Shown here: piece by piece, positions 1 to 64,000 of the stretch
Layout: each line of letters opens with the position of its first letter
Position numbering within the stretch: the stretch's first letter is position 1
Assembly (NCBI GenBank): GCA_039654915.1
Contig: CM077594.1
Coordinates: forward strand, 85,326,893-85,390,892
Reading direction: 5' to 3'
From: Aquilaria yunnanensis
Lineage: Eukaryota; Streptophyta; Magnoliopsida; Malvales; Thymelaeaceae
Length of the DNA stretch: 64,000 nt
The notes under the pieces: model-generated
Told to the model about the DNA's origin: nothing
Database searches by the model: none
The model's input: only the letters and a program-made list of their open reading frames with translations
Program-made: the position numbers and the translations under genes

Positions 1-980
1 ATATAAAAAATTGATAAATAATTCAAAAAGTGATAAATATTTTAAAAAAGTGATAATTTGTAAAAAAAAGTGATAATACTTATTAAAAGGCTTTTTAATA
101 TTAAAAAATGTGATAAACATTTTAAAAAAGTGATTGAAAACAAAAAAATGTGATATAATTTGTAAAAAATGTGATAATAATTATTAAAAGTTGATTTAAA
201 ATTAAAAAATTGATAATAATTTAAAAAAGTGATTAAAACCTAAAAAAAGCTATATAATTTTTCAAAAATGTGATAATAATTATTAATAGGTGATTAAAAA
301 TAAAAAAGGTGATAATAATTAAGGAAAGATTAAGTTTTTAAAAAGGTGATAAGGAAACAAAAAATGTGATAAAGGCTTGAAGAATTTTAAAAAGGCGATA
401 AAAATTATAAATAGTTGATAAGAATTAGTAATAGGTGATTAAAGATTAAAAAAATGATAATAATTCAAAAAGGAATAAAGATTTTAAAAATTAAATAAAA
501 AAACAAAAAAGCGATAAATTTGTAAAAAAATGATAAAATAAAAAATTGCTAAGATGCATTAATATTATTTAAAAAAGCAAAAGAAAAGTATAAAACGGTT
601 AATGAATTTTAAAAAGGCGAAAACAATTAATATGTAAGATATCGCTAACTCATCATCACTTTTTTATTATTAATAAAAACATCTCATTCACGAAAAAAGT
701 GACTTATTAAAAACAAAAGCGATTTAGTCCAAACAAATGTGATTTGGTAAAAAATAAAAGCGATTTAGTCCAAACAAATGCGTTTTAGTTAGAAAGGCTC
801 TTACTTTTAACTCTTTTACTTCGCACTTAGCAAACCTTCAAAATTAAATATTCACAAATAAATTAACTATTACTACTGAGCTAATCCTTCACAAACTTTT
901 CTAATTCACACATCCTCCATTTATGATTTTACCTAGAATTGATACTTATATTTTCTTCTCACATGTCTACATTAATCTTA
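1..980. repeat. AT-rich degenerate short repeats, 5' flank of the Ogre insertion
   Basis: Positions 1-600 are a degenerate array built on the theme GTGATAA followed by an A/T run, repeated irregularly every 20-40 bases. The same theme returns at about 29240-29640 on the far side of the Ogre element, so the element appears to have inserted into a pre-existing AT-rich repeat field. Positions 600-980 are low-GC sequence with a duplicated stretch near 716-785 (GCGATTTAGTCCAAACAAAT twice). No coding potential is seen. Confidence 0.6.
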
Positions 981-985
981 TATAT
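981..985. repeat. Target site duplication, left copy (Ogre)
   Basis: TATAT directly precedes the LTR terminus TGTGGCAACG. The same five bases follow the other LTR at 26938-26942. A 5-bp duplication is the expected integrase footprint of a Ty3/gypsy element. Confidence 0.9.
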
Positions 986-1251
986 TGTGGCAACGTCGGG
1001 TTTTCTGGAGTCGCCACCAATCAGTTTACTTAGGTCGATTGGTCACCTAAAATATGGTCTGCGAGAGTTCGGGGGTTCGGGAGTACGGTTACGTTGAAAC
1101 AACTTTGTTAAAACGCCCAAAAATTGGCACCTTAGTTGATTTTAATTTTGTTTTACTTTGCTTTTAAAAAAATTTCAGTTAATTTAGATATTTTAACTGA
1201 ATTAGTCGAAAATGTGGATTTTTGGTAATTAAGTTGGATAAAATTTGATAC

Positions 1252-2878
1252 TTCCGAACCATGGACTCTGCCGAGTCATTTGGACACGGAAGATTTTTGA
1301 TTCCGAACCATGGACTCTGCCGAGTCATTTGGACACGGAATTTGGTGAAATTTTAAACAATTTTATCCATATTGTAAAAATATGGATTTTTATCTTTTTA
1401 TTTAATTTATTTATTTTAAAAAAATTGATATTTTCCAAACCGTAGATCCTGCCGGATCATCCGGATATGGAAATTGATTTACTTAATCGTAATTATTTAA
1501 TTCCTGAAATTAATTTTTTAAAAGGTAATGATTTTTAATACTAACTAAAAATTTGTCTTTATATTTTTACTTCTTTTTTTTTCTTTCTTTTCTTTTCTTT
1601 TTTTTTTTATCTTTTATCTTATTTTTCTTATCTTCTTTTTTTTTTTTATTTCTTTTTTTATCTTTCTTTTATTTCTTTTTTTTATCTTTCTTTTATTTTT
1701 ATCTGATTTTTTTCTTAATTTATAAAAGAATTCAAAAGCAATTAATTTTTTTATTTAATAAGAAGTTAATTTAAAGGAATCAAAGAGTTTAAAAAAAATA
1801 AAATAAAAAAAAAATCTTTGATCATGGTACGGGGCGTTGTTACTCAGCCAGACCCTCTTCACCAGGTGAAGCAGCTCAAAAGCGGGCACGAGACAGTTTC
1901 CAGCCAATATACCATGAACTAATTTTTTATAAAAATAATTATTTAATACCAGAATTTTATTTATTTACCAAAGAAAACAAAAGAGTTGAAAATAAAATCT
2001 TAATTCTCATGTATTTGATTTTTTATTTAAAAGATTAACCAAAATTAATTATTCAATAAAATAATAAAGAAAAGATTTATATAAAGAAAGTCTTGATATT
2101 TATACATATTTATTTTTTAAGCTTATTTTTTTTGATTTGATAAAAGATGAACCAAGAAAGTAATTATTTAATCAAGGTTTTTGTTTATTTAATGAAGAAA
2201 ACTAAAGATTTATATGTATATTTTAAAAATAAAAGTGAAGCCTTAATATTTTATTTAATAAAAGGTGAATCAAAAAGTAAACAAAACTTTATTTATTTAA
2301 TGATGAAACCGGAAATTTATATATATATTTCAAAAATAAAATAAAAATCTTAATATTTGTTTGTTTTATTTTTGATAAAAAAATTAAGCAAAAATGATTA
2401 TTTAATAAGGAAAATAAAGGTAAAGTTTTGATATTTATATAATTTATTTTGAAAAAAGATTAAAGAAATCAAAGATTTATATGTATAAAAAGTTTTTGAT
2501 ATTTATATGATTTTTTTTTATGTTCTTTTTGTTTGCTAAAAGATTTTTATTATTACCTTTATTTGAAATCATTTGAATAAAATTTTATTTAATAAAGGAA
2601 ACAAAAACAAAAAAAAAATGTTATATCTTTTTTTTATTATTTTGAAAGAAATAAGTAAAATATTAGCCCAAGAAAATTTTTACTCCTTTATTCTTTTTAT
2701 TAATAAAGAAACCAAAAAAATTATATTTTATTATTTTGCTGGATAAAGAGATAAATAAAAAATATTAGTCCAAAGTTTTTTTTTTATTTTTTTAATAATA
2801 AAGGAAAATTTATTTATATACTTTATTTAAAAAATATTTTCCAAGCCATGGATCCTGGCGGATCATTTGGACATGGAA
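1252..2878. repeat. Four copies of a 40-bp quasi-palindrome in the LTR
   Basis: Copies lie at 1252-1291, 1301-1340, 1433-1472 and 2839-2878. Each runs from TTCC to GGAA and folds on itself: outer TTCCG/CGGAA, then CCA/TGG, then GACTC-TGCC-GAGTC in the first two copies. The third and fourth copies vary in the stems (for example GATCC..GGATC) yet keep the pairing pattern. The other LTR has the same set at 23467-23506, 23516-23555, 23648-23687 and 25056-25095. Role unknown. Confidence 0.8.
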
Positions 2879-3179
2879 TTTAATTTCTTTTTTATATTTC
2901 ATTATTAATTATTAATTAGAAAAAAACATCACTTTTAAAGATGTATTTAAAAAAAAATTTGTATTTATTTATTTATTTATTTCATTATGTTTGTTTATAA
3001 AAAAATAATTTTTATTAGCCTTTAGGAAATTATTCACATAAAATTCCTTTTTTTTAATCTTTTAGTTAAAAAAAAAAAAAATTAATAAAGTGGGGCTTTT
3101 TGGCCATCCACTTTAATAACACAATAATAAAAGTTAGCACAATTAATATAGTTAGTTGTTAATAACAATAAAAAAAGTT

Positions 3180-3600
3180 AGTAAAGTTAGATTAACAATT
3201 AACAACAATAATAAAAATTAGCCAAGTTTAATTAAGTCAATTAATTAACAACAATAATAAAAGTTAGCCAAGTTTAATTAAGTTGATTAATTAACAACAA
3301 TAAATAAAAGTTAGCCAAGTTTAATTAAGTTAATTAATTAACAACAATAATAAAAAGAAATTAGTCAAGTTAATTAAATTAATTAATTAACAACAATAAT
3401 AAAAAGTTAGTCAAGTTAATTAAATTAATTAATTAATTAGCAACAATAATAAAAAGTTAGCCAAGTTAATTAAATTAATTAATTAATAACAATAATAAAA
3501 AGTTAGCCAAGTTAATTAAATTAATTAATTAACAACAATAATAAAAAGTTAGCCAAGTTAATTAAATTAATTAATTAACAACAATAATAAAAATTAATTA
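3180..3600. repeat. AT-rich tandem repeat inside the LTR
   Basis: About eight units of 46-56 bp built on TTAGCCAAGTTAATTAA followed by an AATTAATTAACAACAATAAT block. The copy in the other LTR is at 25396-25817. No coding potential. Confidence 0.8.
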
Positions 3601-3893
3601 ATTGTTAACAACAATTATAAAAGTTAGTAATAATGCAAAAATTAAAAGGTTAGTAACAATAATAATATTAAAAGTTAGTTGTTAGTAAGTCAATAACAAC
3701 AATAAAAAGAAGATTAGTAATAATAACAATAATTAACAAATAAATAAACAAGTAAAAATTAAAAAGGTTAGTAATTTATTCTGCAGGAACAAAAATAAAA
3801 GGTTAGTGACCAAATTGAAAGAAATTGAAAAGATGAAGTATGGAATCAAGGTTTCACCTTTCAAAACAAGTTTTTGAATCTGAAGAACAGAGA

Positions 3894-4050
3894 CGCGAAG
3901 GCGCGCGCGAAAGGAGGGGGAGGCAGGGGCAGCTGGCGGCGCGGCGGGGCGGCGAGGCGGCGCGGCGGCGAGGGCGGCGAGGCGGAGGGACGGCGGCGGC
4001 TGCGGGCAGCGAGGGGCACGGCGGAGAGAGAGAGAGAGAGAAAGAGAGAG
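3894..4050. other. GC-rich block and GA microsatellite in the LTR
   Basis: A sharply GC-rich, CpG-rich stretch (GGCGGCG-type runs) inside an otherwise AT-rich LTR, followed by an AG dinucleotide run at 4025-4050. In element sense it lies about 150-310 nt downstream of the TATA box, in the predicted transcript leader. The identical block in the promoter-proximal LTR is 26111-26267. Confidence 0.75.
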
Positions 4051-4197
4051 GGAACAGCAGTGAAAAAAAAAATTTGGCTTTCTGGGGAAGAAGGGAAGAG
4101 GGCTGGGGCTAAGGGCTGTAATTTTCTCTTTTTTTTAAAACGGAGCTCTAAGTTTTTTTGCTATTTTTTTCTGTGTTCAGAACTGAATTTGGGGGGG

Positions 4198-4205
4198 TAT
4201 TTATA
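4198..4205 (-). promoter_or_regulatory. TATA box of the LTR (3' copy)
   Basis: TATAAATA on the minus strand, about 515 bases from the LTR start, a normal place for the U3 core promoter. The copy that would drive the element is at 26415-26422. Confidence 0.65.
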
Positions 4206-4724
4206 GAAGGAGCTTAGCTGAACTGTGGACGGATAAATTAATAAAAAATATCAAACTTATCTTTTAAATTGGTAAAATGACAGTTTCAGTCCTTTACGTT
4301 ACTCCAGCTCTGGATAAGCTCAGAAGCTTCTGATTTTGACAATTTTAACGTTTTCTGTCAATTTGGGCCAGAAACGTCCGTTTAGGCCCAAAATTGACGC
4401 GAAAAATTACCCAAAGCTCCTGAAACTTTCAGAATTTGTCAATTTTGTCCGAAACTTCTCAATTTTGTCATTTTTACCTCAAACTTTTAATTTTTTTGTC
4501 ATTTTTTCCTGAAATTTTATTTTTATTTCAAACACATACATATTCACACATATATTATTTTAAATCAAATCTTCTCAAAATAAAAATATATTTTAAACTA
4601 ATTAACATAATTAAAATTTTTTAGCAATAATAATAATAATAATGATAATTTTTTTAATTAGTTTTTTTTTTTTTTTTTAAAAATTTTTAAAAAAAACCCG
4701 GACGAAATTGGGTGTCAACAGCTG

Positions 4725-4733
4725 CCCCCCTTT
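4725..4733 (-). other. Polypurine tract of the Ogre element
   Basis: On the minus strand AAAGGGGGG followed by CAGC abuts the LTR start TGTTGACACC. This is the expected position and composition for plus-strand DNA priming. Confidence 0.85.
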
Positions 4734-4825
4734 GCATGCTTCATGGGACATGATGTATGCAAAGTAGTTACCAAATTTCGTCCGTCTTAGCTAGCCATTG
4801 AGAACCTTCTCGCCGCCTAAACTAT

Positions 4826-7800
4826 GTGGTTAAGGAAAATTTTTTTAGAGCCTCTGCGATAAGAACTCTCCTATCGTTGAAGGGAAAATTTGATAATTTT
4901 GAGGTTAAGGGTCCTACCTTAGAACCTCGACAATAGGAACTCTCCTATCGTTTGAAGTAAAATTGATGATTTTGAGGTTAAGGGTCCTACCTTAGAACCT
5001 CGACGATAGGAACTCTCCTATCGTTTGAAGGAAAATTGTTTGAATGAGGTTAAGGGTCCTACCTTAGAACCTCGACGATAGGAACTCTCCTATCGTTTGA
5101 AGGAAAATTGATGATTTTGAGGTTAAGGGTCCTACCTTAGAACCTCGACAATAGGAACTCTCCTATCGTTTGAAGGAAAATTGATGATTTTGAGGTTAAG
5201 GGCCCTACCTTAGAACCTCGACGATAGGAACTCTCCTATCGTTTGAAGGAAAATTGTTTGAATGAGGTTAAGGGTCCTACCTTAGAACCTCGACGATAGG
5301 AACTTTCCTATCGTTTGAAGGAAAATTGATGATTTTGAGGTTAAGGGTCCTACCTTAGAACCTCGACGATAGGAACTCTCCTATCGTTTGAAGTAAAATT
5401 GATTGAATGAGGTTAAGGGTCCTACCTTAGAACCTCGACGATAGGAACTCTCCTATCGTTTGAAGGAAAATTGATGATTTTGAGGTTAAGGGCCCTACCT
5501 TAGAACCTCGACGATAGGAACTCTCCTATCGTTTGAAGGAAAATTGATGATTTTGAGGTTAAGGGTCCTACCTTAGAACCTTGACGATAAGAACTCTCCT
5601 ATCGTTTGAAGGAAAATTGATTGTTTTGAGGTTAAGGGTCCTACCTTAGAACCTCGACGATAGGAACTCTCCTATCGTTTGAAGGAAAATTGATGATTGA
5701 GGTTAAGGGTCCCACCTTAGAACCTCGACGATAGGAACTCTCCTATCGTTTGAAGGAAAATTGATGATTTTGAGGTTAAGGGTCCTACCTTAGAACCTCG
5801 ACGACAGGAACTCTCCTATCGTTTGAAAGAAAATTGATGATTTTGAGGTTAAGGGTCCTACCTTAGAACCTCGACGATAGGAACTCTCCTATCGTTTGAA
5901 AGAAAATTGATGATTTTGAGGTTAAGGGTCCTACCTTAGAACCTCGACGATAGGAACTCTCCTATCGTTTGAAGGAAAATTGATGATTTTGAGGTTAAGG
6001 GTCCTACCTTAGAACCTCGACAATAGGAACTCTCCTATCGTTTGAAGGAAAATTGATGATTTTGAGGTTAAGGGTCCTACCTTAGAACCTCGACGACAGG
6101 AACTCTCCTATCGTTTGAAGGAAAATTGATGATTTTGAGGTTAAGGGTCCTACCTTAGAACCTCGACGATAGGAACTCTCCTATCGTTTGAAGGAAAATT
6201 GATGATTTTGAGGTTAAGGGTCCTACCTTAGAACCTCGACAATAGGAACTCTCCTATCGTTTGAAGGAAAATTGATGATTTTGAGGTTAAGGGCCCTACC
6301 TTAGAACCTCGACGATAAGAACTCTCCTATCGTTTGAAGGAAAATTGATTGAATGAGGTTAAGGGTCCTACCTTAGAACCTCGACGATAGGAACTCTCCT
6401 ATCGTTTGAAGGAAAATTGATGATTTTGAGGTTAAGGGTCCTACCTTAGAACCTCGACAATAGGAACTCTCCTATCGTTTGAAGGAAAATTGATGATTTT
6501 GAGGTTAAGGGCCCTACCTTAGAACCTCGACGATAGGAACTCTCCTATCGTTTGAAGGAAAATTGTTTGAATGAGGTTAAGGGTCCTACCTTAGAACCTC
6601 GACGATAGGAACTTTCCTATCGTTTGAAGGAAAATTGATGATTTTGAGGTTAAGGGTCCTACCTTAGAACCTCGACGATAGGAACTCTCCTATCGTTTGA
6701 AGTAAAATTGATTGAATGAGGTTAAGGGTCCTACCTTAGAACCTCGACGATAGGAACTCTCCTATCGTTTGAAGGAAAATTGATGATTTTGAGGTTAAGG
6801 GCCCTACCTTAGAACCTCGACGATAGGAACTCTCCTATCGTTTGAAGGAAAATTGATGATTTTGAGGTTAAGGGTCCTACCTTAGAACCTCGACGATAGG
6901 AACTCTCCTATCGTTTGAAGGAAAATTGATTGTTTTGAGGTTAAGGGTCCTACCTTAGAACCTTGACGATAAGAACTCTCCTATCGTTTGAAGGAAAATT
7001 GATTGTTTTGAGGTTAAGGGTCCTACCTTAGAACCTCGACGATAGGAACTCTCCTATCGTTTGAAGGAAAATTGATGATTGAGGTTAAGGGTCCCACCTT
7101 AGAACCTCGACGATAGGAACTCTCCTATCGTTTGAAGGAAAATTGATGATTTTGAGGTTAAGGGTCCTACCTTAGAACCTCGACGACAGGAACTCTCCTA
7201 TCGTTTGAAGGAAAATTGATGATTTTGAGGTTAAGGGTCCTACCTTAGAACCTCGACGATAGGAACTCTCCTATCGTTTGAAGGAAAATTGATGATTTTG
7301 AGGTTAAGGGTCCTACCTTAGAACCTCGACAATAGGAACTCTCCTATCGTTTGAAGGAAAATTGATGATTTTGAGGTTAAGGGTCCTACCTTAGAACCTC
7401 GACGACAGGAACTCTCCTATCGTTTGAAGGAAAATTGATGATTTTGAGGTTAAGGGTCCTACCTTAGAACCTCGACGATAGGAACTCTCCTATCGTTTGA
7501 AGGAAAATTGATGATTTTGAGGTTAAGGGTCCTACCTTAGAACCTCGACAATAGGAACTCTCCTATCGTTTGAAGGAAAATTGATGATTTTGAGGTTAAG
7601 GGCCCTACCTTAGAACCTCGACGATAAGAACTCTCCTATCGTTTGAAGGAAAATTGATTGAATGAGGTTAAGGGTCCTACCTTAGAACCTCGACGATAGG
7701 AACTCTCCTATCGTTTGAAGGAAAATTGATGATTTTGAGGTTAAGGGTCCTACCTTAGAACCTCGACAATAGGAACTCTCCTATCGTTTGAAGGAAAATT

Positions 7801-8418
7801 GATGATTTTGAGGTTAAGGGTCCTACCTTAGAACCTCGACGACAGGAACTCTCCTATCGTTTGAAGGAAAATTGATGATTTTGAGGTTAAGGGTCCTACC
7901 TTAGAACCTCGACGATAGGAACTCTCCTATCGTTTGAAGGAAAATTGATGATTTTGAGGTTAAGGGTCCTACCTTAGAACCTCGACAATAGGAACTCTCC
8001 TATCGTTTGAAGGAAAATTGATGATTTTGAGGTTAAGGGCCCTACCTTAGAACCTCGACGATAGGAACTCTCCTATCGTTTGAAGGAAAATTGATGATTT
8101 TGAGGTTAAGGGTCCTACCTTAGAACCTCGACAATAGGAACTCTCCTATCGTTTGAAGGAAAATTGATGATTTTGAGGTTAAGGGCCCTACCTTAGAACG
8201 TCGACGATAGGAACTCTCCTATCGTTTGAAGGAAATTGATTATTTTGAGGTTAAGGGCCCTACCTGAGAACCTCGACGATAGGAACTCTCCTATCGTTTG
8301 AAGAAAAATTGATGATTTGAGGTTAAGGGCCCTTCCTTAGAACCTCGACGATAGGAATTCTCCTATCGTTTGAAGGAAAATTGATGGAATGAGGTTAAGG
8401 AAATCTCCTTGAACCTCG
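4826..8418. repeat. 73-bp hairpin-forming tandem array in the Ogre 3' region (about 49 copies)
   Basis: The unit is about 73 bp, with some shorter variants where GATGATTTT is replaced by a GAATGAG junction. Each unit holds a perfect 8-bp stem, CGATAGGA-ACTC-TCCTATCG, and a second inverted repeat, GAGGTTAAGG..CCTTAGAACCTC. Diagnostic variants (AACTTTCC at 5301 and 6610; AAGTAAAATT at 5391 and 6700; GACGATAAG at 6311 and 7620) recur at an offset of 1,309 bases, showing a higher-order duplication of about 18 units. Tandem repeats in the 3' region are a known Ogre trait and can seed genomic satellites. The array lies between the LOG-like gene and the polypurine tract. Confidence 0.95.
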
Positions 8419-8936
8419 AGCGAAATTTATATGAAAGCAATTAGAATTGGAATAATTTTCTTCGAAAGTGTGAATTTGCATAATAGGCGAGTGCGAAATT
8501 TTAGACTTCGATAAAATGAGTGAATCTTGATGATGACAATATCGCTAACAAATTATGTAAAGGGAACGGATGTTTGGAATCAATATCCAAGGTTCATCTA
8601 ATATTTTCTTTAGTAAATATAGATTCGCTTGAGAGATATGTCATCCAAATAAGGTTGAAGCTTAACTATCCTAAAATGTTATGCCTAATAGACCTAATAG
8701 GATGCGTCTCAAGAGCAATAAAAATTACTCTTTACTCAGCCATTCCAACCTAAAGGCATTGTCCTATGGTTTTAATATCAGCATGGACGAGACTATCTTA
8801 TAAGATAAAAAAAGAAATTCCCTGAAAGAAAAACTAAAACACGAAAGAAAATGCTGATAATAAAACTAAAGGACAAGCAAAACGGATCGGATCACTTCTT
8901 CTTCCACAATATTTCAACAGGGTTAGTAGAGGACTA
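8419..8936. other. Spacer between the tandem array and the LOG-like gene
   Basis: In element sense this is the 3' flank of the LOG-like gene. It is non-repetitive and moderately AT-rich. A 77-codon plus-strand frame at 8520-8753 has no recognisable similarity and I treat it as chance. It presumably carries the LOG 3' UTR, but I see no decisive poly(A) signal. Confidence 0.4.
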
Positions 8937-9566
8937 TTATGGGATCGAACTGTTCGGGAAAGACTGTCGCGTCCAGTCTATCTGAATCATTGCTGGATCT
9001 GGTTCAGGAACAAAAGCTTGTATTTTATCTAGCAATTCTTCAGCAGTTGTTGCGGATATTATGATTCGCCGTGCCACTCTTGATATAAAATTCTTCTGCA
9101 TAGCATAATCCATAAAAGCTATCAGACCTGTAAAGAAATTGTTAACATTTAAAAGCCCAATGGGTTTCTTATGCAAATTAAGTTGGGCCATGGAAGCAAT
9201 TTGAAAGACTTCTCCCAATGTGCCAAAACCACCTGGTAGAGCGATAAAAGCATCAGCATTTAAAAGCATTTGTAACACACGCTCTTGTAAATTTTTAACC
9301 ACTAATTCTTCTCCAATCGTGCCCCCAGAAATAAATTTCAGAGGTCCAGGGATAATGCCCAGAACTTGACTTCCTCCTAGAGATGCTGCTGATGCTACAC
9401 CTCCCATTAATCCGACACTACCTCCTCCATAAACTAAATGTATTTTTCGCTCAGCTAATACTCTACCCAAATGGTTGGCTGCTTTTAAATACTCTTCATC
9501 TTTTCCAGGAAAAGCCCCAGAAAATACACAAATACTTCGGGATTTACGAGTTGGGGTTTTCTCCAT
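8937..9566 (-). CDS. LONELY GUY-like cytokinin riboside 5'-monophosphate phosphoribohydrolase carried by the Ogre element
   Basis: A 209-aa intronless ORF. The LOG family releases active cytokinin bases from their nucleotides in the cytosol. The sequence shows the Rossmann-like pattern VYGGGSVGLMG at about 45-55, a conserved Arg at 96 (context NLQERVLQM) and the family motif PGGFGTLGE at 111-119 with its Glu at 119. Arg and Glu match the catalytic pair described for LOGs. The Lys that usually follows the Arg is Val here, and the N-terminal FCGSS-type loop reads FSGAF, so it is a divergent member. I start at the ATG at 9566; the open frame extends 20 codons further but without an ATG, into the TATA box. 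Length is close to typical plant LOGs (about 210-220 aa). Plant LOG genes normally have several introns, so I infer capture through an mRNA copy. It runs in element sense, downstream of pol. Family assignment is secure; activity is not shown. Confidence 0.9.
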   Translation of the reverse strand: MEKTPTRKSRSICVFSGAFPGKDEEYLKAANHLGRVLAERKIHLVYGGGSVGLMGGVASAASLGGSQVLGIIPGPLKFISGGTIGEELVVKNLQERVLQMLLNADAFIALPGGFGTLGEVFQIASMAQLNLHKKPIGLLNVNNFFTGLIAFMDYAMQKNFISRVARRIIISATTAEELLDKIQAFVPEPDPAMIQIDWTRQSFPNSSIP

Positions 9567-9598
9567 TCCTATCCTTACCCTTGTGAGAAAAGAGGATA

Positions 9599-9606
9599 TA
9601 TTTATA
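9599..9606 (-). promoter_or_regulatory. TATA box of the LOG-like gene
   Basis: TATAAATA in the context CTCTATAAATATATCC, a good plant TATA box, 33 nt upstream of the ATG at 9566. With usual spacing the transcript would start only about 5-10 nt before the ATG, an unusually short leader. Confidence 0.6.
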
Positions 9607-9642
9607 GAGATGAAGAGATAAGGCAATAATTTTATTTTTCAA

Positions 9643-10110
9643 GAATGGATACATTATTGCCAGCTATTCATAGTAGTCACGGGTATGACTCTGGTCAGGT
9701 ATGGGTACACTATCGTTAAAAGAGGAGGAAAATTTTCAAAATAGCTGCTAGCATGTACAGTAGTCGCGACTGTAGCTTATGTCAGGAGTAGGTACATGAT
9801 TGTCGGATGAGAAGGAAAATTTCAAAAGTGGCAGGTATATACAGTAGTCATAATTATAGCTCATGTCAGGAGTGGGTACATTATGGGAGGAAAATTTCAA
9901 AAGCGTCAGCTAGCATGTACAGTATCGTGACTATGGCTTATGTCAAGAGTGGATACATTATTGCTGAAAGAGGAGGAAAATTTCAAAAGCGACAGCTAGC
10001 ACGTACAGTAATCGTGACTTTGGTTCATGTCAGGAGTGGATACATTATTACCAAAAGGGGAGGAAAATTTCAAAAGCGACAGCTAGCACGTACAGTAATC
10101 GTGACCTTGT
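9643..10110 (-). repeat. Upstream module amplified in front of the LOG-like gene (about 5.4 copies of 78-87 bp)
   Basis: On the plus strand each unit carries GCTAGCATGTACAGTA, a GTCGTGACT-type motif, CATGTCAGGAGTGG, TACATTATTG and GAGGAAAATTTCAAAAG. The GTACAG landmarks fall near 9671, 9755, 9839, 9917, 10003 and 10090. Single related copies stand upstream of the TATA boxes of two cysteine-rich ORFs (about 10855-10930 and 11690-11770). Its constant place, element-sense upstream of a TATA box, suggests a cis-regulatory module. That is inference; a passive tandem repeat is the alternative. Confidence 0.7.
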
Positions 10111-10155
10111 TCCGTCTTCTACTGGCTTTGCGTCCAGTAACGGCTTCAATGCTTT

Positions 10156-10704
10156 CTATGAATCAGTGATTTGCATCTCATCTAGCTTTTTCACAAACTG
10201 GCAAACAGGGTCGTTTAGGGTCAGATTCCCAAGACTGTAACGTTCTCGTTCTTTTTGGAGAATTATCCATAATCCAACAACCTCAAATTGCACTATTCCG
10301 CAAGAATGCGCTTCAAGAACCTCTCGGATATCTTCCAGAGATTCCTTACGCAAGCCATTCTTGATGAATTTTATTCTATCATTACGATTTCTGGTGATCA
10401 CTCCTGGAGAACGACATTTATTGCCGCAAATCCACCATCCACAATTGTGACAGACGCCTAGCCTCTTTGCTCTTCTCTTTTTGGCATAAACGCTTTTACC
10501 AAAGCCGGGCATACGGGGAAAGAACGCATCTGGAACTTCACCAGCCGAACGAACTTTAGCTTCGATTAGCCACCGCACATTATCAGGAATGCCTTTGTGC
10601 ATAAATAGTCGGAATCGTTCACATCTAGCTTGATAAACCTTTTTAAGAACATTTATTGGGAAAGAAGGGAAATATTTTCGTAGAGCGGAAAGAGAAGGCT
10701 CCAT
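10156..10704 (-). CDS. Cysteine-rich basic protein, copy 1 (viral nucleic-acid-binding-protein-like)
   Basis: 182 aa from the ATG aligned with the two sister copies; another in-frame ATG lies five codons upstream at 10719. Features in order: hydrophobic/basic N-terminus (LRKYFPS), KGIPDNVRWLIEAKVR near 37-52, a basic patch KKRRAKR at 75-81, four cysteines at 85, 88, 93 and 97 (CX2CX4CX3C), then a FIKNGL helix near 113-118. The basic patch followed by a Cys cluster and an FI-x-x-G segment resembles the cysteine-rich nucleic-acid-binding proteins of carlavirus-type plant viruses, some of which act in silencing suppression or in the nucleus. The Cys spacing is tighter than I expect there, so homology is probable, not proven. 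Alternative: a derived retroelement zinc knuckle. It runs in element sense with its own TATA box. Confidence 0.8.
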   Translation of the reverse strand: MEPSLSALRKYFPSFPINVLKKVYQARCERFRLFMHKGIPDNVRWLIEAKVRSAGEVPDAFFPRMPGFGKSVYAKKRRAKRLGVCHNCGWWICGNKCRSPGVITRNRNDRIKFIKNGLRKESLEDIREVLEAHSCGIVQFEVVGLWIILQKERERYSLGNLTLNDPVCQFVKKLDEMQITDS

Positions 10705-10812
10705 TGATGAATGAGGCATTTAAGAGAAAAAGAAAGAAATTAGTGATTGTAGGAAATGGAAATAACTGAATTTGGGAGTTATGGAGTACCGTATCCAGAA
10801 GGAAGAACACGC

Positions 10813-10819
10813 ATTTATA
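10813..10819 (-). promoter_or_regulatory. TATA box of cysteine-rich ORF copy 1
   Basis: TATAAAT in the context CATCACTATAAATGCGTG, 109 nt upstream of the ATG at 10704. The surrounding sequence is shared with the unit at 11638-11644. A copy of the module seen in front of the LOG-like gene lies just upstream in element sense. Confidence 0.6.
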
Positions 10820-10968
10820 GTGATGAAAGGATAATGCGTTTATTACACTTACGGAAGTAAGTACATTATTGCCAAAAGAAAAGACAAATGACAGCTTATA
10901 TGTACAGCAATCATGACTGTGGCTCTCATCTTCCACTAATTCATGTCCAGTAATGGCTTCAATGCCTT

Positions 10969-11517
10969 CTATAAGTCGGGGATTTGCTTCCCATCTAGTT
11001 TTCTTACAAACTGACAAACGGGGTCGTTTAAAATCACATTCCCAAGACTGTAACGGTTTCGTTCTTTATGGTAAGTCCTCCATAAACCGATAATTTCACC
11101 TTGCACTTTTCCACAAGAATGCGTTTCAAGAGTCTCTCGGATATCTTTCAGAGACTCCTTACGCAGGCCATTCTTAATGAATTTTCTTTTATCTTCACGA
11201 TTTATGGAGATGTATCCTAAAGAGAGACATTTAGTATTACAATTCCATCGCCCACATTTATAACACACGCCTAGTCTCTTTGCTCTTCGCCTTTTGGCAT
11301 AACGGCTTTTACCTAAACCGGGCATGCGGGGCATAAATGCATCTGGAACTTCACCCGCCAAACGGACCTTAGCTTCAATTATCCACTGCACATTATCGGG
11401 AATGCCTTTGCGTGTAAAAACTCTGATTCTTTCACATCTAGCAAGGTAGATCTTTTTAAGGACTTTTAGTGGGAGGGAAGGAAAGTATTTTCGCAGTACA
11501 GAAAGAGTAGAATCCAT
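10969..11517 (-). CDS. Cysteine-rich basic protein, copy 2 (viral nucleic-acid-binding-protein-like)
   Basis: 182 aa, the same length as copies 1 and 3 with no indel between them, although many residues differ. It keeps C85, C88, C93 and C97, the strongest basic run (KRRRAKR, 75-81), FIKNGLRKESL at 113-123, the HSC at 133-135 and the conserved tail LNDPVCQFVRKLD. It starts at its only suitable ATG. It belongs to a tandem unit of 813-838 bp together with its upstream leader and TATA box. Equal length and retained cysteines across diverged copies argue for coding constraint. A nucleic-acid-binding role is inferred from the Cys cluster and basic patch. Confidence 0.8.
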   Translation of the reverse strand: MDSTLSVLRKYFPSLPLKVLKKIYLARCERIRVFTRKGIPDNVQWIIEAKVRLAGEVPDAFMPRMPGLGKSRYAKRRRAKRLGVCYKCGRWNCNTKCLSLGYISINREDKRKFIKNGLRKESLKDIRETLETHSCGKVQGEIIGLWRTYHKERNRYSLGNVILNDPVCQFVRKLDGKQIPDL

Positions 11518-11637
11518 TGATGAGAGAAGAATTTGAGAGAAGAGGGAAATGAATCAGTTATTGCAGGAAACTGGAATAATCGACTTTAGAAGTCACGGGG
11601 TATCTTATCTGTTGTTTAATCAGAAGGAAGAACACGC

Positions 11638-11644
11638 ATTTATA
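11638..11644 (-). promoter_or_regulatory. TATA box of cysteine-rich ORF copy 2
   Basis: TATAAAT in the same CATCACTATAAATGCGTG context as copy 1, 121 nt upstream of the ATG at 11517, with a degenerate copy of the shared upstream module beyond it (about 11690-11770). Confidence 0.6.
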
Positions 11645-11806
11645 GTGATGAAAAGGGATAACGTGTCGATTACACTTAGGGGAGCATGTACATCTGTCAA
11701 AAGAAAATGCAAATTTTTCCAAATATAACAAACTGTATGTACAGTAATTGTGACTGTGGCTTACATCTTCCACTGGTTTTACGTCCAGTAACGGCATTAA
11801 CGGCTT

Positions 11807-12355
11807 CTATGAGTCGAGGATCTGCTTCCCATCTAGCTTTCTTACAAGCCGGCAAACAGGGTCGTTTAAAGTCAGATTCCCGGGACTGTAACGGTCTCGT
11901 TCTTCATGAAAAATACTCCATAAATCAAGAATTTCACGTTGCACAGATCCACAAGAATGCGTCTCAAGAGTCAATTGGATATCATCCAATGAGTCCTTAC
12001 TCAAGCCATTCTTGATGAACCGTATTTTATCTTCTCGATTATTGGAGATCATTCCTAAAGAACGACACCTAGTCTTACAAGTCCACCTACCACATTTATG
12101 GCAGACTTGTAATCTTTTCGCTCTTCTTTTTCTGGCATAAGAACTTTTGCCAACACCAGGCATGTAAGACACAAATGCCTCTGGGATTTCACCTGCCAGA
12201 CGAACCTTAGCTTCAATTAACCACCGCACATCTTCAGGGATTCCTTTATGCATCAGAGCTCTTAATCGTTCACAGCGAACTTGGTAGATCTTTTTTAGGA
12301 TGTTCATTGGGAGAGAAGGGAAATACTTTCGCAAGGCGGAAAAAGTAGGATCCAT
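11807..12355 (-). CDS. Cysteine-rich basic protein, copy 3 (viral nucleic-acid-binding-protein-like)
   Basis: 182 aa, the copy nearest to pol. It keeps the four cysteines in the CX2CX4CX3C arrangement, the basic run (RKRRAKR), FIKNGLSKDSL and the LNDPVCRLVRKLD tail. Its leader matches copies 1 and 2 for about 80 bases (AGTACCGTATCC-type sequence on the minus-strand side), but the TATA-containing segment of the other two is absent. It may instead be expressed from the element transcript or from sequence near 12470-12500. It is an open frame with no damage. Function is inferred only from resemblance to viral nucleic-acid-binding proteins. Confidence 0.78.
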   Translation of the reverse strand: MDPTFSALRKYFPSLPMNILKKIYQVRCERLRALMHKGIPEDVRWLIEAKVRLAGEIPEAFVSYMPGVGKSSYARKRRAKRLQVCHKCGRWTCKTRCRSLGMISNNREDKIRFIKNGLSKDSLDDIQLTLETHSCGSVQREILDLWSIFHEERDRYSPGNLTLNDPVCRLVRKLDGKQILDS

Positions 12356-13743
12356 TTTCTAGGAGGAAGTAAAAGAAAGAAGGGGTGAAGGAATCAGTTA
12401 TTATGGGCAACTGAGAGAACCGACTTGAGAGTCACGGAGTACCGTATCCGCCGTTTAACCGGAAAAGTGGATCCTACTTTATTTTAGTATCATAGATATT
12501 TCTTATCTTTGATATCTCATCAGGCATGACATTGATCCAGTCCTTGATTATTGAATCCATTGTCTGCTTTCGACGACAATATTTCTCGATATCCACGCTT
12601 ATCTTTGACCATAGCTATTTCTTATCTTGGATACCGCTAAGCTGGCGTCAATTCTGTCCATCCCGGTGTAGCCTCGATTATTGAATTGATTATCAGGATT
12701 TTGACAATATTGTCTACTTTATCCTTGAATTGCTGATGGGGCTGGGTCCACTATATCAGCTGTGCATCCAGCGGTAGATTGGTAAAAACGGATGTCACTG
12801 AGACGTCAGCTTATACTGCTGTGACTGTGCGGTGGATACGCTTCCCATTTGATCCTTGTTCTGTATGCCATGCATGCATGATGTGAAATGCATGAATGCA
12901 GAGCATGTGTAACTGATGGATTTATTTTTTATATCTTTGCTTTACTGGATCCTCTTTGTAATTGCCTTCTATCGTTGAATCTCTTTATGCTTTCCAACTG
13001 TTGTCCATTGTTTCACTTTCCAGCTGTTGTTCATTGTCTTGCTTTCCAGCTGTTGTTCCTTGTCTTGCTTTCCAGCTGTTGTTCATTGTCTCGCTTTCCA
13101 GCTATTGTCCATTGTCTCAAAAGCCTAACTCTTTTCAAAAATCTTCTTTCCTTGATTTGTTCTTAAATTTTGGCTTCAATTTCCTTAATGTCCGCCTCGT
13201 ACTTTATGCCTCTCTGGATAATTGTCCCTGTTGAGATATTCGTGAGTATGATTCTTTCTTGCTGACATGGACGTGTTAAGACTTCTGAAGCGATCATTCA
13301 GGCTACCACCAAGGCTATCTCCCAAAGATTTGTTACTCCTTCTTCTTTGTTAGCCTATGTTCTGTGCCGCTCGCAAAGGAGGACCTCAATCTTACCTGTT
13401 TTAATTCATAAAGCTTATCAAAGTAATCTACGGTCTTTGTTTTTTCTAAGTTTTAATTATTACTATTCTTCCTTCAAAAGTCATAATTTATTGCACACTT
13501 AAGGCTAGTAAGAATGTGAGATTTGAAGGAAAAGAACTGGATAGAAGCGACTTTAGCATTTTGAACGTGAGAATCTAAGGTAAGTTAAAGAAAATTGGCT
13601 TTTTATTTATGAGTAATATGAAAATCTTGGGTACAGATAGATAATGAAAGTGTAAGAGAAGAAAGCTCTCTTTGACAACTTTGATCAAATAAACTTTGGT
13701 AACCCTGTATCCACTTCTCCCCTTCTGTTTGAAAATTTCTTCA
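12356..13743. other. Spacer between pol and the accessory block
   Basis: Holds the leader of copy 3, an imperfect duplication of ~120 bp (about 12480-12600 against 12600-12720, both with ATTTCTTATCTT and GATTATTGAAT), and a perfect-period 26-bp tandem repeat at 12991-13120 built on TTTCCAGCTGTTGTTCATTG (five copies). Plus-strand ORFs over the 26-bp repeat are its translation and not genes. Confidence 0.6.
12991..13120. repeat. 26-bp tandem repeat, five copies
   Basis: Units start at 12991, 13017, 13043, 13069 and 13095, all 26 bp, with a few substitutions. It is within the Ogre element downstream of pol in element sense. Confidence 0.85.
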
Positions 13744-16700
13744 TTATGCAAAGTATTTCTTTACTGCATCCGAATTTACTGGCTTCGGTAATTCTCGTCC
13801 ATCCATTTCTGTCAGAATTAGTGCCCCTCCTGAAAATGCTTTCTTCACGACATATGGCCCGTCATAATTTGGTGTCCATTTTCCTCTTGAATCATGTTGC
13901 ATGGGTAAAATTTTCTTGAGCACTATGTCACCCTCGTGAAATTGTCGTGGGCGAACCTTTTTGTTGTAAGAACGAATCATCCTTCTTTGATAAAGTTGCC
14001 CATGGCAGAGGGCTATCATTCTTCTTTCATCAATTAGATTTAATTGCTCGTATCTAGCTTTGACCCATTCTGCTTCTCTTAATTGAGTATCCATTAGTAC
14101 CCTTAATGAAGGTATTTCAACTTCGATGGGCAATACAGCCTCCATACCGTATACCAGAGAAAAAGGTGTTGCTCCAGTAGAAGTACGGGTAGAAGTTCTA
14201 TAAGCATGTAGTGCAAAAGGTAACATCTCATGCCAGTCCTTGTAAGTGACGATCATCTTTTCAACAATTCTCTTGATATTTTTATTGGCCGCTTCTACTG
14301 CACCATTCATCATTGGTCGATAAGGTGCCGAATTGAGATGTTTGATTTTGAACTGCCGGCACAAAGTCTGCATCATTGCATTGTTCAGGTTCGTGGCATT
14401 GTCTGAGATGATACATTCCGGCGGCCCATAACGACAAATGATTTCTTTCTTAATGAACCGGCATACCACCTTTTGAGTCACACTTGCATATGACATAGCT
14501 TCTACCCATTTAGTGAAGTAGTCAATTGCCACTAGGATGAATTTGTGACCATTGGAAGCTTTAGGGGTAATGGCTCCAATGACGTCAATTCCCCACATGG
14601 CAAAAGGCCAAGGTATTGCTGTTACATTAAGAGGGGTGGGTGGAGCTTGGATCTTGTTGGCATATATTTGACATTTGTGACATTTTCTCACGTGATTAAT
14701 ACAATCACTTTCCAATGTGAGCCAATAGTAGCCAGCCCTCATTATTTGTCTTGCCATGGTATGACCACTAGTGTGTGCTCCACATATTCCAGAATGAACT
14801 TCTTCCATGATCTTTCGTGCTTCATGAGTATCTACACAGCGAAGTAGCATCGAGTCTGGGGTTTTCTTGTAGAGTATGTCTAGGTTTAAAAGAAAACCCA
14901 TTGACAATCTTCGTAGAAATTTCTTGTCATTTTCTGATGCTTCTAGTGGATATGTTCGTTCTTGGAGGTATTTCTTGATATCATGATACCAAGGCTTTCC
15001 ATCCAATTCTTCTTCGATGCTCATGCAATAAGCTGGAGAATCTATTATTTTCATCTCGAACACAGGAGTATGCTCAGGGTCGCTTATCTTGTACATAGCA
15101 GCCAAAGTAGCTAAAGCGTCTGGGATTTGATTATCTTCCCTTGGAAGATGATGGAAACTTATACTGTTAAATCTTCGAGTCATGTCTAGTATAAGCTTTT
15201 GGTAAGGGATTAATTTTGAATCTCTTGTCTCCCATTCTCCATTGATTTGATATATGACTAATGCGGAATCCCCATAGACTCGGAGATCTCGCACTTTCAA
15301 ATCCAATGCCATTTGGAGTCCCATAGCACATGCTTCATACTCTACTATATTGTTGGTACAAGGAAATGTAATTTTTGCTGTGAGGGGAAACTGCTCTCCG
15401 CTTGGAGAGATGAGTATAGCTCCGATCCCTTGTCCCAAAGCATTAGATGCTCCATCGAATGCCATTTTCCATGTTTCATTTTCTTCATCGACTTCCTGTT
15501 CTATCGTCATTATATCTCCATCAGGAAAGTCCATTCTCATGGGCTCATAATCCTCCAATGCTCTATCAGCCAGATATTCAGCGATCACACTTCCTTTTAC
15601 GGCCTTTTGGGTGACATACTGTATGTCGTATTCAGATAACAGCATTTGCCATTTTGCAATCCTGCCTGATAAAGCGGGTTTCTCGAAAATGTACTTAATG
15701 GGGTCAGTCTTGGAGATCAGTAATGTTGTGTTGTTGAGCATGTAGTGTCGTAGTCGATGTGCTACCCATGCAAGGGCACAACAGGACTTTTCTACTATTG
15801 AGTATTTAGCTTCATATGTGGTAAGCTTTTTGCTCAAATAGTAAATTGCATGCTCCTTCTTGCTTGTCTCATCACGTTGACCCAATACGGATCCTAATGA
15901 AGAATCCTGTATGGATAAATATAGAATCAACGGTTCTCCGGATCGAGGTGGTATCAAGACTGGTGGATTTGATAGATATCGTTTGATTTTCTCGAACGCT
16001 TCTTGGCATTCGTTATTCCACTCAATCGGATTGTTCTTCTTTAGTGATTTGAAAAGCGGTTCACACTTGGACGTCAATTGTGATATGAACCTTGCTATGA
16101 AGTTGATTCTACCCAGAAAACTTCTTACTTGTTTTGGAGTCTTCGGGGGTTGCATTTCTTGTATCGCTTTGACTTTACTCGGGTCAACTCGAATCCCGTC
16201 CTTGCTGACTATGAAACCCAATAACTTTCCTGAAGAGGCTCCAAAAGTACATTTGGCAGGATTCAACTTCAATTGATATTTGCGAAGTCTATCGAATAGT
16301 TTTCTTAGCACTTTTAGATGCCCCCCAGCAGTGAAAGTTTTGGCGATCATGTCGTCCACATATACTTCAATTTCTTTATGCATCATGTCATGGAACAACG
16401 TGACCATGGCTCTTTGATATGTAGCACCAGCATTCTTTAACCCGAAAGGCATCACCTTATAGTAGAAGGTACCCCAAAGGGTAATAAAAGCAGTTTTTAT
16501 CATGTCATCTGGATCAAGTTTGATTTGATTGTATCCAGAAAAACCATCCATGAAGGAAAAGTAGGAGTTTCCTGCGGTATTATCCACCAGTGTATCAATA
16601 TGAGGAAGTGGGAAGTTATCTTTAGGACTGGCTTCGTTCAAAGGCCGGTAGTCCTGACAAACTCTTAGTTTCCCACTTTCTTTCTTTTCGACTGGGACAA

Positions 16701-17142
16701 TGTTAACCACCCATTCTGTATATTCAGCGACCCCAAGAAATCCTGCATCCCACAGCTTTCGAATCTCATCTTTTACTCTTAAGATTAACTCCGGCTTTAA
16801 TCTTCGTAACTTCTGTCTGACAGGCTTCGCCCCAGGCTTCAAAGGTATTTTGTGTAGTACTATGTCTGAGCTTAAGCCAGGCATATCTTGGTATGACCAA
16901 GCGAATACATCCACATATTCTTTCAATAAATGGACTAATTCTTCTTTTTCTTCAGGAGGGAATAAAGTGCCAATCTTGACTTCTTTTACATCCTGACTGT
17001 CTCCCAGGTTGAATACCTCAGTTGGTTCTTGACTTGTTGCTCTTTCTTTTTCATCTCGCTCAATCATTTTTAATAGCTCAGGAGATACTTGAAGATCTTC
17101 GTCATCCGAGTCGGTAGTGTTTACAGGATTATCAAAGTTCAT
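13744..17142 (-). CDS. Ogre pol: reverse transcriptase, RNase H regions, integrase
   Basis: 1,132 aa, open throughout. Reverse transcriptase: QDYRPLNEA at 163-171, FMDGFSG at 197-203, MPFGLKNAGATYQRAM at 231-246, YVDDM at 261-265. A first RNase H/connection region at about 405-470 lacks the usual catalytic Asp context. A second, archaeal-type RNase H at about 558-685 has Asp563, Asp625 and Asp675. The integrase has an HHCC region (about 783-824) and D853, D914, E950 in DX60-DX35E spacing. Two RNase H-like regions mark the Tat clade. In vivo it is probably not translated from its own ATG: splicing of the intron at 17174-17376 joins it in frame to gag-protease. It copies the RNA and integrates the cDNA. 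Confidence 0.95.
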   Translation of the reverse strand: MNFDNPVNTTDSDDEDLQVSPELLKMIERDEKERATSQEPTEVFNLGDSQDVKEVKIGTLFPPEEKEELVHLLKEYVDVFAWSYQDMPGLSSDIVLHKIPLKPGAKPVRQKLRRLKPELILRVKDEIRKLWDAGFLGVAEYTEWVVNIVPVEKKESGKLRVCQDYRPLNEASPKDNFPLPHIDTLVDNTAGNSYFSFMDGFSGYNQIKLDPDDMIKTAFITLWGTFYYKVMPFGLKNAGATYQRAMVTLFHDMMHKEIEVYVDDMIAKTFTAGGHLKVLRKLFDRLRKYQLKLNPAKCTFGASSGKLLGFIVSKDGIRVDPSKVKAIQEMQPPKTPKQVRSFLGRINFIARFISQLTSKCEPLFKSLKKNNPIEWNNECQEAFEKIKRYLSNPPVLIPPRSGEPLILYLSIQDSSLGSVLGQRDETSKKEHAIYYLSKKLTTYEAKYSIVEKSCCALAWVAHRLRHYMLNNTTLLISKTDPIKYIFEKPALSGRIAKWQMLLSEYDIQYVTQKAVKGSVIAEYLADRALEDYEPMRMDFPDGDIMTIEQEVDEENETWKMAFDGASNALGQGIGAILISPSGEQFPLTAKITFPCTNNIVEYEACAMGLQMALDLKVRDLRVYGDSALVIYQINGEWETRDSKLIPYQKLILDMTRRFNSISFHHLPREDNQIPDALATLAAMYKISDPEHTPVFEMKIIDSPAYCMSIEEELDGKPWYHDIKKYLQERTYPLEASENDKKFLRRLSMGFLLNLDILYKKTPDSMLLRCVDTHEARKIMEEVHSGICGAHTSGHTMARQIMRAGYYWLTLESDCINHVRKCHKCQIYANKIQAPPTPLNVTAIPWPFAMWGIDVIGAITPKASNGHKFILVAIDYFTKWVEAMSYASVTQKVVCRFIKKEIICRYGPPECIISDNATNLNNAMMQTLCRQFKIKHLNSAPYRPMMNGAVEAANKNIKRIVEKMIVTYKDWHEMLPFALHAYRTSTRTSTGATPFSLVYGMEAVLPIEVEIPSLRVLMDTQLREAEWVKARYEQLNLIDERRMIALCHGQLYQRRMIRSYNKKVRPRQFHEGDIVLKKILPMQHDSRGKWTPNYDGPYVVKKAFSGGALILTEMDGRELPKPVNSDAVKKYFA

Positions 17143-17173
17143 TCTTTCATTGTCATCAAAGAGAGTTTTGGGT

Positions 17174-17376
17174 CTGCATTATCCAGAGAGAAAAGAAAGA
17201 GAAGAGAGAAAAAAAAAATGGCACGAATGAGATGGATGCAAACTGGTACTTTATTTACAATGTGCATAAATCACAACTTTATTGGAATAAAAAGCAATAA
17301 CTAAAAGGTTCACTTAAACAAAGACTACACCCTATTGATTGAACCTTTCTTTAGGAGGTTTTTACTATTAGATTAC
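17174..17376 (-). other. Predicted intron joining gag-protease to pol
   Basis: On the minus strand GTAATC follows CCAAA at 17376; the gag-pro TAA stop overlaps the donor. The acceptor is ATAATGCAG ending at 17174, preceded by a long pyrimidine tract (about 17183-17218). Removal of 203 bases leaves the Lys codon intact, then adds ten codons and reaches the pol ATG in frame with no stop, for a fusion of about 2,245 aa. An intron at this place is an established Ogre feature; the exact sites are my prediction. Confidence 0.8.
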
Positions 17377-20300
17377 TTTGGAAAGCTTTCAATTATAACA
17401 GGCAGTTCTATCGCCTCCCAATTGTTCAGCACATCCCGTGGGCCACAAGGTTGAATGAGCTCCTCCTCTTCAGGTGAATCGCTGATGATTGCCTGAATAG
17501 AAAGACTTTCAAAAGACTTGTTGATGTTGATAGTCAGCTTGCCTTCATTGTCATTTTTTGGAATGAGACCACCACTCACGAACGTTTCGGTGATTTCAGG
17601 GATATCCAGATTTCTTTCCTGGAGAGGATGCCCTGTTAATCGTGCAATCCTCTTTTCTCTCTTTTCAGCTATTGCCTTCATTTTATCATGTCTTGTCGGT
17701 GTGAAGCCTAGGCCGTATTTCCCTTCATTTGTGGTGATTTTCAATGGTTCTGTGATTCCTTGTAAATCTTGTCCCAATCCTAACCCCGGTGAGTATCCTC
17801 CTTTTATCATGAGTTTGGCAACCATGCGACTTGTTTTAGAGATGCTAGGAATGGGTTCTTCTTCATATTCGCTGACATAAGCAGCATTGACAATCTCAAA
17901 AGACCTGAAGGAGCAATCAGGTACATTTTCATTGACTTCGACATATTGAGCATCCGCAGGTCTTGATAGCAGGATGTCTTCTTCAGCGAAGACCGTGATT
18001 ATCTTTCCTTCAATAATGAATTTCATTTTCTGGTGTAATGAAGAAGGAATTGCTCCGGCCATATGGATCCATGGTCTTCCCAGCAGGCAGGTATAAGATG
18101 GACAAATATCCATGACTTGGAATGTGATGTGGAAAAGACAGGGACCAATCCCTATTGGTAGCTCTATTTCTCCAACAACATCTCTCTTCGTTCCGTCAAA
18201 TGCTCGAACAACAATATGACTGTTGTTGAGGTGTGATGGGTCTAAACCGATCTTATGTAAAGTTTCTAATGGCATTACATTTAGAGCTGATCCATTGTCG
18301 ATCAGAACTCTAGCCATAATCCGATCTTTGTATTTAATCGAAATATGTAGAGCCTTAGAGTGACCCCTTCCTTCTGCTGGTATCTCATCGTCAGTGAATG
18401 TGATGAGATTTTGTGCCGTGATGTTGTTGACAAGGTGGTCAAAGTTGTTCACGGAGATATCTTGTTCAACATAAGCCTTATTCAGGACTTTGAGAAGAGC
18501 TTCTCGATGGGCATCAGAACTTAAGAGCAATGAAAGTATGGAGATCTTTGCTGGCAGACGGTTCAACTGCTCCACGATGCTGTATTCACTTTGCTTTATG
18601 AGTTTGAGAAACTCAGTAGCTTGTTCATCTGTTACTGCTCGAGGCATCTCTTGCTCTTTAGATGTGTTAATAGGTCCATTTGCTGGATCCGTAACATTCT
18701 TCTCTTGTTGGAGCTTGTTCATTTGCTCGGGAGAATAACACCGACCGCTTCTAGTCATGCCCCCAACTTCTAACGGAGTTGATGTGATGTTAGAAGTATA
18801 GCCATAGTTCCATGGAACAGTTTTGTCTGATTTGTACGGGAATGGCTTTGGAACTTGAATTCTTAAAGGCTTGAGAGCAGATTTTGAGATTGGAATGACT
18901 AGTGGCCTTGGCATGATATTGACTTCTTGTTCTTTAATTATCACATTCACGTCATCCTCTTTATCTGACATAAAAACGATGATTTGGGAGGAGTCCATGA
19001 GACTTTGTAGACTTTTACGGAATTCTGGGCATTCTTGGATAGAATGACTCTTACTGTTATGAAAGTTGCACCATTCCTCATGCTCGACTTCTTTATTTCC
19101 AGAAGACTTTCCTATGATAATCCCTTCTTTCACAAGGCATGAATATACATGCTTAAGAGGGGTTATGATATCATTGACTGTTTTCTTCATCGGCCAGTAT
19201 TCTTCCATCATATTGACTGGTTTGGCTTGATGAGGAGGCAATGGATTATGAGTGACGTTTGGTTCATCGGAGAAGTCCAACCACTTTGACTCAATTAATT
19301 GTTGGACTATACGCTTCAATGCTATGCAATTTTCGAGTCCGTGGCCCACGGCACCATCATGATATGGGCAATTTAGTTTAGGGTTATACCATGTTGGATA
19401 TGGGGGTTCGAATGGCCTTGTGGGAATTGGGTGAATGAGTTGGCTCTGGATGAGTTTTGGATATAACTCAGTATAAGTCATGGGAATCGGTGCGAAAATT
19501 TCTCTTGGTCTTGGTGCAGGCATTGGAGGAGTCGGAACAGGTGGCCGTAACTGATTAGGCCTGTTGAGAGGATAATTGTTGGGTCTATTGGGAAGATAAT
19601 CACTGGGCCTATTTGGAGGATAATCATTGGGCCTATTGGTAGGATAATAATTGGGCCTGTTGGCAGAATAGGATAGGCGAGGTCCGGTAGCCACGGTACC
19701 CACGAGGGGAATCCCTCTTCCTCGTCCGATTTGTTGTATTTCTTCATCTTTTCTTCTGGATGGTCCTCCTCTTTTCATAGGATCACTAAAGGACTCAGTA
19801 ATCTTCCCGGTCCTGATACCATGCTCGATCCTTTCTCCGGACATGACTACGTCGGAGAAGTTAGTTGCCGCATTGCCAATAAGTTTGTCATAATATGGGT
19901 ATTTCAGTGTCTGGACAAACAAAGTGACCATTTCTCTTTCTGTCATGGGTGGCTGTACTTGTGCAGCTAAGTCCCTCCATCGTTGGGCATATTCCTTAAA
20001 AGTTTCTGTTTTTTTCTTCTCCATGTTTTGGAGAGTTTGGCGATCCGGAGCTAAGTCCATAACATGTTTATAGTTGCCGATGAAGGCCTGAGCAAGGTCA
20101 TTCCAAGTTTTTATGTTTCTTGGACCTTGGCTTAGATACCACTGTAATGCTGATTTTGTGAGACTTTCCTGAAAAAGTGCGATCCACACCTTCTCATCTT
20201 TGGTAAGTGGTTGTAGTCTTCTGAGAAACAAAGTGATGTGAGTGATGGGATCACTCGTTCCATCGTATTTTACGAAATCTGGCACCTTAAAATCTGAAGG

Positions 20301-20684
20301 GATTACGACGTCTGGCACTAAGCAGAGGTCATCCACTGAAAGGGATCCGAATATAGTGCCTCCTTCAATGGCTCTCAGTCTTTTCTCTATTGTCTCGATT
20401 TTTTGAGATTCTGCTTCATCTTTTGGTAATGTCTTCTTCTCTTCCTGTACAGTGTCTTGTTTCAGGTGAACACTAGCAGAGGGTCCTGATTCTTGAAACA
20501 GGTTTTCTTGGACTGAGACTCGTTGCGGGGTGAATCCCGGGGGATAAGTGGGATCTTGTACTTCTTTGATGGGGACTTGAGTTGCTTTCCCTTTGATTAA
20601 TTCCATCAATTGTTTCATCTGTTCTGACATACTTTCAATCTTGGACTCCATCTCCATGAGACGTCCTTCGGCTTGTTCTGCCAT
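17373..20684 (-). CDS. Ogre gag-protease polyprotein
   Basis: 1,103 aa. Gag core at about 120-295 (WNDLAQAFIGNYK, ETFKEYAQRWRDLA). A proline-rich linker with a repeated NRPN-x-YP motif at 342-377. Two zinc-knuckle-like CHHC motifs, CPYHDGAVGHGLENC near 439-453 and CNFHNSKSHSIQEC near 539-552. A retropepsin-like protease with LIDNGSALNVM at 794-804 (catalytic Asp796) and LLGRPW near 867-872. A G-patch-like segment GYSPGLGLGQDLQG near 963-976. It forms the capsid and cleaves the polyprotein. It starts at the ATG at 20684, 193 nt downstream of ORF1. The stop codon overlaps the splice donor of the intron leading into pol. No frameshift or stop is seen. Confidence 0.95.
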   Translation of the reverse strand: MAEQAEGRLMEMESKIESMSEQMKQLMELIKGKATQVPIKEVQDPTYPPGFTPQRVSVQENLFQESGPSASVHLKQDTVQEEKKTLPKDEAESQKIETIEKRLRAIEGGTIFGSLSVDDLCLVPDVVIPSDFKVPDFVKYDGTSDPITHITLFLRRLQPLTKDEKVWIALFQESLTKSALQWYLSQGPRNIKTWNDLAQAFIGNYKHVMDLAPDRQTLQNMEKKKTETFKEYAQRWRDLAAQVQPPMTEREMVTLFVQTLKYPYYDKLIGNAATNFSDVVMSGERIEHGIRTGKITESFSDPMKRGGPSRRKDEEIQQIGRGRGIPLVGTVATGPRLSYSANRPNYYPTNRPNDYPPNRPSDYLPNRPNNYPLNRPNQLRPPVPTPPMPAPRPREIFAPIPMTYTELYPKLIQSQLIHPIPTRPFEPPYPTWYNPKLNCPYHDGAVGHGLENCIALKRIVQQLIESKWLDFSDEPNVTHNPLPPHQAKPVNMMEEYWPMKKTVNDIITPLKHVYSCLVKEGIIIGKSSGNKEVEHEEWCNFHNSKSHSIQECPEFRKSLQSLMDSSQIIVFMSDKEDDVNVIIKEQEVNIMPRPLVIPISKSALKPLRIQVPKPFPYKSDKTVPWNYGYTSNITSTPLEVGGMTRSGRCYSPEQMNKLQQEKNVTDPANGPINTSKEQEMPRAVTDEQATEFLKLIKQSEYSIVEQLNRLPAKISILSLLLSSDAHREALLKVLNKAYVEQDISVNNFDHLVNNITAQNLITFTDDEIPAEGRGHSKALHISIKYKDRIMARVLIDNGSALNVMPLETLHKIGLDPSHLNNSHIVVRAFDGTKRDVVGEIELPIGIGPCLFHITFQVMDICPSYTCLLGRPWIHMAGAIPSSLHQKMKFIIEGKIITVFAEEDILLSRPADAQYVEVNENVPDCSFRSFEIVNAAYVSEYEEEPIPSISKTSRMVAKLMIKGGYSPGLGLGQDLQGITEPLKITTNEGKYGLGFTPTRHDKMKAIAEKREKRIARLTGHPLQERNLDIPEITETFVSGGLIPKNDNEGKLTININKSFESLSIQAIISDSPEEEELIQPCGPRDVLNNWEAIELPVIIESFPK
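19560..19670 (-). repeat. In-frame 27-bp minisatellite in gag
   Basis: About four to five copies of a unit encoding NRPN-x-YP-x-type residues (gag residues 342-377). On the plus strand it shows as repeated GGGCCTATTGG- and GATAATCATTGGG-type blocks. Length is a multiple of three, so the frame is preserved. Confidence 0.75.
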
Positions 20685-20877
20685 TAATCTTGTTTGGAGT
20701 CGAGTTGAATATCGGTGTTGAGGTCCAATTTTACCCTTTTAAAGGAAATATTTATTTTATTAGATTCTATGTGTGTATGATTGATGTGATGGATGCATGC
20801 ATGAATATTGTAAATACTTGGTGAAAGAAGAATTATAGTGGAATTTCTCAATTACATTCACCAAAAGCTTATTATTT

Positions 20878-22572
20878 TCAAAAGAAACGGCCCAAAGTAC
20901 AGTATTGCTTTCTGGCCTTTGAAATAAACTCCATCATTTTTTGAATATTCACTGATGGAGTAGGGCAGCTCAATTCTTCTAACTCCTTGGCTTCTTCGCC
21001 CATTAGTTGGGCTTGCTCAGTCACTTTTCTGACTTCTGCCAAAAATATTTGAAGCTGTTCTTGAGAAAATCTGTATTGATCTTCCCAATATCTTGCTCTC
21101 ATCTCTGTTTGATCGGTTTCATCAACTAATTCGGTGATGACTTGTTTTTGGCTTTCGATCTTTTCTTCGAGGAGTTGTGTTTTGTGACTGAGCTGTTGTA
21201 TGTCGAAGAGCATCTTCTTGTTCTTCTCCTTTTCTTCCTCTAGCTCTTTCTCCAACTCTCTTTTTGCCAATTTTCTGATGACCTCTTCGGGAAGAACTGT
21301 TCCTTCTTTCCGATTATTTCTCCATTCATAATACGCAGTAGGAGAAATAATAGGGCCTGACTTTAATATGAAAAGTCTTTTCCATGCAACTGAAATACCC
21401 ATTGCAAGCTTATTTGAATTTGGATCTTCATGTGAAAACTCCAACTTGCTCAGGTTATGTGTCATGGGTATAAATTGCATGGACCCAAATTGTTTACGTA
21501 CTTGGGCTGGAGCATAGCTTGTTCCTCCCCATATGCCTAAGAGAGGAACCCACGGGCAATTGCCGCAACGGTAAACTATGCGGGTGGTGGTGGACCAGGG
21601 TGCTCTCCATTCAATTTGGAATTCGCTGATGTTCTTGAAGTAGTCAACCCATGCTTCCTTGCTATCATGATTAGTGGTTTCACTTTTCAAAAAGGCTTCA
21701 ATTGGGATGAAGTCCTTTGAAAAGCGATTTCCAAAATGTTGCTTCTCACAAGGAAGGTGGCTTTTGATCCAAACGTTGAGGAGATGTGAACATCCTATGA
21801 ATTTGCCTCCTCTTTGGCGACAAAAGTTTAATGCCCTGATAGTTTCACATAATATCACTGAGGTCGGATTTACTTGGGCATTGCAGACTTGCTCAAATAA
21901 TGTGATGACGTCTCCTTCAATAAATCCGACAATTCTTGGGAAGACTACCAGGCCATATATTGCCAAGGCGAACAACTTGCGTCGTTGATTCTTCTGAGGG
22001 AGGGTGTGACTTAGTTGTTTTAGATCGGTCCAGCTGATAAATTTCCGACACCCATTTGTTGCAAATTTGGGTTGAAGACTGGAAGCTGGCATGTCCAATA
22101 ATTTTGCTAGGGCTCGATGAGGCTCCGTTCTTCTATCATGTTGATAAGTCTCGATTGGATAGTCGGAGGACCAACCCAAGAGGCTATTGTATTCTTCAAT
22201 GGTTGGAACCAGATCCATCTTATCGAAAGAAAAGCATCGATAAAATGGATCCCAAAATTGTATTAGAGCCCGGACAAGTGATGCATCAACGGTAACCTTT
22301 AGTAGGCAAGTGATGTGACCATATTTTGCCGTAAAAGCTTCCCGATCAGCAGAATTCCAACTATTCCAGACTTGCAATAATTCCGTGGTGTCATTCTGAT
22401 TTATCCGGACCGATACCTGGTCCTTAAGCTGTACGTGAGAATGGGATGTCAGAGCATCTCCGTGAAGCTTTTGAGCCGTTTCGGAATATTCCATAGCTTC
22501 AGGCTGAGTTTCGATTACCGTGTCATTCCATGATCCAGTAACAGCCGTGGGAAGATAATCGAGAATATCCAT
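20878..22572 (-). CDS. Ogre ORF1 (extra ORF upstream of gag)
   Basis: 564 aa from the ATG at 22572. Conserved-looking core WDPFYRCFSF at 107-116 followed by DLVPTIEEY at 120-128, typical of the uncharacterised plant domain family found in Ogre ORF1 proteins (I believe DUF7745; not checked). The C-terminal third (about 425-535) is strongly charged and heptad-like, rich in Glu, Lys and Gln, a likely coiled coil. The function of Ogre ORF1 is unknown. It is the first ORF after the primer site and lies 193 nt before gag, so gag would need reinitiation, a bypass mechanism or separate RNA. No disabling change is seen. Confidence 0.85.
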   Translation of the reverse strand: MDILDYLPTAVTGSWNDTVIETQPEAMEYSETAQKLHGDALTSHSHVQLKDQVSVRINQNDTTELLQVWNSWNSADREAFTAKYGHITCLLKVTVDASLVRALIQFWDPFYRCFSFDKMDLVPTIEEYNSLLGWSSDYPIETYQHDRRTEPHRALAKLLDMPASSLQPKFATNGCRKFISWTDLKQLSHTLPQKNQRRKLFALAIYGLVVFPRIVGFIEGDVITLFEQVCNAQVNPTSVILCETIRALNFCRQRGGKFIGCSHLLNVWIKSHLPCEKQHFGNRFSKDFIPIEAFLKSETTNHDSKEAWVDYFKNISEFQIEWRAPWSTTTRIVYRCGNCPWVPLLGIWGGTSYAPAQVRKQFGSMQFIPMTHNLSKLEFSHEDPNSNKLAMGISVAWKRLFILKSGPIISPTAYYEWRNNRKEGTVLPEEVIRKLAKRELEKELEEEKEKNKKMLFDIQQLSHKTQLLEEKIESQKQVITELVDETDQTEMRARYWEDQYRFSQEQLQIFLAEVRKVTEQAQLMGEEAKELEELSCPTPSVNIQKMMEFISKARKQYCTLGRFF

Positions 22573-23179
22573 GATAATAGTTCTTTCACCAAATACTTAT
22601 CTTTAATGATGAAATGTATATGCCGGAAAAATAAGGAAAAATAGAGTTAGTAAAAAAAAATAACACATAGGATCATACAAACATATAGATAAAACAAAAC
22701 TTATGGAAATGGGAACCGAGGTATGGGAAATTCTTAATGGCTGGTTCTAAGGTAGAGTAAGGAATTCTACATGCAGAAGGTGGTTTATCAAAAAGGCAAG
22801 GGATAGTTCCCGAATCCCGTCACTGAATCATAGTGACGGCCCGATTCCTTACCCTCTAGGGTTTATGTAAGGAATGGATTAATTCGAGTCGTAGCTTTTC
22901 GTGGGCCCATGCAGAGACTAACCGTCTCAGAAGGCAATACACTACTTTACTACTTTGAAACCGGTGAAGGCTTGGAGACCGTGGCCTCACAAGGACAGCA
23001 ACACCAATTCCGCTTAGAAAGAATCGTGTTTGATTTAAGGAAGCTCGGGTATAGAGCTTCATTTTGTGAATGCGTTATGCATGTTTACTTAAGTAAATAT
23101 AATATATAAATCCACATAATAGTAAAGCAAAGTAAATCAAAACAAATCAACTTTAGGCTCGACTCACTAACGTCGCATC
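22573..23179 (-). other. Untranslated leader between primer site and ORF1
   Basis: About 600 nt of element-sense leader. A 68-codon minus-strand frame (22856-23062) has no recognisable motif and could act only as an upstream ORF. A repeated GAATCCCGTCACTGAATCATAGTGACGG inverted segment near 22813-22840 could form a stem. Confidence 0.4.
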
Positions 23180-23197
23180 TCCCCAGTGGAGTCGCCA
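23180..23197 (-). other. Primer-binding site, tRNA-Arg
   Basis: In element sense TGGCGACTCCACTGGGGA, separated from the LTR by three bases (GCT). Eighteen bases are complementary to the 3' end of plant tRNA-Arg including CCA. A tRNA-Arg primer is the established choice of Ogre elements. Confidence 0.9.
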
Positions 23198-23200
23198 AGC

Positions 23201-26200
23201 TGTGGCAACGTCGGGTTTTCTGGAGTCGCCACCAATCAGTTTACTTAGGTCGATTGGTCACCTAAAATATGGTCTGCGAGAGTTCGGGGGTTCGGGAGTA
23301 CGGTTACGTTGAAACAACTTTGTTAAAACGCCCAAAAATTGGCACCTTAGTTGATTTTAATTTTGTTTTACTTTGCTTTTAAAAAAATTTCAGTTAATTT
23401 AGATATTTTAACTGAATTAGTCGAAAATGTGGATTTTTGGTAATTAAGTTGGATAAAATTTGATACTTCCGAACCATGGACTCTGCCGAGTCATTTGGAC
23501 ACGGAAGATTTTTGATTCCGAACCATGGACTCTGCCGAGTCATTTGGACACGGAATTTGGTGAAATTTTAAACAATTTTATCCATATTGTAAAAATATGG
23601 ATTTTTATCTTTTTATTTAATTTATTTATTTTAAAAAAATTGATATTTTCCAAACCGTAGATCCTGCCGGATCATCCGGATATGGAAATTGATTTACTTA
23701 ATCGTAATTATTTAATTCCTGAAATTAATTTTTTAAAAGGTAATGATTTTTAATACTAACTAAAAATTTGTCTTTATATTTTTACTTCTTTTTTTTTCTT
23801 TCTTTTCTTTTCTTTTTTTTTTTATCTTTTATCTTATTTTTCTTATCTTCTTTTTTTTTTTTTATTTCTTTTTTTATCTTTCTTTTATTTCTTTTTTTTA
23901 TCTTTCTTTTATTTTTATCTGATTTTTTTCTTAATTTATAAAAGAATTCAAAAGCAATTAATTTTTTTATTTAATAAGAAGTTAATTTAAAGGAATCAAA
24001 GAGTTTAAAAAAAATAAAATAAAAAAAAAATCTTTGATCATGGTACGGGGCGTTGTTACTCAGCCAGACCCTCTTCACCAGGTGAAGCAGCTCAAAAGCG
24101 GGCACGAGACAGTTTCCAGCCAATATACCATGAACTAATTTTTTATAAAAATAATTATTTAATACCAGAATTTTATTTATTTACCAAAGAAAACAAAAGA
24201 GTTGAAAATAAAATCTTAATTCTCATGTATTTGATTTTTTATTTAAAAGATTAACCAAAATTAATTATTCAATAAAATAATAAAGAAAAGATTTATATAA
24301 AGAAAGTCTTGATATTTATACATATTTATTTTTTAAGCTTATTTTTTTTGATTTGATAAAAGATGAACCAAGAAAGTAATTATTTAATCAAGGTTTTTGT
24401 TTATTTAATGAAGAAAACTAAAGATTTATATGTATATTTTAAAAATAAAAGTGAAGCCTTAATATTTTATTTAATAAAAGGTGAATCAAAAAGTAAACAA
24501 AACTTTATTTATTTAATGATGAAACCGGAAATTTATATATATATTTCAAAAATAAAATAAAAATCTTAATATTTGTTTGTTTTATTTTTGATAAAAAAAT
24601 TAAGCAAAAATGATTATTTAATAAGGAAAATAAAGGTAAAGTTTTGATATTTATATAATTTATTTTGAAAAAAGATTAAAGAAATCAAAGATTTATATGT
24701 ATAAAAAGTTTTTGATATTTATATGATTTTTTTTTATGTTCTTTTTGTTTGCTAAAAGATTTTTATTATTACCTTTATTTGAAATCATTTGAATAAAATT
24801 TTATTTAATAAAGGAAACAAAAACAAAAAAAAAATGTTATATCTTTTTTTTATTATTTTGAAAGAAATAAGTAAAATATTAGCCCAAGAAAATTTTTACT
24901 CCTTTATTCTTTTTATTAATAAAGAAACCAAAAAAATTATATTTTATTATTTTGCTGGATAAAGAGATAAATAAAAAATATTAGTCCAAAGTTTTTTTTT
25001 TTATTTTTTTAATAATAAAGGAAAATTTATTTATATACTTTATTTAAAAAATATTTTCCAAGCCATGGATCCTGGCGGATCATTTGGACATGGAATTTAA
25101 TTTCTTTTTTATATTTCATTATTAATTATTAATTAGAAAAAAACATCACTTTTAAAGATGTATTTAAAAAAAAAATTTGTATTTATTTATTTATTTATTT
25201 CATTATGTTTGTTTATAAAAAAATAATTTTTATTAGCCTTTAGGAAATTATTCACATAAAATTCCTTTTTTTTAATCTTTTAGTTAAAAAAAAAAAAATT
25301 AATAAAGTGGGGCTTTTTGGCCATCCACTTTAATAACACAATAATAAAAGTTAGCACAATTAATATAGTTAGTTGTTAATAACAATAAAAAAAGTTAGTA
25401 AAGTTAGATTAACAATTAACAACAATAATAAAAATTAGCCAAGTTTAATTAAGTCAATTAATTAACAACAATAATAAAAGTTAGCCAAGTTTAATTAAGT
25501 TGATTAATTAACAACAATAAATAAAAGTTAGCCAAGTTTAATTAAGTTAATTAATTAACAACAATAATAAAAAGAAATTAGTCAAGTTAATTAAATTAAT
25601 TAATTAACAACAATAATAAAAAGTTAGTCAAGTTAATTAAATTAATTAATTAATTAGCAACAATAATAAAAAGTTAGCCAAGTTAATTAAATTAATTAAT
25701 TAATAACAATAATAAAAAGTTAGCCAAGTTAATTAAATTAATTAATTAACAACAATAATAAAAAGTTAGCCAAGTTAATTAAATTAATTAATTAACAACA
25801 ATAATAAAAATTAATTAATTGTTAACAACAATTATAAAAGTTAGTAATAATGCAAAAATTAAAAGGTTAGTAACAATAATAATATTAAAAGTTAGTTGTT
25901 AGTAAGTCAATAACAACAATAAAAAGAAGATTAGTAATAATAACAATAATTAACAAATAAATAAACAAGTAAAAATTAAAAAGGTTAGTAATTTATTCTG
26001 CAGGAACAAAAATAAAAGGTTAGTGACCAAATTGAAAGAAATTGAAAAGATGAAGTATGGAATCAAGGTTTCACCTTTCAAAACAAGTTTTTGAATCTGA
26101 AGAACAGAGACGCGAAGGCGCGCGCGAAAGGAGGGGGAGGCAGGGGCAGCTGGCGGCGCGGCGGGGCGGCGAGGCGGCGCGGCGGCGAGGGCGGCGAGGC

Positions 26201-26937
26201 GGAGGGACGGCGGCGGCTGCGGGCAGCGAGGGGCACGGCGGAGAGAGAGAGAGAGAGAAAGAGAGAGGGAACAGCAGTGAAAAAAAAAATTTGGCTTTCT
26301 GGGGAAGAAGGGAAGAGGGCTGGGGCTAAGGGCTGTAATTTTCTCTTTTTTTTAAAACGGAGCTCTAAGTTTTTTTGCTATTTTTTTCTGTGTTCAGAAC
26401 TGAATTTGGGGGGGTATTTATAGAAGGAGCTTAGCTGAACTGTGGACGGATAAATTAATAAAAAATATCAAACTTATCTTTTAAATTGGTAAAATGACAG
26501 TTTCAGTCCTTTACGTTACTCCAGCTCTGGATAAGCTCAGAAGCTTCTGATTTTGACAATTTTAACGTTTTCTGTCAATTTGGGCCAGAAACGTCCGTTT
26601 AGGCCCAAAATTGACGCGAAAAATTACCCAAAGCTCCTGAAACTTTCAGAATTTGTCAATTTTGTCCGAAACTTCTCAATTTTGTCATTTTTACCTCAAA
26701 CTTTTAATTTTTTTGTCATTTTTTCCTGAAATTTTATTTTTATTTCAAACACATACATATTCACACATATATTATTTTAAATCAAATCTTCTCAAAATAA
26801 AAATATATTTTAAACTAATTAACATAATTAAAATTTTTTAGCAATAATAATAATAATAATGATAATTTTTTTAATTAGTTTTTTTTTTTTTTTTTTAAAA
26901 TTTTTAAAAAAAACCCGGACGAAATTGGGTGTCAACA
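23201..26937 (-). repeat. Ogre LTR, 5' copy in element sense (promoter-bearing)
   Basis: 3,737 bp. The offset to the other LTR is 22,215 at its start and 22,217 at its end; the two single-base differences seen fall in A/T homopolymers. ORF-sized stretches (for example 26057-26423) translate identically to those in the other LTR. It contains the same repeats, GC block and quasi-palindromes. Confidence 0.95.
26415..26422 (-). promoter_or_regulatory. TATA box driving the Ogre transcript
   Basis: TATAAATA on the minus strand in the context TTCTATAAATACCCCCC, about 515 nt from the LTR start. Transcription would begin near 26385, leaving an R-U5 region of about 3.2 kb. Confidence 0.65.
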
Positions 26938-26942
26938 TATAT
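26938..26942. repeat. Target site duplication, right copy (Ogre)
   Basis: TATAT directly after the LTR end TGTCAACA, matching 981-985. Confidence 0.9.
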
Positions 26943-27430
26943 GTTTGAGATACAAATATGAAAAAGATGCACTTAAAATTTTTGAACTTCTGCTTCCATA
27001 CTTACTCCCCTTCGCCTATCGACCTTCACTAGTTGTATTAACTACTTCTTTTTAACAAACACAAACTACTATTCCTATATTAATTCACTTCCCCATATTA
27101 ATTCAAATTTCTCACATTAATCCTCATTCCTTTTTCATTCCACTCACTATCTTCTTATTCTATTAATACATGATGCTTCTTCTCTCAACTTCTTTAAAAC
27201 TGTTTTTTTTTACTTTTAAATCACATCAAATCAAACTCATGACATTTCCTCTCTTTCTTTCAAACTATTTAATACAATTTTTCTTATTTCTACCTAAATT
27301 ATTTACCACTAATAAATTTTTTAATATAATATTATAAATTATTTTATCTGTCTAATCTTTATTCCCTTTATAAACAAAACCTATCATTACATTTATAACC
27401 GAAACAAACCAGTTAATGGGTAAAACTCTT
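26943..27430. repeat. Diverged direct repeat, copy A
   Basis: The stretch from about 27040 to 27430 (CATTAATTCACTTC, TCATTCCACTCACTATCTTC, ATTTATAACCGAAACAA) is matched in the same order at about 29755-30180 with many substitutions and indels. Together with the GTGATAA repeats at 1-600 and 29240-29640 this looks like a diverged duplicated block bracketing the satellite. No coding potential. Confidence 0.65.
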
Positions 27431-27844
27431 TCATAAATTACTTTTTACTTTTGAAAACCATGTTACTAGATATGTAATACTAGTAGATAAAATGAAAAAT
27501 ACGATGATAAATAAATTTTAAAACATAGGAAATAAGTTGCAACCATTTTGATATATATTATTAAATATTTTATTGATTGTTGAAATTAAAAAATAATTAA
27601 ATTTGGTGAATTAATAATTAAATTTAATAAAAAGTGTTTAACAAAAATAGAAAAAGCATTTAGGGGGAAACAACAGCATTTGTTAGAGAAAAAAAAGCAT
27701 TTAGTTAGAGAAAAAAACGTTATCACAAATCATTTGGGCTAAAATGACATTTTCAGGCGTAAAAATTTTAGTGTTTTATCAACTTAGTTCTAAAACTTAT
27801 GAAGTTTCTAATTGAGTCATAAAAAATGTTTCGGATGACAAAAT

Positions 27845-29000
27845 TAGTGGTTTACTTTTTGAAGCTAGAATATTAATCGCTTTTCTGCTGTGTACTTTCT
27901 GGTCCCTTATGGTTTAATTTGATGGGCTACTTTAAGCAACCGCTGGTACAAGGTTAGAGGTCAATTTTTTAACCGTTTTACCCAGAATTTATGCCTCTGG
28001 TATGTATTTAGGGGCCACTTTATGAACCACATTCCCTAGAAAATAAACTGCTAAATTAGTAGTTGACTTTCGGGGTCATAATATTAACTACTTTTTTGTT
28101 TTGCACTTTCTGGGCCCTTATGGTTTAATTTGAGGGGGCACTTTATACAACCGCTGCAGTTGTGGTAACCTTTGTGGGTGCCATAATATGAACCGCATTT
28201 TTTTGTTGTACAAATTGCGGGGTTTTATAGTTCAATTTGAGGGGTCTGATTCAAAACCTCAGGTACACGATTAGGAGCCAATTTTTTAACCACCTTACCC
28301 AGAATTTATATCGCTGATATGTATTTAAGGGCTACTTTGTGAACCACATTCCCCAGAAAATAAATCGCTAAATTAGTGGTTGACTTTTCGGGGCCAGAAT
28401 GTTAATCGTTGTTGTGGTGCACTTTCTGGGACCTTGTGGTTTAATTTGAGGGGCCATTTTATGCAATCGTTGTATTTATGGTGACCTTTTTGGGGGCCAT
28501 AATATAAACCACTTTTTTTTGTGGTTTAATTTGAGGGGCCGGAGTCGAAACTGCTAGTACACGGTTAGAGGCCAATTTTTTAACTGCTTTACCCAGAATT
28601 TATATCGCTGGTATGTATTTAGGGGCAATTTTGTGAACCACATTCCCCAAAAAATAAACCTATAAATTAGTAGTTGACTTTTCGGGGCCAGAATGTTAAC
28701 CACTTTTTTGTGGTGCACTTTCTACGCCCTTGTGGTTTAATTTGATGGCCCATTTTATGCAACGGCTGCATTTATGATGAGCTTTTTGGGGGCCATAATA
28801 TGAATCACATTTTTTTGTGGTACAAATTGTGGGGTATTCTGGTTCAATTTTAGGGGCTTGAGTCGAAACTGCTAGTACATGGTTAGTGGCCAATTTTTTA
28901 ACCATTTTACTTAGAATTTATACAACTGGTGTGTATTTAGGGGCCACTTTGTGAACCACATTCCCCAGAAAATTACCCGCTAAATTAGTGGTTGACTTAT
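27845..29000. repeat. Satellite-like ~300-bp tandem repeat, about four copies
   Basis: Landmark GGTACA-x-GGTTAG-x-GGCCAATTTTTTAAC recurs near 27948, 28261, 28554 and 28875 (spacing 293-321). Other shared blocks are CCCAGAATTTAT, GTATGTATTTAGGGGCCACTTT, GTGGTTGACTTTTCGGGGCCAGAATGTTAA and GTTTAATTTGAGGGG. A 69-codon minus ORF here is repeat translation. Confidence 0.8.
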
Positions 29001-29039
29001 TCGTTCTTGTATATTTATTTTTTTGTGTAAAATCATTTT

Positions 29040-30200
29040 AATATTTTTTGAAGCTCAATTAGCTACGAAATAAATATGAAAAATCTTAAAATTAATGAAA
29101 TTTATTTATCAGATGTTTCAATTTTGGATGTTAGGAATTGTTGTAAAACACTACAAATGAAGTCAGGGTAAAACATTAGTTTTTAAAGATAGAGGGTAAA
29201 GTGTAACTTACATTAGACCATAGAGGGATGTTGTCTTAACCCTTAAAGGATGTGAAAAGGCGATAAACACCTATAAAAAGCGACAATAGTTTTAAAAAAA
29301 TGATAAAAATTTGAAAAATGCGTAAAAAATGATAAAATTTTAAAAAAAATTATAAATACTTTTTAAAAATGATAAAAATTTAGGAAAAGACGCTAAAGTT
29401 TATGAAAAGGTGAAATTTTTTTTAAAAGGTGATAACATTATTTAAACCATTTTTAAAAAGTGATAAAATTTAAAAAGCTATTCAATTTAGTAAATGGTGA
29501 TAAAAATTTTAAAAAAGGCCATAATATTATTTTAAAGGGGATAACGGTTTAATAAAAGTGATAAAAAAATTATTTATAGTAAAAAAAAAGGCAATAAACA
29601 GAAAATTTGATAAAAGTCCTAAAAAAGTGATTAAAAAAAAAAGAAAAACCGAGCATATCTCAATTAGCCACAAAAAAAAATATGAAAAATCTTAAAAGTA
29701 TTGTGAAATGTGGTTATTAGATGGTTTAATTTACCCTCATTTGCTGTATTAATTCTCTTTTATCAACAAATACAACAACTACTCCTACATTAATTCACTT
29801 CTTCATATTAAATCAAATTTCTCATATTAATTCTCATTCATTTTTTTCATTCCACTCACTATCTTCTTATTCTGTTAATATATACTGTTATTTCTCTCAA
29901 ATTATTTAATACTATTTTTTTTTTAATTTTATCTCACCTTAAATCAAATTCATCACATTAACTCTCTTTCTTTAAAAGTATTTACCTACTATTTAATACA
30001 ATTTTTCTTACTTCTACCTAAATTATTTACCGCTAACATATTAACAATTATATTTACTGAATTTTTTAAATATAATATTATACATTATTTTATCTTTTTA
30101 TACTTTATTCCATTTATAAACTAAACTTATTTACATTTATAACCGAAACAAGCATGTAAACGGTAAAACTCTTTTACACACTACTGTTTTACTTTTTATT
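29040..30200. repeat. AT-rich repeats and diverged direct repeat, copy B
   Basis: Holds two copies of a CTCAATTAGC-ACAAA..AAATATGAAAAATCTTAAAA segment (29043-29110 and 29650-29700), the GTGATAAAAATTTTAAAAA-type array at 29240-29640, and the match to 27040-27430 at 29755-30180. Nothing coding. Confidence 0.6.
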
Positions 30201-30214
30201 ATTTTCTTCAATAG

Positions 30215-30763
30215 CAATGACCCCACTCATTCTCCATTAAAACTTTGTTAGCAGTCTGAATGATGTCCCACATATCAGGAGTACGGTTCTAAGGCATATG
30301 TAAGTTGAACTTGTCGAGAACGATCCGTATGAATGGATGGAAAAATAAAATGTGCTCTATTGATTCAGGCCCAGCACAAAAACCCGACGCCGACAGATTC
30401 TATTAGCAATAATATGACATCGCCGCAAAATAACACGGGTAGGAAGAGAATCGAAGAGTGCACGCCACCAAAAATTCTGTAATTTAGGCGGTATTTTCAA
30501 CCACCAGAAAAAGCTCCCCCATCTTAATTGTTCTTGGTTTGAGGCTCCTGCATCCAAATGTAGGAGGCAATACTGTAAGTGATAATTGGAGCGGACACTA
30601 TACTCCATCTTTGTCTCACTTCGTCAAGTAAATATTTCCAAAACAGGTTGACAACTAATGGGGATTTGGATGATATAGAGACATTCGTATGAACTTGATA
30701 CCTTAAATAATCGAGCTCGAGTTTGTAAATATCCAACCCCTTAATGGGCTCCTTAATAACCAT
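30215..30763 (-). pseudogene. LINE (non-LTR retrotransposon) fragment with RT zinc-binding domain
   Basis: The minus strand encodes a segment with FFWWLKIPPKLQNFWWRALFDSLPTR, typical of the zinc-binding region after the reverse transcriptase of plant L1-type LINEs. At CRRRVFVLG the frame breaks and the expected continuation (GFLCAGPESIEHIL) appears in another frame, so it carries a frameshift. Upstream (to about 30763) the frame shows no sure motif. It has no poly(A) or target duplication that I can see; it is a fossil piece. Confidence 0.7.
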
Positions 30764-32097
30764 TCAAAGAGTTATTGGCTTAAATTACTAAATTAATAAT
30801 AATTTATGTAAAAGGCCATTTATTCGAGACTAACAGGATTTTGAACTGAGCCCAAGCCTTCCTCAAGTAGAGCTCGTGTCACAAAATTTAGACTTTAAGT
30901 AATTTGAGCTCTAGCCTGAGTAGTACCGATAGCTTAAAGGCCATGCCTTTACACCTTTACTCCCATTTTCGTTCTCTCCAGGCTCCAGCGTCCAATTTCA
31001 CAACTTCATCTTTGTTCCGATTTGCTCTTATCTTCCTTCGTGCAACTCTCTTTTTCTTTTCAACAGCAGCCCCTTCATTTTTATCGATCTCATGTTCCTT
31101 TTTCTTAATCCATAAGATTCAAATGACTACAATGTCTTTGACTCAAAGTGCATCATAAATATTATAAAAATGATACTTCTGTCAACCAAAAAAAAGATTC
31201 TTCCAATTTCCAATTGCACATCTTTCTTTATAATTTATTGTAATTTAGTCCTTTTACTTCCCAAAAATCTAGTCAACTCATTTGACAAGCTCCTTAATTG
31301 AAATGAAATAAAAACTTGATAAGTGAGAGTAATAAATCATTCAATTAAAATAAAAATAACTTAAAATAGGTATAAAAATTAACATTGAACTTAAGCTAAT
31401 CATCACTTCCTTTCGACTGGTTACCGACTTAAGTGTTGGCCTGAGTGCAACATTCACAAAATTAAATTCTATAACCAAATTCACTTAAGAAAGTATTAAG
31501 AATAAATCAAGTAATGACAAGCACAAAATAAAGCAAGTAAATAAAAAAGGATAAGAAAGAGATGACATCATAGTTTATAGTGGTTCGGTTACTCCTATTC
31601 GGAGCCTAGTCCTCTCATCTTATCAAATTTACTACTTGAGAATTTTTCCTCCACTAATAGTTCAAGAGGAAAAAAGACCTTTTACTTTTTGGTGGCCATC
31701 TTTACCACCAACTCACCAATTTTCCTACATGCTAACCAAAAACATTACCAACACCTGCTCTCTCAACAGTTGTCCCAGAGGTTAACTAGGAACTATATCA
31801 ATCCAATCTCACTAAATTAGCTTTTAGAAGGTTATATGCTTAATAGTAGCACTAGATACTATATGGCAAGTGAAAACACAATATCTTTTGACAAATCTTA
31901 ACTTAAGCACATATCATTTGATCTTGATGATGAATTCCCATTTTTAATAATAAAGAGTTCTTCCCAGAGTGTTTCTTGATGTATTTATAGCCTATTAGGT
32001 CCATTTAAATGTTGAAGACCATTGTGGAGCCATTGGAGATCAACTTTTAGACAACTAGTTGTTTTTCCATATACGGTATGATTTCACAGTTCCAATT
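30764..32097. other. Non-coding sequence left of the old copia element
   Basis: A plus-strand 84-codon frame at 30904-31158 has no recognisable motif and I do not call it. The stretch 31400-32097 has a TAGTGGTTCGGTTACTCC motif of the kind found in plant copia-type LTRs, and a TGTTGGCCTGAG start-like string at 31435, so it may be an LTR remnant into which the copia element inserted. I cannot set boundaries. Confidence 0.35.
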
Positions 32098-32259
32098 TGA
32101 AGAAAACAAGTTTGAGCCAAAGCGGCATATGTATTCATATCATTGATAACATAGAATATAGGGTACATATAGGCTACACTTGAAGGATAAGTAAAGTTTA
32201 TCTACAACTAACTAGATATATATACGAACTAGACTCCTTATTCTACTCCAACTTCAACG
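32098..32259 (-). repeat. LTR of the old copia element (3' in element sense)
   Basis: 162 bp, clearly homologous to 41722-41884 with several substitutions, including in the terminal bases, consistent with age. Confidence 0.85.
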
Positions 32260-32266
32260 CTCCCCC

Positions 32267-34438
32267 TCAAGTTGGCGCATGAAGGTTCGTGATGCCCAAC
32301 TTGGATAACAGTTCGTGGAACCTGTCTTTGCCCAATGCCTTTGTGAAAAGATCCGCTATTTGGAATCTAGTCCAAATTTTCTTCAACTCAATTTCTCTAG
32401 ATTGCACTTTTTCGCGCATAAAGTAGCAGTCCATTTCAACTTGTTTTGTTCTCTCATGGAACACTGGGTTCATGGTGATGTGGAGAGCAGCTTGGTTGTC
32501 ACAAAAGAGTGTTGTGCCCTCCAGTTGAGATACCTGCAATTCGGCTAACAACCACCGTAACCACAAAACTTCACTTACAGTTATGGTCATTGCTCTATAC
32601 TCGGCTTTTGCAGAAGATCTTGCTACAACAGTTTGTTTCTTGGTTCACCATGAAATTGGTGATCCCCCTAATGCGATGAAGTAACTCGTGCATGATGTTT
32701 TTGTTATTCGACATCCTCCTTAATCGGCATCACTATATGCTTTCAACTTCATATCCCCTTTTGCTGTCAGTAAGATACCTTGACCAGGAGCTGTCTTGAG
32801 GTACCGTAGTATTCATTCACACGCATCCATATGGACTCATCGTGGGTCTGCAAGGAACTGACTTAATGTATTGACTACAAATGTTATGTCCGGTTGGGTG
32901 ATTGTCAGATAAAGCAATCTCTCTATTAATCTCCTGTATCGAGTGGCGTCCACCCTTGGTTTTTCAGCATCAGCTCGCACGTTGCAGTTCTACTCCATAG
33001 GAAATGCACTAGGTTTGAATGCCTACATCCCGGATTTCTCCAAAAATATCTAGTGTGTACTTTCTTTGACTAAGTACAATCCTCTGGGAGGACCTTGCAA
33101 CCTCAATACCCAAAAAATATTTCAAAAGGCCAAGGTCTTTGATGCTGAACTTTTCATTTAAAAGTTGCTTCACTTCTTGGATTTTTCTCACTTCTTTCCT
33201 TGCCAAAATAATGCCATCAACATATATCAATGCCGCAACAAAACTCTGTTCGTTTTTATACATGAACATGGAGTGATTGGCCTTCAAGAGTTGAAATCCC
33301 ATTGTAACCAAGGCATTTGTGAACTTGTGATACTAGTTTCTTGATGCTTAACGTAACCCATAAAGTGACTTCCTTAATCTACACACTTTGGTCTCACATT
33401 TCTTGGCTAAACCTTGCGGGATACGCATGTAGACCTCTTCCTCCAGATTGCCATGGAGAAATGGGTTATTTATGTCCAACTGATAAATCTCCCAATCCTT
33501 CTTTGTAGCGACAACAAGCAGAGTTCTCATAGTGACGAGCTTTGCCACGTTCGCAAAGGTTTCATGGAAATCAACCCCCTGCACTTGTGTGAAACCTCTT
33601 GCCACAAGCCGTGCCTTGTATTGTTCTATTTCCCCATTAGGTTTGAATTTAATCTTCTAGACCCACTTTGAATCAACAACATGTTTTCCTAGTGGCAATG
33701 GTTCCAATGACCATGTTCTATTTTTCTCCAACGCTTTAATTTCTATTTTCATGGCTTCATTCTAGTGCTTATGCTTCACTGCCTGCAAGAAAGATTTTGG
33801 TTGATCATGGGATGTGATGGCCATCAAGAATGCTTTATGTGAGTGTCAAAACCTATGATACAAAATGTAATGTGATAAAGGATATACCACAGAGTTTCCT
33901 AATGGAGGGCACACTGCGACTGGACTATAGAGGGTGGCAGACATGTTTCATACTCTTCAAAATGTCGTGGTGGTTGTCAGGTTCTTTGAATACGTCTTAC
34001 TTCAATTTGGATAGCGTTCTTGGCCCCATGACTAGTGGATTCTGTTACTTTTCCTTGCTTATTTTCACACCTTTGTGCTAAATCATTTGTAAATTCTGGT
34101 CCTCATTGAAATTGCTGAACTTTCCAACTACCTCTTCTTCACCTGGGGCGTGTCCAACTTGCTTGTCTCCTCATCATTGATTATCCTTAGGGGACTCATT
34201 TGATGCATTGTTTGATCTTGCTCCAACTTGTGGCCTTCTTGCTTGTAGGGGTATCGAGTTTATGACATTAAGGATAAGAAGATTTATACCTCACGAGACA
34301 TGGTGTTTTTTTGATATCCAACAAATATACAAGGTCTCATTCTTTTGCTGAACTTATCTCCTTTCTCTTTATTGTGAGCATACACCAAGCACCCAAAAAC
34401 CCTTAAATGATCATAGGTCAGGTTTCTTCCCAACAATA
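32267..34438 (-). pseudogene. Old copia pol remnant: integrase end, reverse transcriptase, RNase H
   Basis: Recognisable in element sense: integrase C-terminal region (KRMRPCIFVGYQ near 34290-34370), RT N-terminal part (ARGFTQVQGVDFHETFA, 33605 down), DINNPFLHGNLEEEVYMRIPQG, LIYVDGIILARKE (the usual YVDD is YVDG here), LGLLKYFLGIEVA, and RNase H (LFCDNQAALHITMNPVFHERTKQVEMDC, 32590-32267). The pieces are in different frames and separated by stops. The active-site change and breaks make it inactive. Confidence 0.88.
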
Positions 34439-34443
34439 GTTCA
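34439..34443. repeat. Target site duplication, left (young copia)
   Basis: GTTCA before the LTR at 34444; the same five bases follow the other LTR at 39550-39554. Confidence 0.9.
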
Positions 34444-34768
34444 TGTTGAAGATTGCCTCAACTTTGTTCTTAACCTTCATCCCACATGGACTAGGAAACA
34501 AAGGCTTAATGCCTTAGCTCCATATTTACACCCTTCATCCCACATTGGCCATAGAAAGGGCATTGGTGCCTTCAACTCCTTATATAAGGAGCTTAGTTGT
34601 GGCAATTAGAATTCGTCCCACAATCTAGTAGTCACTTAGATTGTATTCTTCTTCTTTCTTAGTGAATTCTTTCTTCCGGCTTGCCGCCCGAGGTTTTTCC
34701 CCGATTTGGGGTTTTCCTCGTAAATTCTCGTGTCTCTTTTTTTTGTGCTTATGTTCTGATTCCTAACA
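34444..34768 (+). repeat. 5' LTR of the young copia element
   Basis: 325 bp, TGTTGAAG..CCTAACA. A TATA box (TATATAAG, 34581-34588) lies mid-LTR. One substitution against the 3' LTR, in the CTCTTTT(T/C)TTTGTGC stretch. Confidence 0.93.
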
Positions 34769-34771
34769 AAC

Positions 34772-34788
34772 TGGTATCAGAGCCAAGG
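34772..34788 (+). other. Primer-binding site, initiator tRNA-Met type
   Basis: TGGTATCAGAGCCAAGG three bases after the 5' LTR, the standard plant copia primer site. Confidence 0.9.
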
Positions 34789-34892
34789 TTAGGTTAGTGA
34801 TAGCTGCTTATAGTATGCTCTGTGGTTGCCCCTAATAGGCGGATCCTCCACATCAGAAATAAGTAGTTTATCAATTCATCTTGTGGTGTTGG

Positions 34893-35070
34893 GTACTATT
34901 CTCATATACAGTTACTATTCCCGTATACGATCACTATTCCTGTATATGGTTACTATTCACATACTGTTTCTGTATACGAGTATTATTTCCGTATACGATC
35001 ACTATTCCCGTATACGGATACTGTTCCCATATACTGTCACTATTCACGTGTACGGTTACTATTCACGTGA
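34893..35070 (+). repeat. 22-bp tandem repeats in the copia leader
   Basis: About eight diverged units on the theme TACTATTCCCGTATACGATC between primer site and gag. The unit holds a palindromic GTATAC. It stays open in the gag frame, but the natural start is the later ATG at 35118. Confidence 0.8.
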
Positions 35071-35117
35071 AATTGTCAGAGCTTATTTTTGCTCAGAAAG
35101 CTCGTTGCAGAGCTGTG

Positions 35118-38100
35118 ATGGCTTCGACATCGACAAAGCTTGATATAGCACCACTCACGTATAGCACAAAGTTTTCAATTTGGAAAATCAAGATGAAAGC
35201 AATTCTCATAAGTCTTGATTTGGATGAGGCACTATTCGGGATGGAGAATATGTCCGGAACAGAGCAGGAGAAGGAGAGAAAGAATCTGAAGGCACTCGCT
35301 CAAATTCAGTTGCACTTATCAACGGAGATTCTTCAAGAGGTCAGTAAGGAGACAACTGCTGCCAGCTTATGGTTGAAGCTTGAATCGCTTCTTATGACAA
35401 AAAGTCCAGCAAGTCGCTTGTACGCTAAATCCAGGCTGTACTCGCATAAGCTGTCAGAAGGTAAGTCTATTAAATCATATCTTGAAGAATTCAGAGAGAT
35501 CATCAATGATTTAGAAAATCTTGATGTTAAGACCGATGGTGAGGATTTGGCTATGCTTTTATTATATCATCTGCCAACATCATACAATAGTTTCCGTGAT
35601 ACCATGCTTTATGGAAAAGATACAATAACTTTAGATGAAGTCTGTTCCAGTTTATTGTCAAGAGATAGGATGGACACTTCAAAGCGTGAGGAAAGCGGAG
35701 AAGGCTTGTATTCAAGAGGCAGATCAGTTGAAAGAAAGAATGATAAAGGATCATCTTCAAGGTCCAAGTCAAAACATCGGAATCTTTATTGCAACTATTG
35801 TAAGAAGAAAGGTCACATTAAGGACGATTGTCACAAATTAAAGAAGAAGAATCAAAGTGGTGGAAATGGAGACAAGAACAAGCAGAGACCACCAGATGAG
35901 GCTAGTATTGCCACCAATGAAGATGATTTTGCTTTAGTTGCTGAAAACTCATCTATAAACAGCACAGAAGCTCATATAACTGCACAAGCAGAAAGTAGCA
36001 GGAGTGGCGAATGGACCATGGATTCTGCTTGCTCATTCCATTTGACTCCCCATAAGGACTGGTTTTACACATATGAACCGGTCAATCGAGGAGTAGTCAT
36101 GATGGGGAATGACAATGCATGTAGAATTGCAGGCATCGGTGACATCAAAATTCGAATGCATGATGGGATAGTGAGAACACTATCAAATGTTCGCCATGTC
36201 CCTGATATGAGAAGAAATTTAATTTCTTTGAGTACATTGGAAGAAAATGGTTGTTCCTTTATTGGCAGGGATGGTTCGCTGAAAATCGTCAAAGGATCAT
36301 TGGTAGTCATGAAAGGCCAGCGGAAAGGAAAGCTCTACATTTTGGATGGCAAGACCGTGGAAGGCCAATCTGCAGTTGCTGAATCATCTATGTCTGATGA
36401 GGAGGTGACAAAATTGTGGCACATGAGGCTAGGCCATATGAGTGAAAGAGGCATTTCTGAGCTGAGCAAAAGAGGACTACTCGGAGAACAAAAGGTCAGT
36501 AAGTTAGATTTCTGCGAACATTGCTTATTTGGAAAGCAAAAGAGAATCTCTTTTACTACTCCTGCAAAACATAACACTAAAGGAACTCTTGATTATATTC
36601 ATGCTGATGTTTGGGGACCGTCTCGTGAGGCATCTCTTGGTGGAGCTCGTTACATGGTTACCTTCATTGATGATTTTTCAAGGAAGGTTTGGGCATATTT
36701 CTTGAAGCATAAGAATGAAGCCTTTGTCGCATTTAAGCAGTGGAAGAATCTGATCGAGAAGCAGACCGGGAAGCAGGTGAAACGGCTAAGGACAGATAAT
36801 GGTTTGGAATTCTGTTCGGGAGAATTCAAACAATACTGCAAGGATCAAGGTATTGTTCGCCATCTAACCGTTCCAGGGACTCCACAACAAAATGGTGTAG
36901 CAGAACGGATGAACAGAACCTTGTTGGAAAAGGCAAGATGCATGCTTTCAAACTCTAGATTGGGGAAGAAATTTTGGGCAGAGGCAATCTCTACAGCTTG
37001 TTTTCTGGTAAACAGATCTCCTCATACTTTTATTGGTTTAAAGACACCTGAAGAAGTTTGGTCGGGCAGTCCGGCTAACTATAATGATCTTAAGATATTT
37101 GGATGTCCTGCTTATGCATATGTGAATGAAGGGAAGTTAGATCCTAGATCGATTAAATGTGTCTTTCTAGGATACACTACAGGAGTTAAAGGATATAAAT
37201 TATGGAATCCTCAAACTTCCAAAGTTTTCACAGCCAGGAATGTTATGTTTGACGAGACATCCATGTTGCATCAAAAGGAGGAGTTGACTGTCGCTGATCC
37301 AAGTATTGAGAAGGAAAAGATTGGAAGCAAGGTGGAGCTCCAAATACATCCTGAAAGTCATGATCAGGATGTCAAGGATACACAAGTTGAGGTGGAGCAA
37401 CAAGCCTCAACTGATGACATTTAGCCTTCTCATTCTATTGCTATCAATCGTCCCCGTCGTAGCAATCAAGGTATGCCTCGAAAGAGGTTAATTGAGGAAG
37501 CAGACTTTGTTGGGTTTGCTTTTGCAGCTGCTGAAGAGACAGAGAGTTGTTTTGAACCTGCAAATTATAAAGATGCAACTAACTGTCCAGATTCTTCTAA
37601 GTGGGTTGTAGCTATGCAAGAAGAGATGGAATCGCTTCAAAAGAATGACACTTGGATACTAGCTAAACTACCCAAAGGTAAAAGAACTGTCAAGTGCAAG
37701 TGGGTGTTCAAGAAGAAAGAAGGAATTCCCGGAGTTGAAGAACCAAGGTATAAAGCTAGACTAGTTGCAAAAGGCTTTAGCCAGGTACCGGGAGTTGACT
37801 TTAATGATATTTATTCTCCTGTTGTGAAGCATAGTTCTATCCGACTGTTTCTTGGTCTTGTTGCGTTAGATGATCTTGAGTTGGAGCAACTTGATGTTAA
37901 AACAGCTTTTCTGCATGGTGATTTAAAGGAAGAAATCTATATGGAGCAACCCGAAGGTTTTAAGGTTGAGGGGAAGGAGGACCATGTCTGCAAACTCCAG
38001 AAGTCATTATATGGCCTCAAACAATCACCTCGACAATGGTATAAATGCTTTGATATGTTTGCTTTGAATCTTGGTTTCAGGAGAAGCAGTTATGATTCAT

Positions 38101-39113
38101 GTGTCTACATGAGACCGGTTGGAGATGGTTCATTTACATACTTACTGCTTTATGTGGATGACATGCTTATCGCAGCAAGGAGCAAGTCAGAAATTGCCAA
38201 GATTAAGGCGCAATTAAGTGCAGAATTTGATATGAAGGATTTAGGTGCAGCAAAACGCATCCTAGGCATGGAGATCAGGCGTGATCGTAAGGCTAGGAAG
38301 CTTTATCTTTCACAGGAGGGTTATGTACGCAAAGTTCTGGAGAGGTTTGACATGAGCAAAGCCAAATCAGTTTCTACACCTCTTGCTGCACACTTCAAGT
38401 TATCATCGCATCAATGTCCGACAACAAATGAAGAAATTAAGAAGATGGAGAAAATACCATATGCAAGTGCTGTTGGGAGCATTATGTATGCAATGGTTTG
38501 CACGCGTCCCGACTTAGCACATGCAGTTAGCGTTGTGAGCCGTTACATGGCTAATCCAGGACAAGAGCATTGGCAAGCAGTAAAATGGATATTAAGGTAT
38601 CTAAAAGGTACAACTACGGCTTATCTTGAGTTTGGCGGTTCTAAAGCTGGATTGATTGGATATGTGGATTCTGACTACGCGGGTAATCTTGACACTCGAC
38701 GATCCACATCAGGTTACATTTTTACATTCGGTGGTTGTGCTATGAGCTGGAAGGCTTGCCTACAAGCAACAGTTGCTCTTTCAACTGCAGAAGCAGAGTA
38801 TATGGCAATCACTGAAGCAATGAAGGAAGCAATTTGGCTTAGAAATATTTATACAGAGCTTACTCAAGATGATCGCAAGCTGAAGATATATTGTGATAGC
38901 CAAAGTGCTATTTTCTTGACAAAAGATAGCATGTTCCATGAGCGTACTAAACATATTGGGGTCAAATATCACTTTGTTCGTGAAATTGTTGATAAAGGTG
39001 ATATTGTGGTCATGAAGGTTAGTACGCTGGATAATGCTGCTGATATGATGACGAAGACTCTTCCTGGATCTAAGTTCAAACATTGTTTGGACTTAGTAAA
39101 TCTTATTTGTTGA
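35118..39113 (+). pseudogene. Young copia gag-pol polyprotein with one in-frame stop
   Basis: The start is the ATG opening MASTSTKLDIAPLTYS, just after the leader repeats. Domains by residue: Tnt1-like gag (about 20-190), zinc knuckle CNYCKKKGHIKDDC (about 224-237), aspartic protease DSACS near 301, gag-pre-integrase segment (LWHMRLGHMS), integrase with D near 495 (HADVWG), D near 560 (RTDNG) and E near 595 (GVAERMNR), RT with [19 protein letters not shown] and LLYVDDM (about 1012), and RNase H with [16 protein letters not shown] and [13 protein letters not shown] at 37422-37424 between integrase and RT is the only break; the frame is otherwise the same on both sides. It would give a protein lacking RT unless read through, so the copy is probably non-autonomous. 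Confidence 0.92.
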
Positions 39114-39211
39114 TTATCACTTATTTGGAGGTGGCTGTGAAGATCAGAGAAGAAGGTTACAGATCAATTTGGTATGAAGGTGGAGTTTTGTTCATGTACA
39201 ACAAAATTGAT

Positions 39212-39224
39212 GCAAGGTGGAGAT
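39212..39224 (+). other. Polypurine tract of the young copia element
   Basis: GCAAGGTGGAGAT next to the 3' LTR, typical of plant copia elements. Confidence 0.75.
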
Positions 39225-39549
39225 TGTTGAAGATTGCCTCAACTTTGTTCTTAACCTTCATCCCACATGGACTAGGAAACAAAGGCTTAATGCCTTAGCT
39301 CCATATTTACACCCTTCATCCCACATTGGCCATAGAAAGGGCATTGGTGCCTTCAACTCCTTATATAAGGAGCTTAGTTGTGGCAATTAGAATTCGTCCC
39401 ACAATCTAGTAGTCACTTAGATTGTATTCTTCTTCTTTCTTAGTGAATTCTTTCTTCCGGCTTGCCGCCCGAGGTTTTTCCCCGATTTGGGGTTTTCCTC
39501 GTAAATTCTCGTGTCTCTTTTCTTTGTGCTTATGTTCTGATTCCTAACA
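39225..39549 (+). repeat. 3' LTR of the young copia element
   Basis: 325 bp, one substitution from the 5' LTR; followed by GTTCA (39550-39554). Confidence 0.93.
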
Positions 39550-39554
39550 GTTCA

Positions 39555-41721
39555 TATGGTGTTTTATCTCTTATACTCTTAGAAGGCAATCTATTTATTA
39601 TGTAGACTGCGGTAAGGACACATTTTCCTCAAAAACTGAATGGCAACCTTGTATGGAAATGTAAAGCTCGTGCCATTTCCAAGATATGCCTATGTTTTCT
39701 TTCAACGGCTCTAATTTGTTAAGGTGTGTGGATGTAAGTGGTTTGCAAAAGTATTCCTCATTTCTTATAACACTCTAGCATGAAGTTGGATTAAAACTCA
39801 AGACCATTGTCTGCCTTAATTCGTTTAATCTTTCTTCCAAACTACGTCTCAACCATGTTTAAAAATTGAAGTAAATAGTGGCTTACTTTTGACTTATGCT
39901 TCATTAAGTAAACCCATACTCCTCTACTAAGTTATCCACTATGGTGAGAAAATAGTGTGCTCTTGTGAAGGATGCCGTTTTTTAGCTGTCCTTGATATCA
40001 CAGTGTATCAAATCCAAACATGTAGTAGATTTTATTGAACTATTAGAAAAAGGTAATCTTGTTTGCTTAGCTCGCATACAAGAATCACAGTACTATACTT
40101 CTCCACTTTTAACATGACTAGACTTTAATTGAACCATCTTAACCTTCATATTTGATGGGTGACCAAGCCTCTGATGCCAAAGCTTAGACTTCTCTACTCT
40201 ACTGACTACCAATGCCACCCCTTCATTTTGGATGGGTTCAAGGAGATACAGTCCATTGCAGTGTCTACCTACTCCAATCAGGCTCCTCGTAGGTAAGTCA
40301 TGCATCACACATAAATCAGCAACAAAGGTTAGCACATGGTTTAAGTCCTTTGTTAATCAACTAACTGAGAAAAGGTTGCACTTAAAATCTAGAATATTTA
40401 GGACTTGACTGATCTGTATTCCATTTGGAAGAACCAGACTTCAGACCCCTTTCACTAATACGCTATCTCTATTCGGTATCTTGACTGGTTGATGTCTAGC
40501 CCTCATTCCTTGTTCATCAAATAAGTTTTCATCACAAGTAATGTGTTATGTTGCTCTCGAATCAATTATCCAAGGTTTTGAAAAATTAATCTTATCGGCC
40601 ATATTTGCTTATGGTGTGTCTTGCTCGGTTGTTTTGGATGTCTCATCTTCACGTCCTAAATATTGCAGCAGTCGCTCATACTGAGCTTGCGTCAAGCCAG
40701 GAATAGGGCTGGCCTCAAGACTGACTTGACCCACCTTCGGGCCTACCTCCTTCTTGGTCATCTATCTTAGCCTCATATCCCGTCCACCTTTATGCCATCC
40801 GGGTGGACACCCGATTATCTTAAAGCAATCATCCTCCGCATGCCTTATTTTCTGGTAGTGCGTGCAACTTAGCTTGTCTTTTCTTTCAGTCCTTCACTCC
40901 CCTGGATTCTTCCTACTGCCAGTCCCTTATGCTTGGAAAGCTGCAGCTTCAATTGTTGGGTTTTGTGGGGTTGACTCATCCTCTGTAATGAGATGGTAGG
41001 CAATGCCAAACGTTGGGGTAGGCTTGGTACTAAGAATCTGAGTCTTGATGACTCCAAACACATCGTTCAATCCCATGAGGAAGTCGTAGAGCTGATCTCT
41101 GTCCCTTAACTCGGCTAGCTGTTTTTACACATTGCATGTGCACCCATTGCAAGTGTATCTCAGCCTTGGGGAGATTGATTGCATCTTATCCCATAAACTT
41201 TTGAGCTTTGTGTAATAGGATGACATGGACAAGCTCTCTTGCTTTAGGAGTGTAACCGCATGCCTTAATTCATAGGCCCTCGGTGCACTGACCTTTTTGA
41301 ATTTCTCCTCCAAATCAGCCTAGATCTTTCGGGTTGTTTAGCGTATCGTACTCTGCTCCTTGCCTCATTTTCCATGGCTTCCTTCAGCCACCATTTTACC
41401 ATGGCAACACATCGCATCCAATGCCCTGGGTTTGGTGAGTTTGCGCCTGGTTTTTGGATCGTGCCATCAACAAAACCAATCTTATTCTTGGCAAACAACA
41501 CATTACCCATTCTTCATAGTTTCTGTCATGGAGAAGCTCACTTACATAAATCTATACCAGGCTATCCGAGGTATGTAAATTGTATGGTGACATTGTATCC
41601 ATACTATTTACTTGGCTTTCTACCATATCGCTCCCTTCACCGTCTTACATGGGTGTGCTATTTTCCAAAGAGGCGATCGGTTAATCGGACTTTTGATTGC
41701 TAGGCTTCGACTTTGATACCA
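39555..41721 (-). pseudogene. Old copia gag and integrase N-terminal remnant
   Basis: In element sense from the right: gag start region with NKIGFVDGTIQKPG (41510 down), gag helix region with LRHAVTLLKQESLSMSSYYTKLKSLWDKM (41313-41125), a poorly preserved stretch, then the gag-pre-integrase motif SKLWHQRLGHPSN (about 40190) and integrase remnants reaching [18 protein letters not shown] next to the nested element. Stops and frameshifts throughout. Confidence 0.82.
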
Positions 41722-41884
41722 TGAAGAAAACAAGTTTGAACCAAAGCGGCATATGTATTCACATTATTGATAACATAGAATACAGGGTACATATAGGCTA
41801 CACTTGAAGGATAAGGAAAGATTATCTATAACTAACTAGATATATATACGAACCAGGCTCCTTATTCTACTCCAACTCTAACAC
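41722..41884 (-). repeat. LTR of the old copia element (5' in element sense)
   Basis: 163 bp, ends TGTTAGAG..TTCTTCA in element sense; a TGGTATCAAAGTC primer site abuts it. Confidence 0.85.
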
Positions 41885-42748
41885 AGTTGGTTGGGAATTT
41901 TTGATTTGTGGAAAATTAAATATTGAAGCAAAACTTAAAATTTTTTCTCCAACAGCTAGAATGACTCATCAAAAGTATGTTGGGTCCCAGTCCACATGGC
42001 AATCTGACTTGTAACAATTTAATTTAAATTTTGAAGATTGTTAGAATGATTTTTTGCACCAAAAATTGCCTAAGTGATTTTCAACCTATTGCTCCATTTC
42101 AAAGGTTGTTAACTTCCAACAACTATGACAATAGGTTTTACCTTTAGAGATCAATTGATGGTTTATTCCAACTTATTATTATGAGAACCTTTGAAGCTAG
42201 CATAATCTAAGGTATAGAAATACTTCAATAAACCAACTAGTTGAGCCTTTTTAACCTGTTGTTTTTTTTCTTTCTTTTCACCTTAGCTTTGCACAAGTCC
42301 AACAACTTCTAGATTTTCACTTCTTAATAACTTTTTTCATTGCCAATTGAATTTCCCTTCTCTTTGTTGTGAAACACTTAGAAACAACATATAAAATTGT
42401 CTAATTACCTTACACAAGTAAATAAACACATTGGTCTTTCATAAATGCTTTGTTATCATCAAAACTCTAGGTTAATTGATTAGCACTAATCCATATAAAT
42501 TATCAAAGGGTTTTTCATTGACACTTACCTCTTGGAAACTCTAACATTATCTTTGGGTGTAGGTTTATTTACTCTTTCATCATCTTTAGGGCCACATTCT
42601 TAGCTGGAGACCAACTTGTTGCCGTCTATTAGAAAAAGGAGCAATAATGGTGGTGGAGACATGAAGATCTCAATTGCACACTAAAACCAGCCCAAACAAA
42701 TCAAGGGCTAAATGAAACTTTTGAAAATAGAAATGTCACTTTTAGTTA
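41885..42748. other. Non-coding spacer
   Basis: Moderately AT-rich unique sequence with no ORF, motif or repeat that I can support. Confidence 0.4.
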
Positions 42749-44010
42749 AGCGAAATTACCAAAACTCCACTAAGGTTAGTTGAACCTATACTTACATTCC
42801 CATTATTTGGAGTACTTATACTGACCTTCCTTAAAAGTTAACTTTTTGATTCACCATTACAATAGAAAAGAGAACATGCATGATTTTGCCTTCCTAGCCT
42901 TATTTTTTAGGAACTTTGCCTCCTAACTTATTCATTTAACAAGCTACCCATATTCAACTTTGTCCCTTCCCATCCTCGTCTTTAACTTTACCCTTGCTAT
43001 TTTCATACCTATCTTTTGCTCTAGTTACCCTCATTGAGTCTAGATCTCGGATCGTAGCTACCCCTTTACGTTCCATGACTATTCCTCATCTACTGACCTC
43101 CATATGACCATATCAAAGCTGCCATTCCACCCTTCACTAGTTATTGTACGACCAAAATTGACACATTGGAGCTAAAATTCGATTGAGGTCTAAGATCTAC
43201 AAGCTGACAATAAAGCTAAAAAATGGGGAATGGGGTCAATGATGTTGTTGTAGGAGATAATCAAGGAGTGGAGCAAGGATAGATTGTAGGGAATGATAGA
43301 TAGCTAACCTAAGTAGCTGATGTAGGTAAGACAATGTAAAGAAAGCAACTGGAGCGGGTGTGATAGGCAATATCAATCTAGTTGGAGCAGTCTATGCCTT
43401 GTTAGCAGAGGAGGTAGTGGTTCGGGTTAGGGAAAGACCTTAGCAACAACAGAAAGATTTTGTCCTGTGGTAAAGAATGAGAGAGTGAGATTTCAAGAAA
43501 CAGAGAAAGGTGATTAATATGCAGGTTTAGAGGATGGGTGAGGGTGAAATTGGGACTTTGGGTTTAGGAATATTTTGAACTATTGTGACCTCTGATCTAT
43601 CTTGACTGCGAGCCTATGCACACGAGCTAATGAGCATTTCAAATATGTATCCGCGATCGAGTCTTTCAACTTAGGCAGAGGAAAGTCAAATTTTAGGTCT
43701 TTTTTAAAGGCAAGGTTTTAAAGCAGTCCTCGCTTTAATTTTGTGTGTAGCTGAACGAGCCTAACAAGGGTTTTGGGTTTGGTACCAAGTTGTAGGATGA
43801 AGAGAGACAGGGTAACTTGTTAGATGCAGAAGTTGGGGGTGGAAGTTTCTATTGAAGAAGGCTAGGAGGGTAAAAAAAAGAAGTTTTTTTTTTGTTTTAA
43901 TGGTCATTAACAAAGTTAATTTTTGAGAGGGTAAGTATACATATACCAAATAGTGAGAGTATAAATGTAAGTTCGACTAAACCTTAGGGGGATTTTCAAT
44001 AATTTTCCCA
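42749..44010. mobile_element. Non-autonomous Mutator-like element (long terminal inverted repeats)
   Basis: About 1.26 kb. The left end (42749-42850: GCGAAATTACCAAAACTCCACTAAGG..) matches the reverse complement of the right end (43900-44010: ..CCTTAGGGGGATTTTCAATAATTTTCCC) over about 100 bp. Terminal G-GAAAATTA followed by C-rich AAAACTCC is common in plant MULE MITEs. Outside, TTTAGTTA (42741-42748) and TTTGGTTA (from 44011) look like a diverged target duplication. The 1-kb interior has no transposase and no ORF I recognise; it could be captured sequence. Confidence 0.7.
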
Positions 44011-44690
44011 TTTGGTTATTAAATTGTGAGGAAGGTGATTAAGTGTAATTATCATCAAGGATGAGGGGGTATATGCAGTTACCCCTTTCATATGCCAACA
44101 GTAAAAAAAACTCAAACATATGTTCGACTTGAGGCTCAATCGACTGAATAAACTATTTAAGTTATATCTAGGCTTGAGCTCGAGCTACTTGTTATATGCT
44201 CACGGTCACCCTTATGAACAACATATGGCCTGCGAAATAAGCCACACTGAGAATGAGCACTGATTTTTTTGCTTTTGTTATACCTGTCACTAAAGTCAGT
44301 TCTAGTTATATGTTGCAGTTTTATAAGAACTCGCTATTTGGAAGCAATTTGGACTATAGCATAGAAAAGAAAAATCTTCGTGAATGATAAAAATGTCCCC
44401 AGTTTTCAAAGATAATCGCAATCATCATTAAATTCGAAGGTCGAGTTTTGGAGAAGAAGAAAGAAAACAATAGATGACTGAAACTATTGATTACAGTAAA
44501 CGATGAAGTCCTTCCTTGGCTGGTTATCGCCCTCTCATTAGTCATCCTTCGAATATTCCGATTTTGTGTTCACGGTTAACCAGGCAACACGTTTCCGGGT
44601 TGAGCAAAAACTAACGTCGAAACCAAATTGGTCAGGTTCTTGGCACGTTCGTTTTCGCCAGCTCGATGGTTCCAATGACTTTTCTAGCTA
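44011..44690. other. Upstream region of the glutamate-receptor-like fragment
   Basis: No gene recognised up to the TATA box at 44691-44698. A minus 63-codon frame here has no family resemblance. Confidence 0.4.
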
Positions 44691-44698
44691 GCTATATA
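44691..44698 (+). promoter_or_regulatory. TATA box upstream of the glutamate-receptor-like exon
   Basis: CTATATAG about 100 bases before the coding homology, in a sensible place for a plant promoter. Inferred from position only. Confidence 0.4.
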
Positions 44699-44799
44699 GT
44701 ACACAGGGACGGAGAAAGAGAGGCGATAAATAGGTGTGGTTTTCGGTTTCAGAATCAGAAATCTCACATCGAAACCCATCGATTACTGGCAATATCGAG

Positions 44800-45049
44800 A
44801 CGTTGAGGCTCCATCATCTCTTCTGCTGGGGCATTCTGCTGCTGGTGGTAGAAGCTGCGCATGGTGGAGATTGTCAGAGGCAGGTGAACGTGGGCGTGGT
44901 GCTGGACCTGGGCTCCTGGGTGGGGCAGCTGGGACTCAGTTGCATCAACTTGGCTGTCTCCGACTTTAACTCCTCCAACAGGACCAACACCACCTTGGCT
45001 CTCAAAGTCAGAGACTCCAAACATGATGTCGTCATGGCCGCTGCTGCCG
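44800..45049 (+). pseudogene. Glutamate-receptor-like (GLR) first exon, start codon lost
   Basis: Encodes a signal-peptide-like stretch (LRLHHLFCWGILLLVVEAAHGG) followed by VNVGVVLDLGSWVGQLGLSC and INLAVSDFNSSN, the N-terminus of the ligand-binding (ANF receptor-like) domain of plant GLR ion channels, ending RDSKHDVVMAAAA at a splice donor CCG|GTGAGT (GT at 45050-45051). This is where GLR exon 1 normally ends. No ATG is in frame before the signal peptide: the codons there are ACG TTG, and a TAG lies upstream at 44731-44733. I see no further GLR exons to the right; the intron is interrupted by a hAT element 150 bases in. A dead, truncated gene copy is the best reading. Confidence 0.8.
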
Positions 45050-45194
45050 GTGAGTCTACTAATCTACATATTCCTCTGGTATTTCACAGAATCGTACTTG
45101 GATGGACTTATTTGTAGCTATCTCAACTTCTGTCACTGGAATAATTTTTGTTCGGTAGATAGAGGCTTAAAAAGAATTTATGCAACTATCGTAG

Positions 45195-45202
45195 GTCGAA
45201 AT
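45195..45202. repeat. hAT target site duplication, left
   Basis: GTCGAAAT, against GTTGAAAT at 46681-46688 (7 of 8 match). Confidence 0.75.
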
Positions 45203-46680
45203 TAGGGATGGCAAAATCTGACACAACTTGATAACGTGACCCAACTAACCAGAATCCAAGTCTGACATAATCTGATTTGACAAAAAAAAATTAATGACCT
45301 AAACCTGACCGTACCCAACCCGACTTGAATATGAACCCGATTAATGAGAAACTCGAGAAAACCTGAACTCAAATAATCTAAACCCGGAATACTCAAACCC
45401 GAATGACTCGAACCTGAATTAACCCGAACTCGAGACTGACTTAATCCGAATCCAAGATGATCCGATGACTAAACTCAACAATACCCGATTTTAACTCTCA
45501 CCTTAAACCTTAACTTTTCTCTTTCATTATCTTTCATATTTAGTAAGTATTAAATATGAAAGTTTCCATATTTAGTAACTTCCATTTTTTTAATTTTTCA
45601 TATTCAATATGTCCCATATTTAGGAGTTGTGACTTTCGTAATTAATAACTTTCATTTTTTTGTACTTTTATATTTAGTAAGTCCTATATTTGATGAGGTA
45701 ACTTCCATATTAATAGTTCTATTTTTTTCAGATGTTCATATTTAGTAATTTTCATATTTTAAAAGAAAATTTTCATATTTAGTAACTTCTATTTTTTTAG
45801 GATTTCTATATATTGCAAATATCATATTTGAAGAAGAAACTTCCATATTTAGTAAGTACTATATTTAAATTTTTCCAAAAAAACGTAATTTTTATATTTA
45901 GTAAGTTTAATGATCTTAAAAGGTAATTGTTAAAATTACAACATTCATCCCTAAACTTTTATGTATAGTGCCATAAGGTACCTAAATTTTAAAAAATTTC
46001 ATTTCAATCACCCATAATAATTACAACATGGGTTCCTGAACTTTTGAAATCTTGCACTTTCATCAAATTTTTTTTTGAAATTTTACAGTTTACTCAATAA
46101 TAGTGAACTTGATTTGCATTTCATAGTAATTTCAAAGAAAATTCATTGAAACATAAATATAGAAAAATTGTCATAGTGTATGTCTATGTAATAGCTAGAT
46201 GAGAATTTGAATAACCTGTACAGTGATAGTTGAAGGCTATGAGTTTAGAAAAATAATCAAGTATTACGAGCAATATTAAATTACCTAAATATGTACTAAA
46301 CTATAATGAAGAAGATTTTCATGAATATTTTAATTAAATATACTAAAAATGATAAATTAATTTAAATTAAATCACACAAAAAATGAAATTATTTTCTTTA
46401 TATTTAAAAAAAATTGAAAAAAAAAATGAATCTATTCAATTGTTTTGGGCTACACACCAGTAACTCGAGTAAACACAAATGTTGACCTGAATTTGACCTA
46501 AAACCTAATCTGAAGTTACCTAAGATTAAAATTGACCTAACCTGTAATGAACCTGAACCCAAATAAACCCTGTCCAACTCAACCCAAACCCAAATTACTT
46601 GATCTAAATCCAAATTCATGCTAACCCATCTAGACCAACACCTAAATGACTTGACCTGATATACCCAATTGTCATCCCTA
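45203..46680. mobile_element. Non-autonomous hAT element
   Basis: 1,478 bp. Terminal inverted repeats TAGGGATGGCAA at the left and TTGTCATCCCTA at the right, an 8-bp duplication with one mismatch, and subterminal arrays of ACCCGAAC/ACCTGAAC-type motifs at both ends, all typical of plant non-autonomous hAT families. The interior (45500-46400) is AT-rich with repeated TTCATATTTAGTAA motifs and no transposase. Confidence 0.82.
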
Positions 46681-46688
46681 GTTGAAAT

Positions 46689-48239
46689 TACATTTCTCTA
46701 GTATATGCACAAAATGCAATTTAAATTGTCTTCTAATTATCTGAAAAATATCATAGCGGTAAATGTGCAAAGCATTGACCTATGAACATTTACATATATA
46801 TTAATCAGGATAGGACCCAAAAAAAAAAAAAATAATAACAATAATCACCGTATGACAAAACATTGTTCATAAATATATATAAATTATCAAATTCAACTTA
46901 ATAATTTGACTTCCAATATCCAAATCATTCTTTCATAAAAACAAGTAAGCACAACTACAGAAAGCCTTGCAGCTGCATATGTTTGAGCCAATTTGTTTTA
47001 CCTTAATTTAACTTAATCCATAATGATATTTTTTATTTGTATATTTTCTTAGCCAAAAATAATTTTATTTAAAAGCTAATATTATGCAGGTGTAATAATC
47101 TATTTGCAATTCAATTTTTATAATCTTATTTAATTTTTATGAATTTTTATTTTTAATGCCTAAAAAGAAAAAAGTTCATAAAAATTTAACAATATCATGT
47201 GAATTTACTTTCAATTGGATTATTACATTTGCTTGATATTAGCATTCAAATGAAATTAGTTTCAAGAAAAAAAGATGTAAAAATAAAAATAAACTATTTT
47301 AAATTAAGTTGATTTAAATTCAAGCGAATTGACTCTAAATTGCTTCATCTCCACTTTAAAAACAAGAACCAGTTCTCTCATTGGTCCAGAGCACACAAAA
47401 TCCTAGCTAATAATATTTTATTCCCAAGGTTTAGGTAAAATTACTCTCCTTCTCACCTTGTTTGAAAAATCTACATTTTACTACTAGAATTGATGATAAA
47501 AAAGATTTTTTGACATTTAGTTGGATGAAAAATTGATTTTTGTTTAATTATTAACTAACTATGAAACTATTATTAAATAGCTTGATTATGTCTAGAGGCA
47601 GGTAGTGTTAGGGATGGTAAAGGGGTAGATTAGGTGCAAATATACTCCTTATCCCCCATCTATGTCCGCAAGTTTCTGCTTACCTCCAAAGTGATGAATA
47701 TCTATTGATAGGTGAAATTTCTCATACGCACCCATCACCCAAAATTATACATACCCACCTGATTGTTCTACCAAAATTACACATTTTATGGGTTTAGGGT
47801 CTATCATTTTGCAAATGGCTACTGTTACATGGTCTTATTGTTGTTATATCAACGAGATTATTCCAGTGAGCACAAGCTCGTTGGAGGTCTAGAAGAGTGC
47901 GGTTAATGGGGTGAAGAATGAAAAATATTTTAATTATATGCTTCATGGGTATGATGGATAGACGAGATTGGTTTATCCATCACAGATACCTTATACCTGT
48001 CATACGCTTGTACTAGTCAGATGAGTGTATTTTGTTAACCTTATCTATCTGTTGCAGGTCTCTTTTTCTCATTTGCCCACCGTCACAGATTGATACTCAT
48101 GATTAATAGATTTCATCCACCCATTTGTCTTCCTTGGGTAGTGTATAGTTTAAATTAAAATTTTAAAAATTTTTATTAGAAGGAATATCACATTTAAGAA
48201 GTAAAATGTATATTTATAAAATCAAATGGACCTAACTTT
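46689..48239. other. Non-coding AT-rich spacer
   Basis: No ORF or clear repeat. A TAGGGATGGTAAA string at 47609 resembles a hAT end, but I find no matching partner with a duplication. Confidence 0.35.
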
Positions 48240-50643
48240 CGAGAGGCAAATTGTGATTGGCCTCTAAAACTAAAGGTGAGCACACAATTACCTTGTCTGA
48301 TTTTTCTCAAATAAGTATGTCTACTGTCCCATACAAGATTATTGCAAAGGTGTTGATGAACCAAGTGAAGCCGTTTTTGAGTCATAGTATCTCTCTAAAC
48401 CAAAGTGCTTTTGTACCATGTTGATTGCTTTCAAACAATGTGCTGGTGACTGTACAGTCTTATTTTCACTCAAGCAATTTGAGAGATTCGTTTCCGAATG
48501 CAGGCATTTAAATTAGATTTGTCCAAGGCCTACGACCATGTAGGATGGCCTTTTCTTCATAGTGTCATGCCATTGTTGGGCTCCCATACTAAGTGGATTG
48601 ATCTTTATCACGAGTTGTGTAACTTCAACATCCATTTCTATCCTGGTTAATGCTGAACCTTCTTGCTGATTTACCACTTCCCGTGGCATCAGGCAAAGTG
48701 TCCTCTTTTGCCTTATCTTTTCCATTTTTGCGCAGAAGGACTCTCTTGCCTTCTTCAACAGGCAGAGAACCAAGGATCCCTCAATGGAGTGGCCATTAGT
48801 CAACTAAGTCCTTATTTTGCATTTGTTGTTTGGCGATCATAGTTGATTTACTTTTTCTCTGGTCATCTGAGGAGGAGGTTCGGACGCTTCTGGCTATCTT
48901 GGATACAGGTTTTCCATGTTTTTCAGCTCCAATACCTCGATCAATGTCTGATCTAGTATTTGTCACTTGTTGGGAACAACCTGGTCTCTTATTTCAGATA
49001 AATATTTGGGTTTCCCCAAGCCCCTAGATCATTGCAAGGTTAACTAGTATGATTACCTAACAGAGAGGGTTACTAACAAACTTTTGCTTGGAAGGCTTCC
49101 ATCCTCTCTCAAGTTGGCCGACTAGTGTTGATAAAATTAATGATTCAGGCCATGCCTAACCATGTTATGAGCTTCTTGTTTCTTCTTGCTCAAGTATGTG
49201 ACAAGTTCCGACTATTAGTGATCAGCTTCTTTTAGTCATCCTCCCATGATAAACGTCCCTCTGTCGAGTCTGCATGGGATTAAGTGTGTTCATCGAATGA
49301 ATGTGGCAGAGTGGGACTCAGGGATTTTGAGGTTTTTAATCTCGTTTACCTCGTGAAGCATGGCTGGCGTCTCATACCCAACCAACATCATTGCTATTCA
49401 GGGTGTTGTGGGGGAAGTACTTTGCTGCTTCTAGTTTCTTGGAAGCAAAGAAAAGGCCATGTTCTCTCATATGAAAGGGCTAATGGCAGACCAGCAAGTA
49501 CTTCGGGGCCGTGGGGTTTGGCATGTAGGTCGAGGAGTGTTTGTTTACGTCTAATGGGGCAATTTGGTTCCTTTTGGCAGCTCCCTTTACCCTATTATGG
49601 AGATGTTACCAGGTTTAAATGAGCTTGTCGTCTCGTAGCTGAGTTCGGATTACCGATCCTCGTGGCAAGTGCCTACGTTAGAAGCATTGTTTCAGCCGGA
49701 CGATGTTATCAACATCCTTCAAATCCCTCTTCCGGGTTCTTGTAAAATAAATTTTTTTGCCTTGGGTCATGACGTCGACAGTTCAGTTTTCTATAAGAAC
49801 GATGTGCCATATTGCTTTTGTTTTGCTTAAAGGTCAACACCCTTAGGCATGTGACAGAGAGTGGAAACTTTTTTGGTTTACTCCAACCCCTCCGCGGCCT
49901 CAACTTTTTTGGTGAAGAGTCATTGCCAATGCTTTGCCTATGAGGGACAATAAGCAGATCCGGGGTATGGGTGTTCGTTCTTTTTGCCCAGTTCATGGGT
50001 TGGGCATAGAATCTATTTCTCATTCACTAATAATCTGTCCTTATGTGTTCAAGATTCGCGATTACATGAATGTTCAGACACCTTATGCTTTAATATTACA
50101 GTCTTTGAGTGCTTCTCATCTAGTGTGGCTCTCTAGGGTTGTCTCTTCATTGTAATGGGGTGAAGTTCCTTTGGCGGAACCAAAATCAGGTCGTGCATAA
50201 ACATAAGTGCTATACCCCTGGTAGATTGGTCGAAGTTACTAAGGTGTGGACCTTGAACTGGGAGGCATCGATTCCTCCCACTGACAAGTCGCTTACATCT
50301 TCTCCTTACCTTAATGGTCTCCTTCTTCTGCTGGACATTTGAAAATTAATGTTGTTGCGCCACATCTTCTTCCTTGCAATGGAGTTCTGCAAGTATTGTA
50401 TTTCGTGACTTGTTGGCCCTTCCTATTCATATTTTCTTGGTTTCATTTGATAACTGGAGTGAGCAGCCAGCGCTCGTGGAACCGATAGCCATCCTTTACG
50501 GCTTGCTCACTCTGTTGCCTTTGTGGGGTTTTTTGTTATTGCTCCTCTTTAGGGCCTCGTTTGTTCTCTTTGTGGCTTGACTCTTCTCCCTTCCTAACTA
50601 ATATATGATTGCATCTATATTTCCCAAAAAAAAAAAAAAAAAA
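48240..50643 (+). pseudogene. 5'-truncated, degenerate L1-type LINE with poly(A) tail
   Basis: Plus-strand pieces in changing frames: VPYKIIAKVLMNQVKPFLSH and SLNQSAFVP (about 48325-48420) and KLDLSKAYDHVGWPFLHSVM (about 48510-48570) are conserved RT motifs of plant LINEs. CPVHGLGIESISHSLIICPYVFK (about 49985-50055) matches the RT zinc-binding region. The element ends in an 18-base A run at 50626-50643. It has no intact frame. The left boundary is approximate and no target duplication was found. Confidence 0.75.
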
Positions 50644-50944
50644 TTTTGGTCCCGGCACCAAACTACGTCCAACAGCGCAATTTTGAAATGGAGAAAACCG
50701 TGCTAGAGTTATAAAAATCGATACCCTTCTTCCCCTCAACAATGCTTGCTATTTTTCTTCAATAACGGCTGCAATTGATGGCTCCAAAGTCCGGTGGGGT
50801 TTCTTTCTTAACAAGTTCTATTAATGTGACAATAATTAATGGAATACAATTAAAAAAAAAACCAAAAGCTTAGAAAACAAGTACGGAAAAGTGAAGGCTT
50901 AAATCTCAGAATGGTTAATGCAGTTTCATAAATATATTTGCTAC

Positions 50945-51603
50945 TAGGGGTGTAAACAAATATAGCGTTTAGTAAACTACTCATAAACCGTTCAGCAAGA
51001 ATTCTTTTATGTTCATTTATTTAGTTAAATAAATTAATACGGATAGGTTTTTCTGTTTGATTAGTTAAATAAATAAACACGAACAATGTCTCATTTGTTC
51101 ATTTATGTTCACAAATAGTTTGATTATTATTTGTTTATATTCATTTATTTACTTGCTTGTTTATTTCCTTTTGTTTGTTTATTTATATATTAGTTATACA
51201 TTTATTATTATATATATTTTATACATCATATATTTTTATTAGTGTCCACCTACTCAACACAAATGATTATGCTCTAATCTCTCACAAATTAATCAATTGT
51301 CATTATTTCCTCATACCTAATCAGTTATTCCACTCACAATGTGAATCTACCGTTACACCAAATCAAGCTCCATAGTCCTACCCTATAATCTCTCCTATCA
51401 TTGCCTAGTACTCTGTTGGTCATTGCTAGACTCACTCTGATTCATATTTATGGCTTTAATTATTTGTGTTTGTGTTCTTTTAGTAATAAACGAATGAACA
51501 CAAACAAAGAAGTTATGTTGTTTGTTGTTCGTGTTTATTAAAAATTAAGCGAACGAACGCAAATATAACTTGTTCGTATTTGTTCGGTTCTTTTACAGCT
51601 CTA
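50945..51603. mobile_element. Possible hAT-type MITE
   Basis: TAGGGGTGTAAAC at the left is mirrored by TTTTACAGCTCTA at the right, with subterminal inverted motifs built on GTTCATTTATTT and GAACGAACGCAAA. The ends resemble known plant hAT MITEs, but I cannot find a convincing 8-bp duplication. Confidence 0.5.
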
Positions 51604-52132
51604 CCCATCAGCCCATCAAATATTTCAGAATTGTGTCCATTAACTCATTGAGTGCCTCAGGTGAAAAAATTCTAAAACTTTAGATCAAAAGTGTAGTTTT
51701 CAAAATAAATATTGCTTTTTCTTGTCTTACAAAAAGCAAAAAGTATACATTTCATAAGCGGCCAGTGTACAAAACTTTAGAGGGATGACCCAGGGAGAAC
51801 TAAGCAAAGACTATTTAGCTCAAGGGAGGAAAAGATGGTCTGCGGACTCCTCAGTCGAGCCACACAGATAATTCTGCATTTTCTTGCGAAAACTAAACAT
51901 TCAACTTAAAAAAAATTATCAGTATCACTTCTATACACGCCATTTATGAGTTCTTAGAAACAGTAAAATCATACTTTCGGTTCATAATTTTATGAATTTT
52001 TTCGGTGAAGGGATCTAATAATCCAATGTGCATAATTTAAGAAGTTTGAGCACAAAAGAAATTTCGGAGTATTGGTACTAGTGGGTCTATTTATGAAACT
52101 TCAGTGGATAGTATGGATATGAACAACCACCA

Positions 52133-52165
52133 CCCCCCCCCCCCCCCCCAAAAAAAAAAAAAAAA
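52133..52165. repeat. C17-A16 homopolymer junction
   Basis: Seventeen C followed directly by sixteen A. Length is probably unreliable in sequencing. Confidence 0.8.
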
Positions 52166-52286
52166 GACTTGTCAATCCGTTTGTCGACAATTTTAATTAA
52201 AGTGGTTCCGTGTAGAATTCTGCACTAATTACTTTCTGTCATATGATTTAGAAAGAGAAAAGTTTATAAAACTGTTACTAGAACGT

Positions 52287-53563
52287 TGGGAAAAAATCTC
52301 CAATCACCTATCACATATACTGGAATAACAAATATAATTAAATAAGCACACATAAATTTAACATGGTTTAACTTTTAACTAGTCTACATCACATTACTGA
52401 AAATTACAATATTTTGCCTTTATACAATTACAAGATATAGGAATTGCAAAAGCCTTCTCGTCTTAACCCTCTCCGGCCTTCGGACCTCTCATCCCTCCTA
52501 AAACTCTTACATCTTGCCTTTTCACCCCATTGGTTTTTCTTTCATACTCAAAACTCTAACACAACAAGCATTTTATAGGCGACACACAAACCAAAACTAT
52601 AACAAAATTGAAATCCTTAACCTCTTTGAATTTAAGCCAATAAACCCAACAATCTCTCTCTCCCTTGGCTCAAATTCTTCACCATGAACATGAATATCAT
52701 GAACACAATCACGATCATAGACATGAACACTATGAATATCACTAAAACACAAACACAGAAACGAACGCAAATAATTACGAACATCACGAAAAACAATGAA
52801 TGGAAAGGACTATGAATAGAACATCACGACCATCAATATCACATGAACAAATCTTTAATCTTCAAACTTGTACCGAGTCATTGGTACCACGTCATAACTA
52901 CTGTCAAATATCCTTAGAACAATTCCCTAAGGCTCCATCAAACAATCTAAATGCTCCACCTTACCAAACATCGAACTATACGCTCCACCATGCCAGAATG
53001 CACTAGATGACACACCATACCAAGTCCAAACCATAAGCTCTGATACTACTTATTGGGAAAAAAATTCCTTAATCACCCATCATGCACAATGGCATAACAA
53101 ATAGGATCAAATAAGCACACGCAAATTTAACGTGGTTCAGCTCTTAACTAGCCTACATCCATGGATGAGAGAAATCCACTCGAACAAAATATAGAGATTA
53201 CAGCAGAGATATGCCCTTACTGCTCATGCTGGCCTATGGATCCCTTGCACACTACTGATAATCACAATATCTTGCCCTCACACAATTACAAGATATAGGA
53301 ATCACAAAAGGCTTCTCATCCTTGCCCTTTCTGGCCTCCGAACCTCTCATCCCTGCTGAAACTTTCACATCTTGTCTATTCACCACATTAGCTTTTCTCT
53401 CATACTTAAAACTCTAACACAACAAACATTTTATAGGTCATACACAAACCTAAACCATAACAAAATAGGAAAACTAAATCCTAAACAAATAGAAAAATTA
53501 ATACCAAATCCTAAACAAAATTGAATCTTTAACCTCCTTAAATTTAAGCTAATAAACCCAACA
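52287..53563 (-). mobile_element. TRIM-like miniature LTR element
   Basis: Two direct repeats, 52287-52651 and 53054-53563, with TG..CA ends (element sense TGTTGGGTTTATT..TTTCCCA), flank about 400 bp of non-coding sequence. The right copy has an extra ~145 bp (about 53155-53250 region). In element sense a purine-rich CCAAGGGAGAGAGAGAT abuts the left repeat, and AGTATCAGAGC (initiator tRNA-Met type, one mismatch at the start) lies next to the right one. A tiny non-coding interior with both priming sites is what defines a TRIM. No target duplication was recognised. Confidence 0.7.
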
Positions 53564-53795
53564 TAATAAGTTTAGCATTTTCCAAATTATACATGGTGAG
53601 TTTGTGGCAATTTTATGTGGCCTATAAGCCTTTGTTACAATATAATTAAGTTTAATTAAGTTACGACAAATTCTTGAAAGCAATAATCTATTTTCTTCAC
53701 TAACTCGTGATCAAAGTTTTCAATACCTTTACTGTTAAATATACCACATTATCTAAAATATAGTTATATCATATGGTATACTATATTGTATATAA

Positions 53796-54965
53796 CACTA
53801 TAAGTGCAATTTTGGAAAGCAACTGAAATTTAGTCCCAAGCATTGTGAGTCACCCTTCAATCGCTATCTAGAAGGGCTCATTTTTTTAGTGATTGAGGAG
53901 TGACTGGCCCTCTCAGCCACTACATAGGTAATCGCTTCTGTAGTTAAAATTTTAAAATTCAATTGGTATCTGATGTACAGCATAATTCTCTCGGGGTTCT
54001 CTGCCTTATAGTCCCCTTGTGTCTCTTCCACTTTTTCTCCCACAGAAACACACTGCCTCTACTCTCAGACTTTAACTTATCCAAAAGAGATCCAATCCAA
54101 AAAAGGGAAGGGACATCACAATTAGTGATTGATTCTTCATTAATCAATTTTAAATTTTTTTTTATTCTAATGGCGGAGGTCATGAAGCTCGATACCACTG
54201 CTAAGCACCTACTCCTCCTGGTGAACACCATCTGGGCTGTTGGAACATTTGGCAGTCCCCTCCTTATGTGCCTCGGCTTCCTCCATGGTGGCAACCGTGT
54301 CTAGTTGACCGGCGGCTAGCCTGTAATCCTCATCTCTTTCATTGTTGCTTATTATGAACGCGCTGCCGAGTATGCCCCAACAGGATAAATGTTACTTTTC
54401 TTCATGAAACCATGGTTATTCCTCGAGCCCGCTGTCGTTGAAGTCCTTACTGGCGTCGATGACTACCTCTATGCCTATGGCATGGTGTGCCTCCTTGTCT
54501 TCATGCCGGCACTCGTCATTGCGTCCCAGCTGGCCTTCACATCGGCCTCCGCATTTCTGTTGGTGAAGCAAAAGTTCACATCGTTCTCTATAAACGCCAT
54601 GTTCCTTCTCACGGTGGGCAATTCCATCCTTGCATCAACACCTGCACCGACTAGTCGAAGAAAGAGATGAACAAGAAGTATGTGATGGGATTCATGATGA
54701 AGATCACGAAGGGAAAGCAAAAGATCACTTACTAGCGGCTGAAGATCAATCACTCCTACTAACGATTGACTTATTCAGTCACTCACCTAAAGACTGCCCA
54801 TTAAAGAAATGATTGAACAAGTCAATTGCTCTTAGTAGTTGCCCTTTAGTCGCTTTGAGCTAGTGATTAGATTTTTAGACCGAACATTTCAGTAGCTTGT
54901 CAGTCGCCCACGGTGACTAACTGCGACCGGAAAGGCAATCACTTTTGTTATTTTGTCTTGTAGTG
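53796..54965. mobile_element. Pack-CACTA transposon carrying a purine-permease fragment
   Basis: 1,170 bp. The left end CACTATAAG and right end CTTGTAGTG are CACTA-type termini, and TAA occurs on both sides (53793-53795 and 54966-54968) as the 3-bp target duplication expected for this superfamily. Subterminal regions carry repeated AGTCGC/GTGACT/GTGATTG motifs. There is no transposase; the interior is a host gene fragment, so it is a gene-capturing (Pack-type) element. Confidence 0.82.
54170..54720 (+). pseudogene. Purine permease (PUP)-like pseudogene inside the CACTA element
   Basis: One frame reads NTIWAVGTFGSPLLMCLGFLHGGNRV, then after stops FFMKPWLFLEPAVVEVLTGVDDYLYAYGM, VIASQLAFTSASAFLLVKQKFTSFSINAMFLLTVGNSIL; after a frameshift near 54660 KKYVMGFMM follows. 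These are segments of plant PUP transporters (cytokinin/adenine uptake, multi-pass membrane proteins) in native order. In-frame stops lie at 54302, 54317 and 54386. The middle of the protein is collapsed and the C-terminus missing. Dead as a transporter. Confidence 0.78.
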
Positions 54966-54968
54966 TAA

Positions 54969-55922
54969 TTACCTATTTCACAAAATAATATACATATTAA
55001 ATATCATTTTAAGAAAACTATAATTTATATATGAAAAAAGTATACATATGTATTCTAATTATTTTAGACATAATTTCCCTAATATAAATAAATTATATAT
55101 AAAAGATAACTCTTTTTGACGAACTATATAAAAAAATTTATATAAAAATGGAATATACACACACACACACTAGTGATTGCATAGGCGCGGTGCACATGAA
55201 TTAAATACTAAGTTATTTTTTGGTCAAATAACTATAATTCTAATTATTTTATCCAAAATAAATAATTCCAGTAATGATTTTACTTATTTTAGTTCAGATA
55301 CAATTTCTTATTAATTTTTCTATCTATTATATAGTAATTTTTATTACAATATTTCATCATAACTCTATCCTCATTTAGGTCATTGATTATAATAGATAGC
55401 TCATTGAATTAGATTTCTATTTAATATAAACAACAACAACATTATCATTATTAACAACAACAACAACAACAATAATAATATAATGTAGAATATGCTATAG
55501 GTAATATTTGTTATAAAAAAATTGATAGAAGTTTTTTGTATTTGTGATGGTACAGTACTTATAAAATTATTTCATAGTATTTTTAAAATCTAATCAAAGA
55601 TGTCAAAATTCCTCTTATCAGTGTACACTTTAAAAATGATATTCAATCTGTTAAGAAAATATCTTGATTTAATATTTTAATAGCATTACATATTTATAAA
55701 TTTTATTAAAAGTTAAGTTAGTAAATTTTATCTTAAGTTCTATGCTTTAGATTTAAAAAGCTAATTATTAAAATGGAGATTTTTTATATATTACTTGGCT
55801 TAAACAATTAAATAGATTTACTATTAATATGTTATCATAACTTTGACTTTTTAAAGAGACATAAGCTAAACTTTTAATAATTTTTTTTATGTTATATTCA
55901 AAATTGAAAAGAACAGAATACA
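54969..55922. other. AT-rich non-coding spacer with microsatellites
   Basis: An AC run at about 55156-55171 and CAA/AAT trinucleotide runs at 55431-55485. No gene recognised. Confidence 0.5.
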
Positions 55923-56337
55923 TGTAATGACCCAAGTCCAAAATCGATTAACAAAACACCCGCTCATACCACATGGGCTATCATTTGGAAAAGATAAGCG
56001 CTAGGTACTTAGGAATAGACTCTCAACATAAGGAAGTTCCTCCGTCCCATACCGGCAAACTCAATCACATACTTTGAATCAAACCTAGCCTTGATACCAT
56101 CTGTAACAACCTAAGTTCAGTTGGTTCCTTAAACAAAGTAACCTCTCAAATCAGACTATTTAGCCCCTAGCCAAGTATCCTTTCAAATCCAGGATCAGTC
56201 TTGTTAAACGATGCATGTGCATACCATTATGCCACAACATCGTGGCCCTGGGTTGGCTCTAATATTATCTGTAATAACCCAAGTCCAGAGCCAGTCAACG
56301 GAATACCTACCCACACCACATGGGCTATCCTTTGTGT
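55923..56337. repeat. Cluster of LTR-terminus-like sequences
   Basis: TGTAATGACCCAAGTCC (55923), TGTAACAACCTAAGTTC (56102) and TGTAATAACCCAAGTCC (56271) are three related starts; the first and third continue into ACCCACACCACATGGGCTATC-type sequence. On the minus strand TGGTATCAAGGCTAGG (about 56084-56099) next to the second looks like an initiator tRNA-Met primer site. Suggests truncated, layered LTR ends of a gypsy family. Confidence 0.5.
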
Positions 56338-59044
56338 GGCGGAACAGGGCCCCAGTGCCCTGAATTGATAACACTGGTAGGCTCTAGGGAACTATGATCC
56401 CACTTAAGTTACAGTTGGCTAGTTATTACTTGTAAAATACCTTAAATCATTACGTGCAACTAGTTACTTAGCCTACCCTGCATAAGAGATATGCATGCGT
56501 TGTCCTGGCTATGCAATAATACTTAAATTAAAACTTCATCGAAAACAGTGCCGCGGCAATTAATGAAAACATAAATCAAATAAGCCAAGACATAAATCTT
56601 TAGTTGCTTTAACTTCAAGTAACAACTACGTGCATACATTTCCAACTTATATGCACCCAAATGTAACTCTAGTGTTATACACACCAACGGACACTAGTAG
56701 AGGCAATCTATGTATGAAATTACCATACATATAAAAGAAGCATCTCATAATTACTAAGATACTAAGATCCATCCTTAGCTCTTCACCCCAAGCAAGCTTG
56801 CTTCAAGTGATGAGCCACACTTTCCTTGTACTCACTTAGCCTTGAACTGTAAGGCAAACGCTTTGGTTAGAACTAGCTTATGCCATAAGTAACTTAGAAA
56901 ACATGAAGTTTCCTACTTAGAGAATACCTTTGAACCAATAAAACTTAGCTTTAACAGCTGCCCCTTACCAACTGTTAAGCCCAAACAAAACTGCTTAAAC
57001 CTGCACAACACTTAAGGGGTGAGTACTCCAAAGTACTCAGTAAGGGATTAGTACCTGCAGGGAAAAGCAATGCATGCATGCAAAGCACAACAAACATATA
57101 AATAGACAACATACAAAACAAAACAAGCAATCAACAAGATAACCAGAAGCAAGAAAATAAACAACAAACAATGCAAGTGATGGATGGATGGATGGATGAA
57201 TGAGTTATCCACATGCAAATGCACTTAGGACTTCCTTACACCCGTAGGTGCTGGACTTGTCGTGAGCTCTTACGACTAGGGTACTTGGATACTGGCCCTC
57301 GTATCCTATGCTAGCACTTAACTACTAACCCCTTGAAGTCCTCTTACGGGCACCTTAGAGTAAGACCTTGCTTACTCAACCTTACCCGCCTTGACGAGCT
57401 ACTTAGAGTAAGTTTCCACTTACTCACTCCTTACCCGTCTCTACCCTTAACTTATTGTGCAGAGTAGCTATCTTATGTGGTTCAACTTACCAAGCTTTTG
57501 AAGCTCAGCTTAGGGCCCCTTAGTGGCTTACTTACCAAACTATAAAGTTTGGTTGGGATTCTCTTAGGTTTCCTTTTCATTGACCAGGTTTATGACATTC
57601 TACTCGGCCAACGAAGAGTCTGAAACCTGACTTAATCCCCTTAGTGCTCACTTGAGAACTGAAGCACTTTAACTTCCTTAACCACCACTACTTACCCTTC
57701 CTTAACCACACCACTTAGCTACTACCTATATAATGCATAATTCCCGACTTAGGAACGAGTTCTAGACCCAACCGAGGCTATAGAACGTCTTAACTTAGCC
57801 TAGGGATGGAAACCGAGAGTTTGAGACACTCTTAGGATGCCCGAAGCTTAAGGGCAAAATGCCTTGGCGGCGCCGTTGGCGACGCGTCGCCAAAGGCATC
57901 AGCATTCGGAAAACTTTCACATTTCTCGGCGACGCGTCGCCAACTCGCGTCGCCACCGGCGACGCGTCGCCAATATGGCGTCGACACTAGCGACGCGTCG
58001 CCAACGCTTCCCAGCGTTGCACGACAGCGTGCGACCTTGCGTGAAAACTGCTCAAACTTTCTCATCCCATAACCAAATCACTTGGGTCTTGTTTCTAACT
58101 CATTCCCACACAAAAGACTACATTTCTATGCATTATTTGATCTTAATTAACTTGAATCCCTTACCTCAAATCATCTTGAAAGCAAGAACAAGCTATGAGC
58201 ACCTTCAAGCTCCAATGGGTTCCCTTGAGTTCCAAGCTTGAAATCAACCAAATTTCGACACCAAGAGCATGAAGTTAAGACCATTTCTAACCATTTAACA
58301 ACCTTAAAACTAACCCATAAGGATCAAATACGTTTACCTTTGGGTTTGAACCAAAACTTGTAAGAACAACTCCAAATGCACCAATTCCATCAAAACGAGC
58401 TAAGGGCTTGTTGGGATTGCTTCGGGACCTTCGAATTCCATGAAAACTTGAGTGATTTGGGAGGTTTGGGGGGTAGAAAGCAAGGGAGAAAGAAGAGCTA
58501 CGAAAATGGCTAATGGGGGAGATGATGAATAGTGTCATCTCCTTCATTTAAACCAATTTAGCCCAACTTCTTCCTCTTGTCACTTTGGCCCTCAAACTAA
58601 ATTTTGAATCACTTAGGCCACTTAAACACTCCCATTTCTATCACTCCTTGGTCCCAAAGAAAGGTTATTCTTATCTAACACGCTGCCCTTGCGTCACATA
58701 AGCCATTATAAGACATAATAGCTTAAATTCTTACTTAGTGCATTTTTTACCCTTAACTTAAGCTTTTGGTTCAAATGGCTATAAATTCCTATGGTCTTAA
58801 CTTAACTAGCTCAAAACACTTGCATGGACCTAATTTTTCCAAAATTACGGTCATGCCACTAACTCGGGCCAAAATTACCATTTTGCCCTTCTTTGCCCCT
58901 TAGGTGCCAATTACCCTTTGGAACTCAATTTAACCTCAACTAGCTTGCTTTCCTTGCTTAATACTACTTATTTGAGGGAAAAATACTTGGGATTCACTTA
59001 CCTCGACATTTAATGTAGAGGAAATACTAGGAGAGCCTTTACAC
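56338..59044. repeat. Large direct repeat, copy 1 (~2.7 kb, LTR-like)
   Basis: From GGCGGAACAGGGCCCCAGTG to GGAGAGCCTTTACACT, matched along its whole length by 59109-61862 with many substitutions and indels. Shared landmarks include CCTGCATA-GA-ATA-GCATG, AGACACTAGTAGAGGCAA-type sequence, AACAGTTGCCCCT-ACCAACTGTTA, GAGTACTC-AAAGTACT and GGACTTCCTTACAC. No transposon proteins were found; non-coding, probably LTR-derived. A GGAT microsatellite lies near 57180-57196. Confidence 0.8.
57878..58002. repeat. Cluster of GGCGACGCGTCGCC palindromes
   Basis: Perfect 14-bp palindromes at 57878-57891, 57928-57941 and 57958-57971, plus a 13/14 copy at 57989-58002, with further half-sites (GCGTCGCC at 57946-57953). 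It is GC-rich in an AT-rich repeat, and absent from the matching part of copy 2 (about 60650-60850), which instead has looser GTGCGACAACATTG and GATGCGATAGCACC motifs. Confidence 0.85.
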
Positions 59045-59108
59045 TTTGGAAAATGATAAGTGCTAGGTGCTTATGTTCTAGAACTGGAGCCCATATATCC
59101 ACATAATA

Positions 59109-61862
59109 TGGCTGAACAAGGCCCCAGTGCCCTAATTTGCTAATACTGATAGGCTTTCTAGGAACTAAGATTTCACTTAGGTTACAATTGGTTAGTCATT
59201 ACTCGTGAAGTATCTTAAATCATTACATGCAATTAGTTACTTAACCTATCCTGCATAGGAAATAAGCATGTGTTGTCCCAGCTATGCAATAACAATTAAA
59301 TATATAATCTATAATAAAACAATGCCATGGCCTTTATATTTAAGAAAACAAGTTAATACAAGCCAAGACATAAAAACTTTAGTTCCTTTAACTTCAAGTA
59401 ATAACTATGTGCATATATATCAATCCTATATGTACCTAAATGTAATCTTAGTGTTATACACACCAATAGACACTAGTAGAGGCAACATGTAGTATGAAAA
59501 ATGTCATACATACAATAGTGACAATAATATCTACTAAGATCCACCCTTAACTTTCCACCGGAACAATCTAGCTTCAAGTGGCAAGCCTCACTTTCCTTGT
59601 GCATACTTAGCTTTCAAACCTAAAAATACAACACTTTGGTTAGTACTAACTTACTTTATAAGCATTCATTAACCACAAGGCTTATGCATAGAGAGTACCT
59701 TCAAACAAATAAAACTTAGCACTAACAGTTGCCCCTCACCAACTGTTAGCCCCAATTAGCCTTCTAAATACCTACACAACACTTAAGAGGTGAGTACTCA
59801 AAAGTACTTTGTAAAGGATTTGGCACCTGCAGGGAAAATATATGCAAACATGCAAAGTACAACAAACATATATATCTTATACATCACAAGCAACCAACCA
59901 AACAATACAACAAGCAATAAACACAAGCAATTAATAAACAACAACAACAATGCAATGTAATGTATGGATGGATGAGTGAATGCACATGTTTATGCATTTA
60001 GGACTTCCTTACACTTGAAGGTGTTCTTAACTACCATGAGCTCATACGACAGGGGTACTTGGATACTAGCCCTCGTATCCGATGCTAGCACCATGAAGTC
60101 CTCCTTATAAGCGCCTTAAGTAAGTCGTCACTTACTTGACCTTGCATGCCTTTTACGGGTTGCTTAAAGTAAATCATCATCTACTCACCTCTTACCCGTA
60201 ACTTTCCTTTACTTGTTGTGCTAGGTAATTGAACTTAGTGGCCAAACTTCACCAAGTTCCCCTGAACTTGACTCGAGCAACTTAGTTGATTCACTTATCA
60301 AACCTGTTAACTTGGTTGAGACCTCTTGGGCACCGCTCAATGCCCAGAGGCACTTGGCCTCTATCCCTGGGTCATCAGGGGTCCTAGACCCTTTTCGGGT
60401 CCTTCTCCAATGTCAAAAGTTCACGACCTCACCCTTGGCCATTGGATGACTTATAGAATACTAGGTCCTTCCTGAGTACCTTATTTATGACTTAAGGTAT
60501 CTCACTTGTCCACTTTTCCTTAGCCCTTTTAACCACCCACTTATTACCCACTTATTGATGCATACTTAAATCTTAGGAGCACTTTTGAGCCATGTTAGGA
60601 CACCTTTTAAACCTTAGGAATTGATTTGGGACACTTAGAAACAAGGTTGGCACAATGTCGTAACATTGCATTTTGTGGTGCGACAACATTGTGATTTTAT
60701 GGAGGTTGCTAGAATTGATGCGATAGCACCAGAAAACTTGGTGCGATATCATTACACATTTCAGGCAGTCTTTTCTTCCTCTTGAGCTCGATGCAACCGC
60801 ATCAAATAATCAATGTGACCGCATTGACCCCTGGAGTAGTGTTTCTACGCCCCTTTCTTGGCTAATCTCATTCCAAACCTTACCCAAACTAGTTCCAATC
60901 ACTTTTGGCTCATTCCAACTCTCTCCCAAGTGTTCTAACACTACTTATGAATCATTTAATCATGTCATAAGTTAAATCCCTTACCTTAATTGAAGATTTG
61001 TACAAATCCAAGTAACTATTCACAAAAAGCTCCAATTAGCTCCAATGGCTTTCAAGCTTGGTTCCTTTGAAATCGAGCACCACATTTAACTTATCAAGAC
61101 CATTTCTAACTCATTGACACCTTTAGAACCAAATCAAAACTTAGGAAATGACTTACCTTAGGTTTTTAGCTCAACCCACAAAACCTTCTAAAAACACCTC
61201 AAAATGCACCAAATCCTTCAAAAACTTGCTAATGGCTTGTTGTGATAGCTTTGGGGGCTTCATTTTCATGAAAATTCTAGGCTAAAATGAAGACTTAAGG
61301 TGGAATGATGTGGTGGACAAGAGAGCTATGGGTTTGGCTCAAGGAAGGAGAAGATGAATAGTGCTCTTCATCTCCCAAAATATCTCAAACAACCCATCCT
61401 CTGTAAACTTAAGCTAATTAAACTTGCTTAAGTTTTTCTTTAATCAAACCAATTCTTGTTATGCCTAAATGAGAGAATCCTAATCTCTCTTCTCAGCCCT
61501 AAGCTAATCAAACATAAACCATTTAAACACGTAAGCCATTAACTTTGTAACTTAGTGCACTTAAGCCCTTCCTCATCACTTATTGGTTCTAATAAGTCAC
61601 AACACTTATGGTCTTGACAAATTTAGTCACTTTCACTTACATGACAATAATTTCACTGAAATTATCACCAAGCTACCAACTTGGGTTAAAATTACTATTT
61701 TACCCTTATAACCTTTAGGTGCCGATTAACACTTAGGAACCCTTATGGAGCTTACTTTAGTTGCTTGACTTGTTTAATAAAATTCTTATTTGAGAAAATT
61801 AACTTGGGATTTACTTACCTTGGCATCCAAACTAGGGGAAGTGCTTGGAGAGCCTTTACACA
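59109..61862. repeat. Large direct repeat, copy 2 (~2.75 kb, LTR-like)
   Basis: Diverged partner of 56338-59044, same orientation. It ends shortly before GGGAGTATTACA (about 61890-61908), whose reverse complement TGTAATACTCCC is a plausible LTR start, so both copies may be LTRs of a minus-oriented gypsy element whose interior has been lost. Confidence 0.75.
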
Positions 61863-61908
61863 TAAGGCTTCGCACACTTTATCCATGCGAGATATGGGAG
61901 TATTACAA

Positions 61909-62326
61909 TATATGTGGGACATTCAATAAAAAACTTAAGTAAAAATAAATATCTTTTAAAAAGTATGACACAAATATGGGTCATGATGCCAAAGTATAAA
62001 CTTAGTGAGTAAACACTGAGTTTTTTCAAAGGTATATAACTATAAGTAACTATACATTACTCAAAAAGCTTAATTACTCTATTCTTGATTTTTTATCAAA
62101 ATACACTCACCTCCAAGGTTTCAAAATCTACACTTAGCCTATATTTTATTGTTGATTTAATGTGATTGTGTCCAATGATCGAGGTAAAATCTTATATAGA
62201 TTTTATATTTTTGGATAATTAATACCTACCTATTGATTTAGAAATTACACTCACATCACTAATGTTTGAAAATGTAGTCATACCCATTGTTCTTATAATA
62301 TAATTATTCAATCATAGGAAAATTGT
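61909..62326. other. Non-coding AT-rich spacer
   Basis: No ORF, repeat or motif that I can support. Confidence 0.4.
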
Positions 62327-64000
62327 AACACCCCCAATTTTATAAATCTTAATTTTAGAAAATATATTAAATTCCTAGAGTTATTAAGAAATTAATTAAA
62401 AATAATTCAAGAAATATAAGGTAAAACATTTTCTTTGAATCTATTTTTCAAATAATAAGAGTATTAAATGAAATCAAAGTAGTTAAGTGACAATCTCAGG
62501 AAAACTAACATATGAATAATATGCCAATTTAAGCAAACCATATGTTTCTTTTAAAAATGAAATAACACAAAATAGAAATCCAGTCCTAGCCAGTTTTATT
62601 CTTGAGGGCCTACAACGTACTCTCACTCAGTTTGCTCTACATCCTGAACCTCATCAAATGGTTTAGTGTATTCTGTCTACTCATAGTATTCACTTGAGGA
62701 AATATGTTAGAAAGTGGGGTGAGCACTACTTATTCAGTACGGGGGAAGTATCAGGCCCATCACGTGGATCCTAATATTCCCTCCACAAACAACAAATAAA
62801 TAATAAACTTCAAGTTATCGAAATTTAACCAAAGAACAATTTGATACACATCATAGCATTAACATTAAAGTCCTACTAGCATGATTGAACTAATATGCAT
62901 ATGTATAATTCCTTTTTATTGATTAGATCATATCTTGTTAATCAATCATCTAATCAAATACTTGAATGCCGTCAAATGAACCTAGGGTGGTAAGTGTGTA
63001 CATCAACCATTATTAGGATAACTTTTAGGCAGTACCACTAGGGATGCCACCACGTTAGAGCCTTTCGGGATACTTATGCCGAGGTAGAGCCTCTCATGAT
63101 ACCAATCATAAGCATGGTCCCCCGTTAGCTATATGGTCCGGCAACGCACAAATCATATCTCCATACTCCATGTCAATATTGAGTCATAACTAAGGATGGT
63201 CCGCCGCCACCCTAGCACGCCTCTCAGGTTCGAATCATCCATTTCAAACTTCTCTTCTAAATTTATGGCTTGTCAGGTCATGCAGATATGGCCCGTCGCC
63301 AACCTTGGATACCTCATATTTATTTTACTCCTCAAATATTTTACTTAATTTAGTATTATGTATGACAAACATCAATTATATGCAACAACCAATTGATGTA
63401 TAACCAAAGCTCATTTTATTTTAGCCCTTTTTAGTAGAGTGCCATGATTTTAGTGCATCCTATTTCTTTTATCTTGTTACCTTAGCTTAGTGTTACATGA
63501 TGATATGACAATCAATGATATCCTTTTAAGTGTGTTTATAATAAATGCTCATCTCTTCTCTCATGATTGTTTCTAGGTTTTTCATTTAGCATTTATGCTC
63601 ATAATCCTTTATCCACCGGCTTATAGAAATTTATTACTGCCCTAACATGTCACTAACGGTTGCTTTCAATCTCATCATATTGCTAGTGAGTTTGTCGGCC
63701 CTAAACATGGTACGAGCGGTGTTTGTCTTATTGGCCCTAAAGATGGTACCAACGGTGTTTGTCTTAACGGCCCTAAACATAGTACTAGTAGGTTTATTTA
63801 AGCAGTCATAACATACTTCTAACTTAACTCTTGTTACAAACGGTCCTAGTATGATACTAGTGCCAAACATACATAATATATCACATCATTACAACCATGC
63901 AACCAACTAGCCAAAATTACATCTCAATGGAAGAGAACTAAAATAAAATAAAATTTAAGAAAAACTAAATAATTACCCTACCCATGTTTCCTACACATTT
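62327..64000. repeat. LTR-like sequence, probably gypsy, running off the window
   Basis: Begins TGTAACACCCCCAATTTTAT, a common start of plant Ty3/gypsy LTRs. It continues with AGCATGGTCCCCCGTTAGCTATATGGTCCGGC-type sequence (63112 on) of the kind seen in plant LTRs. The right part holds a tandem repeat at 63660-63790. No proteins. The assignment rests on the terminus and general character only. Confidence 0.45.
63660..63790. repeat. Short tandem repeat, about 3 copies of ~42 bp
   Basis: Units share GGCCCTAAACATGGTAC and CGGTGTTTGTCTTA. A minus-strand 78-codon frame across it is repeat translation. Confidence 0.75.

Follow-up and report, generated by a model that had tools for sequence, protein, structure and literature searches.

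The window, a stretch of 64,000 nucleotides from the Aquilaria yunnanensis genome (GenBank assembly GCA_039654915.1, contig CM077594.1), contains a retrotransposon of 25,952 bp on the reverse strand (986..26937), which has a pair of long terminal repeats (LTRs), TG...CA ends and the target-site duplication (TSD) TATAT; all features described below lie on this strand. A single substitution and four indels of 1 nt separate the 5' LTR (23201..26937) from the 3' LTR (986..4720), and the reading frames of ORF1, gag-pro and pol are all open. ORF1 (20878..22572) encodes a plant-mobile-domain-like DUF7745 protein, which scores 188 bits with DUF7745 in Pfam. Its score for the plant mobile domain (PMD), found in an extra ORF of 57% of Ogre elements (PMC6317226), is 34.7 bits, just below the cut-off of 34.9. 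The gag-pro ORF (17373..20684) contains gag, a protease-like stretch under the Pfam cut-off and a G-patch, and the pol ORF (13744..17142) contains reverse transcriptase, RNase H, a second RNase H and integrase (Pfam). The Ogre lineage (Ty3/gypsy, Tat) is marked by an additional RNase H placed between the first one and integrase, and its gag-pro and pol form two ORFs about 274 bp apart, with a known intron between them (PMC6317226). In the window element, the second RNase H (RVT_3, 570-680) likewise lies between RT_RNaseH (403-505) and Integrase_H2C2 (770-827) in the Pfam matches, and the ORF limits leave a gap of 230 nt (17143..17372) between gag-pro and pol, where the Ogre intron would sit. 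The element is a young, intact Ogre.

Between pol and the 3' LTR, four further intact ORFs are located in the sense of the element. Three encode C4 zinc-finger proteins (Pfam), namely CRP1 (182 aa; 11807..12355), CRP2 (182 aa; 10969..11517) and CRP3 (187 aa; 10156..10719), and the fourth is an intron-free LOG-type ORF of 209 aa (8937..9566), assigned by Pfam and by a structure model matching AtLOG structures. Position, sense and intact frames agree with a preliminary description of this DNA, which had placed such a block in a young Ogre. TATA-like sites, which may function as promoters, lie 127 nt ahead of the CRP2 ATG (11634..11648), 100 nt ahead of the CRP3 ATG (10809..10823) and 40 nt ahead of the LOG ATG (9596..9610), in a pattern that was derived from these three sites themselves and gives three matches (at most one mismatch) in 4 of 100 shuffles; no TATA-like site was found within 330 nt of CRP1 in the window element. 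In addition, 87-bp repeats (9719..10105) have a 19-nt motif in common with the regions upstream of CRP2 and CRP3, and a tandem array of a 73-bp unit (4845..8400) lies ahead of the 3' LTR.

The preliminary description allowed that the block might occur in this copy only, be decayed in other members of the family or owe its join to an assembly artefact. The first possibility is contradicted by at least 150 full-length CRP2 ORFs (150/150 scored) and at least 300 full-length LOG ORFs (150/150, listed as identical copies, and 150/150 of a second variant), all without stops, among the matches listed in the same genome. Among the matches listed there were also at least 150 intact ORFs of a CRP1 type belonging to elements that lack pol (150/150 scored) and 142/150 ORFs without stops for a more distant CRP query in the same genome; these lists rank intact copies first, which favours intact ORFs in all such counts. 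Decay is equally at odds with 20 other loci sampled from this genome around CRP2 matches: CRP1 and CRP2 were intact at 20/20 loci, CRP2 by selection because the loci were chosen through it, and CRP3 and LOG at 19/19 loci spanning both, the fetched stretch of locus L021 ending before these two genes, so that its apparent CRP3 match is a paralogue. All four ORFs were intact at the 19/19 spanning loci, and the presence of the same block at further loci disposes of the artefact. A position between pol and the 3' LTR that is kept across family copies, as found in this CRP2-drawn sample, is that of the conserved additional ORFs (aORFs) of plant LTR retrotransposons. The block is neither a private event nor an assembly join.

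Elements with the same block and without pol were found at 3/20 sampled loci (L009-L011), each with an LTR pair; the LTRs of two are 100% identical over 3,409 and 2,598 bp, and these two have the 5-bp TSDs CGATG and CTGGG. The spacer of these pol-less elements is abundant in the genome (at least 40 copies scored, all at least 98%), and at 15/40 spacer loci an intact CRP1 and/or LOG was found at the expected place among the matches listed, versus 0 in shifted controls. Two of the three pol-less elements carry CRP2, CRP3 and LOG genes about 99% like those of the window; for the same two elements, similarity to the window is 92-95% in CRP1, 78-87% in the region before CRP1 and 85-92% in the LTRs. 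Judged from these similarities, the block has been exchanged between lineages.

All three CRPs exceed the curated Pfam cut-offs for Viral_NABP (26.6-29.9 bits versus 23) and Carla_C4 (21.9-25.6 bits versus 20.9), as the preliminary description, which called them viral-type, had proposed to check, and 110/117 and 109/117 rows of the CRP family match the respective profiles (E<=0.01). They are basic proteins with a conserved C4 finger, which a basic stretch directly precedes in 108/117 rows, and this arrangement resembles that of the cysteine-rich nucleic-acid-binding proteins of carlaviruses and betaflexiviruses. However, the finger is C-X2-C-X4-C-X3-C in 101/117 rows (alignment A3), whereas that of a carlavirus CRP is C-X2-C-X12-C-X4-C (PMC8839810), and a carlavirus-type finger was rejected on this spacing. 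The CRPs further differ from the viral proteins in their length of 182-187 aa, their long conserved N- and C-terminal parts and their location in plant genomes. No CRP relative was confirmed in a scan of IMG/VR, and a search of BFVD with a CRP model (pLDDT 66.6) gave no match at E<=0.001; 9/17 of its weak rows are named as nucleic-acid-binding, RNA-binding or silencing-suppressor proteins. The viral label is an interpretation that holds in part. Carlavirus CRPs bind nucleic acids and suppress silencing, and for one virus a link to cell proliferation is described (PMC8839810); silencing suppression by the plant CRPs may be proposed by resemblance only. CRP relatives are present in Xanthoceras, Populus, Rhamnella and Orobanche, and one Rhamnella gene model joins a CRP to a LOG. 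By eye, gene models of Rhamnella and Orobanche also have CRPs fused to retroelement-like stretches.

One rather doubtful explanation is that the CRPs are nucleocapsid-like helpers that bind RNA during packaging or reverse transcription, with LOG as a side issue. The basic C4-finger composition of the CRPs and the fused gene models would fit such a role, and a Pfam search of gag-pro at E<=1 gave no CCHC knuckle. However, it leaves LOG, the three diverged CRP paralogues and the separate TATA-like sites unexplained, and packaging helpers could come in trans, yet pol-less copies keep the CRPs.

The LOG protein matches PF03641 at 1.3e-30, and its predicted structure (pLDDT 84.9) has the LOG fold, with TM (target) scores of 0.91-0.92 to AtLOG structures. 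The motif PGGxGTxxE is present as PGGFGTLGE, and the catalytic Arg and Glu are kept, as is this pair in 116/120 and 118/120 relatives of the window LOG. These features are shared with host LOGs (LOG3/LOG1 type and AtLOG8), from which the window LOG differs in being intron-free, in its pocket and in that it and its relatives form a clade separate from the host LOGs among the rows sampled. The adenine/prenyl pocket of CgLOG comprises Met96, His97, Lys100, Glu121, Glu125 and Trp129 (PMC4979012). The window LOG has L, Q, V, G, Q and M at these positions, whereas all six residues are kept in 120/120 host LOG3-type proteins. Its relatives retain Glu121 in 114/120 and Trp129 in 117/120 cases, and the change of both in the window LOG could mean a loss of function in this lineage. 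Furthermore, an EAR-like LxLxL tail ends 100/120 of the relatives and 0/120 host proteins, and is absent from the window LOG.

The preliminary description had named this gene cytokinin-activating and suggested that active cytokinin from LOG and silencing suppression by the CRPs could raise division or lower silencing where the element transposes. The fold, the catalytic pair, the viral profile matches and the activities of the carlavirus proteins speak for this model, which is nevertheless unlikely. All six checked pocket residues are replaced, which leaves the label unsupported, and alanine at AMP-binding residues of a bacterial LOG, including Lys100 and Glu121, nearly abolished activity (PMC4979012). 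The NCBIfam cytokinin-LOG equivalog model, which is bacterial and archaeal, scores 98.7 bits versus a cut-off of 300, and the CRP finger spacing is not carlaviral. With this changed substrate pocket, the enzyme is predicted to be no longer simply cytokinin-making. A LOG without catalysis, acting as a decoy or dimer poison through binding to host LOG or to nucleotides, is distinctly unlikely: the pocket is changed while the fold is kept, and both dimer subunits build the prenyl pocket of CgLOG (PMC4979012), but the retained catalytic pair would be needless in an idle decoy.

Sequence variation in the block ORFs is for the most part synonymous. pN/pS is 0.16 at the pol-less loci, a value that, owing to block exchange between lineages, does not isolate selection within the pol-less lineage itself, and 0.28 at the other sampled loci, where 16/45 nonsynonymous differences are one private window CRP2 change counted repeatedly; dN/dS among the CRP paralogues is 0.27-0.31. 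Neutral cargo multiplied with the element in a recent burst is a very improbable account, already weakened by these ratios, by conservation of the family in several eudicots and by the block in the pol-less lineage, although very young copies, such as that with near-identical LTRs in the window, would look intact even without selection and the match lists favour intact copies.

Since hundreds of loci among the matches listed have intact ORFs, even in recent pol-less copies, the block likely helps the element. We give a probability of roughly 0.5 to its serving as an accessory module, with the CRPs as predicted nucleic-acid binders acting for the element and LOG predicted to act on a substrate other than ordinary cytokinin nucleotides. 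In such a module, internal TATA promoters would drive transcription of CRP2, CRP3 and LOG, by analogy with maize Grande, whose accessory gene has its own promoter. The basic, zinc-binding CRPs might have element RNA as their ligand or work inside the nucleus, and might blunt silencing, and LOG might hydrolyse or bind some nucleotide bearing on growth or defence. The benefit would go at least partly to the carrying copy, because copies that can borrow pol in trans still have the block of their own. A more far-reaching version, which is possible but speculative, is that eudicot retrotransposons have rebuilt a captured hormone enzyme as their own nucleotide hydrolase, with an EAR-like, repressor-recruiting tail in sister elements, and paired it with zinc-finger proteins akin to RNA-virus silencing suppressors in a kit, directed against the host, that is kept by pol-less satellites living off the parent element. 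If so, the kit and not the replicase would be what each copy must own, and the new LOG substrate would plausibly be a growth or defence signal.

Many plant LTR retrotransposons carry extra ORFs, and a use is known for hardly any of these. In the literature searched, no report was found of the CRP family, of the combined block or of block retention without pol. Steinbauerova and coworkers reportedly described a LOGL4-like ORF in two Athila-like elements in 2011. The earlier statement that no such combination was known holds for the combination in the literature searched, but a LOG/YgdH extra domain has been published in Citrus and Populus LTR consensus elements (PMC9289625, citing Steinbauerova et al. 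2011). In those elements, too, an ORF of the LOG family sits within Ty3/gypsy DNA of a plant; the window Ogre adds three CRPs, a changed pocket and a pol-less lineage, none of which is mentioned in the passages of PMC9289625 consulted. In the same passages, Phalaenopsis Gypsy elements near Ogre carry a 2-ODD (AlkB) RNA demethylase, again an enzyme captured by a Tat-type element of 25 kb, but a different one and with no mention of CRP genes. Grande-type accessory genes are antisense and of other families, whereas the window block has four sense genes of recognizable enzyme and zinc-finger families.

The block offers testable handles in an enzyme of known chemistry with defined pocket changes and in three zinc-finger paralogues matching RNA-virus silencing-suppressor families, and, as the block genes persist both with and without pol, copies of the two kinds provide a natural comparison. 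Annotators should be aware that transposon LOGs may inflate hormone-gene counts in plants: two Populus proteins named LOGL10 (P0197 and P0219) belong to the retroelement-type LOG clade.

The Ogre element (positions 986-26937, minus strand, 25,952 bp) has TG...CA termini and is flanked by a 5-bp duplication, TATAT. Its two LTRs (986-4720 and 23201-26937) are separated by one substitution and four indels of one base each. The reading frames of ORF1 (DUF7745), gag-pro and pol are uninterrupted; the domain order in pol is RNase H, second RNase H and integrase, and 230 nt lie between gag-pro and pol. The position of the second RNase H and the separation of gag-pro and pol are Ogre features in the available text of PMC6317226, which the window element resembles in both respects. 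A G-patch domain is present in gag-pro (17373-20684), where no CCHC zinc knuckle was detected by Pfam at E<=1. The stretch from pol to the 3' LTR holds, in this order, CRP1 (11807-12355), CRP2 (10969-11517), CRP3 (10156-10719) and LOG (8937-9566), all in the sense of the element and followed by a 73-bp tandem array. Since the CRP genes sit in repeat units of about 75% DNA identity in a self-comparison of the window, the three CRPs are probably products of tandem duplication.

The window's own genome (842 Mb) was searched for this block, with intact copies placed first in the lists. CRP2 gave at least 150 matches, of which all those scored were full length, stop-free and at least 99% identical; LOG also gave at least 150, with 100% identity throughout among the matches listed, and a second LOG variant, two residues off, gave at least 150 further matches at 100%. 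With a distant CRP as the query, 142 of the 150 matches listed were without a stop. In 20 loci picked through CRP2 matches (L009-L028), CRP1 and CRP2 were intact in every case, and CRP3 and LOG were intact in all 19 loci spanning them, the sequence of L021 ending short of both. The expectation that other Ogre copies carry the intact block was thereby borne out, and these 20 further loci rule out a private insertion or an assembly artefact at the join. A local cluster was also observed, with six of the CRP2 matches listed lying within about 143 kb (G000:C3:14048770-14191468, in the same genome).

Three of the 20 loci (L009, L010 and L011) have no match to the pol 3' end or the pol protein, while the other 17 have the pol end. 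With their flanks, these three consist of LTRs on both sides, a leader, a variable gag, the block and the repeat region, with zero matches of >=120 bp to ORF1 or pol; little of gag remains in L009, and an open 375-codon piece remains in L011. In L010 (duplication CGATG) the two LTRs match at 100% over 3,409 bp, and in L011 (duplication CTGGG) at 100% over 2,598 bp; those of L009, the ends of which are provisional, are 99.8% identical over 4.4 kb in one comparison. The pol-less copies would thus have moved recently, using enzymes from elsewhere. In the flanked region around L009 (L034, near G000:C4:71634069-71637892), an LTR of the pol-less copy is adjoined by an LTR-like sequence of opposite orientation, and this locus is therefore nested or rearranged.

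A spacer is common to L009-L011 (84-89% alike), and five matches to it occur among L012-L028. It is abundant, with 2,089 first-look candidates in the genome, and each of the 40 that were scored was at least 98% identical. Among the matches listed, an intact CRP1 and/or LOG stands at the expected distance in 15 of these 40 loci (both in three), the listed matches for the remaining 25 being uninformative on the presence or absence of the block; a listed LOG likewise lies downstream at 18 of 150 listed loci of the pol-less-type CRP1. Shifted controls for the pairing of spacer, CRP1 and LOG gave 0 in each of five.

Relative to the window, nonsynonymous and synonymous differences in the pol-less copies number 54.5 and 101.5, respectively, across 12 ORF comparisons (pN/pS 0.16). 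In the remaining 17 loci they number 45 and 47 across 64 comparisons (pN/pS 0.28), where CRP2, CRP3 and LOG of L021 and CRP3 of L022 were excluded and 16 of the 45 nonsynonymous differences are a single window-private CRP2 change counted repeatedly. Among the three CRP paralogues, dN/dS is 0.27-0.31. The similarity to the window is uneven along the pol-less copies: in L009-L011, CRP1 is 92-95% identical, the region upstream of CRP1 78-87% and the matched LTR ends 85-92%; the CRP2-to-LOG stretch of L009 and L011 reaches about 99%, and L010 is a mosaic, with 79% in the pre-CRP2 spacer and 96% in CRP3. Judged from these identities, the block is evidently exchanged between pol-bearing and pol-less lineages, and the selection signal is therefore not attributable to the pol-less lineage alone.

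TATA-like sites lie 127, 100 and 40 nt upstream of the ATG of CRP2, CRP3 and LOG, respectively, and none was found within 330 nt for CRP1. The pattern, written post hoc, has three mismatch-free matches in the 64 kb, namely these same sites, and three matches at one mismatch allowed were reached in 4 of 100 shuffles. A 19-nt motif, also post hoc, occurs five times, each upstream of block genes, and five occurrences were reached in no shuffle. CRP2, CRP3 and LOG may thus have their own promoters, for which gene23 of Grande is a precedent as an accessory gene (PMC7264820, available text). A scan for bacterial promoters and terminators was uninformative for plant DNA.

The preliminary description had taken the LOG product for a cytokinin-activating enzyme. 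The predicted structure has the LOG fold (pLDDT 84.9), and the Arg and Glu proposed to be catalytic (Arg99 and Glu122 in CgLOG numbering; PMC4979012, available text) are retained. The same text proposes Met96, Lys100 and Glu121 as adenine residues and Met96, His97, Lys100, Glu125 and Trp129 as prenyl-group residues; at the six places Met96, His97, Lys100, Glu121, Glu125 and Trp129, the window LOG has L, Q, V, G, Q and M. With all six of the checked pocket residues replaced, an ordinary, cytokinin-activating LOG is not supported. The place of Ser19 is occupied by Ala, and the S19A mutant has raised, not lowered, activity in the available text of PMC4979012. In the 120 closest listed relatives (P0121-P0240), Arg99 is kept in 116, Glu122 in 118, Lys100 in 4 and Glu125 in 5; Glu121 and Trp129 are kept by most (114 and 117), and the window LOG lineage has therefore diverged beyond its family. 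Host LOG3-type proteins keep all eight residues in 120 of 120, and no LOG relative was confirmed in a scan of IMG/VR.

A quick tree was built from 87 rows, its hosts being LOG3/LOG1-type and AtLOG8 only; in it, 58 relatives and the window LOG form one clade with an SH-aLRT of 93 (the tool's mark is 95), with 97 against the host group. Most of the relatives are labelled retro-type by similarity rather than by observed context, a label supported by Reevesia pubescens, which accounts for 35 of the 120 on 16 chromosome labels. The Populus records P0197 and P0219, named LOGL10, fall inside the retroelement-type clade and are probably transposon genes that carry a hormone-gene annotation. A 50-aa piece of AtLOG3 matched three loci of the window's genome at 85-100% over residues 18-50 only, as expected of an exon edge; the other 147 listed rows (51-58% identity) pass unbroken through this edge, and the element LOGs are therefore intron-free, as might follow from capture of a gene via RNA. 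The LxLxL motif resembles the EAR motif, which recruits repressors. It is present within the last 15 residues of 100 of the 120 listed relatives and of 0 of 120 host LOG3-type proteins, and is lacking in the window LOG and its nearest listed relative, P0121. These tails, which as a motif match could recruit a repressor in the nucleus, are often preceded by a basic KKRK-like stretch.

A search with CRP2 gave 175 proteins at E<=0.01, and the named relatives among the best 120 of these are from Xanthoceras, Populus, Rhamnella and Orobanche. CRP and LOG domains lie within a single gene model in Rhamnella (P0104), and, by eye, a retroelement-like stretch in P0086 and a protease-like stretch in P0116 from Orobanche are fused to a CRP; we take these parts to be integrase-like and protease-like, respectively. 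In five CRP/LOG cluster pairs, the longest contigs are equal in size (8723, 4511, 2425, 2128 and 1386), which hints at CRP-LOG linkage in other plants, although the short lengths may coincide by chance.

The viral character proposed for the CRPs was upheld in part. All three window CRPs are above the Pfam cut-offs for Viral_NABP and Carla_C4, which are matched at E<=0.01 by 110 and 109, respectively, of the 117 rows of the family alignment; 101 rows contain IEAKVR or IEAKVK, 108 have the basic stretch and 101 show C-X2-C-X4-C-X3-C. However, the finger of a carlavirus CRP is C-X2-C-X12-C-X4-C in the available text of PMC8839810, so the element finger, with X2-X4-X3 in place of X2-X12-X4, differs from it, and no CRP relative was confirmed in IMG/VR; true carlavirus CRPs are rejected on these grounds. 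At E<=0.1, none of the three CRPs has a match in NCBIfam. The CRP structure model was weak (pLDDT 66.6) and had no BFVD row at E<=0.001, and 9 of its 17 weak rows, all from plant viruses, bear nucleic-acid-binding, RNA-binding or silencing-suppressor names. The viruses named there presumably belong to the betaflexivirus family. A relationship of the CRPs to viral nucleic-acid-binding proteins, in either direction, is plausible.

As to the novelty claimed for the combination, LOG/YgdH domains have already been published for Populus and two species of Citrus, in consensus sequences of LTR elements (PMC9289625), and these plant LTR-retrotransposon lineages are known to carry additional ORFs (PMC7264820, PMC11963269 and PMC6317226). 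The claim stands for the combined CRP and LOG block, of which no report was found in the open-licence PubMed Central literature; nor did the same literature yield a description of retrotransposons with the CRP family or of block retention in pol-less copies.

Elsewhere in the window, an apparent Copia-type element (34444-39549, by eye) is bounded by 325-bp direct repeats (34444-34768 and 39225-39549) that are 99.7% identical, and its two long ORFs (35118-37424 and 37473-39113) have, by eye, the look of a split gag-pol. A diverged direct repeat (56337-57460 and 59109-60221) is about 75% identical over 1.15 kb.
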